NCBI RefSeq assembly: GCF_009834875.1
Contig: NZ_WVHT01000002.1
Coordinates: forward strand, 1-64,000
Origin: Hufsiella arboris
GTDB taxonomy: Bacteria > Bacteroidota > Bacteroidia > Sphingobacteriales > Sphingobacteriaceae
Reading direction: 5' to 3'
DNA length: 64,000 nt
Shown here: positions 1 to 64,000 of the stretch, piece by piece
Layout: every line of letters begins with the position of its first letter
Position numbering within the stretch: position 1 is the first letter of the stretch
Made by a program: the position numbers and the translations under genes
The notes under the pieces: generated by a model
Seen by the model: only the letters and a program-made list of their open reading frames with translations
Databases searched by the model: none
Told to the model about the DNA's origin: nothing

Positions 1-345
1 TTAGATAAAACGTTAAATAGTATTGTGATACATTGCATTATTTTATGTTTCCTTTTGTTCGTTGGGTTGATTATTATTGGAATTAATATCGCATACGGCG
101 GTTCTAACTCAGGAGGCATGTATGGATTATATGTATTACCGCTGATTCCAATTGTTCTCCTCGCTTTAGCGTTCGTAAAGTTGGGCGAAAGAGTTACGAA
201 TAGTAATTGGCAATGGGCGGTGTCATTTATTCCCTCGATCCTTCTAGTAGCTTTAATATGGCTCGACGCGTTCGGCTCTTATGTTTTTGCCGGAACTATA
301 GCTTTGATAATAACTTATACGTTGATACGGCGACTCGTAGACTAA
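1..345 (+). CDS. Small multi-pass membrane protein, probably cut by the window edge
   Basis: I do not recognise the family. The reading frame is open from base 1, so the gene may start outside the window; the first possible start inside it is a GTG at 25. The product has about 106 residues from that GTG and is almost entirely hydrophobic. Three to four membrane segments can be seen, the first in the opening 20 residues, a second around residues 35-50 (rich in Leu, Ile and Val), then two near the C terminus before a short basic tail (RRLVD). It is probably an inner-membrane protein. It is the first gene of a run of same-strand single genes separated by related palindromes, with one such palindrome about 28 bases after its stop. 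Confidence 0.5.
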   Translation, partial: LDKTLNSIVIHCIILCFLLFVGLIIIGINIAYGGSNSGGMYGLYVLPLIPIVLLALAFVKLGERVTNSNWQWAVSFIPSILLVALIWLDAFGSYVFAGTIALIITYTLIRRLVD

Positions 346-372
346 AAGCGGCAGTAAATTTGAGGTCGTACT

Positions 373-500
373 ACACATAGCAGCGCCTTAAAACAATAGC
401 CATTACAGTGCTTTTTGAAAGCTTAATCAAATCAATATCTTTAGTGAAAAATTAAAGTTCCTGCGATTAAGGCTATTGCCTCAAGCTACCAACCGTTATG
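373..500 (+). repeat. Cassette-type imperfect palindrome S1
   Basis: Imperfect inverted repeat filling the gap between two same-strand genes. Around 394-401 the left arm reads CAATAGCC, and around 472-479 the right arm holds its complement GGCTATTG; pairing extends imperfectly outwards. The outer boxes are CATAGC on the left and CCGTTATGCC on the right. The right box contains the ATG at 498, so a start called there may be part of the repeat rather than a true start. Confidence 0.5.
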
Positions 501-995
501 CCTAATTTTAACATGAAACTATTTCCAACAAAAGAACTGGGGTTTAGACTTGTCAATAACCAAGCCGAGACATTAGATAGACTTAATAGAAGAACCGAAA
601 GGTCTGAAAATTTAACTTCCCAAGTTACTGACAAATCATTTCGGGGACTAATAAACGGAAGTGAATTTAGACTGATTTCTTCGACAATTGGGAAAGGTGC
701 ATTTTGTGTTATGACCGGGCATATCAATTCTGTTGATGGAAGTGTAAAAGTTGAGATACACAAAGTATTTCGCATTTTATTGAGTATCATTTTATCGCTT
801 CCTCTTGTCGGAATACTTGCAATGGCAATAAGTCGCAAGGAAGAATTTTCTCCAATCATAATTTTGGTTGCAATCGGGCAGTTTTTAATGATTAGGTTCT
901 TTTTTATTGAACTTGCATTTAGATTTTTATCGCGTGAGAGTCTAAACAGGTTGAGAGAGGTTTTAGACCTAGAATGGCTAAAAAACTATGCATAA
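498..995 (+). CDS. Unknown protein with two C-terminal membrane segments
   Basis: I do not recognise the family. It has 165 residues from the ATG at 498, or 160 from the ATG at 513. The later start is attractive because the first ATG lies inside the right-hand box of the upstream palindrome. The N-terminal 90 residues are soluble and mixed in charge. Two hydrophobic segments follow, at about residues 92-110 (ILLSIILSLPLVGILAMAI) and 118-137, and then a charged C-terminal tail of about 25 residues. This suggests a small inner-membrane protein with a cytosolic head. Its stop codon (TAA, 993-995) falls inside the left box of the next palindrome, as is typical for a gene carried as a compact cassette. 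Confidence 0.6.
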   Translation: MPNFNMKLFPTKELGFRLVNNQAETLDRLNRRTERSENLTSQVTDKSFRGLINGSEFRLISSTIGKGAFCVMTGHINSVDGSVKVEIHKVFRILLSIILSLPLVGILAMAISRKEEFSPIIILVAIGQFLMIRFFFIELAFRFLSRESLNRLREVLDLEWLKNYA

Positions 996-1108
996 CACGG
1001 GTTTTGCATCATGCGGGCTGACGTGCTTCTATTCAAGTCTAGTGCCGGTTAACAGTTTTGTGCTTCGAAACCCACCCGAACGAAAAGCCCGAAACCGTTA
1101 GTGGTAAT
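991..1108 (+). repeat. Cassette-type imperfect palindrome S2
   Basis: Imperfect inverted repeat. The left arm begins CATAACACGGGTTTTGC and continues to GCGGGCTGACGTGC. The right arm holds CCCGAACGAAAAGCCC and then GAAACCGTTAGTGG. The reverse complement of the right arm aligns with the left arm over about 30 bases with small bulges. The same words recur in S7 and S8, so this is a repeat family and not a chance hairpin. The stop codon of the preceding gene lies in the left box. Confidence 0.65.
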
Positions 1109-1136
1109 CATGCCAACAAAACGAATAACAAATTAA

Positions 1137-1532
1137 ATGAAATACTCAATTAAAATAATCTTTCTACTTCTATTAGTAAATTCTACCAAAATTACATTTG
1201 GACAAAACAACATAACTAATGAGACTCTTATTTGCGGAACGTGGAAACTTAAATCCTACGAGGAAGCTGGCGTAAAACATTTAGGCTCAGCAAACCAAAA
1301 TGAAAGCCAAATGATATTTTATGCCGACCATAAATTCAAATCTATTGAGCCTGGCAATATCGAAAATGGAGCTTGGAATTATAACCCAACTACCAAAATT
1401 CTTACTACGACTGATAATATTACAAAGAAAGTGGCTATAATAAAAGTAAGTAAATTGACAAGCGAGGAATGTGTTTTAGAATTTAAAGACCCGGACGGAA
1501 TTCTTTTAAAAGTCCATATGATTCCTAAATAA
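1137..1532 (+). CDS. Secreted lipocalin-like protein
   Basis: It has 131 residues with a clear signal peptide (a Lys-rich start, a run of Leu, Ile and Val, then a cleavage region ending near TFGQ at about residue 23). The mature part starts with ICGTWKLKSYEE, which resembles the Gly-x-Trp opening of lipocalin-like domains of Bacteroidota, and goes on as alternating beta-strand pattern with a second Trp motif (GAWNYNP) in the middle. It is probably a periplasmic or outer-membrane-associated small beta-barrel protein; the ligand is unknown. A lipobox is not present, so a lipoprotein is unlikely. It sits alone between palindromes S2 and S3. The family call rests on the N-terminal motif only and is moderate. 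Confidence 0.6.
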   Translation: MKYSIKIIFLLLLVNSTKITFGQNNITNETLICGTWKLKSYEEAGVKHLGSANQNESQMIFYADHKFKSIEPGNIENGAWNYNPTTKILTTTDNITKKVAIIKVSKLTSEECVLEFKDPDGILLKVHMIPK

Positions 1533-1540
1533 AATGCCAA

Positions 1541-1676
1541 TCGCTAACAACGGGAAAAAAAATGCGGGGCGAAGTGCTCTCACCCACTTCACTTCTTTTT
1601 ATAAAATTTAATGCGGTGCGACAGAGGTTGTGCAAGCAATTCGCAATTTTCTCAAACCCGCAACTCGTCAGCAATT
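1541..1676 (+). repeat. Cassette-type imperfect palindrome S3
   Basis: The left arm starts CGCTAACAACGGG followed by an A-rich stretch and ATGCGGGGCG. The right arm (about 1632-1676) contains GCAATTCGCAATTTTC and ends CCCGCAACTCGTCAGC. The reverse complement of the right arm follows the left arm in order (GCT-AC, CGGG, A-rich run, TGCG). The right end abuts the start codon of the next gene. Confidence 0.5.
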
Positions 1677-2174
1677 ATGAAACGACCCGCAATTATATTA
1701 ATATATCTGACTTTGTTAACAAGCTTATCTTTTGGTCAAAGCCAATCACAGGTTGACAGTTTATTGACGGCATTGTACGACACCAAAAAATCAAAAGACA
1801 TTTCAACGCAAAAAGAAGCTACGCAAATAATTAGCTTTGGTGACAAAGTTTTACCCTTACTGACTAAACTATTTAGTGACAATACACCCACAGAAATAAA
1901 CTCAGAGTGTCAAGGATTAAAATTGACAAAAGGCGAGGTTGCAATTATTTTGGCTGATAGAATTGAGATTATGCCGTATGCGCTGTTGACACATATTCAA
2001 AACTGCTCACTAGAATTCTGTAACGACAACCCAAATCTTATAGAATATTACCTAAATGCTATCAGGCGAGACGGCGTAGAAAAATTTCAAAACAGGTATA
2101 CTGATTGGCTCGATAGCAAAGACAGGAAACAGTGGAATCCATATTTGACAAACAACAAAATAAAACTGAAATAA
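1677..2174 (+). CDS. Secreted protein of unknown function
   Basis: I do not recognise the family. I place the start at ATG 1677 rather than at an earlier in-frame ATG (1611), because 1677 gives a standard signal peptide (KRP, then a run of Ile and Leu, ending LSFGQ near residue 20) and the earlier start lies inside palindrome S3. The mature part of about 145 residues is mostly predicted helix (QVDSLLTALYDTKK, LPLLTKLFSDN) and contains three Cys (ECQG, NCSLEFC) that could form disulfides after export. The helical pairs are reminiscent of HEAT-type repeats but too few to claim the fold. It is a single gene between palindromes S3 and S4. Confidence 0.6.
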   Translation: MKRPAIILIYLTLLTSLSFGQSQSQVDSLLTALYDTKKSKDISTQKEATQIISFGDKVLPLLTKLFSDNTPTEINSECQGLKLTKGEVAIILADRIEIMPYALLTHIQNCSLEFCNDNPNLIEYYLNAIRRDGVEKFQNRYTDWLDSKDRKQWNPYLTNNKIKLK

Positions 2175-2179
2175 CTGCT

Positions 2180-2331
2180 GCCAACGAGGTATTGGCAAAA
2201 GCTGGGCTGAGGAATAAGAACTGAGCTTTGGAATATAAATCAACTGTGGTACATTGGCCATAACAAACGAAAAGTTACGGCCTAGACGTAACGCTAATGC
2301 CCAGCCTTCCAATACCCAAACGTGGTAAACC
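2180..2331 (+). repeat. Cassette-type imperfect palindrome S4
   Basis: Strong inverted repeat. Left arm GGTATTGGCAAAAGCTGGGC (2188-2207). Right arm GCCCAGCCTTCCAATACC (about 2299-2316), whose complement matches the left arm apart from a short bulge. The outer boxes are GCCAACG on the left and ACGTGGTAAACC on the right. The roughly 90-base interior is unpaired or variable. The next start codon is 15 bases beyond the right box. Confidence 0.6.
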
Positions 2332-2345
2332 ATTTAAAAAACTAT

Positions 2346-2938
2346 ATGGAACCTAATCTAGACGAATTACGAAAAAATTATGAAAAATTTGATAACAGCA
2401 AATTAGTCCGTATCGCAACGGAAGAAGCAACGAGACTTCGACCAGAAGCCGTTGAACTTCTTAAACAAATTATTAGCGAACGCGGACTCTCAAAAGACAT
2501 TACAAAAGGAATTGATGCTCAATTTCAAGAAGTTGATAATGAAACACTATTAGAATATACCGAACTTCTAAGAGAACTTCCTTGTCCTATTTGTAAATCG
2601 ACCGAAGAAAAGTTAAATGCAACGATGACTGGATGTGTGGTAAGCTTTATCATTATGACCAGTTATAAAAAAGAATTAAAAATAGCCTGTCCTAATTGCC
2701 TTGACAAAGCGAATAATCAAGCAATGATAAAATCGGCATTGTTCGGTTGGTGGGCTTTCCTTGGGGCATTATAAAAACTCCGCAAGCTCTACTACTGAAT
2801 AATAAAATGAAAAAACAAAACAGACTTTTAAAATCAAACGATCTTTTTAATGCGTTTGTGCTTGGAAGAATCGGACGTTTAGAGGCAAATAGAAATAGTC
2901 CGGCCGAACTTCAAGAGATGATTGAATATATTAGATAA
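2346..2938 (+). pseudogene. Zinc-ribbon protein gene broken by a one-base frameshift
   Basis: From ATG 2346 the frame encodes a soluble N-terminal helical half (LDELRKNYEKFDNSKLVRIA) and a zinc-ribbon pair (CPIC and CPNC, about 40 residues apart), then stops at 2774. Shifting by one base at about 2750-2757 continues the same protein for 60 more residues in a different frame (GFPWGIIKTPQALL to LQEMIEYIR) up to 2938. The junction TGGTGGGCTTTCC would read through as Trp-Trp-Gly-Phe-Pro if the GGG were GGGG. So either one G has been lost in a homopolymer or the assembly has an error there. The whole product would be about 197 residues. I know no function for it; similar zinc-ribbon proteins are common in Bacteroidota accessory regions. 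Confidence 0.7.
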
Positions 2939-2945
2939 TAAAAAA

Positions 2946-3085
2946 CGAGTTATAACAGCAGATTTGCAATGGGCGGGCCTCCTCCTCAGAAAGTTTGTGA
3001 TTGCAGAAAGGTCAGTTCTCCTATTAACATTTGTGCCGAAAAGCATGCCCATCACAAATCTGCCAACCATTATCGGCAATCCTGC
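2946..3085 (+). repeat. Cassette-type imperfect palindrome S5
   Basis: One of the clearest of the set. Left arm AGCAGATTTGCAATGGGCGG (2957-2976). The right arm (about 3044-3064) has the complement of GGCAGATTTGTGATGGGC. The outer boxes are GTTATAAC on the left and CCAACCATTATCGGC on the right. Open frames crossing this stretch follow the palindrome and are not genes. Confidence 0.6.
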
Positions 3086-3343
3086 GGCTGGCAGAAAGCA
3101 CAGCTGGTCAGCAGAACCATCAACGCGGACTCTGCCGATATGTATAGGTTACTAAGATTTACTTCTCTCACATTTATAGCTAATAAGGACAAGTCAATCT
3201 GTATCAAAAGCGTACAATTTTTGTATCGCATTCGAACAATTTTAAAGATACTATTTAGGTGTAAGAAGTTGAATATCAGGATGCAAGCTTGGTGGCATTC
3301 TATTAGTCGCACTTACAGCCGTAAAGCTCTGTTCAATTATTAA
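3086..3343. other. Gene-free stretch before the permease
   Basis: About 260 bases with no convincing gene or promoter. The stretch from S5 to the permease is therefore longer than the leader of the other cassette genes. The open frames here have no start context or protein-like composition. Confidence 0.4.
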
Positions 3344-5752
3344 ATGACTATTATGTTCCAGTCTGTCCTGAGACCAGGTTTTAGAAACATTCGACGCCAA
3401 AAAGGTTTTTCAATCATTAATATTGCAGGTCTCACCCTTGGCTTTACTGCCAGCTTACTCATTGGCTTATTTGTAAGAGATGAGCAGCAGTACGATAAAT
3501 TCAATCCAGGGTCTGAAAACATTTATCGCGTTTATCAAAAAATGAATGGAGATGTAAGCAATATCATTGCTACATCACCTCCGGCATTTGCAGTGGCACT
3601 CAAACAGAACTTTGGCGAGGTGGAGGAGGCCGTTCGTGTGATGGCCTTTAATTCAAAAGAGCTGATTGAAGCAAACGACAAAAAGCTGTATGAAGAGAAT
3701 GGATTCCTTGTCGACAGTAATTTTTTTGAGATGTTTTCGCTCCATTTCCGTTATGGATCGGCGGCAAAAGTGTTCAGCGATCCAAAATCCATTGTGATCT
3801 CTGCTGCTATGGCGGAGAAATATTTCGGCAAAGAGAATCCGGTTGGTAAGGAGCTAACCCTCTCAAAAGATGTAATGCGTGTGCAGGGGGTGCTGGAAAA
3901 CAGCGAGAAGTTTCACTTACCACTCAATTTTCTGATTTCCCTGAACGCCGCAGGCTACCCGGCCGACATAATGCAAAGCTGGCAATGGTATCCCTTCAAC
4001 ACGTATGTGAGGCTAAGGAATGGCAGCAACGCAGATCAGCTCCAGGCAAAATTCCAAAGTTTTTCAAAGCCTTTTCTGAAAGGTGAAGGGGGTACCAATG
4101 TGCCGTACTTCCAGCCGCTCGGTCAGGTGCATCTCTATTCATCAGACTTTAGCTACGATATGTCCATCAGGGGTAACATCACATATGTGAAAGCCCTTAC
4201 GATCATCGCTATTTTTATCCTGCTCATCGCCTGCTTTAACTTTGTAAACCTTGCCACGTCAAGTGCACTAAAAAGAGCCAGGGAAGTAGGCGTGAGAAAG
4301 ACAATTGGCGCAGGCAGAAAAGCGCTGGTGATACAGTTTATCGGTGAGACAATATTGCTCGCCGCTATTAGTATGGTTATTGCCGTCGCGGCCACAAGGC
4401 TCCTGTTGCCCTCACTTAATGGCTTTACGGAGAAGAGCATCGAATTCGATCTGATTAGCAATCCATTGGTTGGGCTCACATTAACGGCGCTTACATTGGT
4501 TGTAGGGATACTTGCAGGCTTCTATCCTGCGCTGGTATTGTCTTCTTTTCAGCCGGTGAAAGTTTTAAAAGGGAGCATTGTACCAGATGCCGCGCAGGGA
4601 GGTAGGCCATGGCTGAGACATGGCCTCGTGATAATACAGTTTTCATTATCGGTGCTGCTTATCATTAGCGCCATTGTGGTAATTAACCAGGTGCGTTATA
4701 TGCACAATAAGGATTTGGGCTTCCGGAAAAAGCAGGTCATGTTCTTTCCTATGAGAGGTGAGAACCTGCAAAAGAGTTATGCAAGCTTTAAGAATGAGTT
4801 GATGGGCTACCCGGGAATAGCATCGGTATCGATTGGCTATGGTTTCCCCGGTGATGCCTTTGGCGATGGCTTAATGACCGTAAAGGAAAAGCCTGAAGTG
4901 AAGCCAACAAGAGCCACCCAGTTAATGGTCGACGAAGATTATATAAAAACTCTCGGGCTAAAGCTGCTTGCAGGCAGGAACTTTTCGAAACATATCAGTA
5001 GCGACGTAAGCGCCTATATCATCAATGAAACAGCCGTTCGTGAGCTTGGATTGGGCAGTGCCGAGCAGGCTATCGGTAAAACGCTGTCATGGCCTACATG
5101 GAGAAAGCCTGATTCATTAAAGACAGGGCCGGTAATTGGCGTGGTGAAAGACTTCCATTACAAAAGCCTGCACGAAAAAATAGAGCCTTCGGTGCTGCAG
5201 ATTTATCCGCAGGCCTATTCTAAAGTAGCGGTTAAAATAAGTGGCTCAAACATCGAACCTATTATTGGCAAGATCAAAAACGTATGGAACCGTTACAGCC
5301 CCGACTATCCTATTGAGTACAATTTCCTTGACGAAAGCTTTGGTAAGATGTATAAAGGAGAAGATAAGCTTAAAACCTTGCTTTCGCTATTTACAGCAAT
5401 AACCATTTTTGTCTCTTGTCTCGGTTTGCTGGGCTTAGCAGCTTATGCGGCGGAGCGTAGAAAGAAGGAGCTTGGTGTGAGAAAAGTGTTGGGCGCCACG
5501 GTGGAGGGACTTGTGGTGCTGCTCTCAAAAGATTTTCTGAAGCTCGTGCTGATCTCCCTTTTGCTGGCTTCTCCGATTGCGTGGTACTTCATGAATCAGT
5601 GGCTGGATAATTTTCCTTACCGCATTACCATTAGCTGGTGGATGTTCGCAGTTGCAGGAGGGCTTGCAGTGTTGCTGGCATTATTAACAGTGAGTTTCCA
5701 GACAGTAAAGGCCGCCCTTTCTAACCCTGTACAAAATTTGAGGTCTGAGTGA
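3344..5752 (+). CDS. MacB/FtsX-type ABC transporter permease
   Basis: The product has 802 residues and is an inner-membrane permease of the type VII (MacB-like) ABC family, in the double-length form common in Bacteroidota. An alternative start is the Met at codon 5. Segment order: cytoplasmic FRNIRRQKG and a first membrane helix at residues 20-42; a large periplasmic MacB-type domain to about 280; an FtsX block with membrane helices near 282-305, 335-355 and 380-405 and the coupling-type motif REVGVRKTIGA; a second helix near 428-450 (VIIQFSLSVLLIISA) with a second periplasmic domain; and a final FtsX block (about 680-795) with KELGVRKVLGA. No ATPase partner is adjacent. Such permeases act in efflux or in moving lipoproteins and stress signals; the substrate cannot be told. 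It is the only long gene in the cassette-like run, lying between S5 and S6. Confidence 0.85.
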   Translation: MTIMFQSVLRPGFRNIRRQKGFSIINIAGLTLGFTASLLIGLFVRDEQQYDKFNPGSENIYRVYQKMNGDVSNIIATSPPAFAVALKQNFGEVEEAVRVMAFNSKELIEANDKKLYEENGFLVDSNFFEMFSLHFRYGSAAKVFSDPKSIVISAAMAEKYFGKENPVGKELTLSKDVMRVQGVLENSEKFHLPLNFLISLNAAGYPADIMQSWQWYPFNTYVRLRNGSNADQLQAKFQSFSKPFLKGEGGTNVPYFQPLGQVHLYSSDFSYDMSIRGNITYVKALTIIAIFILLIACFNFVNLATSSALKRAREVGVRKTIGAGRKALVIQFIGETILLAAISMVIAVAATRLLLPSLNGFTEKSIEFDLISNPLVGLTLTALTLVVGILAGFYPALVLSSFQPVKVLKGSIVPDAAQGGRPWLRHGLVIIQFSLSVLLIISAIVVINQVRYMHNKDLGFRKKQVMFFPMRGENLQKSYASFKNELMGYPGIASVSIGYGFPGDAFGDGLMTVKEKPEVKPTRATQLMVDEDYIKTLGLKLLAGRNFSKHISSDVSAYIINETAVRELGLGSAEQAIGKTLSWPTWRKPDSLKTGPVIGVVKDFHYKSLHEKIEPSVLQIYPQAYSKVAVKISGSNIEPIIGKIKNVWNRYSPDYPIEYNFLDESFGKMYKGEDKLKTLLSLFTAITIFVSCLGLLGLAAYAAERRKKELGVRKVLGATVEGLVVLLSKDFLKLVLISLLLASPIAWYFMNQWLDNFPYRITISWWMFAVAGGLAVLLALLTVSFQTVKAALSNPVQNLRSE

Positions 5753-5970
5753 TTATTGATGCAGTAGTTTGGTGCCATGTGTAGTTATATCTGTTTAGAT
5801 CATAGATGCTGCCACAGATAAGGCTTGCCATACCCATAACAATTGGAGGCGAAGATGAATTCAATGGAATTATGTTTGAAAAAGAATAAAAAGCACATGC
5901 AACTACCTTGTTGAAATTGAAGGATTATTCGGAAAGTGGCTTGAGTAAAATTAAAAGCGTTTGTTTAAGT
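5753..5970. other. Stretch with a possible gene remnant
   Basis: No complete gene. A short frame starting at ATG 5806 reads 27 residues (including RLAIPITIGGEDEFNG) to a stop at 5887-5889. The same frame then continues protein-like beyond the stop (KAHATTLLKLKDYSESGLSK) to about 5970. This looks like the tail of a decayed gene with a nonsense codon, but it is too short to assign. Confidence 0.25.
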
Positions 5971-6112
5971 AGTTAGGACGTACATCGGGTTCAAGTTATG
6001 GCCGGGTGACGTGGTTCTTGCTCCCTACTTCTTTTTAACTACTTTAGCGCCGGCTACAGGAAGCACTTTTATTGAGGGCACAACTAAAGCCCACAAACCG
6101 TTGGTGTCATTT
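5971..6112 (+). repeat. Cassette-type imperfect palindrome S6
   Basis: Left arm CATCGGGTTCAAGTTATGGC followed by CGGGTGACGTGG. The right arm has GGCACAACTAAAGCCCAC and ends AAACCGTTGGTGTC. The right-end box AAACCGTTGG is a close variant of AAACCGTTAG in S2, and GGGTGACGTG parallels GGCTGACGTG there. Confidence 0.5.
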
Positions 6113-6149
6113 TTTGAAGACACCGCTATAACAATATCAAAATAACTTA

Positions 6150-6956
6150 ATGAAACAACTTGCATTTTCCCTGGCGCTTATTTTATTTGCTAACTTTTTA
6201 TTCGGACAAAATTTATCTACTAAAACTAAAATTTTGTTGATTGGTACCGTCCATTTTGAAACGCCACATACAGATAAATTTGAATTAGAAACCGATAACT
6301 TCCTTGAACCTAAGAGACAGAAAGAATTAGAAGAACTCACGAAAAATTTGCTTGAAACTAAGGCAGACAAAGTAATGATAGAGCGACAATCAAAAGACCA
6401 GGATAAAATTGACAGTCTTTATAATGCTTACCTCACTAATAAATATAACCTTACAGTTTCTGAAAGAGAACAAATTGGATTTCGACTGGCGAAAAAATTA
6501 AAACTGAAAGCAATTAACTGTATTGATGCTGATTATAGTCTTCACGACAGTTTAATGTCAGTGACTGCGAAAAATAACAACCAGCTCTATCTGCTTGAAA
6601 AACTTGGTGAAGATGCTAAAACTTTGTTAGGTGAGGTCGATAATAAAGTAAAAAGCAGTTCAATAACTGAAACTTTAAAATTCATTAACCGGCCTGATTT
6701 ATTACAGAGAAATCTTTCGCTATATCTTAAATATTTTGCGAAAATTGGTGCAGGAAATAATTTTGCAGGTGCGGAATTTGTTTCAGAATGGTATTTACGA
6801 AACTTAGGAATTTATGCTAATATTTTGAATCAGGTTAAACCGACCGATAAATTTATTATTGTAATATTTGGTCAAGGACATATTCCAATTTTGCAACATT
6901 TTTTTCAGAACAATGACGATTATGAATTAATAGAAGTTAACAGCGTATTGAAATAA
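6150..6956 (+). CDS. Secreted DUF5694 family protein
   Basis: It has 268 residues. A signal peptide covers residues 1-20 (KQLAFSLALILFANFLFGQ). The mature protein opens with KTKILLIGTVHFETPHTDK, the Gly-Thr-x-His-Phe motif typical of DUF5694 proteins, and later has VMIERQSKDQDK with the conserved Glu-Arg and, near the C terminus, IIVIFGQGHIPILQHFF with the Gly-x-Gly-His-x-Pro motif. These paired motifs resemble those of the TraB/PrgY/GumN superfamily, whose enzymatic role is unsettled. It is probably periplasmic. It is a single gene between S6 and S7, with no operon partner. The family call is good; a biochemical function cannot be given. Confidence 0.75.
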   Translation: MKQLAFSLALILFANFLFGQNLSTKTKILLIGTVHFETPHTDKFELETDNFLEPKRQKELEELTKNLLETKADKVMIERQSKDQDKIDSLYNAYLTNKYNLTVSEREQIGFRLAKKLKLKAINCIDADYSLHDSLMSVTAKNNNQLYLLEKLGEDAKTLLGEVDNKVKSSSITETLKFINRPDLLQRNLSLYLKYFAKIGAGNNFAGAEFVSEWYLRNLGIYANILNQVKPTDKFIIVIFGQGHIPILQHFFQNNDDYELIEVNSVLK

Positions 6957-6960
6957 AACT

Positions 6961-7095
6961 GCACCAGCAAGGGTTTTGCGCCAGGCGGGCTGAAGTGCAT
7001 AATCTCAGCAGTGGTAATGCTATCGGCAATATAACAAAACCAGATTTCTGCTTTGATTTTCCGCCCGAACGCAAGACCTAAACATTACCTGCCAT
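6961..7095 (+). repeat. Cassette-type imperfect palindrome S7
   Basis: Left arm AGGGTTTTGCGCCAGGCGGG then CTGAAGTGC; right arm CCGCCCGAACGCAAGACCT then AAACATTACC. The complement of the right arm pairs with the left over about 20 bases. The words GGGTTTTGC, GCGGGCTGA and CCCGAACGCAA are shared with S2 and S8. Confidence 0.65.
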
Positions 7096-7126
7096 TCTTA
7101 GACCGGCACTCGGCAAATCAGAAAAT

Positions 7127-8251
7127 ATGAATAACGATAAAATGAAAGATTGGACAAGGCGGAAATTTATTACAACTGTAACCAGTGCTGGTACAATGTT
7201 CCTGTTTAGTCCATTTGTTTCTTTAGCCGCTGCTGGACAAGACGACAAAGTGAAAAAAATAGCAGCCAAAGCAATAGGCATTGACACTCATAATCACATG
7301 GACGTTCCATTTAGTTTAGAACAGTTCAAAGGACAGCAATATGACTTAGCAGGTGAAATGAAAGCGTCGGGTTTAACGGCTATTTGTATGACTTTTTGCG
7401 TTGACCGTCCTAAATTGGAAAAAGAAGGTGACGCATACGAAAGATTTATAACGAGCCTCGACGAAATGGATGAAATGCTTAAAGCCAACCACCTGACTCG
7501 GGCATTAAACTACTCAGATTTAAAAAAGGTAAAAAAAGAGAATAAGCGAATCGTTATTCAATCAATAGAAGGCGGACATTTCATTGAAGGCAAAATAGAA
7601 CGTATTAAAATTGCTTACGACAGAGGGTTACGTCATTTAGGTTTAATGCACGATGGACAGACTTCTCCACCAATGGGAGATATCTACACTGACACACCAC
7701 AATTTGGCGGGCTGACGCAGTTAGGTATTGACACGATTAAAGAATGTAACAGGCTTGGCATCCTCGTTGACCTTGCGCATTGTAGTAACGAAGCCATTAA
7801 TAAAGCCCTGGAAGTATCAACTAAACCAATGCTCATTTCACACACAGGGCTAAATACACAGTTGGGAACAAATGAAAGAATGGTAAAAATGATGATGCCA
7901 CGGCTTATCAGCAAAGAACAAGCGAAGAAATTTGCTCATGCCGGCGGCGTTATCGGCGTGTGGACACATCTTGCAGATACGCCCCTGGATTATGCAAAAA
8001 ATATAAGAGCATTGGTCGACGTTATCGGAGCAGAGCATGTTTGTATCGGCACGGATACTAAAATGGCTTTGCCAGGCGGAAGCAACGACAGGTTCGGAAG
8101 CAAGACCAATCAAAGTTGGAATACCACTACTAACGGATTTTTCTATACTGTGGTTGACGCATTATTAAAAACAGGATTTACCGAAAAAGAAATTACGCAA
8201 ATTGGCGGCGAAAATTATTGCCGCATTTTTGACAAGGCAACAGATATTTGA
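7127..8251 (+). CDS. Tat-exported membrane dipeptidase-like peptidase, family M19
   Basis: It has 374 residues and is a zinc-dependent dipeptidase of the renal dipeptidase (M19) family, which cleaves dipeptides, often with D-residues. A twin-arginine signal (WTRRKFITTVTSAG, residues 9-22) precedes a hydrophobic stretch and an Ala-rich cleavage site near residue 36, so it is exported folded, with metal loaded in the cytosol. Metal-site motifs in order: DTHNHMD (residues 53-59), the Glu in SIEGGHF, the His in VDLAHCSNEA and the His in ISHTGLN, then IGTDTK with a conserved Asp near the C terminus. The start could instead be the second Met (residue 6). It is a single gene between S7 and S8; the natural substrate is unknown. 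Confidence 0.85.
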   Translation: MNNDKMKDWTRRKFITTVTSAGTMFLFSPFVSLAAAGQDDKVKKIAAKAIGIDTHNHMDVPFSLEQFKGQQYDLAGEMKASGLTAICMTFCVDRPKLEKEGDAYERFITSLDEMDEMLKANHLTRALNYSDLKKVKKENKRIVIQSIEGGHFIEGKIERIKIAYDRGLRHLGLMHDGQTSPPMGDIYTDTPQFGGLTQLGIDTIKECNRLGILVDLAHCSNEAINKALEVSTKPMLISHTGLNTQLGTNERMVKMMMPRLISKEQAKKFAHAGGVIGVWTHLADTPLDYAKNIRALVDVIGAEHVCIGTDTKMALPGGSNDRFGSKTNQSWNTTTNGFFYTVVDALLKTGFTEKEITQIGGENYCRIFDKATDI

Positions 8252-8288
8252 AAAACGGTATGCTGACAAAAAATGGCAGGTAACATGA

Positions 8289-8450
8289 TATTGCCAAAGC
8301 AGGGCTTGACAAGCCGGATGCGTTAAGCTCAAGTGTTCCAGTGGATAGGACATGTCACAACAGGCGGCCTGGCAAATTCGCCATACATATTGGAAGTTTT
8401 GTACTCCGAAACACGCCCGAACGCAAAGCCCGAAACCATTATGCATCGTT
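8289..8450 (+). repeat. Cassette-type imperfect palindrome S8
   Basis: Left arm GCAGGGCTTGACAAGCCGGATGCG (given here as its parts GCAGGGCTTG and CCGGATGCG); right arm CGCCCGAACGCAAAGCCCG followed by AAACCATTATGC. The right arm is nearly identical to that of S2 and close to S7. This copy is longer than the others, with an interior of about 80 bases. The gap to the next gene is about 100 bases without other features. Confidence 0.55.
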
Positions 8451-8553
8451 ATAAAAACCTCTTGACGCAGAAGACCACTTTTTTGACGCATTATGCCCTA
8501 TCTGTTTTGCGGTTAAGCAGTACATTTGAATTGCAACAAAAAAAAATAAAATT

Positions 8554-8985
8554 ATGGCAAATATCAATCCACACATTAATTTCAACGGCAATGCAGAAGA
8601 AGCGTTCAACTTTTACAAATCAGTATTTGGCGGAGAGTTCGCAAAAATAATGCGTTTCAAAGATCTGGTAAATGCTGGATTTCCAGTAGCAGAAAATGAA
8701 GCAAATAAAATAATGCACATTGCTTTACCAATCGGTAAAACTTTTTTAATGGCTAATGATGTACCTGAAATATTGGGGCGAACAAATGAAAATGAGAACA
8801 GAAGTAAAATTGTAATTAGCGCGGAAAGCAAAGAAGAAGCTGACAAATTATTCAATGGACTTTCTGCAGGCGGACAAATTGAAATGCCTATTTCTGACAG
8901 CCCCTGGGGTACATATTTTGGTATGTTTAGAGATAAGTATGGAATTGAATGGATGATAGATTTTGATTCGAATTTTAAGGGCTAA
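8554..8985 (+). CDS. VOC family protein (PhnB-like)
   Basis: It has 143 residues and is a cytosolic vicinal-oxygen-chelate fold protein of the PhnB / 3-demethylubiquinone-methyltransferase-like branch. It shows the paired beta-alpha-beta-beta-beta modules: NPHINFNGNAEEAFNFYKSV at the start with the typical AEEAFNFYKSVFGGE motif, then IMHIALPIGKTFLMANDVP, and in the second half the repeat SAESKEEADKLFNGLSAGG and the closing FGMFRDKYGIEWMIDFD. Members bind a metal and small molecules; many give resistance to antibiotics or aldehydes, but the substrate here is unknown. It is the last recognisable gene of the cassette-like run. Confidence 0.85.
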   Translation: MANINPHINFNGNAEEAFNFYKSVFGGEFAKIMRFKDLVNAGFPVAENEANKIMHIALPIGKTFLMANDVPEILGRTNENENRSKIVISAESKEEADKLFNGLSAGGQIEMPISDSPWGTYFGMFRDKYGIEWMIDFDSNFKG

Positions 8986-9494
8986 ATATAGCCGAAGAAA
9001 ATAACGAATACATCACGGTATTCCCAAATGCAAGCTAACAGCTTCGATTGGACATTTGTGCAAGGTTACAGAATGGAGTAATCATTCACATTGGCGATCC
9101 TGATTGTTATACCACAGCATGAAGAAAACGACCCAAGATATAACGTAAAATAAACCAACAATTAAAGTTTAGTTTTTAGAACTGTAGCCTTTCCCTTTAT
9201 GCCAAACGGTCTAAAAACCTCTCCTCTTTTTTCTCATTTAGTTTTATAAGTTCCGGCCTCAGCCGCAGATAGTTTTCGATATTCCAAGGTATAGAATTCG
9301 TTGTTGGAAAAGACCGCGACCTGGCAGAATTATCTATTTAGAGCAGGCTGTGGCGTAGAGCTTGATTTTGACTTTTAACTACTCGCCCTTTATCGTTATT
9401 GCTTAAGGTTTTTGAGGCGTTGCTGGCGATGGCAATGGGTTATATCTCAGTCGCCTAACCGCTATGGTTACTTCAATATTTCCTTTAATACACT
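8986..9494. other. Gene-free stretch of about 500 bases
   Basis: No gene on either strand. Just after the VOC gene there is a weakly palindromic section (9010-9060, including AAGCTAACAGCTT), which may be a decayed cassette-type repeat. The rest shows no coding pattern or recognisable RNA. Confidence 0.4.
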
Positions 9495-9523
9495 AAATTA
9501 TTATTGTTTATCAATAATAATTT
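9495..9523 (+). promoter_or_regulatory. Perfect 12-bp inverted repeat upstream of the DUF2975/HTH pair
   Basis: The arms AAATTATTATTG (9495-9506) and CAATAATAATTT (9512-9523) are exact complements around the 5-base spacer TTTAT. The site lies 38 bases before the start codon of the DUF2975 gene. It is a likely operator, and the HTH protein two genes on is the obvious candidate binder (autoregulation). The base composition makes a transcription terminator unlikely. Confidence 0.7.
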
Positions 9524-9560
9524 ATTATTTTAGCGTAATGAATCAAATGGTTAAAACATT

Positions 9561-10040
9561 ATGAAAAGAATTCCAATAGTATTTCTTCAGGCAGTCATCG
9601 TGCTTATCGGCACTATTGCACTTGTCATTTTGCTTTGGCTTCCCTTAACTGAGGGAAGGGCCGCAAACTTAGACTTGTTCAGCATTTATTTTGACCCGCT
9701 CATTTTGTATGCATACGCGGCATCAGTCGCTTTTTTTGTCGCGCTGTACAAGGCGTTCAAATTACTTGGATACATCGGACATAATAAAGTTTTCTCTCCA
9801 AGCTCTGTTAAGACTTTAAAGGGTATAAAATATTGTGCAATCGTGCTGGGTGCTTTAATTGTGTTAGCGGGATTATACATAAGACTATTTCACAATAAAG
9901 ATGACGACCCTGCGGGCTTTCTTGCCATTTGTATCGTAACTACTTTTGTTTCTATCGTAGTTGCAACTGCTGCGGCAATATTTGAAAAACTCTTGCAAAA
10001 TGCCATCGATATGAAATCTGAAAATGACTTAACAATTTAA
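9561..10040 (+). CDS. DUF2975 membrane protein
   Basis: It has 159 residues and is an inner-membrane protein with four predicted helices, at about residues 8-28, 44-66, 92-112 and 121-142, with the short loop motif GHNKVFSPSSVKTLK between the second and third. This arrangement and the motif F-S-x-x-x-V-K-x-L-K are typical of DUF2975. Members occur next to a small Cro/C1-type regulator, as here; the pair behaves as a sensor/regulator unit in Firmicutes and Bacteroidota by genome context, but the signal is unknown. Only 3 bases separate its stop from the regulator's start. The start follows a 12-bp inverted repeat operator. Confidence 0.85.
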   Translation: MKRIPIVFLQAVIVLIGTIALVILLWLPLTEGRAANLDLFSIYFDPLILYAYAASVAFFVALYKAFKLLGYIGHNKVFSPSSVKTLKGIKYCAIVLGALIVLAGLYIRLFHNKDDDPAGFLAICIVTTFVSIVVATAAAIFEKLLQNAIDMKSENDLTI

Positions 10041-10043
10041 GCT

Positions 10044-10271
10044 ATGCCAATTATTGTAAATTTAGATGTGATGATGGCAAAGCGAAAAATTTCATTAAAC
10101 GAACTTTCTGAAAGAGTTGACTTGACGCTGTCTAACCTATCGATCTTAAAGACAGGGAAGGCGAAGGCAATACGATTTAGCACCTTGGATGCAATTTGTA
10201 AAGCATTAGAATGCCAACCCGGTGACATTTTAGAATATGTTAATGATGAACAAAAAACAACAGACCGTTAG
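10044..10271 (+). CDS. Cro/C1-type HTH regulator, YozG-like
   Basis: It has 75 residues, a single helix-turn-helix domain of the small YozG-like group. The recognisable pattern is MPIIVNLDVMMAKRKISLNEL, then SERVDLTLSNLSILKTGKAKA (turn and recognition helix), then STLDAICKALECQPGDILEYV, the standard closing motif of this group. It acts in the cytosol as a DNA-binding dimer, probably repressing or activating its own operon through the inverted repeat at 9495-9523. It is co-transcribed with the DUF2975 membrane protein just upstream. Confidence 0.9.
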   Translation: MPIIVNLDVMMAKRKISLNELSERVDLTLSNLSILKTGKAKAIRFSTLDAICKALECQPGDILEYVNDEQKTTDR

Positions 10272-10312
10272 CATCAGTTAGCAATTCGCCGGCAGTCACA
10301 GGGCATATTTGG

Positions 10313-11683
10313 TTAAAACTTAAAAGTGATGGTACTGCCGAACATCAAAATATCTTTCCCCGGACCGGCTTCTTTTAAATAATCTCCGGTATTAAACCAG
10401 GTAAATTCCTGCCTGAAATACAAATATTTGTTAGGAAAATATTCCAGTGCGCCGCCTAGCTGACGGCCAATTTGCTTTGATGTCCCGACCTTGCCGGAAT
10501 AAATGAGTTTGCTGTTAACCGCGTAAATTCCGTCATTACGGCTCATACGCCAGAAAAGGTCGTAATCGCTGGAGAATATTAAGTTTTTAGTGAGATTGAA
10601 CTGGATATACGGATGAGCATCTACTAAGTTAGACGGGCCGATCAGCGCAGCCAGGCCAAAATAAGCACCTTTAGGAAATAAGGGGTTGAAGGTGTTAAGC
10701 CTGCTGTCGTTATAGGTTTTGTCGCCGCTTATAGCTTCAGTTTTTAAACCAATCTGCGGCTTGAATTTGTTGTGAAAAAAAGTGTAGGCAACGTTAACAG
10801 ACATCGTCCACGCCGAAATGGCACTGGCTGCAAAATCACCAAACTGATATAAGCCCTCGATGTCGTATTGCCAGGCTGGCGTGGTTTCCCACAATCGTGC
10901 ACCAACAGAATGGCGCGTTTCAGTCCCGCTGCCATCATCAAATGAGACCGCTTTTTTACGAATGCCGAGATAATAGATATCAAAATTTGACACGACCTTT
11001 ATTTTGTTAAAAACAGCGTAAGCGCCCCAAAAATGCGTGGCATCGCTGAAGCCGTCATCAAAAATATTTGGCTTAGCGAATACGTAATGAGAATAAAAAA
11101 GATCAAGTTTTACATTTTGACTGCCGTACATAATCTTGGCAGCGTCAAAGGACTGGCGATTATTTGGCGCCTCGCGCACAGCCACTAATCTTTGTGATCC
11201 GTATGAAAGTTCCTGCCGGCCTACCCGTAAAGTCAATTTTCTTGTGTTGCTTAAGGTTGTTGAAACGTCAAAAAAAGCCTGGTGCAGATCAAGGGGGTTT
11301 TGATCAACCGGTGATGGAGTGTCTGCCTCGCCGCCGGCCAAACTGCTTTGCAGCTGTACAAATGTGCGAAAGTGTTTGCCGGCATGAAAATCGACATGAC
11401 CCAAATACCTGGCCAGTATAAAACCGTCTTTGTCTTCGGGCGCCTCACCCCAGTCCTGATTCTTGTAATAGAAGTATTGGAAGCGTGCTTCGCCACCGAA
11501 ACTAAAATAGGCGGCGTTGTCTTTAGAAACGGAATTGAACTTCAAATTGCGATACCAATCACTTGTGGTATCTTTAGCCAGGTAGCTGTAATTTTCGTCG
11601 TATCGCAGCTGCTTAAAGGATTTTTCTTGCGCCAAACAGCTTAATGATGTAAGTAAAAAAAACAGGGCAATTAAGGTCTTCAT
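10313..11683 (-). CDS. Outer-membrane porin with alginate-export-type barrel
   Basis: It has 456 residues from ATG 11683, with a signal peptide (KTLIALFFLLTSLSCLAQEK). The mature part has the alternating-residue pattern of a beta-barrel and many aromatic girdle residues. Motifs such as RLTLRVGRQELSYGSQRLVA (here starting KLTLRVGRQELSYG) followed by REAPNNRQSFDAAK are characteristic of alginate export (AlgE-like) porins of Bacteroidota, and the C-terminal Phe (MFGSTITFKF) is the outer-membrane insertion signal. It likely passes small anionic or sugar-like compounds; the substrate is not known. The frame stays open upstream to 11791, but those 36 codons resemble another family (see the next entry), so I start at 11683. 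Confidence 0.8.
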   Translation of the reverse strand: MKTLIALFFLLTSLSCLAQEKSFKQLRYDENYSYLAKDTTSDWYRNLKFNSVSKDNAAYFSFGGEARFQYFYYKNQDWGEAPEDKDGFILARYLGHVDFHAGKHFRTFVQLQSSLAGGEADTPSPVDQNPLDLHQAFFDVSTTLSNTRKLTLRVGRQELSYGSQRLVAVREAPNNRQSFDAAKIMYGSQNVKLDLFYSHYVFAKPNIFDDGFSDATHFWGAYAVFNKIKVVSNFDIYYLGIRKKAVSFDDGSGTETRHSVGARLWETTPAWQYDIEGLYQFGDFAASAISAWTMSVNVAYTFFHNKFKPQIGLKTEAISGDKTYNDSRLNTFNPLFPKGAYFGLAALIGPSNLVDAHPYIQFNLTKNLIFSSDYDLFWRMSRNDGIYAVNSKLIYSGKVGTSKQIGRQLGGALEYFPNKYLYFRQEFTWFNTGDYLKEAGPGKDILMFGSTITFKF

Positions 11684-11791
11684 GAGGAAACGGGATTTCA
11701 GATCAACCTGATTGCTGGCCACTTGATCTTTAAAGTCGATGAGCACTAATGCATGACTGCCGGATGGAAGTAAATCGGGTGGAAGTTCCAT
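11684..11791 (-). pseudogene. In-frame remnant of an isochorismatase-family gene
   Basis: The 36 codons upstream of and in frame with the porin include LLPSGSHALVLIDFKDQVAS. This resembles the start of isochorismatase-family hydrolases (ALxLIDFQxQ, where the Asp is catalytic). There is no rest of the enzyme nearby. The simplest reading is that a deletion joined the first 30 or so codons of such a gene to the region before the porin. Whether it is translated, giving a fused porin without an N-terminal signal, is unknown. Confidence 0.4.
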
Positions 11792-12319
11792 GATAGTAAT
11801 TCGTTTAGTTAATCACTGCCACAAAACTTAGCTAAGAATAGGCCGGTAATGTAATTTATTGATTGATAAATAGTTGTGTTTCGTTTATCCAAATCCGGTA
11901 GCTGTATTTCGGAGTTTAACTGGTTTTTTACGATATAACGTTGTCCTGTTATTGGCTAGCTTTTGCCGCGATCGATTGGAATAACGTCAGGTATGAACCG
12001 TATCAAAAGGAACGATAGATAAGTTCAATCAGGCTTTTCGCAACAATACAGTATTTCAACTTTTCAGCCATTACATCTCTTGTCAGAGAATTGCTGCCAG
12101 CATTACCTTATTTCGTTGCTGACAATACCAGATAACGATATAAAGCAAATATGAATTGCTGAAAAAAGCATAAGTGACTGTTTGTTAATGATTTGCATTG
12201 GTGGCTCGCTGCTTGCCATTTGAATTTCATATCAAATAAAACGGATATGAACGCAAAACCTCAGCCAGTACCATCGATTGCCTGGAAGACAGCAGATAAA
12301 TCATTAACACCTTCACATT
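11792..12319. other. Gene-free divergent intergenic region
   Basis: About 530 bases between the porin (leftwards) and the hydrolase operon (rightwards). I see no gene, RNA or strong repeat. It presumably holds promoters for both sides, but I could not fix one with a good TTG-N19-TAnnTTTG match. Confidence 0.4.
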
Positions 12320-13102
12320 ATGAAAGCTTTGACATCTAAGACCATTGTTTTTATTACCGGTGCGTTTGTAAGCAGCGACTGCTGGAACGATTGGAAAACC
12401 TATTTCGAGGAACGGGGCTATACTACATTGGCGCCAGCCTGGCCTCATAAGGATGCACCGGCCTGCACATTGCGGGAAAGACATCCCGATGCCGAAGTCG
12501 CCAGTTTGCGCCTGGCTTCATTAACCGATTATTTTGCAACCATCGTAAAGCAGCTGTCTGAGAAGCCGATCCTTATTGGCCATTCGATGGGCGGGTTGAT
12601 AACGCAGTTGTTGCTTCAAAAAGATCTGGCGACTGCAGGTATCGCCATTCATTCACTCCAGCCCAAGGGTATTTTTACTTTTAAGTTTTCTTTTTATAAA
12701 GCGGGCTGGGGGGCATTGGGTTTTTTCACAGATACGAAAAAAACCTACCTCATGTCATTTCGCGAATGGCAATATGCGTTTACAAATGGCATGTCTTTCG
12801 AGCAGCAAAAGGAGGCATACTATAACCTGCTGGTGCCTGAATCAAAACTGCTGGTCAGGGATGCCACAACCGACGCAGCAAAAATCAACTTTTCTTCTGC
12901 GCACGCTCCACTGCTATTCCTTGCAGGCAGTACCGATCACTTCATACCGGCTTCGCTTAACTATAGTAATTACAAAAAATACAGCCATCACCAATCGGTA
13001 ACCGATTATAAAGAATTTGCAGGCCGTAATCATTTCGTACTTGGCCAGCCAAACTGGTCGGAGATCGCCGATTTTGTGTTAAGCTGGATTAAAAAAAATT
13101 AA
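12320..13102 (+). CDS. Alpha/beta hydrolase
   Basis: It has 260 residues and a canonical alpha/beta hydrolase layout without a signal peptide, so it is cytosolic. The opening strand is TIVFITGAFVSSDCWNDW; the nucleophile elbow GHSMGG lies at about residues 87-92 (Ser nucleophile); the acid is probably the Asp in AGSTDHFIP, and the His in AGRNHFVLGQ near the C terminus completes the triad. The lid region (residues 115-165) is long and aromatic (FYKAGWGALGFF). It heads a four-gene rightward operon, 20 bases before the amidohydrolase. The substrate is unknown; an esterase or C-C hydrolase acting with the downstream hydrolases is plausible. Confidence 0.85.
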   Translation: MKALTSKTIVFITGAFVSSDCWNDWKTYFEERGYTTLAPAWPHKDAPACTLRERHPDAEVASLRLASLTDYFATIVKQLSEKPILIGHSMGGLITQLLLQKDLATAGIAIHSLQPKGIFTFKFSFYKAGWGALGFFTDTKKTYLMSFREWQYAFTNGMSFEQQKEAYYNLLVPESKLLVRDATTDAAKINFSSAHAPLLFLAGSTDHFIPASLNYSNYKKYSHHQSVTDYKEFAGRNHFVLGQPNWSEIADFVLSWIKKN

Positions 13103-13122
13103 AACCATCAAAGTAAATACAA

Positions 13123-14907
13123 ATGAAATCTTTATTGCCAGTTTTTAAGAAACTGTTCCTGGTACTTTTTGCTGCATCAGCTATGAACGTGTATGCCCAG
13201 CAAAAAGCTGATCTGATTATTTACAACGGGAAAATTGCCACCATGGCAAAGCCGGATGAATTTAAACAAGCAATAGCTATGAAAAATGGATTGATCCTGG
13301 CAACAGGCAGCACGCAGGCTATTTTAACCACGTATAAAAATACCGCTACTAAACTCGTTGATGCCGGAGGTAAAACCGTCATACCCGGGCTCAACGACAG
13401 TCATATGCATGCCATCAGGGAAGGACTTAATTTCAATATGGAGTTACGGTGGGATGGCGTGAAGACATTAAAGCGTGCTATGGCGATGCTGAAAGAGCAG
13501 GTCGCAAGAACGCCGCCCGGCGCCTGGGTGAAAGTAGTTGGCGGCTGGAATGAATTCCAGTTTGCAGAAAAAAGACAGCCTACCATTGACGAAATCAATG
13601 CCGCGGTGCCAGACAAACCGGTATTTATCACTTACCTGTATGGCAAAGCTTTTTTGAATAAAAAGGGCATCGAAGTACTTGGTTACGATAAGAATACCAG
13701 CTACCCGGGCAGCGTAATTGAGTTAGGTAAAGATGGTAAACCTACTGGTCTTTTGTACGCCAAAGAAACGCCTATGGCTATTTACCGCACGCTTGCCCTT
13801 ACCGGCACGCTGACTCCAGAAGAAAGAATCAATAGTTCCGAGCATTTCTATCGTGAAATTAACAGCTTCGGTATAACCAGCGTAGTTGATGCGGCCGGGG
13901 GCTCGCAAAATTATGATGCCGACTACCAGGCTTCGCTTTCACTTGCAAAGGCAGGGAAGTTAACAGTAAGAACGGCTTACTATCTGTTCGCACAGCAAAA
14001 AGGGAAGGAACTCGAGGATTATGAAAAATGGATCGGGAAAACATATCCTAATAAAAACGACCATTTGTTAATGGCCAACGGCTATAATATGGAAGGCGCG
14101 GGCGAAAACATTGTCGCATCTGCTGCTGATTTTGAAAACTTCCTGGAGCCACGAATAGTGCTTTCTCCTGATATGGAAACTGATCTGGAGCCGGTTATAC
14201 GCCTGTTGGTTAAAAATCGCTGGCCTTTTCGCCTGCATGCTACCTACGGTGAGTCAATTGACAGGATGTTAAATGTGTTTGAGAAGGTAAACAAGGACAC
14301 GCCATTTAACGGTTTGCGTTGGTTTTTCGATCATGCAGAAACTATTACAGATTCTGAGCTTGCCCGTGTTAAAGTCCTTGGAGGCGGAGTCGCCGTTCAG
14401 TTTCGAATGTATTTCCAGGGAGAGCTTTACACTAAAATGTACGGCCAACCCAAAACACAGCTTCCGCCAATAAAGAAAATGCTGGCTATGGGCATCCCGG
14501 TAGGCATGGGTACCGATGCGCCGCGTATTTCTACTTATAACCCCTGGATAGCGATGGACTGGCTGCTGACGGGCAAAACCATCGGTGGTATGCAGTTTTG
14601 GCCGAAAGATCAGGTACTGGATAAATTCACGGCGCTTCAATTATATACCTCAGGTAGCGCCTGGTTCTCGGGCGAAGAAAAACTTAAAGGTAAATTGGTT
14701 AAAGGGATGTATGCCGATATGGCCATCCTGTCCGATGACTATTTTACTGCCAGCCCCGAAAAAATCAAACACATCACCGCTTTGATGACTGTGGTAAATG
14801 GAAAAGTGGTTTATGCATCCGGTAAATATGCTGCTCAAAACCCGTCAATTGCAGACGTGATCCCTTCCTGGTCGCCGGTGAAATATTATGGCGGCTACCA
14901 AAAATAG
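13123..14907 (+). CDS. Secreted amidohydrolase, YtcJ-like
   Basis: It has 594 residues and is a metal-dependent amidohydrolase of the Amidohydro_3 / YtcJ type. A signal peptide ends at VYAQQK (about residue 26). The typical opening is ADLIIYNGKIATM; then GLNDSHMHAIREG (residues 88-100, the His-x-His metal pair), RLHATYGESI and WFFDHAETI with further His, and GMGTDAPRIS with the Asp near residue 465. The closing beta-sandwich motif is LVKGMYADMAILSDDYF. Family members hydrolyse cyclic or acyl amides; the specificity is not visible. It sits second in an operon of hydrolases, 36 bases before the MBL-fold gene. It is exported to the periplasm by sequence. Confidence 0.85.
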   Translation: MKSLLPVFKKLFLVLFAASAMNVYAQQKADLIIYNGKIATMAKPDEFKQAIAMKNGLILATGSTQAILTTYKNTATKLVDAGGKTVIPGLNDSHMHAIREGLNFNMELRWDGVKTLKRAMAMLKEQVARTPPGAWVKVVGGWNEFQFAEKRQPTIDEINAAVPDKPVFITYLYGKAFLNKKGIEVLGYDKNTSYPGSVIELGKDGKPTGLLYAKETPMAIYRTLALTGTLTPEERINSSEHFYREINSFGITSVVDAAGGSQNYDADYQASLSLAKAGKLTVRTAYYLFAQQKGKELEDYEKWIGKTYPNKNDHLLMANGYNMEGAGENIVASAADFENFLEPRIVLSPDMETDLEPVIRLLVKNRWPFRLHATYGESIDRMLNVFEKVNKDTPFNGLRWFFDHAETITDSELARVKVLGGGVAVQFRMYFQGELYTKMYGQPKTQLPPIKKMLAMGIPVGMGTDAPRISTYNPWIAMDWLLTGKTIGGMQFWPKDQVLDKFTALQLYTSGSAWFSGEEKLKGKLVKGMYADMAILSDDYFTASPEKIKHITALMTVVNGKVVYASGKYAAQNPSIADVIPSWSPVKYYGGYQK

Positions 14908-14943
14908 AAGTCTGTATCTGAAACAAATTTAAAAGCAACCACA

Positions 14944-15951
14944 ATGAAAATACAATTCTTAAAATTAGCCAAGCTTAGCCTGTTGCTGATGTGCTTTGGC
15001 CATCAGGCTTATTCTCAAATGCCAATGCCGCCGACTGTTCCCATCTGGGACGCCAATAAAGTAAGCCTGGGGCTGCAAAAAATAAGTAATGACGTTTATG
15101 CCATAATACCTACAACTGCCGCAAAAGAGACAGCTAAAGGTATCCCACAAGCTACGACAGGAGGGTTCATTGTAGGCGAAAAAGGTGTGTTGCTGATAGA
15201 AGTAATGCTAACAAAGCGACTGTACGATCAGCAGATTAAACTGGTTCGTTCAATCACCGATAAACCTATCATTTTCGCCGTCAACACCAGCGATCACGGC
15301 GACCATTGCTTCAGCAATTATTTATTGCCCGCAAAAACGGTGATCATTCAGAACGAATTCGCAAAAGAAAACCTCGCGAAAAACTATGACGGTATCAAGC
15401 AATTTATGGTCACCTTGTTTGGCTCGGGCAGGGGGATTGAAAATACCATTTTCCGCCCGGCTGATATTGTGATACCTAAAAACAGTAACCTGAAATTAGA
15501 CCTTGGTGGCGGTAAAATTGTGGAGTTGCTAAATGTAGGTACCGCGCAGTCGCCGGCTGATCTGTTCGTATGGATGCCTGATCAGAAAATATTTTGGGCC
15601 GGTAATCCGTTCATCGCAGAAAGTCCGGCTATACCATGGCTTTTTGACGGCTTCTTTTTAGAACCGGCAAGTAATCTGAAAAAGATATACGATTTTTTAC
15701 CCGAAGATGCAGTTGTCATTCCCGGCCATGGACGTATCACCAATAAAGCCGGCATTAAATACACGATAGATTATGTGCAGGAACTAAAAAAAGAAGTAGA
15801 AGCAGCGGTTGACAAAGGCCTTACACTTGAGCAAACCCGGGAGTATGTTAAAATGAAAGAATACGATAAAGGGTATGTGTTGTTCAACTGGCTGCATTAC
15901 AACTTTAACCTGCCTAATGCTTATAAAGACATCAGCAATAACAAGAAATAA
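14944..15951 (+). CDS. Secreted metallo-beta-lactamase-fold protein with altered metal ligands
   Basis: It has 335 residues with a signal peptide ending near AYSQMP. The fold is shown by GGFIVGEKGVLLIEVML, the motif region NTSDHGDHCF, AGNPF and VVIPGHGRIT. In standard members the first motif is HxHxDH; here it is SDHGDH, so the first His is Ser. The third-ligand His region reads GTAQSPADL (His to Gln), and the bridging Asp region reads WAGNP (Asp to Asn). Asp, the two other His of the first motif and the His of PGHG remain. This leaves one complete-looking metal site of the Asp-His-His type and an incomplete second one. It may be a mono-metal hydrolase or a pseudoenzyme. It lies third in the hydrolase operon. 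Confidence 0.75.
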   Translation: MKIQFLKLAKLSLLLMCFGHQAYSQMPMPPTVPIWDANKVSLGLQKISNDVYAIIPTTAAKETAKGIPQATTGGFIVGEKGVLLIEVMLTKRLYDQQIKLVRSITDKPIIFAVNTSDHGDHCFSNYLLPAKTVIIQNEFAKENLAKNYDGIKQFMVTLFGSGRGIENTIFRPADIVIPKNSNLKLDLGGGKIVELLNVGTAQSPADLFVWMPDQKIFWAGNPFIAESPAIPWLFDGFFLEPASNLKKIYDFLPEDAVVIPGHGRITNKAGIKYTIDYVQELKKEVEAAVDKGLTLEQTREYVKMKEYDKGYVLFNWLHYNFNLPNAYKDISNNKK

Positions 15952-15969
15952 TAATAAACAGCAAAAATC

Positions 15970-16899
15970 ATGAAAGCAATAACTAAACTCAAACACTTAA
16001 TGCTGGCCATCGTATTAACAGCGTTTGCTGGCAGCGTATCGGCGGCACTTGCACCAGCTAATCCGCCGGCTAATTTTAAACACCAATACGCCACAGTTAA
16101 TGGGGTCAAAATTCATTACGTTATCGGCGGTAAAGGCGAACCCCTATTGCTGGTACACGGCTTCGGGCAGAACTGGTATATGTGGAACAGGCTGCTGCCG
16201 GAGTTATCTAAACATTTTACGGTGATAGCGCCGGATATGCGCGGTGTCGGGGAGTCGGGAAAACCGGCAGCCGGTTATGATAAGAAAAATATGGCGGTTG
16301 ACATGCACGAGCTGATGCAAAAGTTGGGATATCATCATATCAACCTTGCGGGGCATGATATTGGACTGATGGTGGCTTATGCTTACGCCGCACAGTTTCC
16401 TGGTGATGTAAAAAAACTGGCACTGATGGATGCTTTGCTGCCAGGCATCGAACCGGTTTGGAGCCAGGTGAAAGCCCAGGCCTGGTGGTTTGGATTTTTT
16501 GCTCAGCCACATTCCGGAGAATTAGTTTCGGGCAAGGTGGGGATGTTTTTAACGGATTTTTGGCCGGTTGTAGGTTTTCAAAAAAACGCTTTTACAACAG
16601 CAGAACGCACCGAATTTATTCGCGCCTATTCGGTCCCCGGTGCCACAACCGGTGCATTCCATTGGTTTGGCTATTTCGGTCAGGATGCTAAAGACAATGT
16701 TGAATTTGCACGAAAAAAATTGCCTATGCCCGTATTGGCCATGGGGTCCGATCATTTCGCCGGCGCATTCCTGGCCGCGCATACTAAACTGGTCGCCGAC
16801 AATGTAGAGGAGTCTGTTATAAAAGACTCAGGACATTGGGTGGTACAGGAAAATACTGCCCAGGTGCAAAAAGACCTGTTGAATTTCTTTATAAGATAG
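15970..16899 (+). CDS. Secreted alpha/beta hydrolase, epoxide hydrolase or dehalogenase type
   Basis: It has 309 residues with a signal peptide (residues 1-27, ending VSAALA). The layout fits the epoxide hydrolase / haloalkane dehalogenase branch: LLLVHGFGQNWYMWNRLLP with the oxyanion-hole HGF, DMRGVGESGKP, and the nucleophile elbow AGHDIGLMVAY, where the nucleophile is Asp rather than Ser. A cap domain rich in Trp follows (AWWFGFFAQPHS). The catalytic His lies in KDSGHWVVQENT and the acid probably in the preceding MGSDHFAGA. Both branches use Asp to form a covalent ester, so an epoxide or halide substrate is expected, though which cannot be told. It is the last gene of the four-gene operon, 18 bases after the MBL gene. 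Confidence 0.8.
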   Translation: MKAITKLKHLMLAIVLTAFAGSVSAALAPANPPANFKHQYATVNGVKIHYVIGGKGEPLLLVHGFGQNWYMWNRLLPELSKHFTVIAPDMRGVGESGKPAAGYDKKNMAVDMHELMQKLGYHHINLAGHDIGLMVAYAYAAQFPGDVKKLALMDALLPGIEPVWSQVKAQAWWFGFFAQPHSGELVSGKVGMFLTDFWPVVGFQKNAFTTAERTEFIRAYSVPGATTGAFHWFGYFGQDAKDNVEFARKKLPMPVLAMGSDHFAGAFLAAHTKLVADNVEESVIKDSGHWVVQENTAQVQKDLLNFFIR

Positions 16900-17028
16900 A
16901 TTCAGCTCATCACCGGCTAGCAGCAGCATCTTTCGGGCCTCCCGATGGATGCTTCGCTTATTCACAGTACCGTGTGGTGCAGATCTGTCATTTAGGACTT
17001 GTGGCCATTCTTAATTATATTGCAGGAA

Positions 17029-19284
17029 ATGGATAAGATGGCAGCCAGGTCCTTGTCAATAATTGTTGTATTGCTCTTATTAGTAGCACAGGCGTCTGCT
17101 TTACAGCAAAAAACTGTGCGTCAATTCCACAACAACAGCAAGGCTGATACAATCCGATTAAGGACACTGTATGAACTGGGTGACTATTATCTTTTAAGAA
17201 AACATCAGGATAGATTATCCGATTTTCAGAATGCAGAGAAAGTATTTTTTACGGCTTATGGCATTGCGGATTCAGAAAATGTAATTTCAAAATATGGAAA
17301 ATATGAATTCCAATGCAAATTAGCAGAGGTCTTTGTATTGGAGAACCAGCCGGAAAAAGCTATGTCGTTATTTATCCAGGCGGCAAAATTTTATCATGAC
17401 CGCAAGTTTATTGCTAAGGAAGCGAATACCTATTTAAGATGTGTAATAAACATCTGGCCGGGTTCCGATGATTATGAAGGTATGCAAACGTTGCTGTTTA
17501 AAGCTCTGCGCATTTATGAGGAATTGAATCAACCGGGTGATATAGTATTTACAAATTATTGGATTGCGCTTACAGACCTGCATCGTAATCGGGCCAATAA
17601 CTATCGGCTTACAGAGGCTCGATGCAATCAGATGATTGTTAAATATCAACATACAAATGCGCTTCACCTTGATTATATCTATAGTCTTTTATCAAGAATA
17701 AACAGGTACAGGGGCAATCTGAATAAATCACTCTCGTATTCGCTCAAGAGTATGCAGCTAATGAACTCGACAAAAGACACGACTGCAGAAGAACAGATAT
17801 TCGCGGAGTTGGCTCAGACTTACCAGGATTTGGAGCAAACAGAAAATAGTATCGTTTACTATAAGAAGACCATTGAAATACGTGAGCGGAAAAATATACC
17901 GCAAGAGTACTTGTTCAGGACCGCTGGATTTATCGCCCAGGGTTTAATAAAACTTCACAGGCCTGTTGAAGCGTTAAACTATATCGAAGCTCTTGAAAAA
18001 CGGCATAAGCCGGATAACAAAGCTAAATATGCATTCATTGAACAGATTAAAGGTTATTGCTACGAAGCACTCAGGGATTATAAAAAAGCTGAAGAGGCAT
18101 ACCTGGGCATGATAAATGACTACCGGAAGGGCGATGATGAAATGTGGTACATAGCAAAATATGACATAGCTCGTTTCTACGTACTTAGAAAACAATATCT
18201 GAAAGCTGCCGCGTTCCTGAATGATAATACACCACCCTCAAACTTCTCGAAAGCGAAAGACCTTGAATATCTGCTTTTTCAAGTTGACTCTTCCCGTGGG
18301 CGTTTTCTTTCAGCGATCAGGCATTTCAGGAAGTATAAAACAATGAACGACTCTGTTTTCAACCTCAGTAAAAGTAAACAAGTAGAGGAGCTACAGTTAC
18401 AGTACCGAACGAGCCAGCGTGAAACAGAAATAAAGCTGCTCACCAAGGAAAGCCAGTTGCAGCGACAGAATGTTATCCGTGCCCAAAATGCCCGTAATCT
18501 CACTTACGCAGGTATTGCGGTATTAAGCCTGTTTGTCGGCTTGCTCTATTATAACTATTGGGTAAAACAACGTAATAACATCGTGCTTAACCAACTCGTG
18601 CTCGAAAAAGACGCACTTCTGCAGGAAAAGGAGTGGTTTATTAAAGAAATTCATCATAGGGTGAAAAATAACCTGCAAATTGTGATGGGCCTTCTCCAGC
18701 GCCAGTCCGCTTATATTAACAATGAGGAAGCTTTAAAAGCAATAAGAAATAGTGAGGATCGGATGCATTCTATCGCACTTATTCATCAAAAACTTTATCA
18801 ATCGGATAGTCCCGGATTTATTTATATGCCTGAATACATCGCTGAACTGGTAAATTACCTTAAAGACAGTTTTGATTTGGGAAACCGGATCCATTTTCAG
18901 AAAGATGTCGACGATGTTTATCTGAATGTTAGCCAGGCAGTGCCACTCGGCCTGATCTTAAATGAAGCCATCACGAACGCCATAAAATATGCATTTACCG
19001 ATCAAACATATGGCGAAGTATCTATCTCATTTTTAGCAACAACAGACGGTTGCCATCATTTGATGATTAAAGATAATGGTGCCGGACTTCCGCAAGGATT
19101 TGATAGTTCTTCTATTAATTCTATGGGCATAAACCTGATGAAAGGATTAACAAAACAGCTTGGAGGCTTATTCAAAATGACATATGACAGCGGAATGATA
19201 GTGCTAGTTAAATTTAAGGTGGAAAATTCTGGTATTCCGGAAAATCAATATAATCAACAGGAAGGCTTTGTGATCACGCATTAA
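17029..19284 (+). CDS. TPR-containing sensor histidine kinase, HisKA_2 type
   Basis: It has about 752 residues from ATG 17029 (the Met at 17038 is another choice; both give the signal-like segment RSLSIIVVLLLLVAQASA). A periplasmic region of TPR units runs from about 60 to 460. A single membrane helix follows near 495-520 (TYAGIAVLSLFVGLLYYNY), then a short coiled coil and the phosphoacceptor motif EIHHRVKNNLQIVMGLLQ at about residue 540, typical of HisKA_2 kinases. The ATP-binding domain shows PLGLILNEAITNAIKYAF and DNGAGLPQGF. It probably autophosphorylates in response to a periplasmic signal. No response regulator is next to it. A paralogue with the same layout lies at 50715-52646. Confidence 0.85.
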   Translation: MDKMAARSLSIIVVLLLLVAQASALQQKTVRQFHNNSKADTIRLRTLYELGDYYLLRKHQDRLSDFQNAEKVFFTAYGIADSENVISKYGKYEFQCKLAEVFVLENQPEKAMSLFIQAAKFYHDRKFIAKEANTYLRCVINIWPGSDDYEGMQTLLFKALRIYEELNQPGDIVFTNYWIALTDLHRNRANNYRLTEARCNQMIVKYQHTNALHLDYIYSLLSRINRYRGNLNKSLSYSLKSMQLMNSTKDTTAEEQIFAELAQTYQDLEQTENSIVYYKKTIEIRERKNIPQEYLFRTAGFIAQGLIKLHRPVEALNYIEALEKRHKPDNKAKYAFIEQIKGYCYEALRDYKKAEEAYLGMINDYRKGDDEMWYIAKYDIARFYVLRKQYLKAAAFLNDNTPPSNFSKAKDLEYLLFQVDSSRGRFLSAIRHFRKYKTMNDSVFNLSKSKQVEELQLQYRTSQRETEIKLLTKESQLQRQNVIRAQNARNLTYAGIAVLSLFVGLLYYNYWVKQRNNIVLNQLVLEKDALLQEKEWFIKEIHHRVKNNLQIVMGLLQRQSAYINNEEALKAIRNSEDRMHSIALIHQKLYQSDSPGFIYMPEYIAELVNYLKDSFDLGNRIHFQKDVDDVYLNVSQAVPLGLILNEAITNAIKYAFTDQTYGEVSISFLATTDGCHHLMIKDNGAGLPQGFDSSSINSMGINLMKGLTKQLGGLFKMTYDSGMIVLVKFKVENSGIPENQYNQQEGFVITH

Positions 19285-19365
19285 TTTCTCGCACAAGAAC
19301 GGGGCACTAAATTAGAATTCATACAAAATTGCCTTGACTTGAAACCGCTTTCCGCATGTCAGGCT

Positions 19366-20280
19366 TTAGGTTTCATTTTTCAATAGTCTTAGCAGGTAGT
19401 CAAATCGCATCCAATAGATATGGCAGTCTTTCTCACTGGTGCCTTGGGTATAAAACAGATATTTATTGTCAGGTGTAACATATTGCCCCCAGCGGTGAGC
19501 TTTGCCGTTATTAACCAGTGGGCCTAAGCTTTTAGGAGTGCTCCAAGATTTATCTGCATTTCTGAAACTGATAAAAAGCTCAGACTCATATTCTTTCGTT
19601 TCATTGGTGCTGATAATTATATAGGATTCGTCATTTGAGACGAAAAAATCGCCGTCAAACCCTTCGGTGTTTACAGGGCCGTCTAACTTTTTAATTGTTG
19701 TGTCAGTGCCGGATATCGCTAACTGACAGAAGTCGTAGGTACTGAAATCTTTAATGTTTCCCTGGTTACCGTTGCTTCCGATATACATTAATCCGCTTTG
19801 TGTTTTCATAAAATCGTACAGGCCATAGCTGGCTTTTATATATTGTACTGGTTTTGTCCATCCAGTGGCTGTTCTCGCTGATTTCCAGACAACACCCTGC
19901 ATCCCGCCGCCGATAAAGTATATACTGTCGTTGCTGGTTGAAAACGACGGAGCATAATATCCTTCGTTTAAAACGACTGGCCCATTCCATTTGCCGTTAT
20001 CAAATTTGAAATAGCGAATGGTTGCGCCTTTCGATTCAAACCAATGAAGTGCATGGCAATAATAGAACTCTTTGCCATCCGGCGAAAATGCCACGCGGTC
20101 TAATGCAATTCCGCCATCTTCGAGTAAGCCCTTGGCAAAAATTTCAGGTTTATCACCCGGTAGTTTTTGACCGATGAAAGCTTTAGAACTCTTCCAAAAG
20201 CTCGTTTGCGCTTTCAAAAAAGAGAAATTATAATATAAAAATATAAATATCAGAATTGTCTTAGTTGTCTTTACCATCAT
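19366..20280 (-). CDS. Secreted beta-propeller protein (PD40-like)
   Basis: It has 304 residues with an N-terminal signal peptide (TILIFIFLYYNFSFLKAQ). It is built of short repeats of the WD40-like PD40 kind: ALDRVAFSPDGKEFYYCH, SFSTSNDSIYFIGGG, FFVSNDESYIIISTNE and QYVTPDNKYLFYTQG, each with the turn S/T-x-D-x-x-x-I/L-Y. Such propellers are found in TolB-like proteins and secreted Bacteroidota proteins. No catalytic motif is visible, so a binding or scaffold role is likely. It is transcribed alone towards the kinase gene at 19284; the two genes converge with an 81-base gap. Confidence 0.7.
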   Translation of the reverse strand: MMVKTTKTILIFIFLYYNFSFLKAQTSFWKSSKAFIGQKLPGDKPEIFAKGLLEDGGIALDRVAFSPDGKEFYYCHALHWFESKGATIRYFKFDNGKWNGPVVLNEGYYAPSFSTSNDSIYFIGGGMQGVVWKSARTATGWTKPVQYIKASYGLYDFMKTQSGLMYIGSNGNQGNIKDFSTYDFCQLAISGTDTTIKKLDGPVNTEGFDGDFFVSNDESYIIISTNETKEYESELFISFRNADKSWSTPKSLGPLVNNGKAHRWGQYVTPDNKYLFYTQGTSEKDCHIYWMRFDYLLRLLKNET

Positions 20281-20383
20281 TAAAACACATTTCTTATGAA
20301 TGTACCATAAACTTTTTTAATTTCAATTTAAAGAGCCATGAAGGACGTGATGGCAATAAATCCAGGTGATCAAATTTAATAAT

Positions 20384-20953
20384 ATGGTTAATTATTATTT
20401 AGAAAGTATCAGCAAGCAATTTGAGTATTACAAGTTGCTCGGAGAAAGGACTTTTTCACAGCTGAAAGATGAGCAACTATTCTGGAAGTATAATGATGAT
20501 AGCAATAGCATTGCGGTAATAGTGAATCATTTAAGCGGGAATATGCTTTCTAGATGGACGGACTTTTTGACTTCCGATGGCGAAAAAGAATGGCGAAACA
20601 GAGATGCCGAGTTTGAAAATAATATCAAAACCAGGAAAGAACTGATGGACAAATGGAATGAGGGCTGGACTTGCCTGTTTGAAGCAGTAAAATCTTTAAC
20701 AACAGATGACCTTGAGAAAGTCATATACATAAGAAATCAAGGTCATACAGTAATGGAAGCAATTAACAGGCAACTTGCGCATTATCCGTATCATATTGGA
20801 CAGATTATTTTTTTGGGTAAGATGCTAGCAAATAATGAATGGATTTCGTTATCAATTCCAAAAGGACATTCTCAGCCATTTAACGAAGCGAAATTTTCAC
20901 AGCCAAAACAAAAAGAACATTTTACAAATGAAATTTTAAAGGACAAGAAATAG
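20384..20953 (+). CDS. DUF1572 (DinB-like) protein
   Basis: It has 189 residues from ATG 20384. It is a cytosolic four-helix-bundle protein of the DinB superfamily, DUF1572 branch. Motifs: YYLESISKQFEYYKLLGERT, then SIAVIVNHLSGNMLSRWTDF with the first metal-binding His, and QLAHYPYHIGQIIFLGKML with the His-x3-His pair. These three His are the usual metal ligands of the superfamily. Members of it include thiol-dependent transferases; the partner thiol and substrate are unknown here. I start at the second Met because it fits the family start and the first adds six unrelated residues. It stands alone, converging on the radical SAM gene. Confidence 0.8.
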   Translation: MVNYYLESISKQFEYYKLLGERTFSQLKDEQLFWKYNDDSNSIAVIVNHLSGNMLSRWTDFLTSDGEKEWRNRDAEFENNIKTRKELMDKWNEGWTCLFEAVKSLTTDDLEKVIYIRNQGHTVMEAINRQLAHYPYHIGQIIFLGKMLANNEWISLSIPKGHSQPFNEAKFSQPKQKEHFTNEILKDKK

Positions 20954-20995
20954 TTATTCAAGTGGGTTGTTTTGTTTGGAATGATTGTTTGTTAC

Positions 20996-22399
20996 TCAAC
21001 TTGCAACTAGTGATTTATCACAAGTTGATAGATTGTCGTTTGCAGCTTTTCCTAGTGGTTTTATCACTTTACTTAAATCTGCTCTTTTGCTCATGTCAAT
21101 CGGATAGTTCTTTCTCAATCTTTTGAGGGCGTAAAATAAGTTCATAAATAACACCATCAAAAATGCGCCTGTTCTTAAAGAAAACATTGCCCGAACGATC
21201 CGCTTGAGAGAATACGTTAGTGAAAATGATTTTTTCCAAAGTGCGCGGTGCGCGTTAAGCAACTGCTCTTCGTTTATTTTTTGCGGTTTGAACACCACAT
21301 TATAACCATTGTAGAAATTCCAGTTTCTTTCTTCAATGATCCGTCCTTCCAGTTTGAGTTTGCTATAAATAGGTGTACCTCGAAATGGGGTCATGATACT
21401 TAAAAACGGAACATCAATCCCGATCTCCATCAATTGGTCCGCCATATTGGTTACGCTTTGTTCATCATCATGATCAAAGCCGGCAATAAAACCAGCCATC
21501 ACAGCAATTCCCCGCTTTCTGATCTGGCTTACAGCTTCTTTGTAGTCGGCTATTTTATTCTGCCTCTTATTGGCGTCGGCTAGTGATTCTGTTCCAAATG
21601 ATTCGATTCCCAAAAAGACACCTATACAACCTGATGTTTTCATCAGATCTAATAGCTCCGGGTCTTTGGCGATATCCATACTGGCCTGGGTTAACCACCA
21701 TTTTTTCAGCGGGATCATAGCCGTTAAAAGTTGCCTGATGTAAGGCCTCCTGATGGTGAGGTTATCGTCCCAGAACCAGACGATTTTTCTTTGCCACCAA
21801 TACTTAAATTTATCGTAAGACGCATCTCTTACCACATCCCCGACAGGCCGTAACCTAAAGCCCGGATTTAATGAGGGAACAGTGCAAAAAGAACACGAGA
21901 AAGGGCAGCCCCTTGTAGCCTGGATGACTTTTTTGATGAAGAACTTGTCTGGCAAAAGGTCATACCTTGGTGTTGGTAAACCTGTCATATCGCAAGGTGT
22001 TCCGGAATAAATTTGTTTTAACTGGCCAAGCTCTATATCACGTAGCAGATTTAACCACACGTTTTCTGCTTCGCCGGTTACGATAGCGTCAAAATAAGTG
22101 AGTGCTTCTTCCTGGCAATAAGTAACATGCGGACCGCCAGCCACTACTAATTTTCCGTTTTTCCTGAATTCAGCTGCAAGATCGTAAGCAGCGAGGGCAA
22201 AGCCGCTGAAGAAAGAGATCGCTATTATGTCGGCGTCAGTATCCAGTTCTATTTTATCAACTTGCTGATGAAACACCCTCACCTCATGTTCGGCGGGAGT
22301 TATCGCCGCTAGATGAATACCGGTAATTGGCGGCACAAAATCTCTTTCGTGGCCAAATTCGTACCGCTGAACATATGCTATAATGATGTCTATTTTCAT
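20996..22399 (-). CDS. B12-binding radical SAM protein
   Basis: It has 467 residues. The N-terminal 140 residues form a cobalamin-binding-type domain ([30 protein letters not shown]). The radical SAM core begins with [10 protein letters not shown] at about residue 165, giving the CxxxCxxC cluster that binds the 4Fe-4S cluster. [12 protein letters not shown] and [14 protein letters not shown] are the usual later core motifs. The last 130 residues are helical and hydrophobic, like the DUF4070 C terminus found on such proteins. They modify unknown substrates, often lipids or peptides. It is the last gene of a leftward group with DUF4153 and a small membrane protein, 30 bases after the former. 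The shared operator at 24092 and 24179 probably controls it. Confidence 0.85.
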
Positions 22400-22429
22400 T
22401 TTATTTCTATAGAAAACTGAGATGATTTA

Positions 22430-23674
22430 CTATTTGAAGCCAAATAAAAGCGGAAATAAAAAGGTTACGAACGTTGCCCATAAGCCGTAAACGGGAAGGA
22501 AAACTGCGATGGCATTTCCGACTTCTGTTAGATCACGTTTCTTTGATAATACTTTGAAAAGTTGGATAGTTACCAGCAAAAGATTTATCAGGATCAGTAC
22601 GTTACTACCCATAACAGCAATCCTGTTCGGTGTAATTCCCCATTCTGATATCCTGAACAAGATGGCCGAAAGAGCAATTCCATTAACTATTGTGGTTACA
22701 ATCGAAAGCATAAAAAGAATCCAAATCTCAACGCGACTTTTGGATATTTTCGATGTTTCAGCGACGGAAAAGAAAATAATGGCCATAACACCGACCAGTA
22801 AAGCATTAAAAATCAACAGGAACTCTCGGTCTTTATACGGGTCTTTACCTGTAAAAAGCATTGCCACGAGATAGATTACCAGCATGACTAATACCAAGGG
22901 ACTGAATATTTTGGCAATTACTGGTGAAACTTTTCCTACCAGCTGTGGATTCGTACGTGTTAAATAAGTTCCTACGACAGGTGCAGCGGCAAGTCCGAAG
23001 ACTCCCACATATTGGAAATAATATTTTTCAATACTAAAGCCGATTATAGAGAAAAGGCCGATGGTTATACCCGTCATTATTCCACCGGCGATCAGGATGA
23101 GTGTCGTCATCACAACCAGGTCGCCATTGTATTTTAGAAAACCGAGCCGTTTTTGATGATCTGTTAAATCATTACCGACGAATGCAGAGCCTAATAACAC
23201 CCACAGTAATAACGGTAAATGAATACATGCCAGCAGTAAAGTATCGCTTTTCTCAGATGCAGGAAGGGCGTTGATATAGACAACCGAAAGAAACATTACG
23301 CCGCAGATTATAGCAATTTTCCCAGGCTGTAAATTGTTTTTCCAGGTAAAATAAGCTGTAAGCAGCGGCAGAAAGATGAAACCGATATTTCTGGGATAGA
23401 AGAAATCCTCGCTGATATGAAATATGGCGGGAACTTTGGCGATAAGCCCTGCTATAAGCGAAGCTATTATTATAATGGTTAGCTCTTTGCCTGTGCCCCA
23501 ATTGATCTCATCGCTTTCATAATGGAGCCGCTCATGCCAGAAATCAGCAAGTATATTTCCTTTGAGCTCTGGATAAAGTTTGCTGAACTCCCTTTTGAAA
23601 GAGCCTTTGTTGTTTCTGTACATTTTTTCAAGATGCCCGGGGTCGTTCAGGTGGTTGACTATTTCGTCTTTCAT
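22430..23674 (-). CDS. DUF4153 multi-pass membrane protein
   Basis: It has 414 residues. A soluble N-terminal part of about 65 residues is followed by about ten hydrophobic helices (for example LTIIIIASLIAGLIAK, LVVMTTLILIAGGIMTGI, VSPVIAKIFSPLVLVMLVI). The motifs FLKYNGDLVVMTTLILI and NPQLVGKVSPVIAKIFSPL, with a conserved Gly-rich loop between, are those of DUF4153. The function is unknown. It lies in the inner membrane and is co-directional with the small membrane protein just upstream (38 bases) and the radical SAM gene downstream. In other Bacteroidota this family often sits with a small operator-controlled partner, as here. Confidence 0.8.
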   Translation of the reverse strand: MKDEIVNHLNDPGHLEKMYRNNKGSFKREFSKLYPELKGNILADFWHERLHYESDEINWGTGKELTIIIIASLIAGLIAKVPAIFHISEDFFYPRNIGFIFLPLLTAYFTWKNNLQPGKIAIICGVMFLSVVYINALPASEKSDTLLLACIHLPLLLWVLLGSAFVGNDLTDHQKRLGFLKYNGDLVVMTTLILIAGGIMTGITIGLFSIIGFSIEKYYFQYVGVFGLAAAPVVGTYLTRTNPQLVGKVSPVIAKIFSPLVLVMLVIYLVAMLFTGKDPYKDREFLLIFNALLVGVMAIIFFSVAETSKISKSRVEIWILFMLSIVTTIVNGIALSAILFRISEWGITPNRIAVMGSNVLILINLLLVTIQLFKVLSKKRDLTEVGNAIAVFLPVYGLWATFVTFLFPLLFGFK

Positions 23675-23712
23675 TTTATATAAGGTTTTTCAGTTCTGAT
23701 CAACTAGCGACA

Positions 23713-24051
23713 TTAATTCCAAAGTGTACCGTTCAATCCTAAAACAGTGCCCAGCCATAACACGATGACGAACACAATCAAACTGGCCAGATTTGCCAGC
23801 ACTTTTTTCCAGCCGCCCTGGTGACGTAAAAAATCCATATTGTAATAAAATAATCCACCTAAGGATCCGGCCAATGGAACGATGATCAGCGGTTTGACCA
23901 TCCATAATTTCCCCCATGCAGGGTTGGGATCTCTCACCGGAAATAAAAAGACAGAGATCAGGATTAATGCAATACCGGCGGCAATCAGCATTAGTTTTCC
24001 CAGTGAAATAGGGTGTACTGGTTGTGTAGTTAGTTCGTTTTGGTGTGTCAT
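23713..24051 (-). CDS. Small three-helix membrane protein
   Basis: I do not recognise the family. It has 112 residues from ATG 24051 (an earlier in-frame Met adds 18 Lys-rich residues and overlaps the operator, so I reject it). Three hydrophobic segments are seen, at about residues 20-38 (LMLIAAGIALILISVFLF), 48-70 (KPLIIVPLAGSLGGLFYYNM) and 82-104 (LANLASLIVFVIVLWLGTVL). It is an inner-membrane protein and the first gene of a three-gene leftward operon with DUF4153 and radical SAM genes. Two copies of the same palindromic operator lie 41 and 128 bases upstream of its start. Confidence 0.65.
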   Translation of the reverse strand: MTHQNELTTQPVHPISLGKLMLIAAGIALILISVFLFPVRDPNPAWGKLWMVKPLIIVPLAGSLGGLFYYNMDFLRHQGGWKKVLANLASLIVFVIVLWLGTVLGLNGTLWN

Positions 24052-24091
24052 GGCTGTTTTTTTATGTTTAATAATTGTTTTTTTGTAAAGT

Positions 24092-24108
24092 ACTTTGAAT
24101 TGCAAAGT
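24092..24108 (-). promoter_or_regulatory. Operator copy 1, ACTTTG-N5-CAAAGT
   Basis: ACTTTG, spacer AATTG, CAAAGT: a perfect 6-bp inverted repeat with a 5-base spacer. It lies 41 bases before the start of the small membrane protein gene. The flanks (AAAGT before, TTAA after) are shared with copy 2. This is likely the binding site of a dimeric repressor of the PadR or MarR size class; no such gene is in the window. Confidence 0.65.
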
Positions 24109-24178
24109 TTAAGCGCAAAAAAATGGTTAAGCTTTAATGTCTTTGGCGAATAAGAGTTTCGTTGTCATAGCTAAAAGT

Positions 24179-24195
24179 ACTTTGTTATTCAAAGT
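24179..24195 (-). promoter_or_regulatory. Operator copy 2, ACTTTG-N5-CAAAGT
   Basis: ACTTTG, spacer TTATT, CAAAGT: the same arms and spacing as copy 1, with centres 87 bases apart (about eight helical turns). It overlaps the minus-strand promoter element TAACTTTG, so binding would block the polymerase. Confidence 0.7.
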
Positions 24196-24219
24196 TAAAA
24201 CTAAATTTTATTTAATCAA
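24190..24219 (-). promoter_or_regulatory. Promoter of the DUF4153 operon
   Basis: On the minus strand: TTG (24219-24217), 19 bases, then TAACTTTG (24197-24190). This fits the Bacteroidota consensus (TTG or TTTG, N19-21, TAnnTTTG). It would start transcription near 24183 and give a leader of about 130 bases that contains operator copy 1. Confidence 0.65.
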
Positions 24220-24295
24220 GAAGAATGTTTGGAATTTTTAAAGATGAGATGATAGCTGTTTATTAAGCCAAAGCAAATCTCAGGAATTCATAACT

Positions 24296-25954
24296 TTAAT
24301 CGGTAATAACACCCACATAAAAATCAAGCGAATCAAGTTCAACGTTTTCCTTGGAAACGCCATTGATTCCAACAGGGTTAAAATTTGATGAAGGCCTTAT
24401 TAATTGATAATTACCGCCCTTTTTTCTAACCAATACAGGCATTGTAAAACCTCTGACGTCCGAGATCCAACGGCAATTTAATATCCCATCTTTGTTTACA
24501 AATTCAAGAAGCGGAAGATTTTTATAATGTAAATATTGACTGAACATAGGGGCAAGGTCAACGCCAGATTTTTCAGTTAAATAAGAAACGATATTTTCAT
24601 AAGTAACTGTCTGATGATAAAATTTTTCGTTGAGACCGCGAAGTATACCGCGCCATTTTTCGTCATCACTAATTATACATCTTATCATATTCAACACAAC
24701 GGCACCTTTAGCATACATATCTCCGGAACCCATTTGATTAACCTGATAAGGTGCAACAACCGGCGCGTCGTTAGCGATGTTCTGCCGATTTTGATAAATA
24801 TGCTGTAATCCGGCTTGCCTGCCATATAGTGTTTCCAAAAACAGTGATTCGGCATAAGTACCAAAAGCTTCATGTATCCAGGCATCGGCGAGATCTTTTG
24901 CAGTTATATTATTTCCAAACCATTCATGAGCACTTTCATGCACTATAATGAAGTCCCATCCTTCCGCATCGTTACCGCCTTTCAGCTCGTTTGGCGGAAT
25001 ACCTTTAAGGAAACCGCCGTAACTTATAGCGCTTTGATGCTCCATTGCGGGGTAGGGCGTTTCAACTAACTTGTAACCGTCGGAATAGAAAGGATAAGGG
25101 CCAAACCAATGTTCATAGGTTTGTAGCATGGTTTTTACGTTTCTGCTAAAAATTCTCTTAGCCTTCACTTCGTTATATTTAAGAGGCCAGTAATCTAACG
25201 AAAGCTTGCCTTTCACGCCGTTGTAACTATCATTAATATGTGTAAAATCGCCTATGTTGACGGCTACATTGTAATTGTTGATCGGATTGCCTACAAACCA
25301 ATCAAAACGAGTGTACCCATCTTTAAGATCAGTTACCAGACGCAGACGGCCATTTGATACCTCTTGTAATCCTTTGGGTACGCTTATACTTATTAGCATG
25401 CTGTCCGGTTCATCTGATAAATGATCTTTATTAGGCCACCAAATGCTCGCTCCGGTACCTTCACACGCCGTTGCAACAAACGGCTTACCTAAAGAATCTT
25501 TAGAAAATACAATTCCACCGTCGCGCGGTGCTCTTTGGGTGACAGTTGGATATCCGGAATAGAAAACGGTAAACTCATCTTGCTGCCCTTTTTTTATTGA
25601 TACCGGTAACATGATAAACACCGCATTCGCTTCTCTTGTATAAGGGACTTCCTTATCACGATAAATAACCTTGCTGATCTTAAGGGTGTCAAAAAGATCA
25701 AATTGCAGTTTTGAAAAATCTCGCATTGCGGTAAACTTAATACGATTGCTTCCGCTGATATATCTGTTATCAATATCAAAACGAACATCCAGATGATAAA
25801 AATTAACATCATAACAAGCACGCAGCGGACTTAGCCTTCCGCGTAATGTATCGGCATGGGTAAAGACATTTTTGCCAGGTAAGAACTGAGCCTGTGATTG
25901 GTTTTTGAAAAAAGATAATAAGGCGAGAGAAATCAAAAAGCGGGCAACTTTCAT
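24296..25954 (-). CDS. Secreted M1-family aminopeptidase-like metallopeptidase
   Basis: It has 552 residues with a signal peptide ending near SQAQF (residue 23). The N-terminal beta-sandwich domain runs to about residue 240. The catalytic domain has YPAMEHQSAISYG (the GxMEN-like exopeptidase motif, with MEH in place of MEN), IVHESAHEWFGNNI with the zinc motif HExxH at about residue 337, and the third ligand Glu in WIHEAFGTYAESL, 18 residues later, as in family M1. It cleaves N-terminal residues from peptides in the periplasm. It is monocistronic by context and divergent from the GH127 gene, with a 138-base gap. Confidence 0.85.
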   Translation of the reverse strand: MKVARFLISLALLSFFKNQSQAQFLPGKNVFTHADTLRGRLSPLRACYDVNFYHLDVRFDIDNRYISGSNRIKFTAMRDFSKLQFDLFDTLKISKVIYRDKEVPYTREANAVFIMLPVSIKKGQQDEFTVFYSGYPTVTQRAPRDGGIVFSKDSLGKPFVATACEGTGASIWWPNKDHLSDEPDSMLISISVPKGLQEVSNGRLRLVTDLKDGYTRFDWFVGNPINNYNVAVNIGDFTHINDSYNGVKGKLSLDYWPLKYNEVKAKRIFSRNVKTMLQTYEHWFGPYPFYSDGYKLVETPYPAMEHQSAISYGGFLKGIPPNELKGGNDAEGWDFIIVHESAHEWFGNNITAKDLADAWIHEAFGTYAESLFLETLYGRQAGLQHIYQNRQNIANDAPVVAPYQVNQMGSGDMYAKGAVVLNMIRCIISDDEKWRGILRGLNEKFYHQTVTYENIVSYLTEKSGVDLAPMFSQYLHYKNLPLLEFVNKDGILNCRWISDVRGFTMPVLVRKKGGNYQLIRPSSNFNPVGINGVSKENVELDSLDFYVGVITD

Positions 25955-26092
25955 TTATGATTATTTGGATCATAATATACGTGAAGATTTAAAATTTGAA
26001 AGATATTTTAAAATCTCACAGATTAGCCTCCAGCGCTTTTAAATGTCATAAAAACACTTAATTTTGTTTTCTAACCAACGCTTGCCTTGCTG

Positions 26093-28447
26093 ATGAAGAA
26101 ATCTTTTGCCCTTGCTTGTTCCCTGTGTTTTGTTGTGCTGACCTATGCGCAGGCCGTTAAAACGGTACAGCTGTTTCCGATGACAGATGTGCAGCTATTG
26201 CCCAGTATCTTTCTGGATGCCAGGAGTACCGATTTAAAATACATCATGGCTTTAAGCCCGGACAGGTTACTGGCGCCCTATCTCCGTGAGGCGGGATTAA
26301 CTCCCAAAGCCGAAAGTTATACTAATTGGGAAAATACCGGCCTAGACGGGCATATCGGCGGGCATTATCTTTCAGCACTGGCGATGATGCAAGCTTCCAC
26401 CGGCGACAAACAGGTTGAAGCGCGTCTCAATTATATGTTAAGTGAATTGAAAAAATGCCAGGATAAGAATGGCGACGGTTATATCGGTGGTGTACCCGGC
26501 AGCAGGGAACTTTGGCAAGCCGTTTTTCGGGGAGATATAGACGCTGTTAAAAAGAAATGGGTTCCGCTTTACAATATTCATAAAACTTATGCAGGCATTC
26601 GGGATGCTTATTTAATAGCGGGAAACGCACAAGCGAAGGATATGCTTATTAAATTCAGCGATTGGTTTGTTCATTTATCTAATGCGCTATCAACTTCCCA
26701 ACTGCAGGAGATGCTTAATACGGAGCATGGAGGCATAAACGAAGTCCTGGCTGATGTTTATAGCCTGACAAAAGACAAAAAATACCTTGATGCTGCATAT
26801 AAATTTTCGCACCAGGCAATATTGAATCCGCTCGAACATGATGAAGACGAGCTGAATAACCTGCATGCCAATACGCAAATTCCTAAAATCATTGGTTTCG
26901 AACGCATTGCGATAGCTAATAATGACGCGGCCTATGAAAAGGCAGCAGATTTTTTCTGGGAAACCGTGGTGAACAAGCGCTCCGTTGCCATCGGTGGAAA
27001 CAGCGTACGGGAACATTTCAATCCTGCGAACAATTTTACATCGATGATAACAAGCGAACAGGGGCCGGAAACCTGCAATACCTATAACATGCTTAAGCTA
27101 ACGGAGCTGCTGTATGAGTCAAATCCCTCCGTTAAATACATCGATTACTACGAACGGGCGATGTATAACCACATTCTGAGCACTCAGCATCCTGGTAAGG
27201 GAGGCTTTGTTTATTTTACGCCGATGCGCCCCGGCCATTACCGCGTCTATTCTCAGCCGCAAACCAGTATGTGGTGCTGTGTAGGGTCGGGGATGGAAAA
27301 TCATGCTAAGTATAACGAACTGATTTATGCGCATTCCGGGAACGATCTGTATGTTAATCTTTTTGTTCCATCACGTGTGCAATGGCGCGAAAAAGGATTG
27401 GTTTTAACACAAATAAATCATTTTCCCGAAGAAGAAAGGACGATGTTGCGTGTTGAATCAGCTTCGGGATCTACGGTTAATTTAAAGATCCGTTATCCGT
27501 CATGGGTTAAAAACGGAGCACTTAAAATATTGGTTAACGGCAAGCTATTTTCTTTCAAGGCGTCGGCTTCAGAATGGATAACGCTGCAAAGAAACTGGAA
27601 AAAAGGCGATAAGATTGATATACAATTGCCCATGCACAATACAATCGATCAATTGCCGGACGGTTTAAACTTTGTTGCGATACTTCATGGACCGATTGTA
27701 CTGGCAGCTAAAACAGATACCGCAAATATGGCCGGCTTGTTCGCAGATGATAGCCGCATGGGACACGTTGCCAGCGGGAGAAAATATCCATTGCAGCAAA
27801 TGCCTATGTTTGTGAGCGATAGCCAGGAACTGGAAAATTTTATCGAACCGGTACCAGGAAAACCGCTCACTTTTAAAGCTTCGAACCTTATACAACCTGC
27901 AAGTTATGCGTCGCTTGAATTGGTTCCTTTTTATAAAGTACACGACTCACGGTATGTAATTTACTGGGAAAAGGAAACGCCTGCAGGTCTGCAAAAAATA
28001 AAGCAGGAGATTGCTTCGAAGGAAGCTGCTGCTGCGAAACTCGACAGCATTACGGTGGACCTTGTTACTGCAGGAGAGCAGCAGCCCGAGTCGGATCATT
28101 TCTTTAAATCGGAAAATTCTGTGACAGGCGTTTTCCAGGACAGGCATTGGCGAAGTGCGAAAGGCTGGTTTAGTTATCAGATGAAAGCTCCAATCGACGG
28201 TAAAGCTGCTTTGAGATTAACCTATTACGGCGAAGAAAAGGGAAGGAGTTTTCTTGTTAAAATAAACGATAAAGTGCTTGCCGAAGTAAACCTTGACGGC
28301 AGTCACGGCGATACGTTTTATTCCGAAGAATATGTGATTCCTGCCGGATTTGTTCAAACAAGCGATTCAAAAGTTAGAGTAAAGCTTGAAGCAGTGAACG
28401 GCTCGGCAACGGCCGGGGTGTACGAGATAAGGATGATCAGGAAATAA
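26093..28447 (+). CDS. GH127 beta-L-arabinofuranosidase-type glycoside hydrolase
   Basis: It has 784 residues from ATG 26093 and a signal peptide ending TYAQAVK. It belongs to GH127 (DUF1680 fold), whose members release beta-L-arabinofuranose with a Cys nucleophile and a zinc ion. Seen here: an alpha/alpha-barrel opening (GHIGGHYLSALAMMQAS); EQGPETCNTYNMLKLTELL with the acid Glu; and SMWCCVGSGMENHAKY with the two adjacent Cys that hold the zinc and the nucleophile. An extra C-terminal beta domain of about 150 residues (YYGEEKGRSFLVKINDKV) may bind sugar. It starts the polysaccharide utilization locus, upstream of a GH2 gene. Secretion puts it in the periplasm or on the surface. Confidence 0.85.
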   Translation: MKKSFALACSLCFVVLTYAQAVKTVQLFPMTDVQLLPSIFLDARSTDLKYIMALSPDRLLAPYLREAGLTPKAESYTNWENTGLDGHIGGHYLSALAMMQASTGDKQVEARLNYMLSELKKCQDKNGDGYIGGVPGSRELWQAVFRGDIDAVKKKWVPLYNIHKTYAGIRDAYLIAGNAQAKDMLIKFSDWFVHLSNALSTSQLQEMLNTEHGGINEVLADVYSLTKDKKYLDAAYKFSHQAILNPLEHDEDELNNLHANTQIPKIIGFERIAIANNDAAYEKAADFFWETVVNKRSVAIGGNSVREHFNPANNFTSMITSEQGPETCNTYNMLKLTELLYESNPSVKYIDYYERAMYNHILSTQHPGKGGFVYFTPMRPGHYRVYSQPQTSMWCCVGSGMENHAKYNELIYAHSGNDLYVNLFVPSRVQWREKGLVLTQINHFPEEERTMLRVESASGSTVNLKIRYPSWVKNGALKILVNGKLFSFKASASEWITLQRNWKKGDKIDIQLPMHNTIDQLPDGLNFVAILHGPIVLAAKTDTANMAGLFADDSRMGHVASGRKYPLQQMPMFVSDSQELENFIEPVPGKPLTFKASNLIQPASYASLELVPFYKVHDSRYVIYWEKETPAGLQKIKQEIASKEAAAAKLDSITVDLVTAGEQQPESDHFFKSENSVTGVFQDRHWRSAKGWFSYQMKAPIDGKAALRLTYYGEEKGRSFLVKINDKVLAEVNLDGSHGDTFYSEEYVIPAGFVQTSDSKVRVKLEAVNGSATAGVYEIRMIRK

Positions 28448-28579
28448 TAGCATAAATATAATTTTCGATGATTTCGCAAATAGGTGATCTGCTCACTTTG
28501 TAGCTGAATAATAAAGAATTGTTTATTTTGACCGTCGTACAAATAGAACGCTCATCGACCCTAAATTATACTCCCAGAA

Positions 28580-31096
28580 ATGAATGTTACCACGAAAAGA
28601 AAGGAACTAAAATCAGCGATTTTTCCATTGAAAAGGCTTGGATCCGCAAGTAAGATGCGTTTAGTTCGAATGTTTTCCGCACGACTGATATTGACTGTTC
28701 TAAGCCTTGGTTACCTCAGCACTTTTTCCCAGACGCGAACCGAAACCGAGCTAACTGAAAACTGGAAGTTTCGTCGTGGTAACAGCGAAAATGCATACAA
28801 AAAAGATTTTGATGACAGTAAGTGGCAAACCGTGAACGTTCCGCATGACTGGGCAATTGCCGGGCCTTTTGATAAAGAGATTGATAAACAGGTCGTCGCG
28901 ATTACGCAAAACAGTGAAACTAAGCCGACGGAAAAAACCGGCCGGACAGGTTCTTTACCTTATATCGGCGAAGCCTGGTATCTTACAAAATTCCGGGTTC
29001 CAGCTACCAAACAAAATCAAAAAGTACTGCTCGTTTTCGACGGCGCGATGAGCGAAGCGCAAGTATTTATCAACGGACAACAGGTGGGCCACAATAATTA
29101 TGGATATAGCTATTTCTTTTTCGATATAACCAGCAAGGTTACTGCCGGAGAGTTCAACTCCTTAGCCGTAAAGCTGTCCAATCGACCCAAGTCATCCCGG
29201 TGGTATCCGGGTGCGGGGCTTTATAGAAATGTGCATCTGATCGTTAAAGATGAGAACAGCATTGAACAGTGGGGCGTTTCCGTTACCACACCGCTTGTTA
29301 CCGGTCAGCTTGCGAAGATTAATGTTAAAACGCGCTTCTCCGGCAAAGGCTTGCGTCTCATTACTACTTTATTTGATAACTCAGGAAATAAGGTTACCGC
29401 GGATACCAGTGTTGCCTCGTTTGGCAATGAATTTGATCAGAATCTGGCCGTTTCAATGCCGCATAGATGGAGCCCTGAAACACCATATTTATACACAGCG
29501 GTAACGGAATTATACCAGGGCAATCAATTAAAAGATGTCACAAAAACAAAGTTCGGTATTCGGGAGATAAGTTATAAACCTGGTACCGGCTTCAGGTTGA
29601 ACGGTGTTACCCGCAAGTTTAAGGGGGTATGCCTTCATCATGACCTGGGTCCTCTAGGCACCGCGATCAATGTAGCAGCACTTAAAAGACAGCTGTTGAT
29701 TTTAAAAGATATGGGTTGTGACGCCATTCGTAGTTCCCATAATATGCCTTCGCCCGAACAACTTGAACTTTGCGATGAGCTGGGTTTTATGTTCCTGGCC
29801 GAAAGTTTTGACGAATGGGCAAAACCAAAAGTCGAAAACGGTTACCATCTTTTCTTTGATTCCGATGCAGAGAAGGACGTCGTTAACCTGGTTAGGGCCA
29901 CAAGAAATCACCCCTGCATTGTTATGTGGAGTGCCGGTAACGAGGTGCCCGATCAATTTGGTGCAGAGGGCGTGAAACGGGCGAAGTGGTTACAGGAGAT
30001 ATTTCACCGGGAAGACCCGACACGGCCGGTAACAGTGGGGATGGACCAGGTAAAGGCAACAATGCAATCGGGTTTTGGGGCGTTGCTTGATGTTCCCGGC
30101 CTGAACTACAGAACACACTTGTACGAGGATGCTTACAAAGCTTTCCCACAGGGTTTTATTCTCGGGTCCGAAACTGCTTCTACTGTTAGCTCCAGGGGTG
30201 TATATAAATTCCCGGTAGTATTTGCTAAAGATAAACAGTATGATGACCTTCAGTGCTCTTCTTATGATATGGAATGCTGTAATTGGTCAAATCTTCCTGA
30301 TGACGACTTTGTTTTGCAGGACGATAAAAGCTGGGTAATAGGGGAGTTCGTCTGGACAGGGTTCGACTATCTAGGTGAACCGACTCCCTATGACGACTAT
30401 TGGCCTTCGAGAAGTTCGTACTTCGGTATTTGCGACCTGGCGGGATTGCCAAAAGACAGGTATTATCTTTATCGTAGCCGGTGGAATAAAGAAAGCCCGA
30501 CACTGCATTTATTGCCCCATTGGAATTGGCAGGGACGTGAAGGGCAGACTACGCCAGTCTTTGTATACACCAGTTATAACAGCGCAGAACTTTTTCTGAA
30601 TGGAAAGAGCCTCGGTGTACAAAAGAAAAATAATTCAAGTCCGCAGAACCGTTACCGGCTTATGTGGATGGACGTTAAATACGAGCCCGGTACCTTGAAA
30701 GTGGTGGCTTATGATAGCACCGGTAAAGCCGCTGCCGAAGAGAAAATCGTTACCGCTGGAAAACCCTATCGTATTGTGCTGGAAGCTGATAGAAAAACAA
30801 TTAACGCGGATGGTAAAGATCTATCGTTTGTCACCGTTTCAGTTGTCGATAAAAACGGCAATCGTTGTCCGACCGCAGACCAGTACCTGAAGTTTAGCGT
30901 AACCGGACCCGGAAAATATCTGGCGGCATGTAATGGAGATGCAACATCCCTTGTGCCGTTTAATGCGTCGGGTATGAAGCTTTTTAGCGGTAAGTTGGTT
31001 GTGCTTCTCGAATCTACAAAACAAGCGGGCGCAATGAAGTTGTCAGTTTCAGGATCGTCACTTAAAAGCAGTAGTTTGACAATCTCAAGTAAATGA
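28580..31096 (+). CDS. GH2 beta-galactosidase-type glycoside hydrolase
   Basis: It has 838 residues. The signal region may start at Met 34 (VRMFSARLILTVLSLGYLS), since the preceding residues are a basic extension. The sugar-binding domain shows WKFRRGN and WQTVNVPHDWAIAGPF. The catalytic barrel has NHPCIVMWSAGNEVPD with the acid/base Glu and FILGSETASTVSSRGVY with the nucleophile Glu. A DUF4982-type domain and a C-terminal Ig-like domain (VLEADRKTINADGKDLSFVT) close it, typical of Bacteroidota GH2 enzymes. Beta-galactosidase is the best guess, with related activities possible. It lies 132 bases after the GH127 gene and belongs to the same locus. Confidence 0.85.
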   Translation: MNVTTKRKELKSAIFPLKRLGSASKMRLVRMFSARLILTVLSLGYLSTFSQTRTETELTENWKFRRGNSENAYKKDFDDSKWQTVNVPHDWAIAGPFDKEIDKQVVAITQNSETKPTEKTGRTGSLPYIGEAWYLTKFRVPATKQNQKVLLVFDGAMSEAQVFINGQQVGHNNYGYSYFFFDITSKVTAGEFNSLAVKLSNRPKSSRWYPGAGLYRNVHLIVKDENSIEQWGVSVTTPLVTGQLAKINVKTRFSGKGLRLITTLFDNSGNKVTADTSVASFGNEFDQNLAVSMPHRWSPETPYLYTAVTELYQGNQLKDVTKTKFGIREISYKPGTGFRLNGVTRKFKGVCLHHDLGPLGTAINVAALKRQLLILKDMGCDAIRSSHNMPSPEQLELCDELGFMFLAESFDEWAKPKVENGYHLFFDSDAEKDVVNLVRATRNHPCIVMWSAGNEVPDQFGAEGVKRAKWLQEIFHREDPTRPVTVGMDQVKATMQSGFGALLDVPGLNYRTHLYEDAYKAFPQGFILGSETASTVSSRGVYKFPVVFAKDKQYDDLQCSSYDMECCNWSNLPDDDFVLQDDKSWVIGEFVWTGFDYLGEPTPYDDYWPSRSSYFGICDLAGLPKDRYYLYRSRWNKESPTLHLLPHWNWQGREGQTTPVFVYTSYNSAELFLNGKSLGVQKKNNSSPQNRYRLMWMDVKYEPGTLKVVAYDSTGKAAAEEKIVTAGKPYRIVLEADRKTINADGKDLSFVTVSVVDKNGNRCPTADQYLKFSVTGPGKYLAACNGDATSLVPFNASGMKLFSGKLVVLLESTKQAGAMKLSVSGSSLKSSSLTISSK

Positions 31097-31276
31097 TCGT
31101 CATGCTCCTGTTTAAGTAGTTTCTTTGATAGATAAAATGCACATTTATTGATACAAAAACGTGTATCGACTGTGAGTTAATTGCTTGGTTATTAGTGTTT
31201 AATGTTATAGATTTAATTAAGGAGAATAAGCCGAAAACACCGAAAAAGAAGTAGGCATTAACTTAAGATCAAAACC

Positions 31277-31444
31277 ATGTCATTTGACAAGAACACCTCT
31301 ATGGGCAGAACCAATAGGGCAACTGTGCAGGACCAAACTCAGGTATCGGCTGCAATTGACCAGGCAACAGATCCCCTGGCAAACGAAAACGAAAGTTCAA
31401 CAAGTGAAGATCAGAATTCAGCACCAGAAGCAGCCGAAGACTAA
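31277..31444 (+). CDS. Small acidic disordered protein (55 residues)
   Basis: I do not recognise it. ATG 31277 to TAA 31444 gives a 55-residue hydrophilic protein rich in Ala, Asp, Glu, Asn, Gln, Ser and Thr, with no membrane helix and no aromatic core after the third residue. The second half carries almost only acidic charge (NENESSTSEDQNSAPEAAED). AAGGAG lies about 55 bases upstream of the start, too far to act as a ribosome binding site. It sits alone between the GH2 gene and the TPR membrane protein, in the same direction as both. It could be a real short gene of the locus, but homologues would be needed to be sure. Confidence 0.4.
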   Translation: MSFDKNTSMGRTNRATVQDQTQVSAAIDQATDPLANENESSTSEDQNSAPEAAED

Positions 31445-31494
31445 TCTGGGATTTTAATCTAATTTGCCCTGTTTGGGGTGTTTTATGAAAACAT

Positions 31495-32883
31495 ATGCGC
31501 CTGAATCTAACCAGCAGGGTAACTTTTTTATGTGCTCTAATTTGCATAAGTACATATATATCCGCACAGCAGACAAAAAAAAACCACTATAATTTATCTG
31601 ATTCCACGGCAGTTGAATCACTCCTTAATAAAAGCCGGAAAATACAGTCCACCAGGCCTGACAGCGCTCTTATCTATGCAAAACAAGCTCTTGAGTTGTC
31701 AAGAAAAATCGCTTATAAGCAAGGCGAAGGCAACAGCCTTAACCGGATGGGGGTTATTTACTGGAAAAATGGAAGATACAACCGTGCATTGTCTTTATTG
31801 CTAAGCTCATTAAAATTACGGGAAGAAATAAATGATGAGTTAGGCATGTTAAAAAGCCTGAACGACATTGGAATCATTTATTCCGATCAGGGCGATAATG
31901 TTCAGGCCCTAACGTATCATTTTAAAGCGAAAGCTGTTGCTGAATCGTTGGATGATAAAAAACGTACGAGCATTGTATTATCTAATATTGGCAACTGCTA
32001 CCTGAAACTCAATAAAATAGACTCGGCATTAAGTTTTGAACTGCAGGCCTATGGAATACAACATTCACTGAATGACAAAAACACTATGCCCAATACCTTG
32101 TCGATTTTGGGCGATATAAATTACAAAATCGGTAATATTCCAATGGCACTTGAATATTACCGCTTAAGTGTTTCGTGCGCGATAGAAAATGACGATCAAA
32201 GCGCTATTGTTGATACTTATAACAGTATAGCCAGGTTATTCCTCAAAAGCAGCCAGGTAGATTCCAGCTTTCATTATGCATCTAACGCTCTTAAAACGGC
32301 AGAAGCTGCATCTTACGCCGAAGGTATTTACAATGCCAGTAATTTACTTACGGAGTATTACCACGGAAAAAATGAACACGAGGAATTCCGGTATTATAAA
32401 ATCGCGATCGCTGCAAGAGACAGCATGTTCAATGCCGCCAGGATCAAAGAAATACAAACACTAAGCTTTAACGAAGCCGAGCGGCAGCAGGCCATAGCCG
32501 CAGAGAAAAAACGTGAGGCTGAAAAAAGAATAATCGACCTGCAGCTCATTGGTATTGCGATTTTTATACCTTTTTTCTTTCTGTTTTTACTTATGCTGAG
32601 CAAAAGCCGTATCCACCGAAGGATAATCGAATTTATGAGCGTGGTATCGCTGTTAATGTGTTTTGAGTTCATAACGCTGCTGCTTCATCCTCTTGTCCAG
32701 CGTATCAGCAACCATCTGCCTGTGATCGAGTTGCTGATTCTCATAACGTTAGCCGCAATTTTGGTGCCCTTACATCACAGGCTCACACGCTGGCTTCATG
32801 ATAAATTAGCTCACTTATCCGATCATCCCGCCAAAATACCAGCTGCAAGTACACCAAAGATGAGGAAAATTCGAAATCATTAG
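31495..32883 (+). CDS. TPR membrane protein without a kinase domain
   Basis: It has 462 residues and a signal peptide ending TYISAQQ. Seven or so TPR units cover about residues 40-300 (for example SLNRMGVIYWKNGRYNRALS, SNIGNCYLKLNKIDSALSF). A charged coiled coil follows (AERQQAIAAEKKREAEKR), then a membrane helix (LIGIAIFIPFFFLFLLML) and two more near 390 and 415. The layout copies that of the TPR-histidine kinases in this window up to the first membrane helix, but the kinase part is missing and replaced by two membrane helices and a basic tail. It may be a kinase relative that lost its enzyme domain and acts as a sensor partner of the hybrid regulator encoded next, about 90 bases downstream. 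Confidence 0.75.
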   Translation: MRLNLTSRVTFLCALICISTYISAQQTKKNHYNLSDSTAVESLLNKSRKIQSTRPDSALIYAKQALELSRKIAYKQGEGNSLNRMGVIYWKNGRYNRALSLLLSSLKLREEINDELGMLKSLNDIGIIYSDQGDNVQALTYHFKAKAVAESLDDKKRTSIVLSNIGNCYLKLNKIDSALSFELQAYGIQHSLNDKNTMPNTLSILGDINYKIGNIPMALEYYRLSVSCAIENDDQSAIVDTYNSIARLFLKSSQVDSSFHYASNALKTAEAASYAEGIYNASNLLTEYYHGKNEHEEFRYYKIAIAARDSMFNAARIKEIQTLSFNEAERQQAIAAEKKREAEKRIIDLQLIGIAIFIPFFFLFLLMLSKSRIHRRIIEFMSVVSLLMCFEFITLLLHPLVQRISNHLPVIELLILITLAAILVPLHHRLTRWLHDKLAHLSDHPAKIPAASTPKMRKIRNH

Positions 32884-32929
32884 TATAAGCTTCGCCGGTT
32901 CCGCGTTAAACAATTAAAAAAAAATGAGC

Positions 32930-32937
32930 TAAGTTTG
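32930..32937 (+). promoter_or_regulatory. Possible promoter element for the hybrid regulator
   Basis: TAAGTTTG matches TAnnTTTG, 39 bases before the GTG start. The upstream TTTG element is not convincing at the right spacing (TAAA instead). A short hairpin (CCCG-TTA-CGGG) lies in the leader just downstream. Confidence 0.4.
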
Positions 32938-32975
32938 AGCGGCCCGTTACGGGAAATTCGCAGCTAAATATTCTT

Positions 32976-35900
32976 GTGGACTTGATTAATCCGGTCAGGA
33001 AACTGATTCTTTTTTTTACATATATTTTATTCGTCGCGGCGGTTTCTGCAACCTGCGTGGCTGGTACAAAATATCCAATTCGCTATTTGGGTATTGAACA
33101 GGGTTTGTCAAACAATGCAGTTACATCTGTTTACCAGGATCAGTATGGATTTATATGGCTTGGTACTTACGACGGCCTGAACAGGTACGATGGTACTAAA
33201 TTTAAAATCTTTCGAAATATTTGGGGCGATGAGACGTCGTTGAAAGACAATCACATTATCGCATTGTCAGGGGTAAAGGACAAAATATTTATCGGGACAC
33301 AACGAGGGCTGATTTATTATAATTACCAGGATGCTAAGTTTTATCCTGTTTCTTTTAAAAACAAACAGGGAAAAAGTCAGCCAATAAATTCAAATATAAA
33401 TGCATTAATTACTACAAAAGTTGGAGACGTTTACGTTGCCACCGAAAATAATGGTTTGCTAGTATATAGCGGCGCTAACGGGGATTGTAAACAGCTCTTT
33501 ACTGCAGATTTAAAAAGCACTTACAATGTACAAGCTTTAACAGCCGACGCAGGGAATAGCATTTGGCTTTTTATTAAAGATACAGGCGTTTGTAAACTCG
33601 AAAACGGCAAGATCCGGGTGATTAATCGCAGCCTCAAGTCTGCCACATGCCTGCTCAGCGGTAATGATAAAAAGCTTTGGATAGGAACAGAAAACGGACT
33701 TTTTTCTTACAATCATCCGCAAGATTTTTTATCGAGATTTGACGAAAGCCGCGAGAAGCTCAGCAGTCAGAATATATTTGACATTAAGCAGGATAAATCC
33801 AGCCTGATCTGGATCGGAACCAATGGTGGCGGCGTTAACGTTCTCGATCCGGGAACAAAAAAAATCAACTATATACTTCCCGGACAACAACGTGGTTCGC
33901 TTGAAAGCGGTGCTGTAAATGCAATTTACGAGGACAGAAATTCTCGGAAATGGATTGCGACCTTGCGGGGAGGCGTTAACATCATCGATAATAAACCGGA
34001 AATTTTTCCTGTTTACCGGCATGACCCGTTTAATAATAACAGTGTTGTTAATAATTTCATCCTTTCATTTTGTGAAGATAAAAAGGACAACATCTGGATA
34101 GGAACCGACGGCGGCGGACTGAGTTACTGGAACCCTGCAGCCGGTAAGTTTACTAATTACACTCACACCAGTCAGCCGAATTCATTAGTCAGCAATTTTG
34201 TAACCAGCGTTGCGGAGGATTATACCGGGCAAATCTGGGTGGCAACGTTCAGTGGCGGCATTGACGCGTTCGACAACAGCCGTCATTCATTCAAACATTA
34301 TGATTGTTACAACCCTGTAACCAAACGGTTTGACAGCAACTTATGGAAGCTGTTTGAAGATTCCAGGCACAATTTATGGGCAGGAACCACAAGAGGCGGA
34401 GCGCTTTACAAGTATAACCGGCAAGCCGACCGGTTTGAACTGTTTGATCACCGGCTCACGAATATTCATACAATTTTCGAAGATAAGGCCGGCCGGCTAT
34501 GGGCCGGGAATTATTCCCAGTTGATCCGGATTGATATCCAAAATAGAAAACATCAATATATCCATGTCGGCCATGCGATTCGTTCAATAACAGGAGACGA
34601 TAACAATATATTATGGCTGGGTTCTGAAGGCGGCGGCCTTCTTAAATTTGATTGCGCGAAAAAGAGGTTTACCCGTTATACACAAGTAAACGGACTGCCC
34701 AGCAACACTATTTTAAACATATTGATTGATAACAAGGGTGTTCTATGGTGCAGTACTTACAGCGGATTAACAAGATTTGATCCGGCGACTGGACAGTTTA
34801 AAAATTTCGATGTGTCCGACGGCTTACAGAGCAATCAGTTTAATTATAATGCGGGACTGAAGCTTAAAAACGGAGCGCTTATGTTCGGCGGAATTAACGG
34901 ATTTAATATCTTTTATCCTGACAGTATCAGCTATGCGGTGAGCTATCCCGAAATTAAGATCACGGGGTTAAAAATCAATAATAAACTTATCGAAGGCAGT
35001 TCGCCGTATACCGATTATAGTTCTGTAGTTGAACTAAGAAAAATCCAGGTACCTTATGACGACGCCACGATTGCGATTGACTATGCTTCTCTTGAATACT
35101 CGCGTCCCGACAAAATCAACTATGCATATTTTCTGGAAGGCTGGGATCACGGCTGGAATGCGGTCGGCAACCTGAAAACGGCCTATTATACCAGGCTTAA
35201 TGAAGGCCATTATACGCTTCATATAAAAGCGACAGATACAAACGGATCTTGGAATAGCCGGCAGTTAATTGTCGATATTATTGTTTTACCTCCATGGTAC
35301 CGTACCTGGTGGGCATATCTGATCTACACCGGAATTTTCGCAGCCCTTGTCTATAGTTTTCTGTTATACCGCACACGGCAAAGTAATCTGAAATATGAGA
35401 TCGAAATTGCCAACCTGAAAATGGAACGGGAAAAAGAGCTGAATGAAAGGAAGCTTTCATTTTTTACAAATATCTCGCACGAATTCCGCACACCGCTAAC
35501 ATTAATTATAAACCCTATAAAGGATCTGCTGAAGCAGCGCGGCGATAAGGACAACTCGGAATTAAACTTAATTTATCGTAATGCACGCAGGCTGCTGAGG
35601 TTGGTAGACCAGCTATTACTGTTCCGAAAAATTGAAAGCGAAAATGACAGCCTGAAAATGACGTGCATTAACTTATGCGCGCTATGTAACGATGTTTACC
35701 TTTCCTTTGTTCATCAGGCGAAATTGAAATCAATCGAATACGAATTCAATTGTCCGGATGAAGATATCCAGATTAATGCTGATCGCGATAAGATTGAAAT
35801 TGCCCTGTTTAATCTTCTTTCTAATGCCTTCAAATTTACGCCTGAAGGCGGCAAAGTCATCATGACGATAACCGGTGTCGGCGACAGGGCAAATATTCAG

Positions 35901-37043
35901 ATATCGGATACCGGTTGCGGAATTGATACCTCGACCGGCGATAAAATATTTGAGAAGTTTTATCAAACGAAAGATAAATCGTTGAAAACGGGATTTGGCA
36001 TCGGTTTATATCTCGTTAAAACTTTTATTGAAAGCCATGAAGGTGAAATCAGCCATACCATCAACGAACAAGGCGGAACAACCTTCAATATCGTTTTACA
36101 AAAGGCACAGGATCCTGCTGCTGAGATAGATAATAGTGAGAAAAGTGAGTTGATCGACGAGCTTTTCCAGGACGATTATAATGATAAAGCGCCGGACGAT
36201 GAACCTTACAATCTCGAATTATTAATTTCTGACCGGCAGGCAATTTTAATCATTGACGACAACGACGAAATCAGGGCATATATAAAATCGATCTTCAAAG
36301 ACAATTACAAAATTTACCAGGCGGTAAACGGCTCAGAAGGTCTTGAACAGATAAGACGGTTTTTGCCGGACATCGTAATCAGCGATATTATGATGCAGGG
36401 AATTGACGGCATTGAATTGTGCAGGGTTATTAAGCAGGATAGTTCGTTAAGCCATATTCCTGTAATTCTGCTCACAGGCGACGCTACACCCGGTTTAAAA
36501 CTGAAAGGGATTGAAGTAGGAGCTATTGACTTTGTTAGCAAGCCCTTCGAAAAGGATTTGCTGGTAGCAAGAGTGCAGGGTATTCTCCGTAATAAAACAG
36601 AGCTCCAGAATTATTTTTATAATGAAATTACGCTAAAGTATAACACCCGGAACATATCCGAGCATCACAAAGAATTTTTATATAAGTGCGTATCAATTAT
36701 CGAGAACAATCTTTCGGATCCGAATTTTGATGTGCAAACCATCGCCAAGGAAATGGGAACGAGCTATTCCAGTCTCTTTAAAAAGGTCAAATCAATAAGC
36801 GGACAGTCTGTAACGAGTTTTATTCGTTTCGTCCGTCTCCGGAAAGCGGCCGAAATAATGATCAACACAAACTGTAATGTTAATGAAGCGGCCCTAAATG
36901 CGGGCTTCAATGACATTAAATATTTTAGAGAACATTTTACCCGCCTGTTCGGTATCAAACCTTCAGAGTTTATCAAAAAACATCGTACTGCCTTCCATAA
37001 AACCTACTTGGTTGAAAAATACTACAAGTACACTGAAAAATAG
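32976..37043 (+). CDS. Hybrid two-component system regulator (HTCS)
   Basis: It has 1355 residues with a GTG start that gives a signal/anchor segment (KLILFFTYILFVAAVSATCV). Domain order: a long periplasmic sensor of Reg_prop propeller units (about residues 40-690, with repeats such as GFIWLGTYDGLNRYDG and NIWIGTDGGGLSYW), a Y_Y_Y domain to about 770, one membrane helix near 780-800, a HisKA domain with NISHEFRTPLTLI (His near 833), an HATPase domain, a receiver with IIDDNDEIRAY (Asp near 1135 in PDIVISDIMM), and an AraC-type DNA-binding domain at the C terminus. Such one-protein systems sense released oligosaccharides and switch on their locus. It lies directly before the SusC gene and is the probable activator of all genes from 37304 onward. 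Confidence 0.9.
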   Translation: MDLINPVRKLILFFTYILFVAAVSATCVAGTKYPIRYLGIEQGLSNNAVTSVYQDQYGFIWLGTYDGLNRYDGTKFKIFRNIWGDETSLKDNHIIALSGVKDKIFIGTQRGLIYYNYQDAKFYPVSFKNKQGKSQPINSNINALITTKVGDVYVATENNGLLVYSGANGDCKQLFTADLKSTYNVQALTADAGNSIWLFIKDTGVCKLENGKIRVINRSLKSATCLLSGNDKKLWIGTENGLFSYNHPQDFLSRFDESREKLSSQNIFDIKQDKSSLIWIGTNGGGVNVLDPGTKKINYILPGQQRGSLESGAVNAIYEDRNSRKWIATLRGGVNIIDNKPEIFPVYRHDPFNNNSVVNNFILSFCEDKKDNIWIGTDGGGLSYWNPAAGKFTNYTHTSQPNSLVSNFVTSVAEDYTGQIWVATFSGGIDAFDNSRHSFKHYDCYNPVTKRFDSNLWKLFEDSRHNLWAGTTRGGALYKYNRQADRFELFDHRLTNIHTIFEDKAGRLWAGNYSQLIRIDIQNRKHQYIHVGHAIRSITGDDNNILWLGSEGGGLLKFDCAKKRFTRYTQVNGLPSNTILNILIDNKGVLWCSTYSGLTRFDPATGQFKNFDVSDGLQSNQFNYNAGLKLKNGALMFGGINGFNIFYPDSISYAVSYPEIKITGLKINNKLIEGSSPYTDYSSVVELRKIQVPYDDATIAIDYASLEYSRPDKINYAYFLEGWDHGWNAVGNLKTAYYTRLNEGHYTLHIKATDTNGSWNSRQLIVDIIVLPPWYRTWWAYLIYTGIFAALVYSFLLYRTRQSNLKYEIEIANLKMEREKELNERKLSFFTNISHEFRTPLTLIINPIKDLLKQRGDKDNSELNLIYRNARRLLRLVDQLLLFRKIESENDSLKMTCINLCALCNDVYLSFVHQAKLKSIEYEFNCPDEDIQINADRDKIEIALFNLLSNAFKFTPEGGKVIMTITGVGDRANIQISDTGCGIDTSTGDKIFEKFYQTKDKSLKTGFGIGLYLVKTFIESHEGEISHTINEQGGTTFNIVLQKAQDPAAEIDNSEKSELIDELFQDDYNDKAPDDEPYNLELLISDRQAILIIDDNDEIRAYIKSIFKDNYKIYQAVNGSEGLEQIRRFLPDIVISDIMMQGIDGIELCRVIKQDSSLSHIPVILLTGDATPGLKLKGIEVGAIDFVSKPFEKDLLVARVQGILRNKTELQNYFYNEITLKYNTRNISEHHKEFLYKCVSIIENNLSDPNFDVQTIAKEMGTSYSSLFKKVKSISGQSVTSFIRFVRLRKAAEIMINTNCNVNEAALNAGFNDIKYFREHFTRLFGIKPSEFIKKHRTAFHKTYLVEKYYKYTEK

Positions 37044-37056
37044 CGTTTTAAAATGT

Positions 37057-37079
37057 CGCTGTAGAGATTGGTCTCTGCG
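37057..37079 (+). terminator. Hairpin after the hybrid regulator gene
   Basis: CGC-TGT-AGAGA, loop TTGG, TCTCT-GCG: a stem of eight pairs with a small bulge, just after the stop codon. The downstream tract is TGCTATTTT rather than a pure T-run, so it is only a possible terminator separating the regulator from the SusC operon. Confidence 0.4.
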
Positions 37080-37092
37080 GGTGCTATTTTAA

Positions 37093-37121
37093 CCCCCTTA
37101 ATTTTACAGATTTGCCCCCTT
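37093..37121 (+). promoter_or_regulatory. Direct repeat CCCCCTT, likely HTCS binding site
   Basis: CCCCCTT occurs at 37093-37099 and again at 37115-37121, 22 bases apart (two helical turns), with a similar A/T-rich context before each. AraC-type DNA-binding domains often bind such direct repeats just upstream of or overlapping the -33 element. The second copy overlaps the candidate promoter. Confidence 0.45.
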
Positions 37122-37139
37122 TTTATTTGTATAATTTAC
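37111..37139 (+). promoter_or_regulatory. Candidate promoter of the SusC operon
   Basis: TTTG (37111-37114), 17 bases, then TAATTTAC (37132-37139), an imperfect match to TTTG-N19-TAnnTTTG, as expected for a promoter that needs an activator. The transcript leader would be about 155 bases. Confidence 0.35.
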
Positions 37140-37303
37140 ACTTATTTCGTGCTGACTAATCATGCGGATCGTAACGCCCGGCCGTAATTTGTAAACTTAA
37201 ATTCAAAAAAATTATGACAGCTTTTTACTAGAAGGGGAGCTAAGTATTTCGCCTTAAACTCAGGCAAACAAACATTTCAATTCCAATTATTAATTAACCA
37301 AAA

Positions 37304-40297
37304 ATGAAAGAGAAAATTACTTATTTATTTAACGCGGCGCTGCTGATATGCTTTTTGGTGTGTACCAGCAATGTCGTTAAAGCTCAGACAAATCAGTTTA
37401 CCGTGAGCGGTACGGTTGTCGATGAGAAAGGAAATCCGCTGCCCGGTGCTTCGATTAAAGCCGCTGGCCAAACACGTGGTACATCAAGTGATGCAAACGG
37501 AAAATTTTCTATTACGCTAAGCAATGCTTCTACGCTTACTATTACTTATGTTGGGATGGCGCCAAAAACCGTAGATGTTACCAGTGCTAGTAAATCCCTG
37601 AACATTATCTTAAATGATAGTGGAAAGCAACTGAACGAGGTGGTTGTTGTAGGATACGGTACCCAAAAACGTTCAGACGTTACCGGCGCTGTAGTATCTG
37701 TTCCCAAACAACGTTTATCACAAATCCCGGTGACGAACGTATTACAGGCCGTTGAAGGTGCGGTTGCTGGGGTAAACATCACAACTACTTCGTCAGTTCC
37801 CGGCAGCCAGCCGGCAGCGTTGATCCGCGGTCAAAATTCAATTACTGCCAACAGCGGACCTTATATCGTTGTTGATGGAGTCCCGTTCAGTAAGCAGGGA
37901 GGTACGTTGAACGATATTAATCCAAATGACATAGCCTCGATCGAAGTTCTTAAAGACCCATCGGCCGTTGCCATCTATGGTACCAACGGTTCTCAGGGTG
38001 TAATCCTTATTACAACCAAAAAAGGAGCTACCGGCAAACCTGTTATCCGTTATAACGGATACGTAGGAACTGAAAATCTGGCTCATATTCTTGAGCCAAG
38101 AAACGGCGCTGAGTATGTTCAAAAATATGCTGATTACATGTCGCAAACAGGGCAGACTCAAACCAACCCGGTTCCTAACTATGGGGAACTGCCGAATTAT
38201 AACGCCGGCATCACAACGGATTGGGTAAAAGAAGCAACCCAGCAAGGTATTATGCAAGATCATAACCTGAGTATTTCGGGAGGTACAGAAGATGTTAAGT
38301 ATTATGTGTCTGGCGAATACATGGATCAAAAAGGTGCAGTGAGAGGTTATCAGTACAAGCGGGTAAGTTTCCGCACAAATCTCGATGCGAACCTTGCCAG
38401 CTTCCTGAGTGTTGGAACCAACCTGTTCGTAGCTAATAACAACAGAGATGGTGGCCGGGCAAATCTTCTTTTTGCAACCTCTATGAGTCCTTATGGGCAG
38501 GAGTACAATCCAAATGGAACGTATGCTATTTATCCGATGAACCCGGAGCAGTTATATACAAATCCACTGCTGGGACTTGTAACAGACCGTCTTGATCGCG
38601 GAACAAATTTGAACGGCAACCTATATGCTGATGTCAAATTTGGCGGAGCGTTAAAAGGCCTGAAATATCGTATCAATGCAGGTTACACTTATCTGCCTTA
38701 TCGTACCGCGAGCTATACAGGACGTGAGGCGAACGATATGATCGGTACAGCAAGCAACTACAATGAGGAAACAAACAGCTATACCCTGGAAAATATCTTG
38801 TCGTACAATCGCGACTGGAAAGATCATCACCTGGATGTAACAGCATTATACAGTAATCAGGAGTCAAAATTCCGGTCCACTACCGCTGGAGCTACCGGTT
38901 TTGTCAATGATCAACTGGGATATGACAACCTGGGTGCCGGTGCAACGCAAACAAGTAATTCTTACCAACGCAGAAGAGCGCTTGTATCACAAATGGCTCG
39001 TGTAAATTATTCTTACAAAAGCCGTTATTTATTGACTCTTACAGCCCGACGCGACGGATCGTCTGTATTCGGAGCCGATGCTGATAAATATGGTTTGTTC
39101 CCCTCAGCTGCAATTGGCTGGAATATCAGCAATGAGGATTTCATGAGAAAACTGACCTGGATAGACAATCTTAAAATAAGGGGTTCTTACGGTAAGTCGG
39201 GTAACGAGGCTGTTGATGTTTACGGAACAATTAGTACCGATAATACAGCACGTTCGCCTTTTAATGGCATCAGCACCATCGGAACCATACCAAGCAACTT
39301 AGGTAACTCGAACCTGCATTGGGAAGAAACTGTTGGTGGAAACGTGGGTGTCGATTTCTCAGTCTTCAATAGCCGTATCAACGGATCGGTTGATATGTAT
39401 GATCTTAATACCAGCGGATTATTGCTTAGGAGAAGTTTACCGATCATTACCGGCTACGCCAACGTGCTGGACAATATTGGTAAAACAGCTAACAAGGGAA
39501 TTGAAGTTTCCCTGAATACCCGCAACTTTGTTAAAGGTGATTTCAAGTGGGAAACCGCAGTTGTTTTTGCTACCAACAAAAATAAAATCGTCGATTTATA
39601 CGGCGATAAGCAAAGTGACCTTGGCAACAGGTGGTTTATCGGTCAGCCGATTAATGTTGTTTACGATTATGTAATGCAGGGAGTATGGCAAACAGGCCAG
39701 GATGCTTCTAAGCAGGATCCGGGATCCAAAGCCGGCGATTTGAAATTCGCTGACGTTAACGGCGATGGCAAGGTTACAGCAGACGATAGAGTAGTATTAG
39801 GCCAAACAGCACCAAAATGGACAGGCGGTTTGACAAATACTTTTCACTATAAAAACATCAATCTGAATGTTTTCATTCAAACAGTACAAGGCGTAACAAA
39901 AAGTAACCCCGATCTGAATTATGGTGATGAGACAGGCAGAAGAAATACGCCTGCTGAAATCGGATACTGGACATCAACCAACGGAAACAACACCCGCCCT
40001 GCGTTATCTTATAACAATACCAGGGGGTATGGCTACGCTTCTGACGCGAGCTTCACCCGGATCAAAGATGTGACCCTGAGCTACCAGTTCAATCCAAAAG
40101 TGCTCGATAAGTTACATTTGGGCGGTCTTACAATTTATGCAAGCGGCCGTAACTTATACACTTTCACTGATTGGATTGGATGGGATCCTGAAAATAATTA
40201 CCTGGGAAGAGGGATTACCAGTGGAAGTAACAGCTGGGTAGATAATTATCCAACCGTGCGCACTTTCGTATTCGGTGCCAATATCTCGTTAAAATAA
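37304..40297 (+). CDS. SusC/RagA-type TonB-dependent outer-membrane transporter
   Basis: It has 997 residues. A signal peptide ends near VKAQTNQ. An N-terminal carboxypeptidase-regulatory-like domain covers about residues 30-115 (VSGTVVDEKGNPLPGASIK). The TonB box region is NEVVVVGYGTQKRSDVTGAV. The plug domain contains QPAALIRGQNSI and DPSAVAIYGTNGSQGVILIT, and a 22-strand beta-barrel follows, ending with VFGANISLK. It imports glycan pieces across the outer membrane with energy from TonB, in complex with the SusD-like lipoprotein encoded next. It is the first gene of a rightward operon that runs to the GH35 gene. Regulation is likely by the HTCS upstream through the direct repeat at 37093. 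Confidence 0.95.
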   Translation: MKEKITYLFNAALLICFLVCTSNVVKAQTNQFTVSGTVVDEKGNPLPGASIKAAGQTRGTSSDANGKFSITLSNASTLTITYVGMAPKTVDVTSASKSLNIILNDSGKQLNEVVVVGYGTQKRSDVTGAVVSVPKQRLSQIPVTNVLQAVEGAVAGVNITTTSSVPGSQPAALIRGQNSITANSGPYIVVDGVPFSKQGGTLNDINPNDIASIEVLKDPSAVAIYGTNGSQGVILITTKKGATGKPVIRYNGYVGTENLAHILEPRNGAEYVQKYADYMSQTGQTQTNPVPNYGELPNYNAGITTDWVKEATQQGIMQDHNLSISGGTEDVKYYVSGEYMDQKGAVRGYQYKRVSFRTNLDANLASFLSVGTNLFVANNNRDGGRANLLFATSMSPYGQEYNPNGTYAIYPMNPEQLYTNPLLGLVTDRLDRGTNLNGNLYADVKFGGALKGLKYRINAGYTYLPYRTASYTGREANDMIGTASNYNEETNSYTLENILSYNRDWKDHHLDVTALYSNQESKFRSTTAGATGFVNDQLGYDNLGAGATQTSNSYQRRRALVSQMARVNYSYKSRYLLTLTARRDGSSVFGADADKYGLFPSAAIGWNISNEDFMRKLTWIDNLKIRGSYGKSGNEAVDVYGTISTDNTARSPFNGISTIGTIPSNLGNSNLHWEETVGGNVGVDFSVFNSRINGSVDMYDLNTSGLLLRRSLPIITGYANVLDNIGKTANKGIEVSLNTRNFVKGDFKWETAVVFATNKNKIVDLYGDKQSDLGNRWFIGQPINVVYDYVMQGVWQTGQDASKQDPGSKAGDLKFADVNGDGKVTADDRVVLGQTAPKWTGGLTNTFHYKNINLNVFIQTVQGVTKSNPDLNYGDETGRRNTPAEIGYWTSTNGNNTRPALSYNNTRGYGYASDASFTRIKDVTLSYQFNPKVLDKLHLGGLTIYASGRNLYTFTDWIGWDPENNYLGRGITSGSNSWVDNYPTVRTFVFGANISLK

Positions 40298-40326
40298 TGA
40301 TCCGCTACATTCAAAAAACGACAACA

Positions 40327-41940
40327 ATGAAAAAGACTATATTGAAAATATCCGCATTGGCAGTTATCGTTGCAGCTGTATCATGCAAAAAAAGTTACCT
40401 GGATGAAACACCGTATTCATCCTATACGCCGACTACATTAAATGATTCACTAGGATTTGAGTCTTCGTTGATAGGGTTATATAACCATACCAGTACGATT
40501 TTTTCCTGGGCTGACCAGCAGGGCTGGCCGAGTGTCTGGCAGGTCGGAACAGACGTTGCGAATTGTACAGCGAACCAGCAAAGTGTTGAAATTCCATATT
40601 ATAATTATGCGCTTTTGACGCCAACAGATATAGGCGCTTCCAGGATGTGGAACAGGGATTATATAATGGTAAATCTCGCGAACACAATTATTGATAACGT
40701 TGAAAACCCTTCGTTAACCGGTATTAGCACTAAAGGTAAATCTGCAATCAGCGCGGAAGCTAAGTTTTTCAGAGCATACGCCTACAATAATCTTGCTACG
40801 CTGTTCGGAAAAGTGCCCCTGCAACTGCATGCATTAACGGGCCCCAAAACTGATTATACCCGTAATTCACTCGACGAAGTAAATGCTGCGATCATCAGCG
40901 ACCTTACTTTTGCGGCTACCAATCTTCCGGATATTGAATCTGTAAAAACAAACTCAAAAGGTAAGTTATACGGTCGTGCCAATAAATTTATGGCGATGCA
41001 ACTTCTTGCGGAGGTCTATCTGAGAACCGGGAAGCCCGATTTGGCAGAGCAGCAAGCGCAGGCTATTATCACTAGCGGCCGTTTCAGCTTAATTAAAAAC
41101 CGTTACGGTATAAAGGCAAATCAACCTGGTGATTACTATTCGGACATGTTCCAGTACGGAAACGAAAGAAGAGTACAAGGTAACACTGAAGCCATCTGGG
41201 TTCTTGAGCAGGAAAATCCTAGTGCGGTAACCGGTGGTATTACAGATAATCCGCAACAGCGCCGCGTATGGGGTGCAGCTTACTACAATATTGCGGGCAT
41301 GGTGATCACAGATTCGCTGGGAGGACGCGGTATTGGCCGTTTGCGCCTGAGCAACTGGGTGCTTTATGGCTTGTATGATAAAAATGACGTCCGTAATTCC
41401 CAGTATAACATCCGCCGCCGTTACTATTATAATGATCCGGCTTCGCCGAACTTTGGCAAGCAGGTTCCTTTTACCGGCCCGGATACTCTTTTCAAAATTT
41501 GTCCGAGCACAACGAAGTGGGGTGCTTTTGATCCGAATGATACTTTCGGCTATGCGATGATCAAAGATTTTATTCTGATGCGACTTGGCGAAACCTATCT
41601 ATTGCTTGCCGAAGCACAGGTTAAACAAGGTAAACTTGATGCAGCTGCCACAACGATTAACGTTTTGCGCGATCGGGCTCATGCTCCAACAGTAACCGCC
41701 GCACAAATGAATATGGACTTTATCCTTGATGAGCGTGCACGTGAACTGATTGGTGAAGAAAATCGTCGTATGACGCTGATGCGTACAGGCACTTTGGTCG
41801 ATCGTGCAATACGTCTGAATAGCAACGACGCGCAAAAACCGTTAACCGGACTGACTTCGAAAAATTTATTGCTGCCAATTCCATTGTCTGAAATTCAGTT
41901 AAATAAGGATGCAGTATTGGAGCAAAATCCTGGTTATTAA
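40327..41940 (+). CDS. SusD/RagB-type glycan-binding lipoprotein
   Basis: It has 537 residues from ATG 40327, which gives a good lipoprotein signal (KKTILKISALAVIVAAVSC, with Cys 20 as the lipidated residue). An earlier ATG at 40297 overlaps the stop of the SusC gene but adds ten unrelated residues, so I reject it. The mature protein is helical with TPR-like pairs (KFMAMQLLAEVYLRTGKPDL, GETYLLLAEAQVKQGKLD), and the C-terminal motif ERARELIGEENRRMTLMRTG is typical of RagB/SusD. It binds the polysaccharide at the cell surface and acts as a lid on the SusC-like transporter. It is paired with the gene directly before it, and the next gene follows a hairpin. Confidence 0.95.
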   Translation: MKKTILKISALAVIVAAVSCKKSYLDETPYSSYTPTTLNDSLGFESSLIGLYNHTSTIFSWADQQGWPSVWQVGTDVANCTANQQSVEIPYYNYALLTPTDIGASRMWNRDYIMVNLANTIIDNVENPSLTGISTKGKSAISAEAKFFRAYAYNNLATLFGKVPLQLHALTGPKTDYTRNSLDEVNAAIISDLTFAATNLPDIESVKTNSKGKLYGRANKFMAMQLLAEVYLRTGKPDLAEQQAQAIITSGRFSLIKNRYGIKANQPGDYYSDMFQYGNERRVQGNTEAIWVLEQENPSAVTGGITDNPQQRRVWGAAYYNIAGMVITDSLGGRGIGRLRLSNWVLYGLYDKNDVRNSQYNIRRRYYYNDPASPNFGKQVPFTGPDTLFKICPSTTKWGAFDPNDTFGYAMIKDFILMRLGETYLLLAEAQVKQGKLDAAATTINVLRDRAHAPTVTAAQMNMDFILDERARELIGEENRRMTLMRTGTLVDRAIRLNSNDAQKPLTGLTSKNLLLPIPLSEIQLNKDAVLEQNPGY

Positions 41941-41950
41941 TAATATTATT

Positions 41951-41989
41951 GCCGGCTGGGTTAAGGTTAGTGGCCTGGTCGGTTTTTTT
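41951..41989 (+). terminator. Hairpin plus T-run between SusD and BNR genes
   Basis: GCCGGCTGG on the left pairs imperfectly with CCTGGTCGG on the right (G-U pairs and a bulge), followed at once by TTTTTTT. This resembles a Rho-independent terminator, but the start codon of the next gene is only 3 bases after the T-run. It may attenuate transcription into the enzyme genes rather than stop it completely. Confidence 0.5.
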
Positions 41990-41992
41990 AAT

Positions 41993-43321
41993 ATGACGTA
42001 TTCGAAATTTTTGCTTCTTCTGCTTTTGCTAAACAGTTATGCTGGTTTTTCGCAAAAGGTTCACATGAGTACTGTCAGTAACGACGGATGGGCTGGCAAT
42101 TCCGTCAACACGATCATTTTTCGTAAAAACTCGGTTATCTCTTATAAAGACAATCAATATGTCGCCTATTATAACCAAAACGAGTTTGTTACTATAGCGC
42201 GAAGAAAACTCGGCTCGGATAAATGGGAACTCCACCCAACCAGTTTAAAAGGCGATGCAGCGGATGCTCATAAATCCATCAGTATTATGATCGATGGACA
42301 AGGGTATCTGCATCTTGTTTGGGGGCAGCATAACAATTCGTTAAACTATGTCCGCAGCGTAAAACCCGGCTCATTTGAATTTACTGATAAGCTAAGTATG
42401 ACCAGTAAGCTGGAAGAAAAATTAAGTTATCCTGAATTTTACAGGTTACCGGACGGGAATTTATTATTCTTTTACCGTGATGGCGGTTCGGGAAACGGAA
42501 ATCTTATTGTCAATAAGTATGCAATAAAAAAACAGCAGTGGACACGTTTGCAGGATAATTTAATCAATGGAGAGGGCCAGCGGAGCGCATACTGGCAAGT
42601 TGCCTCCGACAAGAAAGGTGTGTTACACGTATCATGGGTATGGCGCGAAACTCCGGATGTTGCCAGCAATCATGATATGGCTTACGCATGTTCAAAAGAC
42701 GGCGGCCTTACCTGGCAAAAATCTACGGGTGAAAATTACAAGCTGCCAATAACCGCAGCGACAGCTGAATACGCCGCCAGAATTCCGAAAAATAGTGAAT
42801 TGATCAACCAAACGTCAATGTTTGCTGATTATAAGGGCCGGCCGTTTATCGCGACTTATTGGAAAGAACAGGGCGAAAGCGTTCCGCAATTTCACCTCGT
42901 ATTTAATGCTGACGGGAAATGGATTGTTAAAGATCTTAAATTCAGGAAAACGTCGTTTTCGTTAAGTGGTATGGGAACTAAGAGTATCCCTGTGTCACGG
43001 CCTCAGATCGTTGCCTGGACCCAGGGTGACAGTACATCAGCAGCTGTAATATTTCGGGATGCCGACAGCGATAGTAAAATTTCAGTGGCAATTACATCAA
43101 ACATAGAGAAAGATAGCTGGCAAATTCTTAATCTTACCGATGAATCGTATGGTTCATGGGAACCAAGCTATGATACTGAGCTTTGGAAGGACAAAAAATT
43201 GCTTCACCTGTTTGTTCAAAAAGTTGACCAGGTAGATGGAGAAGGGAAATCTGACATCCGGCCACAGCCAGTTAAAATCCTGGAATGGAACCCCTTACTA
43301 ACCGTTAAAAACTTACCATGA
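41993..43321 (+). CDS. BNR-4 seven-bladed propeller protein, probable glycan hydrolase or lyase
   Basis: It has 442 residues from ATG 41993 (an earlier in-frame Met overlaps the SusD gene and is unlikely). A signal peptide ends near GFSQKVH. The conserved BNR-4 pattern is seen: DGWAGNSVNTIIFRKNSV, DAHKSISIMIDGQGYLHLVW, YPEFYRLPDGNLLFFYRDGG and VSWVWRETPDVASNHDMAYA. BNR-4 proteins include the ulvan lyases PL24 and PL25 and the GH145 rhamnosidases/lyases that act on rhamnose-glucuronate caps, all with this propeller fold. The neighbouring GH88 (unsaturated uronyl hydrolase) fits a lyase role. Which of these activities applies needs a catalytic-residue alignment. Its stop overlaps the start of the GH88 gene (ATGA). 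Confidence 0.75.
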   Translation: MTYSKFLLLLLLLNSYAGFSQKVHMSTVSNDGWAGNSVNTIIFRKNSVISYKDNQYVAYYNQNEFVTIARRKLGSDKWELHPTSLKGDAADAHKSISIMIDGQGYLHLVWGQHNNSLNYVRSVKPGSFEFTDKLSMTSKLEEKLSYPEFYRLPDGNLLFFYRDGGSGNGNLIVNKYAIKKQQWTRLQDNLINGEGQRSAYWQVASDKKGVLHVSWVWRETPDVASNHDMAYACSKDGGLTWQKSTGENYKLPITAATAEYAARIPKNSELINQTSMFADYKGRPFIATYWKEQGESVPQFHLVFNADGKWIVKDLKFRKTSFSLSGMGTKSIPVSRPQIVAWTQGDSTSAAVIFRDADSDSKISVAITSNIEKDSWQILNLTDESYGSWEPSYDTELWKDKKLLHLFVQKVDQVDGEGKSDIRPQPVKILEWNPLLTVKNLP

Positions 43322-44526
43322 TCTCCAAAAAATTACTTGCTCTGGCTCTTGCATTACCATTTGCAGCACCATCATTGCCGGCACAAACTATTAAACATTT
43401 CAAGAAAGACAAGGGATTATCGTCTGCAATTGACAAAAATCTGAAACTGGCTGATCAACAGGCAAAGGTAATGATGAAACGTTTGCCGGCAGATCGTTTC
43501 CCCAAAACTTACTATGCCGGAAAAGACAGTTTGGAAACAAGCAACTCCGGTTGGTGGTGCAGTGGCTTTTATCCGGGGACATTGCTTTACCTGTATCAGC
43601 AAAATAAGGACCAGGCTTTGTTAACTGAGTCGGAACGCTTGTTAGGGCCGTTGTCGAAAGAGCAGTACAATACCTCTACACATGACCTTGGTTTTATGAT
43701 GTATTGCAGTTTTGGCAATGCGTTGAAAATTGCTCCAAAGCCCGAGTACAAACAAATTTTGATCAACAGTGCCAAATCTCTGTCAACAAGGTTTAATCCT
43801 GCTGTCGGCTGCATTAAATCGTGGGATTCAAAAAAGACTGACTTCCTGGTGATTATAGACAATATGATGAACCTTGAGCTGCTGTTCTGGGCTACACGTG
43901 AAACAGGGGACTCGAGCTTTTACAAGATCGCTGTAACTCATGCAAATACGACCATGAAAAATCATTTCAGACCTGATTACAGTTCTTACCACGTAATAAA
44001 TTATAATTCCGAGACCGGCGGCGTTCAGCAAAAGCGTACCGCTCAGGGTTATGCAGATGAATCGGCATGGGCGCGGGGCCAAGCATGGGGATTATATGGC
44101 TATACGGTTATGTATCGCGAAACACATGATAAAAAATACCTTGATCAGGCCAATCATATAGCAAAATTCATCCTGGGTAATCCCAATCTTCCAAAGGATA
44201 AAATACCTTACTGGGACTTCAATGCACCGAATATCCCGAATGCGTTAAGAGATGCTTCCGCAGGTGCAATTATGGCTTCAGCATTGCTTGAGTTGAGTCA
44301 ATACGTTTCCGCAGGCGACGCTGGTTTCTATTTTAAAAATGCGGAACAGATGCTGAAGACTTTATCCTCTGATGCTTATGTTGCGAAGCAGGGCACTAAC
44401 GGCGGATTCATCCTGGAACATAGTGTCGGACATCTGCCTCAGAAATCAGAAGTCGATGTACCTCTAACGTATGCTGATTATTATTTTATTGAAGCAGCGC
44501 AGCGATATCAAAATATGACAAATTAA
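43318..44526 (+). CDS. GH88 unsaturated glucuronyl hydrolase
   Basis: It has 402 residues with a signal peptide ending APSLPAQ. The fold is an alpha6/alpha6 barrel. Family motifs: NSGWWCSGFYPGTLLYLYQ, STHDLGFMMYCSFGNAL with the first catalytic Asp, LVIIDNMMNLELLFWAT with the second Asp, GYADESAWARGQAWGLYGY, and the closing SEVDVPLTYADYYFIEA. GH88 enzymes hydrate the double bond of unsaturated uronic acids left by lyases, so the acid end of the chain can be removed. Its start overlaps the BNR-4 stop codon by 4 bases (translational coupling), which supports a lyase-then-hydrolase pair. It is exported to the periplasm. Confidence 0.9.
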   Translation: MISKKLLALALALPFAAPSLPAQTIKHFKKDKGLSSAIDKNLKLADQQAKVMMKRLPADRFPKTYYAGKDSLETSNSGWWCSGFYPGTLLYLYQQNKDQALLTESERLLGPLSKEQYNTSTHDLGFMMYCSFGNALKIAPKPEYKQILINSAKSLSTRFNPAVGCIKSWDSKKTDFLVIIDNMMNLELLFWATRETGDSSFYKIAVTHANTTMKNHFRPDYSSYHVINYNSETGGVQQKRTAQGYADESAWARGQAWGLYGYTVMYRETHDKKYLDQANHIAKFILGNPNLPKDKIPYWDFNAPNIPNALRDASAGAIMASALLELSQYVSAGDAGFYFKNAEQMLKTLSSDAYVAKQGTNGGFILEHSVGHLPQKSEVDVPLTYADYYFIEAAQRYQNMTN

Positions 44527-45771
44527 ATGAGCATACCTTCTGCAATCCGACGATTTAAGATAACCGGCTCTATTTTGCCATTCCTCTTTGTGATGTTCTG
44601 CTTTCCGGCAGCTGCGCAAAAAAAGGATAATGTGCGGAAGGTCTGGCTTCAGTACCTGGATAAGGTTGCGCGGCCTGTGATGGAAAATCTGGCCGATAAC
44701 CGGCTGAAGATTGAGATGCCGGTAAAGCTTTCGGAAAACGTTGACAATGCTGATAGCCGTAAAAAAGTAGCCTACCTGGAAGCTTTTGGCCGGACGTTCA
44801 GTGGTATCGCGCCCTGGCTTGAATCGGATGGGGGAGATAAAGATGAAGTAAAGCTCCGGAATTTATATCGTGATTGGACACTTAAGGCGATAGCTAACGC
44901 CGTAAATCCAAATGCGAAAGATTACCTGGAGTGGAAAGGAGGACAGCCGCTTGTCGATGCGTCATTTCTGGCTTTGGGCTTGGTTCGTGCTCCATGGGTT
45001 TGGAATCATCTTGATAAAAAGATACAACAACAGTTAATTGACGCTTTTAAGCTGACAAGAAACACCGTTCCGGTATATTCTAACTGGATATTATTCAGTG
45101 GCATGATCGAGGCTTTTTTCGCAAAGTATGATATCAGTTATGATCCGGTACGTGTTGAGTTCGCTGTACGTGAATTTACGCAGCATTGGTACATTGGAGA
45201 TGGCATGTATTCTGACGGAATGAGCTTTCATCTGGACTATTACAACAGCATCGTTATTCAGCCTTACCTTTCGGAGATCCTGGAAATTTTCGATAAAAAA
45301 TACAGTCGTGAAGCTGAAAAACAGGCGAAAATAGGTCAGCGGTATTCACAGATTCTTGAGCGTATGATAAATACCGACGGAAGTTATCCGGCATTGGGCA
45401 GATCTATTGCTTACCGCTCCGGCGTTTTTCATCACCTGGCTAATGAAGCACTTAAAAAGCGGCTGCCCGAAACATTATCGCCTGCACAGGTACGCGGCGC
45501 ATTAACGGCCGTTATGAAAAAAACATTGGGAGCGCCTCAAACTTTCGACGATAAAGGCTGGCTAATTGCAGGCTTGTATGGCAATCAGCCTGGGCTTGCA
45601 GATTTTTATATTACAACAGGCAGCTTATATCTCGCGTGTGATATTTTTCTGCCTCTCGGTTTAAGTGAATCGGATGGCTTTTGGTCAGGAGATGACGATG
45701 CCTGGACGTCGGTAAAAATATGGTCAGGAAAAGATGTAAAGGCTGATCACGCGCTTGATCTGACACATTAA
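44527..45771 (+). CDS. DUF2264 protein
   Basis: It has 414 residues with a signal peptide ending FPAAAQKK. It shows the DUF2264 pattern: AYLEAFGRTFSGIAPWLES, WVWNHLDKKIQQQLIDAFK, WILFSGMIEAFFAKYD, YGDGMYSDGMSFHLDYYNS-like (here YIGDGMYSDGMSFHLDYYN) and GSYPALGRSIAYRSGVFHHL. The fold is most likely an alpha/alpha barrel. Members occur in loci for pectin or uronate-containing glycans, but a biochemical function is not established to my knowledge. It begins directly after the GH88 stop codon with no gap, so the two are co-expressed. Confidence 0.8.
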   Translation: MSIPSAIRRFKITGSILPFLFVMFCFPAAAQKKDNVRKVWLQYLDKVARPVMENLADNRLKIEMPVKLSENVDNADSRKKVAYLEAFGRTFSGIAPWLESDGGDKDEVKLRNLYRDWTLKAIANAVNPNAKDYLEWKGGQPLVDASFLALGLVRAPWVWNHLDKKIQQQLIDAFKLTRNTVPVYSNWILFSGMIEAFFAKYDISYDPVRVEFAVREFTQHWYIGDGMYSDGMSFHLDYYNSIVIQPYLSEILEIFDKKYSREAEKQAKIGQRYSQILERMINTDGSYPALGRSIAYRSGVFHHLANEALKKRLPETLSPAQVRGALTAVMKKTLGAPQTFDDKGWLIAGLYGNQPGLADFYITTGSLYLACDIFLPLGLSESDGFWSGDDDAWTSVKIWSGKDVKADHALDLTH

Positions 45772-45781
45772 GAAATACTAC

Positions 45782-46921
45782 ATGAACACGATGAAATACT
45801 ATAAAATATTACTTTCTGTGCTTATAATCAGCTGTTCGGTGAGCTCCATTGCAGCAACGCCTGATTCGACAAAAGCCGGAAAGGTGAATAAATTTACTCC
45901 GGGCGCTATCTGGCCTGATAATCATGGAACCCATATCAACGCTCACGGTGGCGGAATAATTTATCAGTCCGGAACATATTATTGGTTTGGCGAGCATAAA
46001 ATAGCCGGCGACGCTGGTAATAAAGCCGAAGTTGGTGTCCATTGTTATTCCTCGAAGGATTTGTATAACTGGAAAGATCAAGGAATCGCCCTCAATGTTT
46101 CAAATACTCCCGGAAACGATATTGAAAAAGGCTGTATTCTCGAACGCCCAAAGGTCGTCTACAACAAGAAAACGAAAAAGTATGTAATGTGGTTCCATGT
46201 TGAACTCAAAGGGAAAGGTTATAGCGCGGCAAGGGCAGGAGTTGCGACAAGTGACAAGGTTACCGGCCCGTATCAATTTCTCAAGAGCTACCGGCCCAAT
46301 CCAGGCGAAATGCCTTTTTATCCCGCAGGTACACCCGACAGCGAAAAGATAAATTGTGTTAAGCCGGCAAGCAAAACCGACGGATTTTTCTGCCGCGATC
46401 TTCCCGGCGGACAGATGGCCAGGGACATGACGGTGTTTGTGGATGACGATGGCAAAGCCTATCATGTGTTTTCTTCGGAAGAGAACTTCACGCTTCAAAT
46501 CGCACAGCTTAGCGATGACTACACGTCGCATACCGGAAAATTTATCCGTGTACATGCTGGTCATCAAACCGAAGCGCCTACGTTATTTAAAAGAAACGGC
46601 ATTTACTACATGATTGGTTCGGGATGTACCGGATGGGATCCTAACGCCGCCCGGTGGTTTTCTGCCAAATCGATCTGGGGACCGTGGACGTTTCACGGAA
46701 ATCCATGTAAAGGTGAGGGATCAGACATCACTTACGGTGGACAAAGCACCCATGTACTACCAGTTGCAGGCAAAAAAAACGCCTTCATTTTTATGGCCGA
46801 TAAGTGGACGCCAAAAAATGCTATTGACGGCCGTTACCTTTGGCTGCCGATTCATTTTAAAGGTGACGATTTAGAAATTAACTGGCTGAACAGCTGGGAT
46901 TTGAATGAGTTTAAAAATTAA
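45782..46921 (+). CDS. GH43 family hydrolase lacking the usual Asp base, galactanase-like
   Basis: It has 379 residues; the start could be the Met at codon 4. A signal peptide ends SSIAATP. The five-bladed propeller opens with GTHINAHGGGIIYQSGTYYWF, where a typical GH43 has the catalytic base Asp directly after the His-like position (here Gly). The acid Glu lies in GCILERPKVVYNKKTKKYV, and YTSHTGKFIRVHAGHQTEAPTLF closes the active-site wall (split here: HTGKFIRV, HQTEAPTLF). This loss is the hallmark of exo-beta-1,3-galactanases (subfamily 24), which use another residue. I therefore expect activity on the beta-1,3-galactan backbone of arabinogalactan. It lies 10 bases after the DUF2264 gene. 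Confidence 0.75.
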   Translation: MNTMKYYKILLSVLIISCSVSSIAATPDSTKAGKVNKFTPGAIWPDNHGTHINAHGGGIIYQSGTYYWFGEHKIAGDAGNKAEVGVHCYSSKDLYNWKDQGIALNVSNTPGNDIEKGCILERPKVVYNKKTKKYVMWFHVELKGKGYSAARAGVATSDKVTGPYQFLKSYRPNPGEMPFYPAGTPDSEKINCVKPASKTDGFFCRDLPGGQMARDMTVFVDDDGKAYHVFSSEENFTLQIAQLSDDYTSHTGKFIRVHAGHQTEAPTLFKRNGIYYMIGSGCTGWDPNAARWFSAKSIWGPWTFHGNPCKGEGSDITYGGQSTHVLPVAGKKNAFIFMADKWTPKNAIDGRYLWLPIHFKGDDLEINWLNSWDLNEFKN

Positions 46922-46922
46922 T

Positions 46923-48782
46923 ATGAAGACACTTAAATTTCTGACAGGCCTGTTGTTTGCGGTTTCAGCAGCAAATGCCCAAACAAACCTGATAACCAAT
47001 ATCGGCGACCGTAAAACGCTAAGTCTTAACGGAGCCTGGCAATATATCGTCGATCCGTACGAAACGGGATTTTACGATTATCGCTACAAAGAGCTGAATG
47101 AAAAAAATGGTGACGCCTACTGGAATACAGACGTTCCCGAAAATAAAACGGCTAAGAAAGAACACGGATACATTGATAAATATACCTTACAGGTTCCAGG
47201 CGACTGGAATCACCAGGATCCAAAATTCGAATATTACGAAGGCACGGTTTGGTATAAAAAATCGTTTGACTACAAAAAGGCAAACGCCGCAGACCGCGTT
47301 TTTCTTTACTTCGGAGCCGTAAATTATAAATCGGATGTTTATCTGAACGGAAAGAAGTTAGGCGCTCATAAAGGCGGATTCACACCTTTCAATTTTGAAG
47401 TTCCCGAAGGCTTGCTAAAGGAAGCAGGCAATTTCCTGGTCGTGAAAGTGGATAACAAACGTTATGCTGATGAAGTGCCGACATTAAATACCGACTGGTG
47501 GAATTATGGTGGCATCACCCGCGATGTGAAGTTAGTGGAAGTTCCTAAAACGTTTATTCAGGACTTTGTAATCCAGTTAACAAAACCGGTAAACGGACAG
47601 GCACCATCAAAACAACCAGGTGTATCAGGCTGGGTAAAATTGAGCGATGCTCCTGCTGCCGGCGAAATTGTTACTGTCAGTATTCCGGAACTAAAATTTA
47701 AAAAACAATTCACCGCGGTCGGAGCCCAGGTGCCGGTGCAATTCAAACTTCCGAAAGTCCGGTTATGGTCGACTGAAAACCCAAAGCTATACAACGTCAT
47801 TGTAAGCACTTCGACAGACAAAACACAGGATAAAATTGGTTTCCGTACAATTGAAGCGGCGGGCAAACAAGTTTTGCTGAACGGAAAGCCCATTTTTATG
47901 CGTGGAATCAGTATTCATGGTGAGATAGCAAACGAAATCAGGCGTGCCTACAGCCACGAGGATGCGTTACAATTGTTAAACCAGGCAAGAGAGCTGGGCT
48001 GTAATATGGTTCGGCTGGCACATTATCCTCATGATGAGAAAATGACGAGGATGGCCGACTCTCTCGGTATTTTAGTTTGGTCGGAGATCCCTGTTTACTG
48101 GACAATTGACTTTGGTAACAAGGAAGTGCTTGCAAAAGCTAAGGTGCAGCTCAATGAAATGATTACCCGTGATCACAACCGGGCCTCAGTTGTTATTTGG
48201 TCGGTGGGAAATGAAACTCCTATTAGTCCAACCCGAACTGATTTTATGCATAACCTGATTACCGAAGCTAAACGCCTCGATCAAACGAGAATGATCTCAG
48301 CTGCGCTCGAAGTAAATTACAGCGCTTTGAAAAGTTCAAATGTCGTCGATGATCCGCTTGGAGAATTCGTAGACCTGGTTGCATTTAACGAATATCTCGG
48401 CTGGTACGGCGGATTGCCCGATAAATGCCGCACAACGAACTGGTCGACCATTTACAATAAGCCATTATTCATCAGCGAAACCGGAGCAGGAGCGAAGGGA
48501 GGCTTCCACGCTGATTCGTTGACACGTTTTAGTGAGGAGTTCCAGGAATGGTATTACAAAGAGCAGATATCAATGCTTAAACGCATGCCAGACAATTTTG
48601 TGGGTATATCGCCATGGGTGCTGACTGATTTCAGGTCGCCGAAACGAAACAACCCATTATACCAGGAAGGATGGAACCGCAAGGGGCTTTATGATGATAA
48701 GGGCAATAAAAAGAAAGCATTCTACATTCTGCAATCTTATTATAACGAAATAAAAAACAAACAGACATCCGTCTCTAAATAA
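46923..48782 (+). CDS. GH2 beta-glucuronidase- or galactosidase-type hydrolase
   Basis: It has 619 residues from ATG 46923 (one base after the previous stop), with a signal peptide ending SAANAQT. The order is a sugar-binding beta domain (EYYEGTVWYKKSFDY, VYLNGKKLGAHKGGFTPF), an Ig-like domain, and a barrel with HYPHDEKMTRMADSLG, VVIWSVGNETPISPT (acid/base Glu) and LFISETGAGAKGGF (nucleophile Glu). The short length and this pattern fit the beta-glucuronidase-like branch of GH2. With GH88 nearby, removal of glucuronate is a sensible role, but beta-galactosidase cannot be ruled out. The coding sequence ends 6 bases before the GH35 gene. Confidence 0.8.
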   Translation: MKTLKFLTGLLFAVSAANAQTNLITNIGDRKTLSLNGAWQYIVDPYETGFYDYRYKELNEKNGDAYWNTDVPENKTAKKEHGYIDKYTLQVPGDWNHQDPKFEYYEGTVWYKKSFDYKKANAADRVFLYFGAVNYKSDVYLNGKKLGAHKGGFTPFNFEVPEGLLKEAGNFLVVKVDNKRYADEVPTLNTDWWNYGGITRDVKLVEVPKTFIQDFVIQLTKPVNGQAPSKQPGVSGWVKLSDAPAAGEIVTVSIPELKFKKQFTAVGAQVPVQFKLPKVRLWSTENPKLYNVIVSTSTDKTQDKIGFRTIEAAGKQVLLNGKPIFMRGISIHGEIANEIRRAYSHEDALQLLNQARELGCNMVRLAHYPHDEKMTRMADSLGILVWSEIPVYWTIDFGNKEVLAKAKVQLNEMITRDHNRASVVIWSVGNETPISPTRTDFMHNLITEAKRLDQTRMISAALEVNYSALKSSNVVDDPLGEFVDLVAFNEYLGWYGGLPDKCRTTNWSTIYNKPLFISETGAGAKGGFHADSLTRFSEEFQEWYYKEQISMLKRMPDNFVGISPWVLTDFRSPKRNNPLYQEGWNRKGLYDDKGNKKKAFYILQSYYNEIKNKQTSVSK

Positions 48783-48788
48783 GTTTTT

Positions 48789-50618
48789 ATGAGAATTAGC
48801 AACAAACTTAAGGCAGTATTTACGCTGGCTCTGGCGATTTCCTGTGCCTTTTCAAAAGCACAGGATAAACATGATTTCGCACTCGGCGATTCAGCTTTTA
48901 TGCTGGATAACAAGCCATTTCAGATGATTTCCGGGGAAATCCATTACTCCCGGGTACCGAAAGAAGCCTGGCGGGAGCGAATGAAAATGGCTAAGGCTAT
49001 GGGATTAAATACGATTGGTACTTATGTATTTTGGAACTTGCATGAGCCACAGAAAGGCGTGTTTGACTTTAAGGGAAATAATGACATTGCCGAGTTTGTA
49101 AAAATTGCCAGGGAGGAAGGATTGTGGGTGGTTTTAAGGCCGAGCCCTTACGTCTGCGCCGAATGGGAATATGGCGGCTACCCATACTGGTTGCAAAATG
49201 AAAAAGGCCTTGTAGTTCGAAGTAAGGAGCCTCAGTATTTGAAAGAATATGAGAAGTACATTAAAGAGGTTGGCAAGCAGCTTGCTCCCTTGCAGGTGAA
49301 CCACGGCGGCAATATCCTGATGGTTCAGATTGAGAACGAGTACGGTTCCTACGGATCGGATAAGGAATATCTGAGCATTAACGAAAAAATGTTCCGCGAA
49401 GCGGGCTTTGACGGCTTGCTTTATACCTGCGATCCGGCGCCCGACCTGGTAAACGGCCACCTACCGGGCTTCCTGCCGGCGGTGAACGGTTTGGACAATC
49501 CGGAAAAGGTAAAGAAGATTATCAGGGATAATCACAATGGCAAAGGACCGTTCTACATCGCCGAATGGTACCCGGCGTGGTTTGATTGGTGGGGAACGAA
49601 GCATCATACCGTTCCACCAGAGCAGTATGCCGGAAGGTTGGATTCTGTTTTAGCAGCAGGAATCTCAATTAACATGTATATGTTTCATGGCGGAACGACC
49701 CGTGGTTTCATGAATGGCGCCAATTACAAAGACATCAGCCCGTATGAGCCGCAAACCAGCAGCTATGATTACGATGCACCGCTGGATGAAGCAGGTAACG
49801 CTACCGAAAAATTTATGCAGTTCAGAAAGGCGATCCAGAAGAACCTACCAGCTGGCCAAATCCTGCCTGAGGTTCCCAAAGCGAAACCGGTAACAGAAAT
49901 TACGGAGTTTAAACTTACTTCAGCAGCAAGCCTGATGAATAATCTTCCTACTCCACACAAAAACAATACGCCGTTAACATTTGAAGATCTGAACCAGGAT
50001 TACGGATATGTTCTTTACAGTACACAATTAAGCGGAGGGAAAAGCGGCGTACTAAAACTTAAAGATTTGCGGGATTATGCGGTCATCATGGTAAACGGAA
50101 AAACGGTTGCAACACTCGATCGCCGGTTGAATCAAGACAGCGTAAATCTCACTTTGCCGGCAGGAACGATAAAGTTAGATATCCTGGTAGAAAACATGGG
50201 CCGTATAAACTTCGGGAAATATATGCTGCAAAACCGCAAAGGCATCACTGAAAAAGTATTGTTTGCAGGCAAGGAAGTAACCAACTGGCAGATGTTCAGC
50301 ATGCCATTTGCTGATATAAGTCATATTAAATATGGTACAAAGCCGTTTAATTTTTCTTCTCCGGTGGTAAGGAAAGGTAGTTTTACCATTGAAACACCTG
50401 CTGATACTTATCTCGATATGCGTAAATGGGGCAAAGGAGTCGTTTGGATAAACGGACATAACCTTGGCCGTTACTGGAGTATCGGGCCGCAGCAAACACT
50501 TTATGTACCGGCTGAGTGGCTAAAGAAAGGTAGCAATGAAGTTGTTGTTTTTGAACAGCTCAAGCCCGAAGCGGATATGATCCGGGGAATTAGTAAGCCG
50601 ATCTTAAATGAATTTTAA
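48789..50618 (+). CDS. GH35 beta-galactosidase
   Basis: It has 609 residues with a signal peptide ending AFSKAQDK. Family motifs in order: QMISGEIHYSRVPKEAW, GLNTIGTYVFWNLHEPQKG, LRPSPYVCAEWEYGGYPYWL, MVQIENEYGSYGSDKEY with the acid/base Glu near residue 180, and FYIAEWYPAWFDWWG with the nucleophile Glu near residue 258. A C-terminal jelly-roll region (WGKGVVWINGHNLGRYWSIG) is usual for the family. It removes terminal beta-galactose in the periplasm. It is the last gene of the SusC operon and is followed by a good terminator. Confidence 0.9.
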   Translation: MRISNKLKAVFTLALAISCAFSKAQDKHDFALGDSAFMLDNKPFQMISGEIHYSRVPKEAWRERMKMAKAMGLNTIGTYVFWNLHEPQKGVFDFKGNNDIAEFVKIAREEGLWVVLRPSPYVCAEWEYGGYPYWLQNEKGLVVRSKEPQYLKEYEKYIKEVGKQLAPLQVNHGGNILMVQIENEYGSYGSDKEYLSINEKMFREAGFDGLLYTCDPAPDLVNGHLPGFLPAVNGLDNPEKVKKIIRDNHNGKGPFYIAEWYPAWFDWWGTKHHTVPPEQYAGRLDSVLAAGISINMYMFHGGTTRGFMNGANYKDISPYEPQTSSYDYDAPLDEAGNATEKFMQFRKAIQKNLPAGQILPEVPKAKPVTEITEFKLTSAASLMNNLPTPHKNNTPLTFEDLNQDYGYVLYSTQLSGGKSGVLKLKDLRDYAVIMVNGKTVATLDRRLNQDSVNLTLPAGTIKLDILVENMGRINFGKYMLQNRKGITEKVLFAGKEVTNWQMFSMPFADISHIKYGTKPFNFSSPVVRKGSFTIETPADTYLDMRKWGKGVVWINGHNLGRYWSIGPQQTLYVPAEWLKKGSNEVVVFEQLKPEADMIRGISKPILNEF

Positions 50619-50660
50619 TCCTGATTGGTTCATTTAAGGTTTGAAAAGAATGTTTAACTA

Positions 50661-50694
50661 GCAAGGGAATTAAGGTTTCCTTGCTTTTATTTTA
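50661..50694 (+). terminator. Rho-independent terminator of the SusC operon
   Basis: GCAAGGGAA, loop of about 6, TTTCCTTGC: nine pairs with one G-U, then TTTTATTTT. It lies 43 bases after the GH35 stop codon and before the opposing kinase gene. Confidence 0.8.
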
Positions 50695-50714
50695 GGAATA
50701 AAGCTGGCCGGGTT

Positions 50715-52646
50715 TTATTGAGTCAAAAATTCGCCAAATACTTCTTTCCTGGATGAAAAAGTGAGGTTGGTGTCAGCTACAAAATCCACTTTAATATAAA
50801 GCCCGCCTTTGTTTTCGAAGGTTAACGCTCCTTCAATCTGCTGAGCCAGGCCTTTAATCAAGTGGATGCCCATTGAATTACAGGTTTCCAAATTAAAATC
50901 AGGTGGCAAGCCTTTTCCGTTGTCGTATATTTCGAGAATAATGTGCTCATTTTCCATACCAGAAAGCGCAACGCAGATCGAGTTATTTTCGTTGCCGTCA
51001 AAAGCGTGTTTGATGGAGTTTGTCACCGCCTCGTTTACAATTAAGCCAAGAGGAATTGCCTGCACAATATCCAGTTCCAATGGATCAAAAAGTTTTTTAA
51101 ACTGGATGTTTTTACTTTGGCTGAAACTGTCTTTTAAATAGTCTGTCAGTTCTCCGAGATATGCTTCCATATTAACAATTGAAGCATCCTCACCCTGATA
51201 TAACTTTTGGTGAATCAGCGACATCGCCTGCATTCGGTGAGCGCTCTCGTCAATCGCTTCGATCGCTTCTTTATTGTTCAGATATTTAGCTTGCGTATCC
51301 AACAAGCTGACTACAATTTGAAGATTGTTTTTTACGCGATGGTGGACCTCCTTCACCAACCACTCTTTTTCTTCAAGAAGTTTCTTTAATGAAGCATTTT
51401 TTCTGTTGATTTCCTGGTTGCTTTTGTTTTTCAGCTGGTTTTGTTTGTATAACAGAACAAGGATGATTAACAATACAGAGATGCCGGCCAGGGTGATGTT
51501 TCTGTAGAGAACGGAATTTTTTAGTTCAAGCTGCCGCCGGTTATTGATATAACTGAGTTCCTTTATCCGTGCGTTTGATTTACTCAGCTCATATTCCGTT
51601 TTGAGCTTTTCAATATTTTGCGACATCTTCTTATAAAAAAAGCTGTCAGCAAGAACATATTGTCTGTCCTTAGTCTCAAGGGCTTCTTTATATTGACCCT
51701 GTGATTTGTAGAGGTTCGATAAACTTTGCAAAAAACGTATCTCCTGGCGGGGAACTTCTTTAGCTCTTGCCAGTAACACAGCCTGGTTTAAATATGAAAT
51801 GGCTTTTTTCGGATCTGTATTCGTGTAGGTTTTGGACAAAGCAAGAAGTGATTGCAGTTCGCGCAGATAATTTCCGATTTTTCGTGACCTGGCCAAAGCT
51901 TCCTCTTGCAGCTTAATTGCCTGGCCGGTAAGTCCCTGTTTTGAATAAACACCGGCAAGGTTGTTTAGTAAATTGATATTTAAGCCTTGATATTCTGGTT
52001 TTTGACTTAATTGCAGGCCTTTCCTGAGATAGTACTCTGCTGTTTTGAAATCGTTATAGTAGGAATATATCACTCCAAAATGATTGTAAATATTTAGTGA
52101 AATATTCGAAAAGGGGATTTTAAGATTATAGCTCTCGGCTGTTTTTAAATATTGAAGAGCAAGGGCGAATTTGTTCTGATCAAGATATGCCCAGGAGATA
52201 TTGTAATTGGCCTCCATCAAACCAAAATTATCTTTGATTGATTCTGAGTTCTTTAAAGCGCTCAAAAAATCTCCGATAGCTTTGTCATAATTACCATTTC
52301 TTAGTTTTACTACGCCAATGCGTATGAGAGAACTTGCGATTCCCTTCTTGAAATTCAACGAATTGAAGATTTCCAGCGAATGCTGATATTTTTTCTCAGA
52401 GTCTTCAAATTTACCGTTGTTATCGTCAATCATTCCCTGCTGAAGAAGTATCGTAGCTACTCCATTGCTATCGCCTTTTGATCTTGCAAAGTTTAATGCT
52501 TTTTGACTTAAATAAACTGCCGAATCAGGTTTAAGGTAGCGATAATGCTTAATCAGATTTTCATAGTCGGCTACGCTTTTAATATTTTGAGAAAAGGCAG
52601 TATTTGACAGCAGTATCGAAATAAATAACGCGAAGTTTTTGAGCAT
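50715..52646 (-). CDS. TPR-containing sensor histidine kinase, HisKA_2 type
   Basis: It has 643 residues from ATG 52646, which gives a signal peptide (LKNFALFISILLSNTAFSQ); an earlier Met adds 20 unrelated residues. TPR units fill about residues 30-350 (KGIASSLIRIGVVKLRNGNY, EANYNISWAYLDQNKFALAL). A membrane helix near 385-405 (VLYRNITLAGISVLLIILVL) and a coiled coil precede VKEVHHRVKNNLQIVVSLLD, with the phosphoacceptor His near residue 440. The ATPase domain shows PLGLIVNEAVTNSIKHAF and DNGKGLPPDF. It has the same architecture as the kinase at 17029 and has no adjacent response regulator. It converges on the polysaccharide locus, from which the terminator at 50661 separates it. Confidence 0.85.
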   Translation of the reverse strand: MLKNFALFISILLSNTAFSQNIKSVADYENLIKHYRYLKPDSAVYLSQKALNFARSKGDSNGVATILLQQGMIDDNNGKFEDSEKKYQHSLEIFNSLNFKKGIASSLIRIGVVKLRNGNYDKAIGDFLSALKNSESIKDNFGLMEANYNISWAYLDQNKFALALQYLKTAESYNLKIPFSNISLNIYNHFGVIYSYYNDFKTAEYYLRKGLQLSQKPEYQGLNINLLNNLAGVYSKQGLTGQAIKLQEEALARSRKIGNYLRELQSLLALSKTYTNTDPKKAISYLNQAVLLARAKEVPRQEIRFLQSLSNLYKSQGQYKEALETKDRQYVLADSFFYKKMSQNIEKLKTEYELSKSNARIKELSYINNRRQLELKNSVLYRNITLAGISVLLIILVLLYKQNQLKNKSNQEINRKNASLKKLLEEKEWLVKEVHHRVKNNLQIVVSLLDTQAKYLNNKEAIEAIDESAHRMQAMSLIHQKLYQGEDASIVNMEAYLGELTDYLKDSFSQSKNIQFKKLFDPLELDIVQAIPLGLIVNEAVTNSIKHAFDGNENNSICVALSGMENEHIILEIYDNGKGLPPDFNLETCNSMGIHLIKGLAQQIEGALTFENKGGLYIKVDFVADTNLTFSSRKEVFGEFLTQ

Positions 52647-53073
52647 TGCTAACAGCTTTTTCTGTGATAACACAAATAAAGGTTGAAGATAACAGCTTTT
52701 CGACAAAAGTTGCTGACCATAATTTTAGCATGTACCACGATGCTCTTAGGTGATATAAATAGCAATGCCGCGAAAGTTGCGAGCTCTGTGAAGTTCAATT
52801 TTCAAGTTTACCTACCTGTATTAATCGAATTTTAGATGTGTTTTCGTAATTTATTGTTTTGACTTACAGTACCCTGCATATTTATTAGTTAAAACCAGCT
52901 CTCATACAATTTGATAATTAAATTTAATGTATAAATTTGTCTTCGATTCAGGCAATATTTCTGGTTCAGCGAGTGAATTATGATGCTTGTTTTGTTTTGT
53001 AAAGCTTAGATAATCAGTCATTTAACTTTGTTTTTGAGGATTTTTTTCGTCTGAAAATAAATTTGAAAAATTA
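52647..53073. other. Gene-free stretch before tRNA-Pro
   Basis: A/T-rich spacer of about 430 bases between the leftward kinase gene and the rightward tRNA promoter. It must contain the kinase promoter, but I cannot point to it. No gene or repeat was seen. Confidence 0.4.
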
Positions 53074-53104
53074 TTTGCCAATGCCTGTTAAGTTTCTATC
53101 TTTG
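53074..53104 (+). promoter_or_regulatory. Promoter of tRNA-Pro
   Basis: TTTG (53074-53077), 19 bases, TATCTTTG (53097-53104): an exact match to the Bacteroidota consensus. Transcription would start near 53111, about 40 bases before the tRNA. The recombinase stop codon (complement of 53096-53098) lies inside this promoter. Confidence 0.75.
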
Positions 53105-54739
53105 CAATCCCAAACCGAAAGAGATTTTATATTTCTGAGGTAAAAAGTTCGGGATGTAGCGTAGCCCGGTATCGCGCCACATTTGGGATGTGGAGGCCGC
53201 AGGTTCGAATCCTGCCATCCCGACTTTACAGGACAAGTCAAATTTATTTTTGGCTTGTCCTTTTTTATTGCCGCCTAAATTGCTGTCTATCATGTAAATA
53301 AATTTGACAGCTTCATTTACTCTGCCAGTTCGAAGTGAACTATTTTCAAAATGCAATTTTTCGGGGAACATCGAACTAATGACTTCCCGTTTCTTTTCTA
53401 TATCTGCGGTTTCATAGATGTAATCCAGCTTTAAAAGAATGTCAATTCCCTTATCAAGCAGGTCTTTAATGTTTATATTATTATGGGAAAGCCCGCTTAA
53501 CTTGGCTTCCAGTTTTTCAACCTTGCTGCTGTAGTCGGACTTCATTTCCCTGAAATCCTCCGGTTCTATCTGCTTTGATGATAACAGGTCGCGGATATAA
53601 GATAGCTTATCTTCCAGTTCCTTGATCTGCTTCAACAGGTGCTTTCTATCATCCAACAGATGGGCTGTTTGGCTATGCCAGGCTTCGTTCAATACAATTT
53701 TATATAGCTCAGCCATTTCAGGACGAGGAATATACTTTTTCAGTTCATAGACAAACTGCTGGTTAATCGCATCAGCCCTGTGCCTGAATTTACAGCCTGC
53801 AAAGCAATGGTAATAGGAATAGTACTTGGTATGGCCTTTTGATGCGCTCCCGGTCAATATTTTGCCACATGTAGGGCAAATCAGAAAGCCCCTTAATGGC
53901 AGGGTTGAGTTAGAGACTACTTTTAGCCTGTATTGGTTCCGCTTTCTGCCATCCAGCACGTCCTGCACCTGATAAAATAAATCTTCCTGTATCAACGGCT
54001 CATGCAAGCCTTTGACAAAGCGGCTTTCATCATCCTTGTATTTAGGGATAAATATCTTCCCGCAATAAACCGGATTACGGATGGCAAACCAGAAAAGGCT
54101 CTTAGTGCCTGTAAATCCCTTCTCCCTTGCCATTTTAAAGACCTGCTCGGTATTATATACCCCTTTGGCTATTTCTTCAAATGACCAGCGTAAAATGCCT
54201 GCCTGCGGTTCATTAATGGCAATGTACTTTCTTCCTGCTTCATCCGTCTTGTTGATATAGCCGATAGGGGCTAAACCCATATAACGGCCTTCTTTTCTTG
54301 CCCGCCTCATTCCATGAATTACATTTAATGCCCGCCTGTCATTTTCTACTTCGGGAGCAGCTAAATAGAATGCCAGCATCATCTTGTTTTCAGGAATAGA
54401 TAAGTCCAATGGTTGTTCGATTGCCTGCGGCTCCACGCCTAATTTACGCAGGGTATTTATCATTTGATAGGCATCCCCGGCATTACGGCTAAACCTGTCC
54501 CATTTAAGGAACAAGACCAGATCGGCTTTTCCTTTGTGCTTTTTAAGCTCCAACAAATATGCTTTCCATTCAGGACGGGCAAAGGTCTTTGCCGAATGGT
54601 CTTCAAACATCACCCTACGGATGGCGATGTTGTTAATGTCGCAATACTTGCGCAGCAATTCTTCCTGACTGCGCTGCGAGTAGCCCTTATCGGCCTGTTC
54701 GTCTGTACTTACCCGTATGTACAAATCAGCTACTTTCAT
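53096..54739 (-). CDS. Large serine recombinase (integrase), reading through tRNA-Pro
   Basis: It has 547 residues from ATG 54739, preceded by AAGGTGAG at a good distance; a GTG two codons earlier is possible. The resolvase domain has the nucleophile Ser in YIRVSTDEQADKGYSQ (near residue 10) and LFLKWDRFSRNAGDAY. The recombinase domain (about 160-270) holds YMGLAPIGYINKTD; a zinc ribbon (CPTCGKIL, then CFAGCKF) follows near 290-330, and then a coiled coil (residues 360-430), as in large serine integrases. The last 50 or so residues (VGMAGFEPAAS and onwards) are translated from the complement of the tRNA and its upstream flank, so they are not an evolved domain. It most likely inserts and excises this element. 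Confidence 0.85.
   Translation of the reverse strand: MKVADLYIRVSTDEQADKGYSQRSQEELLRKYCDINNIAIRRVMFEDHSAKTFARPEWKAYLLELKKHKGKADLVLFLKWDRFSRNAGDAYQMINTLRKLGVEPQAIEQPLDLSIPENKMMLAFYLAAPEVENDRRALNVIHGMRRARKEGRYMGLAPIGYINKTDEAGRKYIAINEPQAGILRWSFEEIAKGVYNTEQVFKMAREKGFTGTKSLFWFAIRNPVYCGKIFIPKYKDDESRFVKGLHEPLIQEDLFYQVQDVLDGRKRNQYRLKVVSNSTLPLRGFLICPTCGKILTGSASKGHTKYYSYYHCFAGCKFRHRADAINQQFVYELKKYIPRPEMAELYKIVLNEAWHSQTAHLLDDRKHLLKQIKELEDKLSYIRDLLSSKQIEPEDFREMKSDYSSKVEKLEAKLSGLSHNNINIKDLLDKGIDILLKLDYIYETADIEKKREVISSMFPEKLHFENSSLRTGRVNEAVKFIYMIDSNLGGNKKGQAKNKFDLSCKVGMAGFEPAASTSQMWRDTGLRYIPNFLPQKYKISFGLGLQR
53150..53223 (+). tRNA. tRNA-Pro (anticodon TGG)
   Basis: 74 bases. The acceptor stem CGGGATG pairs with CATCCCG, with discriminator A at 53223. 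The anticodon arm is CCACA-TTTGGGA-TGTGG, giving anticodon TGG (proline). The T arm is GCAGG-TTCGAAT-CCTGC. CCA is not encoded. The 3' half lies in the reverse-strand reading frame of the serine recombinase, which marks it as the integration site of the element on its right. Confidence 0.95.
53231..53266 (+). terminator. Terminator after tRNA-Pro
   Basis: GGACAAGTC, loop of 12, GGCTTGTCC (one G-U pair), then TTTTTT. It lies 7 bases after the tRNA and inside the 3' end of the recombinase coding frame. Confidence 0.8.
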
Positions 54740-54787
54740 ACTCACCTTAAATTAAATTCAATAATCACTTACCCGTGGGATATAACC

Positions 54788-54931
54788 CTAATGCTTTCTC
54801 AGATATTGTGCGATCAGGATATTCGCCAATAAATGCAGGAACTCAAGAATAACTACAGCCTGTTCTAAAGATACCTCAATTCCCTTTTTGCGCAGCAGTT
54901 CTACTGCCTGCTCTGGTTTTAATTTTTCCAT
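54788..54931 (-). CDS. Small helical protein next to the recombinase (47 residues)
   Basis: ATG 54931 to TAG 54788. The product is MEKLKPEQAVELLRKKGIEV, then SLEQAVVILEFLHLLANILI and AQYLRKH. It consists of two amphipathic helices with a Gly turn (KKGIEVSLEQA). AGAGGTG lies just before the start as a ribosome binding site, unusual in this window. Similar short proteins are often found beside Bacteroidota integrases; a role in excision control or DNA binding is a guess. It shares direction with the recombinase and lies 48 bases upstream of its start. Confidence 0.7.
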   Translation of the reverse strand: MEKLKPEQAVELLRKKGIEVSLEQAVVILEFLHLLANILIAQYLRKH

Positions 54932-55045
54932 TTGCACCTCTTCATTAAATCATTCACACAAAACCTTCGTGCAGAAGGACACCTTTCAGAAAGCTAAGAT
55001 AGCAAATTGTTTTGATAGTTTATGTTTTACCAAAACTTTTTTTAT

Positions 55046-55053
55046 TATCTTTG
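55046..55053 (+). promoter_or_regulatory. Possible promoter element for the 55174 gene
   Basis: TATCTTTG fits TAnnTTTG, about 120 bases before the start codon. A matching TTTG at 19 bases upstream is lacking, so it is a weak or activated promoter at best. Confidence 0.35.
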
Positions 55054-55173
55054 TCAGGAGATTGAGATAATATATAAATACACTATCGCATTTCATTAAA
55101 TTTGATGCAGTTTGACCATAGGCAAAATATATGTAGTGGCATAAGAAAGCTAAAAACCAGTAAGTAAGGGCAA

Positions 55174-55887
55174 ATGAGCAAAGTGTATAAAGTTAGTTAC
55201 AAAACCTACCTTAACGACCGGCTAAAGCAGGTGTACCTGCATGGCCAGCAAACTTATCCTTTATACGTTCAGGTGACCTTTGAGCGCAAGACTATCTTTT
55301 TCAAAAGCTACTATTTTGAGCTTTTTTCAAAGTCCAGGTATTTCTTGTCTGCTGCCGGATTGAGCCGTGGCCCCTCTATTGGGGAAATAACAGCCAAAGA
55401 AAACGAAGTCATTGATTTTATCATCAACAAGCATCCTGACGATTTTTCGTTAGACATGTTCAAACAGGAATACGCCTTTTACAGCAGGGATCTGTGCGAT
55501 GTTACAGAGGAAGGCTTTACTGACTATATGTACACTTTCTTTCAGGATAAGGGTATGCCTGCCTTTGCTGTAGCTATCCGGGAAGGCAGCAGGTACCGCA
55601 TTGCGTATGATGTGGTACGGGATATGAAACGGGCGTTTACAAAACCCCTTTATGAGGAACTGGTCGAAAATTCACTGTATTATGCGCCACCGTATTTACC
55701 GTTATATGGATTTATGCAGCAGACAAAAAAATGGCCTATGCTCAGCCTTACGGTTATGGAATGGGAAACTGGCGATACGCAAACTTCATTTACAGAGTAC
55801 CTGCAAAAATATTATCCTAAAAATGATGCTGGTGAAATAAAGGAACAGGTTAAAAAATGTTTAGCGAACCTAAAAAATGATAAATAA
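55174..55887 (+). CDS. Unknown element-borne protein (possible arm-type DNA-binding N terminus)
   Basis: It has 237 residues. I do not recognise the full protein. The first 70 residues (YLNDRLKQVYLHGQQTYPLY, VQVTFERKTIFFKSYYFELF) have the strand pattern of the arm DNA-binding domain at the start of Bacteroidota tyrosine recombinases, where a Lys- and Tyr-rich sheet contacts DNA. The rest is helical, without the catalytic Arg/His/Tyr set of such recombinases, so it is not an integrase. It may be a DNA-binding accessory factor of the element. It points right, away from the recombinase, and ends 14 bases from the convergent ATPase gene. Confidence 0.55.
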   Translation: MSKVYKVSYKTYLNDRLKQVYLHGQQTYPLYVQVTFERKTIFFKSYYFELFSKSRYFLSAAGLSRGPSIGEITAKENEVIDFIINKHPDDFSLDMFKQEYAFYSRDLCDVTEEGFTDYMYTFFQDKGMPAFAVAIREGSRYRIAYDVVRDMKRAFTKPLYEELVENSLYYAPPYLPLYGFMQQTKKWPMLSLTVMEWETGDTQTSFTEYLQKYYPKNDAGEIKEQVKKCLANLKNDK

Positions 55888-55901
55888 ATAGATATCTTAG
55901 G

Positions 55902-57635
55902 CTAAGTGGTAAAGACATCCTTAATCAACTTCTTAATAGTCAAATTTTCCAGTTTGGATGCAATCGGCGACACATTATCAAAACCGTCTTTCCAGTGCAT
56001 CCCTTCGTTATAAATTATCCCAAGCAGATAATGTGATTCAGGTGAAACCACTCCCATTTCTTCTGCCTTTTCTAATTTAGATCTTGTCTTTTTTGTTGTT
56101 AAAAATTCAGTTTGTGCCGCTTGATTTTGCAGTTTATTATAAGCAATTTCTTCAATCTTGACTCTTACACCGCCACAAACTGCAAATGGACAAAATGCTC
56201 GACCATTCAAGTAGCTGTCAACCTCACTATTTAAAAATTGATAAAAGTTGTCTGATTCGCCCCAAAGCTCACGTAAACCAAGAGCAATGAATTCAGCACG
56301 TTTATTAATATGGGTTGGTTCAAAGTGAAGTAAATGTTTTGACACAGCGTCTTTAATTGTTATATGCTCTCTATTTCTAAGCAGCCTTACAACGCTTTGA
56401 TTTACCTGAATGTTTGATTTTTCGAGATAGTAAACTTTCTGATCGCTGAACGCAAAGTTTTTAAAGTAATTCGGATTTAAATGTGTCAGTATAAGCGGAT
56501 AAAGTCTTTTGCCTTCATCTTTAAAATCTTTAATGAATCTTGTTATGTAGTATTGTGCTGCAGTAAGGTTGGCGTCATCAAGATAATCAAACACCTCATC
56601 AATAACCAGAATATTAGCATCTTTCTTTAAATGTTGTCTTGCTCTGAATAACATTGATACAAAGGTCAGGATATCTCTTTGACCGTTGGAAATGTGAATG
56701 GCTTTGGGAAATTTAACGACCAATTGCCCACCTGTTTGACTGGCACGAATTCCTTTCCAAGTGCAATTAAATGTGGATAGCGTATGTTCAAAACGCTGTT
56801 TGTCCAATTGGTAATTGCTGAAATTGCAAGCTGATTTAAAATTATTCGGATTGATATTGTATAGCCAAATTAACTGAATTGCTACCAAGTAGTCTTTTGT
56901 TTCTGAATTATAGCCAACATCAAATTCGTGAATAAGATTGCCAATTGTATTTAGGTAATCAATTTGCTTTAGGTCGTTTAATTTGTTGGCCATTATCCAA
57001 TTTGTCAAAATTTCGGCTGTACCATCTTCTTGATTAATTTCATTGATTATTGCATCAATTCTGGCTTGAATTCTCTGGCCGTTTGCTCTTTCCAGTGCTT
57101 GATAATTCTGACTTAGTTTTTCAACAAGTTTCAAATTACTCAAAGCTGCATTGGGATTTGGCAAAACTCTTGCGTTTTGTCCGAATCGTTGTTGAGCGAC
57201 TCTATATTGGTTCCCGAACGGAATATTAGTAGAAATACGGTCAACCAGAACAACATCTTTAATTTCTAAAGTAGCACTTGCTCGACCAAATTGACTGCCT
57301 ATTCCTTTAGGTTTAGTTAGATTGTTTATAACAAAGTAATCAAGTTCGGAACTGATGGTGTTTGTTGTTGCTGTGGCTTCAAGTGTTGCAGTGCTTAAAT
57401 CTGGCCTTTCATATTCAATATAGATCCTAGGCTGCAATGCTTCATCTTCTGCATGAAGATCATCTTCATTCAGATTTATTCTCCTGTTATTCATTGAATT
57501 GAAAGCTGCTGCAAATGAACTTTTGCCAAAACCATTTGGTGCCACTAATAAACTCGGCTTATTAGGCAAAATATCCAAAGCAAACCTTTTTCGTTGGATT
57601 CCTTTTATGTGCTCTATTTCAATAACTTTAAGCAT
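55902..57635 (-). CDS. ABC-type ATPase, last gene of the restriction operon
   Basis: It has 577 residues. The ATP-binding halves are clear: Walker A in APNGFGKSSFAAAF (about residues 32-45), a signature-like SNGQRDILTFVSML near 320, Walker B in ANILVIDEVFDYLDD near 345, and the switch His in LILTHLNPN. About 170 residues of helical insertion lie between. The C-terminal 130 residues carry GGVRVKIEEIAYNKL and, 40 residues on, SHYLLGIIYNEGMH. The Arg, Glu and His spacing (R-x3-E, then His) is loosely like the anticodon nuclease site of PrrC and RloC. It ends the operon that starts with hsdR, 19 bases after the zinc-ribbon gene. An SMC/OLD-like effector or sensor is my inference. Confidence 0.75.
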   Translation of the reverse strand: MLKVIEIEHIKGIQRKRFALDILPNKPSLLVAPNGFGKSSFAAAFNSMNNRRINLNEDDLHAEDEALQPRIYIEYERPDLSTATLEATATTNTISSELDYFVINNLTKPKGIGSQFGRASATLEIKDVVLVDRISTNIPFGNQYRVAQQRFGQNARVLPNPNAALSNLKLVEKLSQNYQALERANGQRIQARIDAIINEINQEDGTAEILTNWIMANKLNDLKQIDYLNTIGNLIHEFDVGYNSETKDYLVAIQLIWLYNINPNNFKSACNFSNYQLDKQRFEHTLSTFNCTWKGIRASQTGGQLVVKFPKAIHISNGQRDILTFVSMLFRARQHLKKDANILVIDEVFDYLDDANLTAAQYYITRFIKDFKDEGKRLYPLILTHLNPNYFKNFAFSDQKVYYLEKSNIQVNQSVVRLLRNREHITIKDAVSKHLLHFEPTHINKRAEFIALGLRELWGESDNFYQFLNSEVDSYLNGRAFCPFAVCGGVRVKIEEIAYNKLQNQAAQTEFLTTKKTRSKLEKAEEMGVVSPESHYLLGIIYNEGMHWKDGFDNVSPIASKLENLTIKKLIKDVFTT

Positions 57636-57654
57636 AACTTTTGTTTAGGTTGAT

Positions 57655-58149
57655 TTACCAATCTCCTTTATCTTTTAGATATTCCATGCCGTTAAATGCT
57701 GCGATCTTTGCTTCTGCTAAAGTGTCAAATGTTTTCTTGCCAAATGTTTCTCCGATTTTCACTTTGTATTTATTGGTTTTTTTATCCTTGTATATAAGCA
57801 AATGCTGCCCATCCACCGTAAGAAAGAAGTTGCCACTTTTACTTATTTTCCAATCCTTTTTTGTCCAACTTACCCTTCTGCTTGCTCTGTTCCGTAATTC
57901 TCTTTCACGTCTTTCCGGATTTATATAATCATTGGTCATTTTTTCCGCACAAGTGCAGCCAACTCTAAATTCTTCATCAACTTCTGGATGTTCTAATATG
58001 TGAACATAGCGGATCTTCTCATTTCCACACATCATACAAGTTTCGTAATCTGTTTCCCATTCTGAATGACCGTCTTCCCTAACATCAATAACATCTACCA
58101 AAGTCCAACCTTTGTGCGGAATGCCATGTTGTTTCCAGAAGTTAGCCAT
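57655..58149 (-). CDS. Zinc-ribbon protein of unknown function
   Basis: I do not recognise the family. It has 164 residues. Near residue 40 there is CMMCGNEKIRYVHILEH and, about 25 residues later, GCTCAEKM, so two CxxC-type groups could hold a zinc ion. The second half (KSGNFFLTVDGQHLLIYKDK, then YKVKIGETFGKKTF) has a beta-strand pattern and closes with TLAEAKIAAFNGMEYLKD. It is cytosolic. It lies between the MltR-like gene (10 bases) and the ATPase gene (19 bases), so it probably belongs to the same functional unit. Confidence 0.7.
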   Translation of the reverse strand: MANFWKQHGIPHKGWTLVDVIDVREDGHSEWETDYETCMMCGNEKIRYVHILEHPEVDEEFRVGCTCAEKMTNDYINPERRERELRNRASRRVSWTKKDWKISKSGNFFLTVDGQHLLIYKDKKTNKYKVKIGETFGKKTFDTLAEAKIAAFNGMEYLKDKGDW

Positions 58150-58159
58150 ACCATTTGAT

Positions 58160-58708
58160 TTAAAAGTTATCCTTTATGATGCGTTTATCGTTTCTTGCAA
58201 TAGACACGCACCCGTTCAAATGCGTTATGAGACTATTAACTCCAACTTGGAAATAATCTTTTGGCGTAGCATCTGATGGTGGGTACGGTGTAACAATTAT
58301 TTTATGCCACTTAAGCTGTAAACACCAGCTTTTGATTCTATCACTTTCAAACGAGGCGTATAAATCGTGGGCAAACTCGTTGCGTATTTTTCTTATCAAG
58401 TTCAGATCGTCTTTAATAATTTTATCAATCAACCCTAAACAATAGCACATTTTGATTTTGTTGCTAAAGTTCCCTAAAGGCTGATTAAATTGCATCATTT
58501 CTCCCACTTCTTTATCGTCTTCGGGGAAAAAGGCGTAAAGGATATGTTCTAATATCATTTCCAAAAAAGTACCTCCCAATATGGCAATGGCTCTATCGTC
58601 TTTACTTTCATAAGTAAAAAGATTATGGAACTCCATCAATGCGTCATTCAGGTCGAAATATCTTTCGACGGCTTTTCCTGTTAAGATGAAATTGCTATCC
58701 TTTTCCAT
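58160..58708 (-). CDS. MltR-like protein
   Basis: It has 182 residues and no signal peptide. It resembles the mannitol repressor (MltR) family: FHNLFTYESKDDRAIAILGG, TFLEMILEHILYAFFPE, LGNFSNKIKMCYCLGLIDK and LNLIRKIRNEFAHDLYASF, an all-helical fold. The last motif (RNxFAH) is also seen in HEPN-type and DUF4145 proteins, which include RNases and toxins, so the RKIRNEFAH stretch deserves attention. It is not likely to be a mannitol regulator here; no mannitol genes are present. It starts 1 base after the hsdS stop codon, so it is probably translated with it. Confidence 0.7.
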   Translation of the reverse strand: MEKDSNFILTGKAVERYFDLNDALMEFHNLFTYESKDDRAIAILGGTFLEMILEHILYAFFPEDDKEVGEMMQFNQPLGNFSNKIKMCYCLGLIDKIIKDDLNLIRKIRNEFAHDLYASFESDRIKSWCLQLKWHKIIVTPYPPSDATPKDYFQVGVNSLITHLNGCVSIARNDKRIIKDNF

Positions 58709-58709
58709 T

Positions 58710-60791
58710 TTATATATTGAAACCTCTGGGGATGATGCCTGTTTCTTTCATTCGAGAAAATACCCTTTTTATCTGATCTTCACTAAATTTCTTCTTTTCC
58801 TCCGACCAGCCATAAAACCGCTGAATAAGCAATGCTTCCGAAAAAATCACGTTTTCTTGCAGCATATTATCCATACATGCGTAAAGCGTTGCCACAATCT
58901 CCACAATATCAGATTTTATAGTTTTAAACTTATCGATGATAAACTGGATGCTATCGCTTTCTGCTGAAAAGTATTTCAGGAAATCATTGTGGTGTTGCCC
59001 TGCTTTTTCTAATGGCTGATATTTTAAAACCTGGTCTTTTTGATATTCAAACCATTTCTTCTCCTTTAATTGCTTATCAATGGAACGCATTAATCTGTTA
59101 TCATAAGGCCCCATTGCCTGACGAAGAAAATTAGTTGGCAATTGCATATCCGCTGATTTTTGACAGAGATAGATTAGCTTTTGTAATTTCAAATGGCCTA
59201 ACGTTGGCTCTTTATGTAATTGCCATACTATTTCTGCTGCAAGAACTGTTCTGCGGTAATAATCTACGTTAGTTGGCTTTAGTTCAATTACTTTCCCTTT
59301 AGTTTGTTCTACTGGTTTTTTATCTGCATTTTTATTTTCAACCTCAAACGCCTGATGCAGTAATGCTTTGAGCAATTGCTCGGTGGCTTGTTGGTTGGCA
59401 ATGATGTGTTCTTTTAATTGTTTTGTTTTGGCTAATTGCTTTTCAATTTCTGCCACTATACGTTTTTGTTGGGATAGTGGGGGTAATGCTAATGCGAAAT
59501 TTTTTAAATAGGTTTGGCTAATGTTCGGTTGTGCTTGTCCCCAAGAATCTTCGATTATTTTATTTCTGAATGCCCACAAATAATAGAATAGGTATTTGGT
59601 TTCATAAAATATATTTTCAAAAATACCACAAACTGCCTGGTTCGTTGTACTTTCAAAATTCAAAATACCAAGTTTACCTGCTGTTGCACCGTATAATGCT
59701 ATCAACAATGTGCCTTTAGGAAATAGTTTTGTTGAAGAGTTTTTAAAGCCTTCCTCTGTTATTTTCTCCTCTGACTCATTCAATATAAAGCTATCAGTTA
59801 ATTCTCCTGATTTAAGCCAACTTATATTTCCCTTCCAATAAGTAGTATTACTTCTGTCTGGAGTTCCGCCAGAAGTAGAATCTGCAATTTCCCCTAATCT
59901 GCACCACACCCAATTTTCAGGAATGTCAAACAGAATTTCTTCGGGTTTAATAGGTGGCAATAATTTTTCTTTCTTGCCTGATTTGGCTTTCTCTGCTTTG
60001 ATGCGTTTGAGCAATTCGCTTGCAAGTTCGTCTTCTTTGTCTTGTTTTACCAATTTTCCCCGCACCGCTTCTTGTAAAATCGCTTGGTTAAGGTTTTCGA
60101 GTTGGGTGAGCTGGTCGCAAAGCAATTTTTGAACTTCCTGTGTTTTATCATATTCTATCAATGCCTTTTTTATTGCAGAATAAAGGTCTTCATAACCCTT
60201 TACCAATTCACCGTTTGAAATTTTAACAGCATCATTTTGAATTTCAGTTGGGCAATCGGGTAAAATCAATGATTTTAGATTTTCAGCATTTGCTTTTGGT
60301 CTGAAGTTTCTCTCGTTAAGGTTTACAATTTGGCTCCAATAGGCGAAGCTGTGTAAAAACAAATAGATGTAATCAGGGTTTACTTTCTGCTTTGCTCTAA
60401 TCCTTATCAAGTAGCCCGCATAAATGGAATGCGCAGGTGGATTATCTATTTTAAAACTCTTTCCTGTTGTTCCGCCTGTACGTGCAATTAAAATATCATC
60501 TTTTTTAAGCAGATAAGTTTCTTCATCATCGCAATTACAATAAGGAACTGTTTCCCAATTTACCTTGCTTTCATGAATATCGCTTATTCGCAAAAAATTA
60601 TTCTTACCTGATTGTAAAGCAGAGGCATTGTAACCGTATTGTGTGCCTTCGATTAACTTTTCTAATCGAACAGGATTGTTATATTTCTCAAACAAGTGAA
60701 TGAGAATTAAAGTGTTTCGTATTTGCTTTTTTATTTCCTCTTGGTCATTGATAAACGTAAGAGGAACATAGTCAAAATTCAAGCGGCTCAT
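58710..60791 (-). CDS. hsdS: Type I restriction specificity subunit with a Panacea/SocA-like C-terminal domain
   Basis: It has 693 residues, about 250 more than a usual HsdS. Target recognition domain 1 covers about residues 35-185 (LRISDIHESKVNWETV, DDILIARTGGTTGKSF), a helical spacer follows, then domain 2 at about 285-445 (WVWCRLGEIADSTSGGTPDR, GTLLIALYGATAGKLGIL), then the second helix (QKRIVAEIEKQLAKTKQLKE). From about residue 500 there is an added domain: TLGHLKLQKLIYLCQKSADM, then RQAMGPYDNRLM, matching the LQKLLY and GP motifs of Panacea/SocA (DUF4065) domains, which act as antitoxin or chaperone-like domains. It determines the DNA site read by the complex. It overlaps the hsdM stop by 20 bases. 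Confidence 0.8.
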   Translation of the reverse strand: MSRLNFDYVPLTFINDQEEIKKQIRNTLILIHLFEKYNNPVRLEKLIEGTQYGYNASALQSGKNNFLRISDIHESKVNWETVPYCNCDDEETYLLKKDDILIARTGGTTGKSFKIDNPPAHSIYAGYLIRIRAKQKVNPDYIYLFLHSFAYWSQIVNLNERNFRPKANAENLKSLILPDCPTEIQNDAVKISNGELVKGYEDLYSAIKKALIEYDKTQEVQKLLCDQLTQLENLNQAILQEAVRGKLVKQDKEDELASELLKRIKAEKAKSGKKEKLLPPIKPEEILFDIPENWVWCRLGEIADSTSGGTPDRSNTTYWKGNISWLKSGELTDSFILNESEEKITEEGFKNSSTKLFPKGTLLIALYGATAGKLGILNFESTTNQAVCGIFENIFYETKYLFYYLWAFRNKIIEDSWGQAQPNISQTYLKNFALALPPLSQQKRIVAEIEKQLAKTKQLKEHIIANQQATEQLLKALLHQAFEVENKNADKKPVEQTKGKVIELKPTNVDYYRRTVLAAEIVWQLHKEPTLGHLKLQKLIYLCQKSADMQLPTNFLRQAMGPYDNRLMRSIDKQLKEKKWFEYQKDQVLKYQPLEKAGQHHNDFLKYFSAESDSIQFIIDKFKTIKSDIVEIVATLYACMDNMLQENVIFSEALLIQRFYGWSEEKKKFSEDQIKRVFSRMKETGIIPRGFNI

Positions 60792-62202
60792 TGTCCAATT
60801 CGGTTATCAGTTCTGTAATTCGGTTTTGATTTTTCTTAATCGTTTCAATTATTTCATGGCGCTCATAACTTATTTCTTCAACAATCTTGTTAGGGTTTTT
60901 TACATCCAGATCGTAACCTCTTTCAATTATGGCGTCAATTGAAACCTTGTAAGCAAATTCGTGTTCTGTTCTTTTGTTCCACCACTTCTTAGTTTCATCA
61001 AATTCGGAAATCTGTATGGGTTTTGTCTTGCTATATGCTTTATAGCCATCAGGCAAAGTATGCTCGTAATACCAAATCTCTTTGGTAGGCTTACCCTTTT
61101 CAAAGAAAATCAGGTTGGTGTTTACGGTGGCATAAGGGGCAAACACTGATTGGGGTAATCGAACAATGGTATGAACATTACAGTCTTCCAATAATTTCTG
61201 TCTTACCCTTTGTTTTACGCCATCGCCTGTTAAACTGCCATCGGGCAATACAATTCCCGCTCGTCCGCCATCTTTCAGCATTTGGATAAACAGAATTAAA
61301 AAGAGGTCGGCACTTTCTTTTGTACGGTAATTCAAAGGAAAATTGGTTTCCATTCCATCACCTACCACACCACCAAAGGGTGGATTTGCCACAATTATAT
61401 CTACACGATCAGCTTGTTTTATCGAAGTATATTCCCTGCTGAGTGCATCCGTATTTACAATTTGCGGTACTTCAATATCGTGGGTAATCAGGTTTACCAC
61501 ACTCAGCATAAATGGTAAAGGCTTTAGCTCTGTACCTGTTACAGTTTCCTGTAAAGTTTTTTGGTCACCAATATTTTTTACTTGTTTTCGCAAATGTTCA
61601 ATAGCACAAACCAAAAATCCTGCTGTTCCACAAGCTGGGTCGCTAATCTTTTCGCCCAGTTTAGGGTTTACCATATCCACGATAAACTGGGTTACTGCTC
61701 GTGGGGTATAAAACTCGCCCGTGTCTTTTTTTGTAGCAAGTCCTTGTAATATGTCTTCGTAAATGGCATTAAAAATATGATGCTCTTTACTACTATTAAA
61801 ATCAATTTCATTGAGTTTGTTAATGGCCTGACGAAACGTTGTTCCGCTTTTCATGTAGTTGTTAGTTCCGTCAAAAATATTGCGGATAATGACCCCTAAT
61901 TTATCATCTAAGCCAATAGTTAGATTTTTCAGTTGGGAAAATAACTTGTTGTTCACAAAAGCAATCAGTTCATCTCCTGTAATGCCTTCATCATTTTCCG
62001 CCCAATTTCGCCATTGCAATTCCGCAGGAATAGGTGATTTGTAATTAGGTTCAAGTATTTCCTTCTCCTTGTCTTTATCATCAAAAAGTTTTAGAAATAT
62101 CATCCAGCCCAACTGTTCTATGCGTTGTGCATCACCGCTCAAGCCCGGATCTTTTCGGAAAATATCTCTGATTGATTTTATTATTCCTCCTATGTTGCTC
62201 AT
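60772..62202 (-). CDS. hsdM: Type I restriction-modification N6-adenine methyltransferase
   Basis: It has 476 residues and is the modification subunit. An N-terminal helical domain (SIRDIFRKDPGLSGDAQRIE) is followed by GEFYTPRAVTQFIVDMV, the SAM-binding motif ISDPACGTAGFLVCAI near residue 195 and the catalytic motif IIVANPPFGGVVGDG near residue 275 (NPPF, type gamma amino-methyltransferase). The C-terminal helices end near NELITELDNE. It methylates adenine in the sequence read by HsdS. It starts by a 4-base ATGA overlap with the stop of the preceding 124-residue gene, so it is translationally coupled to it. Confidence 0.92.
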   Translation of the reverse strand: MSNIGGIIKSIRDIFRKDPGLSGDAQRIEQLGWMIFLKLFDDKDKEKEILEPNYKSPIPAELQWRNWAENDEGITGDELIAFVNNKLFSQLKNLTIGLDDKLGVIIRNIFDGTNNYMKSGTTFRQAINKLNEIDFNSSKEHHIFNAIYEDILQGLATKKDTGEFYTPRAVTQFIVDMVNPKLGEKISDPACGTAGFLVCAIEHLRKQVKNIGDQKTLQETVTGTELKPLPFMLSVVNLITHDIEVPQIVNTDALSREYTSIKQADRVDIIVANPPFGGVVGDGMETNFPLNYRTKESADLFLILFIQMLKDGGRAGIVLPDGSLTGDGVKQRVRQKLLEDCNVHTIVRLPQSVFAPYATVNTNLIFFEKGKPTKEIWYYEHTLPDGYKAYSKTKPIQISEFDETKKWWNKRTEHEFAYKVSIDAIIERGYDLDVKNPNKIVEEISYERHEIIETIKKNQNRITELITELDNEPLEF

Positions 62203-62573
62203 TTCAATTTATATTTTGAATAATTGGTATTGTCTTTCCAGAAATCATAACAGGCATTCATTTGACCAATTTCAAAAGATATGTCAGCCTTTAATTTCTT
62301 CCAATTTCCAAATCCTAATTCCTCGCTTAATTTGTAAAAACCATCTCCTTGATAATTGTCTCCTTTACTAATTACCAATGAACTGATGAGTGGTCTGCCA
62401 TTCTCATGTTCGTAAACAGAAATCTCACCTAATATTCTGCCGATTTCAGCTCTAGCATATTCAGATTCTCTCATTACTAAACCAAGTTTACATTGGTCTG
62501 ATAATTCCTGGTATGTAATTGTTTTACCACTACGAGCAATTTCAACTAAATATGTTCTTACTCTTTCGTTCAT
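62199..62573 (-). CDS. Unknown 124-residue protein between hsdR and hsdM
   Basis: I do not recognise the family. The product starts NERVRTYLVEIARSGKTITY, followed by QELSDQCKLGL, which looks like a short winged-helix-like segment, and goes on EIGRILGEISVYEHENGRPL and VISKGDNYQGDGFYKLSEEL. It is cytosolic with no membrane or metal motif. Only 3 bases separate it from hsdR, and its stop overlaps the hsdM start (ATGA), so it is a firm part of the operon. The R-x-Y-L-V-E start and the GxG-rich middle resemble alkyltransferase-like DNA-binding proteins slightly, but I would not rely on it. A role as a restriction control or anti-restriction factor is an open possibility. Confidence 0.65.
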   Translation of the reverse strand: MNERVRTYLVEIARSGKTITYQELSDQCKLGLVMRESEYARAEIGRILGEISVYEHENGRPLISSLVISKGDNYQGDGFYKLSEELGFGNWKKLKADISFEIGQMNACYDFWKDNTNYSKYKLK

Positions 62574-62576
62574 AAA

Positions 62577-64000
62577 TTATGCTATATTATATAGTTCGTT
62601 TTCTAATTCTTTGATGGCTCTTTCGTACTCTTCACGACTACCAAACGCTTTGATGATTTCAGTTACCGAACCAAACTCATTTATGGGTGGAACAGTTAAG
62701 ATTTGAATATTCTCAATGTTTTCGATGCCTTGATCAGCATATTTGTCGAGTAACGCTTCTAATACTTTTCGAGCTTGGTCGCCATATTTGGTAAAGTAGT
62801 TACGTTTTTTCACTCCGTTTGCTCTTTCCTTTCTTGTCATTGGTGGCTGGTCATACGCAACGTGGCAGATTAAATCAAATAAATCTACTTGCTTGTCAAC
62901 GGCTTCATACAATGCTTCCACCATTACACCTTGTTCTACCAATTCCGCAATGATTGCTTCTTTTCGATCTGAACCTTTCCACTTGTTTAGAAAATCATCT
63001 AAGGAGGAAAACTGCTCTTTGATGATTTCCTTGGTGTGGTCTTTAAGACTTGTTGTGATGGGTTTTCCATGTTGGTCAAAATGTAATTCCCGACTAATCA
63101 AAACCGAAACATCAACACCATTTACATAGACCTTTCGCCTTGGTTCATTTACAGTTGATGGCGGAAATTCTTGTTCAGGATAACGAATTTCTGGTGGAGT
63201 AACTTCGATTTCTTCCCCTGTTTCGATATCGATGATTGGTTCTGCGTTTTCTTCCTCTTCGTCAATAATATCTCCTAAGTCAGTTGCCTCTGTAACAGGT
63301 TTGATTCTTATTGGGTCACCATCAAATTGAGGGTCAGCAAAAAGGTCTGTTGCATTTCTGAAATCTAAAATGGTAAAATACAGTTTCCCATATTCCTCAT
63401 TAATTCTTGTACCTCTACCGATGATCTGTTTGAACTTGGTCATTGAATTGATATTGGAATCCAACACAATCACTTTACAAGTTTGAGCATCTACACCCGT
63501 GGTCATCAACTCGGAAGTAGTTGCAATAACAGGATATTTTTCTTCGGGATTGATGAAGTTGTCCAACTCTCGTTTCCCCTCGTCATTGTCACCTGTAATC
63601 TGCATTACATATTTGTAATTCTCGACAACCAAGTCCGCGTTATGTCTTGATAATGCGGTTCGCATACGTTCAGCGTGGTCAATGTCCACACAAAACACAA
63701 TGGTTTTTGCAAAACGGTCGTAACCCTTCAAAAACTCACTTAGTTTTTTTGCAACGGTATTTGTTCTTTCTTCAATTACTAAATTTTTATCAAAGTCCCT
63801 CCGGTTATAAATTCGGTCTTCAATTTCGTTTCCATCTTTGTCGGTTTTTCCTTGCTCTGGCCGCCAACCTTCTGTATCTACATTCAATGCAATACGCACC
63901 ACACGATAGGGGGCCAAGAAACCGTCATCAATCCCTTGTCTCAAAGAATAGGTATAAACAGGATCGCCAAAATATTCTGAATTACTCGCTTCGCTAGTTT
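62577..64000 (-). CDS. hsdR: Type I restriction endonuclease subunit, C-terminal part (cut by window edge)
   Basis: The gene continues past the right edge: the frame is open to base 64000 and reads NSEYFGDPVYTYSLRQGIDD, the standard HsdR helicase passage. So the 5' end, with the nuclease domain and helicase motifs I to III, lies outside. Visible are the second helicase lobe (AKTIVFCVDIDHAERMRTAL, PVIATTSELMTTGVDAQTCK, and motif VI as KFKQIIGRGTRINEEYGKLY) and a C-terminal helical domain of about 200 residues (REIHFDQHGKPITTS-like: RELHFDQHGKPITTS). A Glu-rich linker (DIIDEEEENAEPIIDIETGE) joins them. The EcoEI-type C terminus binds the methylase. It is first in the visible seven-gene operon, 3 bases before the next gene. 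Confidence 0.9.
   Translation of the reverse strand, partial: TSEASNSEYFGDPVYTYSLRQGIDDGFLAPYRVVRIALNVDTEGWRPEQGKTDKDGNEIEDRIYNRRDFDKNLVIEERTNTVAKKLSEFLKGYDRFAKTIVFCVDIDHAERMRTALSRHNADLVVENYKYVMQITGDNDEGKRELDNFINPEEKYPVIATTSELMTTGVDAQTCKVIVLDSNINSMTKFKQIIGRGTRINEEYGKLYFTILDFRNATDLFADPQFDGDPIRIKPVTEATDLGDIIDEEEENAEPIIDIETGEEIEVTPPEIRYPEQEFPPSTVNEPRRKVYVNGVDVSVLISRELHFDQHGKPITTSLKDHTKEIIKEQFSSLDDFLNKWKGSDRKEAIIAELVEQGVMVEALYEAVDKQVDLFDLICHVAYDQPPMTRKERANGVKKRNYFTKYGDQARKVLEALLDKYADQGIENIENIQILTVPPINEFGSVTEIIKAFGSREEYERAIKELENELYNIA

Follow-up and report, generated by a model that had tools for sequence, protein, structure and literature searches.

What kind of system builds a run of mostly one-gene units whose gaps are filled by eight related imperfect palindromes, as found in bases 1-8985 of the window (the whole 64,000-nucleotide stretch analysed, C12:1-64000)? 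The gene-like ORFs of this segment all lie on the + strand (Table 1), as had been described, with a single two-ORF unit (2346-2938). The original prediction of an integron-like array belonging to a different, Bacteroidota-type system has emerged stronger than it was claimed. Judging from sequence, we consider with a probability of roughly 0.88 that the window start belongs to a cassette array, and that the integron-like system behind this array occurs widely among Bacteroidota. Our best reading is that Bacteroidota have an integron class of their own, which would function as integrons do but with an integrase lacking the additional domain by which membership is judged.

One-gene units and palindromes at the start of the window

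Base 1 of the window is the first base of contig C12, which opens inside the array, and the neighbouring DNA therefore sits in another contig. Two units are irregular (2322-3068 and 3069-6099); the longer one has two poorly matching ends and could therefore have arisen by fusion or insertion. A closing attC was looked for in the last unit and none was found. The seven window cassette genes submitted to PADLOC gave no match. The product of ORF 1-345, judged by eye, is a small membrane protein.

Table 1. Cassette units and palindromes in bases 1-8985 of the window (R2 E values computed for 100,576 bases)
Feature	Position	Strand	Details
First cassette, incomplete	1-494	+	ORF 1-345, open 5'; truncated by contig start
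Site S1, attC-like	375-501	+	R2 E 2.7e-5; left core degenerate
Cassette	495-1096	+	gene 498-995, 165 aa, no Pfam match; ends pair GTTATGC/GCATAAC
Site S2, attC-like	990-1103	+	R2 E 3.7e-10
Cassette	1097-1666	+	gene 1137-1532, 131 aa, no Pfam match
Site S3, attC-like	1542-1673	+	R2 E 6.2e-5
Cassette	1667-2321	+	gene 1677-2174, 165 aa, no Pfam match
Site S4, attC-like	2179-2328	+	R2 E 0.0045
Two-ORF cassette	2322-3068	+	ORFs 2346-2774 and 2807-2938
Site S5, attC-like	2950-3075	+	R2 E 2.8e-9
Long atypical unit	3069-6099	+	gene 3344-5752, 802-aa MacB_PCD/FtsX permease
Palindrome S6	5972-6106	+	attC-like in register only (by eye and register)
Cassette	6100-7083	+	gene 6150-6956, DUF5694; ends GTTGGTG/CACCAGC
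Site S7, attC-like	6962-7090	+	R1 35.5 bits (an R1 seed); R2 6965-7090, E 0.011
Cassette	7084-8437	+	gene 7127-8251, membrane dipeptidase M19
Palindrome S8	8278-8444	+	87% identity to S2 in the right arm
Last unit	8438-8985	+	gene 8554-8985, glyoxalase/PhnB-like

The words said to be shared by the palindromes are indeed there, with 87% identity over 47 nt (1054-1100 vs 8395-8441) and 84% over 31 nt (996-1026 vs 6968-6998). A word search of the genome allowing two mismatches was set aside, its 26 matches being hardly above the 15 of a reversed control.

Model R1 was built from 17 seeds, S1, S6, S8 and C1d being left out; the first stem scans gave many chance matches, on both strands and also outside arrays, and seeds were retained from them only if they were in register and in an array context. 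The 44 sites behind the attC model R2 all come from other genomes, but the model is not wholly independent, since these were found via R1, five of whose 17 seeds are window sites. R2 recovers six of the eight window palindromes, all on the + strand, with no further + strand match in the 64 kb up to E 10; S6 and S8 are recovered by neither model (for S8, with default filters). When the whole genome is scored with R2, only S2, S5 and S3 fall below 0.01, S7 stands at 0.54, and S1 and S4 are absent from the matches at E ≤ 1. The sole other R2 match in the window (E 1.3, - strand) is S5 read backwards. Running R1 with filters off over bases 1-10500 was rejected as worse than the filtered search (best E 0.019, most matches not being the sites). 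Across 60 genomes, R1 has a match at E ≤ 0.1 in 12. This search misses sites, e.g., all of those of G016.

Site structure and cassette boundaries

Although the original prediction saw no exact attC core GTTRRRY, a core of attC type, YAAC...GTTR, is recognisable (in the window GCATAAC...GTTAGTG, TTATAAC...ATTATCG and so on, the left cores having been chosen after looking), and the covariation is strong. The covariance alignment that had been suggested as a check gives a score of 0.483 over the 44 sites, versus 0.138 after shuffling and 0.04-0.06 when slid, with 88% of cells paired; the seed alignment scores 0.356 versus 0.155. The core AC/GT is paired in 44/44 sites and the next A/T in 43/44, and the core spacer is lopsided (2/6 nt). 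Canonical attC sites have extrahelical bases on one side of the stem (T-N6-G type). In the structure that we propose here, the L stem consists of nine consecutive pairs (93% of cells) with no fixed bulge and is followed by a loop of five columns on each side. As in integrons, these 44 sites have an outer AAC...GTT core, can be folded, and keep structure more than sequence.

Integron cassettes have their edges at G^TT and a start complementary to their end, and the same is found here, for the window by a weaker test only. The exact reverse complement of the first nine cassette bases occurs within 6 kb downstream for 35 of 60 sites (permuted control: mean 1.7, maximum 5), in a set that scores one site cut by a contig edge as a miss, takes about ten sites from stem scans rather than from the model, and excludes matches weaker than about E 0.01 as well as the strong L082 and L111 matches. 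Seventeen of the 35 9-mers coincide with already listed sites, and most of the other printed contexts run on into an attC left arm. All 35 exact pairs are among the 49 sites of relatives and none among the 11 of the own genome; the window sites are degenerate and contain no exact 9-mer pair. Within the window, pairing each start with its own end scores 43, compared with a mean of 28 for other pairings (P 0.0024, 5040 permutations), and the ends of cassette 7084-8437 pair across 12 consecutive bases (TTACCTGCCATT/AATGGCAGGTAA).

One cassette of the genome is found in both C1 and C10 (559/588 identical, 95%), with its left edge exactly at GTTATGTG; beside it in C10 there is a second attI (alignment score 57; shuffled mean 25, maximum 40). 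One cassette gene searched across species was present in the own genome and in one other among 385, where it does not look like a cassette. In G292, the gene of the duplicated cassette has a distant homologue (35%) that apparently does not lie within a cassette.

These observations leave hardly any credit to the view that the palindromes are REP/MITE-like elements or terminator hairpins between genes, with no role in recombination. Isolated single matches elsewhere in the genome (C12:288882, C1:140769, C54:214761, C34:191413) speak for it; however, the repeated units have genes inside, one complete gene unit occurs twice and has a sharp left edge, the sites follow an integrase and keep to a single strand (see below), and the Rfam scan of the window at gathering threshold returned one tRNA and no other family. 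The self-pairing of cassette edges, i.e., the boundary rule, largely refutes this view.

The integrase, its attI and the linkage to arrays

The earlier statement that no integrase is visible holds for the window and not for the genome. It had been suggested to look for a tyrosine recombinase to the left of the window, which starts at a contig edge; contig C18 of the same genome encodes one that resembles IntI but does not have the IntI additional domain. The region of this domain (columns about 319-365 of alignment A2) is a gap in 13/13 aligned family members and is present in both canonical IntI of G028 in the same alignment. TIGR02249 matches the family in two pieces below cut-off (e.g., C18 2-176 and 238-315); over the cut-off it finds nothing in the own genome and, among 60 relatives searched, only G028. 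An integrase with the IntI additional domain, characteristic of canonical integrons, is thus what is missing here. The C18 group has an extra N-terminal module of ~75 residues, and the C18-type recombinase has no LHH motif. The best NCBIfam model for C18 is NF040815 recomb_XerA_Arch (207 bits vs a cut-off of 220), entitled 'site-specific tyrosine recombinase/integron integrase'; 4a8e and 5hxy are solved relatives. In the tree, the own XerC/XerD fall outside the integrase family, and canonical IntI fall outside its 44 rows at a fork below the star threshold where long branches meet, so that the branching order is unsure. Of 395 genomes sampled across the phylum, 40, the own included, have an integrase of this group (E ≤ 1e-80), a count of integrases, arrays having been checked in only some of these genomes. 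Sixty distant loci lie on viral contigs.

Integrases of the C18 group are followed, in most cases 75-97 bp beyond their stop codon, by a conserved attI (TATAANNNAGTT^A). This motif lies next to the integrase gene, as attI does in integrons. A strict pattern, picked after seeing the flanks, occurs in 30 of 40 C18-like loci, C18 itself being a miss (shuffled mean 0.56, maximum 3). Nearly the same pattern, with [AG]GTT instead of AGTT, occurs in 48 of 80 loci, the best 80 among the integrase matches listed (shuffled mean 1.8, maximum 6), the two locus sets sharing at least six apparent contig overlaps (L181/L060, L150/L106, L154/L115, L138/L047, L155/L062, L166/L110). A loose pattern (53/90 loci vs a shuffled mean of 23) was replaced by the stricter one. 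The bases following the attI GTT vary between loci. In more distant integrase loci the strict attI is found in only 8/49, and in the G001/G016/G003 subgroup attI is on the 5' side. Assemblies also break at this place: the contig stops 0-2 nt beyond the GTT of attI in 4 of 30 cases, and C18 ends inside its own attI, at ...TATAAACAA.

In relatives the integrase lies beside arrays: all 44 attC matches at E ≤ 0.05 share the strand of the integrase and lie beyond its stop codon, although the search covered about 672 kb on the upstream side against 308 kb downstream. They come from only 26 of the 80 loci, many contigs stopping near attI. Outside this set, two matches are on the opposite strand, namely in L082 (E 1.2e-5), of the 5'-attI type, and in L111 (E 1.5e-5), for which we offer no explanation. 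The own assembly does not link the integrase to the window, as contigs end; C18 presumably encodes the enzyme serving the window array and may originally have been joined to C12 or C1.

An ordinary integron remnant (CALIN), divergent only in its sequence and served by a canonical IntI that has the additional domain, would share the integron features seen here, i.e., the YAAC...GTTR core, units of a single gene and cassettes whose two ends are complementary; the same-family genome G028 has two canonical IntI genes, and canonical integrons are on record from Bacteroidota in passages of the literature. We nevertheless hold this to be very unlikely, given the distribution of TIGR02249 matches described above. 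Around the two G028 IntI genes (L027, L028), 20-kb stretches contain no R1 match up to E 10, and it is the integrase without the insert that has attachment sites and arrays beside it.

We therefore return to the integron class without the additional domain, for which the following working is proposed. A dedicated tyrosine recombinase, kin of IntI and of archaeal XerA, would insert circular one-gene cassettes at an attI usually starting at the above distance from the integrase stop codon, strand exchange between attI or attC taking place at G^TTR. Each cassette would bring one attC, of which the left core (YAAC) would stay behind the gene and the right core would become the first bases of the cassette, so that each integrated site would be a hybrid, with one part from either of two cassettes.

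It is probably as a single strand, folded, that the palindrome works. A possible but less likely version of the same cassette system is that sites recombine double-stranded, in the Xer/Cre manner, the palindrome serving replication, transcription stop or protection. The recombinase lacks an LHH motif and the segment holding the helix that, in a passage of PMC3053210, contacts extrahelical attC bases in VchIntIA, and XerCD, without such domains, are described in part of PMC4792948 as recombining a CTX phage stem that mimics double-stranded DNA. Folding of a single strand is favoured by the covariation across 22 pairs with a variable centre, by the uniform orientation (44/44 in the 80-locus set), and by outer pairs that hold between the start and the end of one and the same cassette, whereas in the hybrid site just about half of these are paired.

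Relation to known systems and cargo of the arrays

Like integrons (chromosomal arrays and CALINs), the system has cassettes that mostly hold one gene and all point the same way, palindromes of attC type with the AAC...GTT core, predicted exchange at G^TT with hybrid integrated sites, an attI beside the integrase and an enzyme with an IYTH...SPLD-like C-terminal end. Unlike in integrons, the integrase of the C18 group lacks the additional domain, carries the N-terminal module and has attI past the 3' end of its gene, and the attC combines a 2 vs 6 nt spacer with a continuous 9-bp L stem. The title of a 2001 paper by Messier and Roy reportedly calls the additional domain necessary for activity. 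XerA/XerCD, close to C18 by model and solved relatives, function in chromosome dimer resolution at dif; they differ in being without cassettes and in the position of the own XerC/XerD in the tree. Archaeal integrons differ in their hosts and in their IntIs, described in a passage of PMC9668308 with the domain around patch III that integron recombination needs. In the integration of CTX phage by XerCD, a folded stem is likewise recombined by enzymes without the additional domain, but there is neither an array nor a dedicated enzyme, and the relevant passage names no attI (PMC4792948).

According to passages in PMC2426708 and PMC8352920, surveys pick integron integrases by the additional domain; those requiring it would therefore miss this class, whose integrase lacks it. 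Among Bacteroidetes, a passage on IntegronFinder 2.0 credits one genome, that of Salinibacter ruber M1, with a complete integron. Our search of the open-access literature (bioRxiv and most subscription papers being outside its scope) found no description of the system. Should the present arrays be integrons, the range known for integrons would change and their origin could be put to the test, the question being whether cassettes can be captured without the additional domain. We lean towards the broader view that Bacteroidota own a large integron class, in which the recombinase never had or lost the additional domain and attC co-adapted, representing a second solution to cassette capture or a surviving Xer-IntI intermediate, and that it is a main route for shuffling small and anti-phage genes. 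The array of G225 carries a retron-type RT, a GajB-like helicase, a restriction-modification pair and a Shedu-like gene, and the system may therefore move defence genes. Some genes of this array, e.g., a methyltransferase, read against it.

Palindromic, attC-like sites between genes of the window

The genome of Hufsiella arboris is assembled as 4.80 Mb in 56 contigs; the window is C12:1-64000, with its base 1 at one end of that contig. As the original prediction had stated, the gene-like ORFs of positions 1-8985 all lie on the + strand, the gaps between them hold palindromes, and the words shared between these palindromes are real. Set in register, the palindromes follow the pattern YAAC-(1-2 nt)-9-bp stem-(4-5 nt)-GCGGG-like stem-variable centre-CCCGC-like stem-(4-5 nt)-stem-(5-6 nt)-GTTR, and the window right cores are GTTATGC, GTTAGTG, GTCAGCA, GTGGTAA, ATTATCG, GTTGGTG, ATTACCT and ATTATGC. 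Since right cores and register read in this way, an integron core is present in the window sites in decayed form, where the original prediction had seen no exact GTTRRRY core. Pfam matched four of eight window genes (MacB/FtsX, DUF5694, peptidase M19 and glyoxalase) and gave no match for the other four. The unit at 3069-6099, with an 802-aa MacB/FtsX permease, is long for a cassette and its ends match poorly.

In the seed alignment of 17 sites, five of them from the window, 80% of cells are paired and covariation is 0.356 (shuffled, 0.155). In 44 further sites from other genomes the stem covaries as well (88% of cells paired; 184 double changes against 68; a covariation of 0.483, shuffled 0.138, slid versions 0.04-0.06), in an alignment that was fitted to the model and hence leans toward it. 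The model built from these sites recovers six of the eight window sites at E <= 0.011 (search space 100 kb), and over the whole H. arboris genome it finds 13 places at E <= 1, of which the window array accounts for four. Because the stem covaries around a variable centre, folding as a single strand is favoured. Isolated attC-like sites lie elsewhere in this genome, at C12:288882-289008, C1:140769-140897, C54:214761-214846 and C34:191413-191539.

Cassette ends

The left core of an integron site is a property of the cassette that it closes, and the right core a property of the next cassette. Because of this difference in ownership, the first bases of a cassette pair with its own last bases, and integrated sites are hybrids. 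This pattern, predicted for integron cassettes, is the one observed. The exact reverse complement of the first nine cassette bases was found downstream at 35 of 60 sites (permuted mean 1.7, maximum 5), all 35 being among the 49 relatives' sites, and none of the 11 H. arboris sites reaches nine. Locus L031 provides an example (GTTAGCAACC...GGTTGCTAAC), and its first cassette, counted from its attI, has the ends GTTGTACGAC...GTCGTACAAC. Window matches are shorter, extending over seven bases at 495/996 and over twelve at 7085/8283; for sites chosen by us, the window's own start/end pairs outscore other pairings (43 v 28, permutation P 0.0024). The outermost three pairs of integrated sites are paired in only about half, as expected of hybrids.

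An integrase without the additional domain

The original prediction, which saw no integrase in the window, had proposed to look for a tyrosine recombinase on its left; an IntI-like tyrosine recombinase is encoded in the genome on contig C18, outside the window. Among five PF00589 matches, it is the one at C18:2985-4031 (348 aa). Two separate stretches of it resemble IntI, and the gap between them falls at the additional domain. In an alignment with two canonical IntI proteins, 13 of 13 family members lack the additional-domain segment and the LHH stretch, and all keep the putatively catalytic columns R, K, HxxR, H and Y. According to PMC3053210, VchIntIA recognises extrahelical bases by means that involve its alpha-I2 helix and two histidines. 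In the AlphaFold model of the Flavobacterium member A5 (mean pLDDT 85.5, pTM 0.60), an N-terminal module with the order strand-strand-helix-strand-strand precedes a recombinase body. Among PDB entries, the integron integrase 2a3v matches this body best (E 8.6e-18, TM 0.55), and XerA 5hxy comes next. A Pfam search with the N-terminal module of the C18 integrase found no named domain. C18-like integrases occur at E <= 1e-80 in 40 of 395 genomes of the phylum, and broader relatives, taken at E <= 1e-40 against the enzyme of G001, in 149 of 295 genomes of the class, with arrays shown in part of these. In G028, a genome of the same family, two integron integrases are of the canonical kind and possess the additional domain (L027 5259-6212; L028 ~15497-16500), and no attC matches of the seed-model type were found in 20 kb around each.

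Most likely, the integrase performs attI x attC insertion and attC x attC excision at G^TT, the cassettes move as circles, and the variable end of the array is the integrase-proximal one. As the enzyme is without the known reading head, folded sites would have to be read by the N-terminal module or another of its surfaces; alternatively, the stem may imitate double-stranded DNA, the role that PMC4792948 describes for the CTX phage. The system probably works like an integron; under the definition of the integrase that is in accepted use, it does not count as one. Canonical integrons are already reported from Bacteroidota, and a search of a library of mainly open-access papers returned no description of such a class.

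Putative insertion sites, array order and assembly breaks

A hairpin-rich stretch 3' of the stop codon of these integrases ends TATAANNNAGTT^A, after which sequences diverge. Of the C18-like loci, 30 of 40 carry this strict attI motif, against a shuffled mean of 0.56. Its start lies 75-97 bp past the stop in all but three of the 30, and these three have it at 62, 68 and 163. More distant loci carry the motif in 8 of 49 cases. Among the 80 named loci, the best 80 among the matches listed (Flavobacterium, Kaistella, Pedobacter, Algoriphagus, Cyclobacterium, Galbibacter, Marinilabilia and many MAGs, one named Ignavibacteria), 48 have it (shuffled mean 1.8). At E <= 0.05 there are 44 attC matches, from 26 of these best 80; every one is downstream of the integrase and on its strand, with the first 0.2-6.8 kb behind it. 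The single-contig genome G225 likewise shows the integrase, then attC sites on the same strand. Outside the named loci, L111 is an exception, its sole attC match (2571-2701, E 1.5e-5) being opposite in strand to the nearby integrase. A subgroup represented by G001 (a genome of the same genus), G016 and G003 has its attI-like site, with the end ATGTT, 5' of the integrase, and the array runs the other way wherever sites were found. By eye, an integrase of this type adjoins a tRNA-like sequence at L031 ~7178-7250 and L032 ~7738-7810; this sequence is identical in both genomes, a hint that the entire integron is able to move as an island.

One cassette gene has two copies in H. arboris, one within the array that opens C1 and one standing by itself in C10, with 559 of 588 positions identical. 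Their common stretch has its left edge exactly at GTTATGTG and extends on the right into an attC-like site. The relic attachment site left of the C10 copy aligns with the C18 post-integrase site at a score of 57, where shuffled sequences average 25 and reach at most 40; a tblastn search returned no integrase beside this copy.

Contig C18 ends ...CATCCTTATAAACAA, immediately before the expected GTTA. In raw counts, four contigs of the 30 strict-motif loci stop 0-2 nt past GTT and two more within 21 nt, and six contigs of the 48 named strict-motif loci (from the best 80 among the matches listed) end within 28 nt. A population with differing first cassettes would break assemblies exactly at attI. 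The first left core in C1, GGTGCTAAC, predicts the cassette start GTTAGCACC, and C1 starts GCACC, so that it seems to begin four bases past a junction. C12, with TTAGAT as its first bases, may likewise start at a junction, but its own cassette end does not bear this out. Both arrays run + from the contig start, as would be expected if, as we infer, C18 preceded the C1 or the C12 array.

The G225 array, whose genes match defence models, is a defence island built of cassettes; it also holds a type II restriction enzyme and a methyltransferase, the latter on the other strand.

Coordinates of an array and of a relic insertion site
Feature	Locus	Coordinates	Content
G225 array behind integrase	L075 (G225:C1:132000-151000)	36-13884	retron type VI-like RT, GajB/RTasHel-like helicase, Shedu-like SduA
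Relic attI without integrase, then single cassette	L025 (G000:C10)	8551-9361	cassette with 95% identity to a cassette of the C1 array
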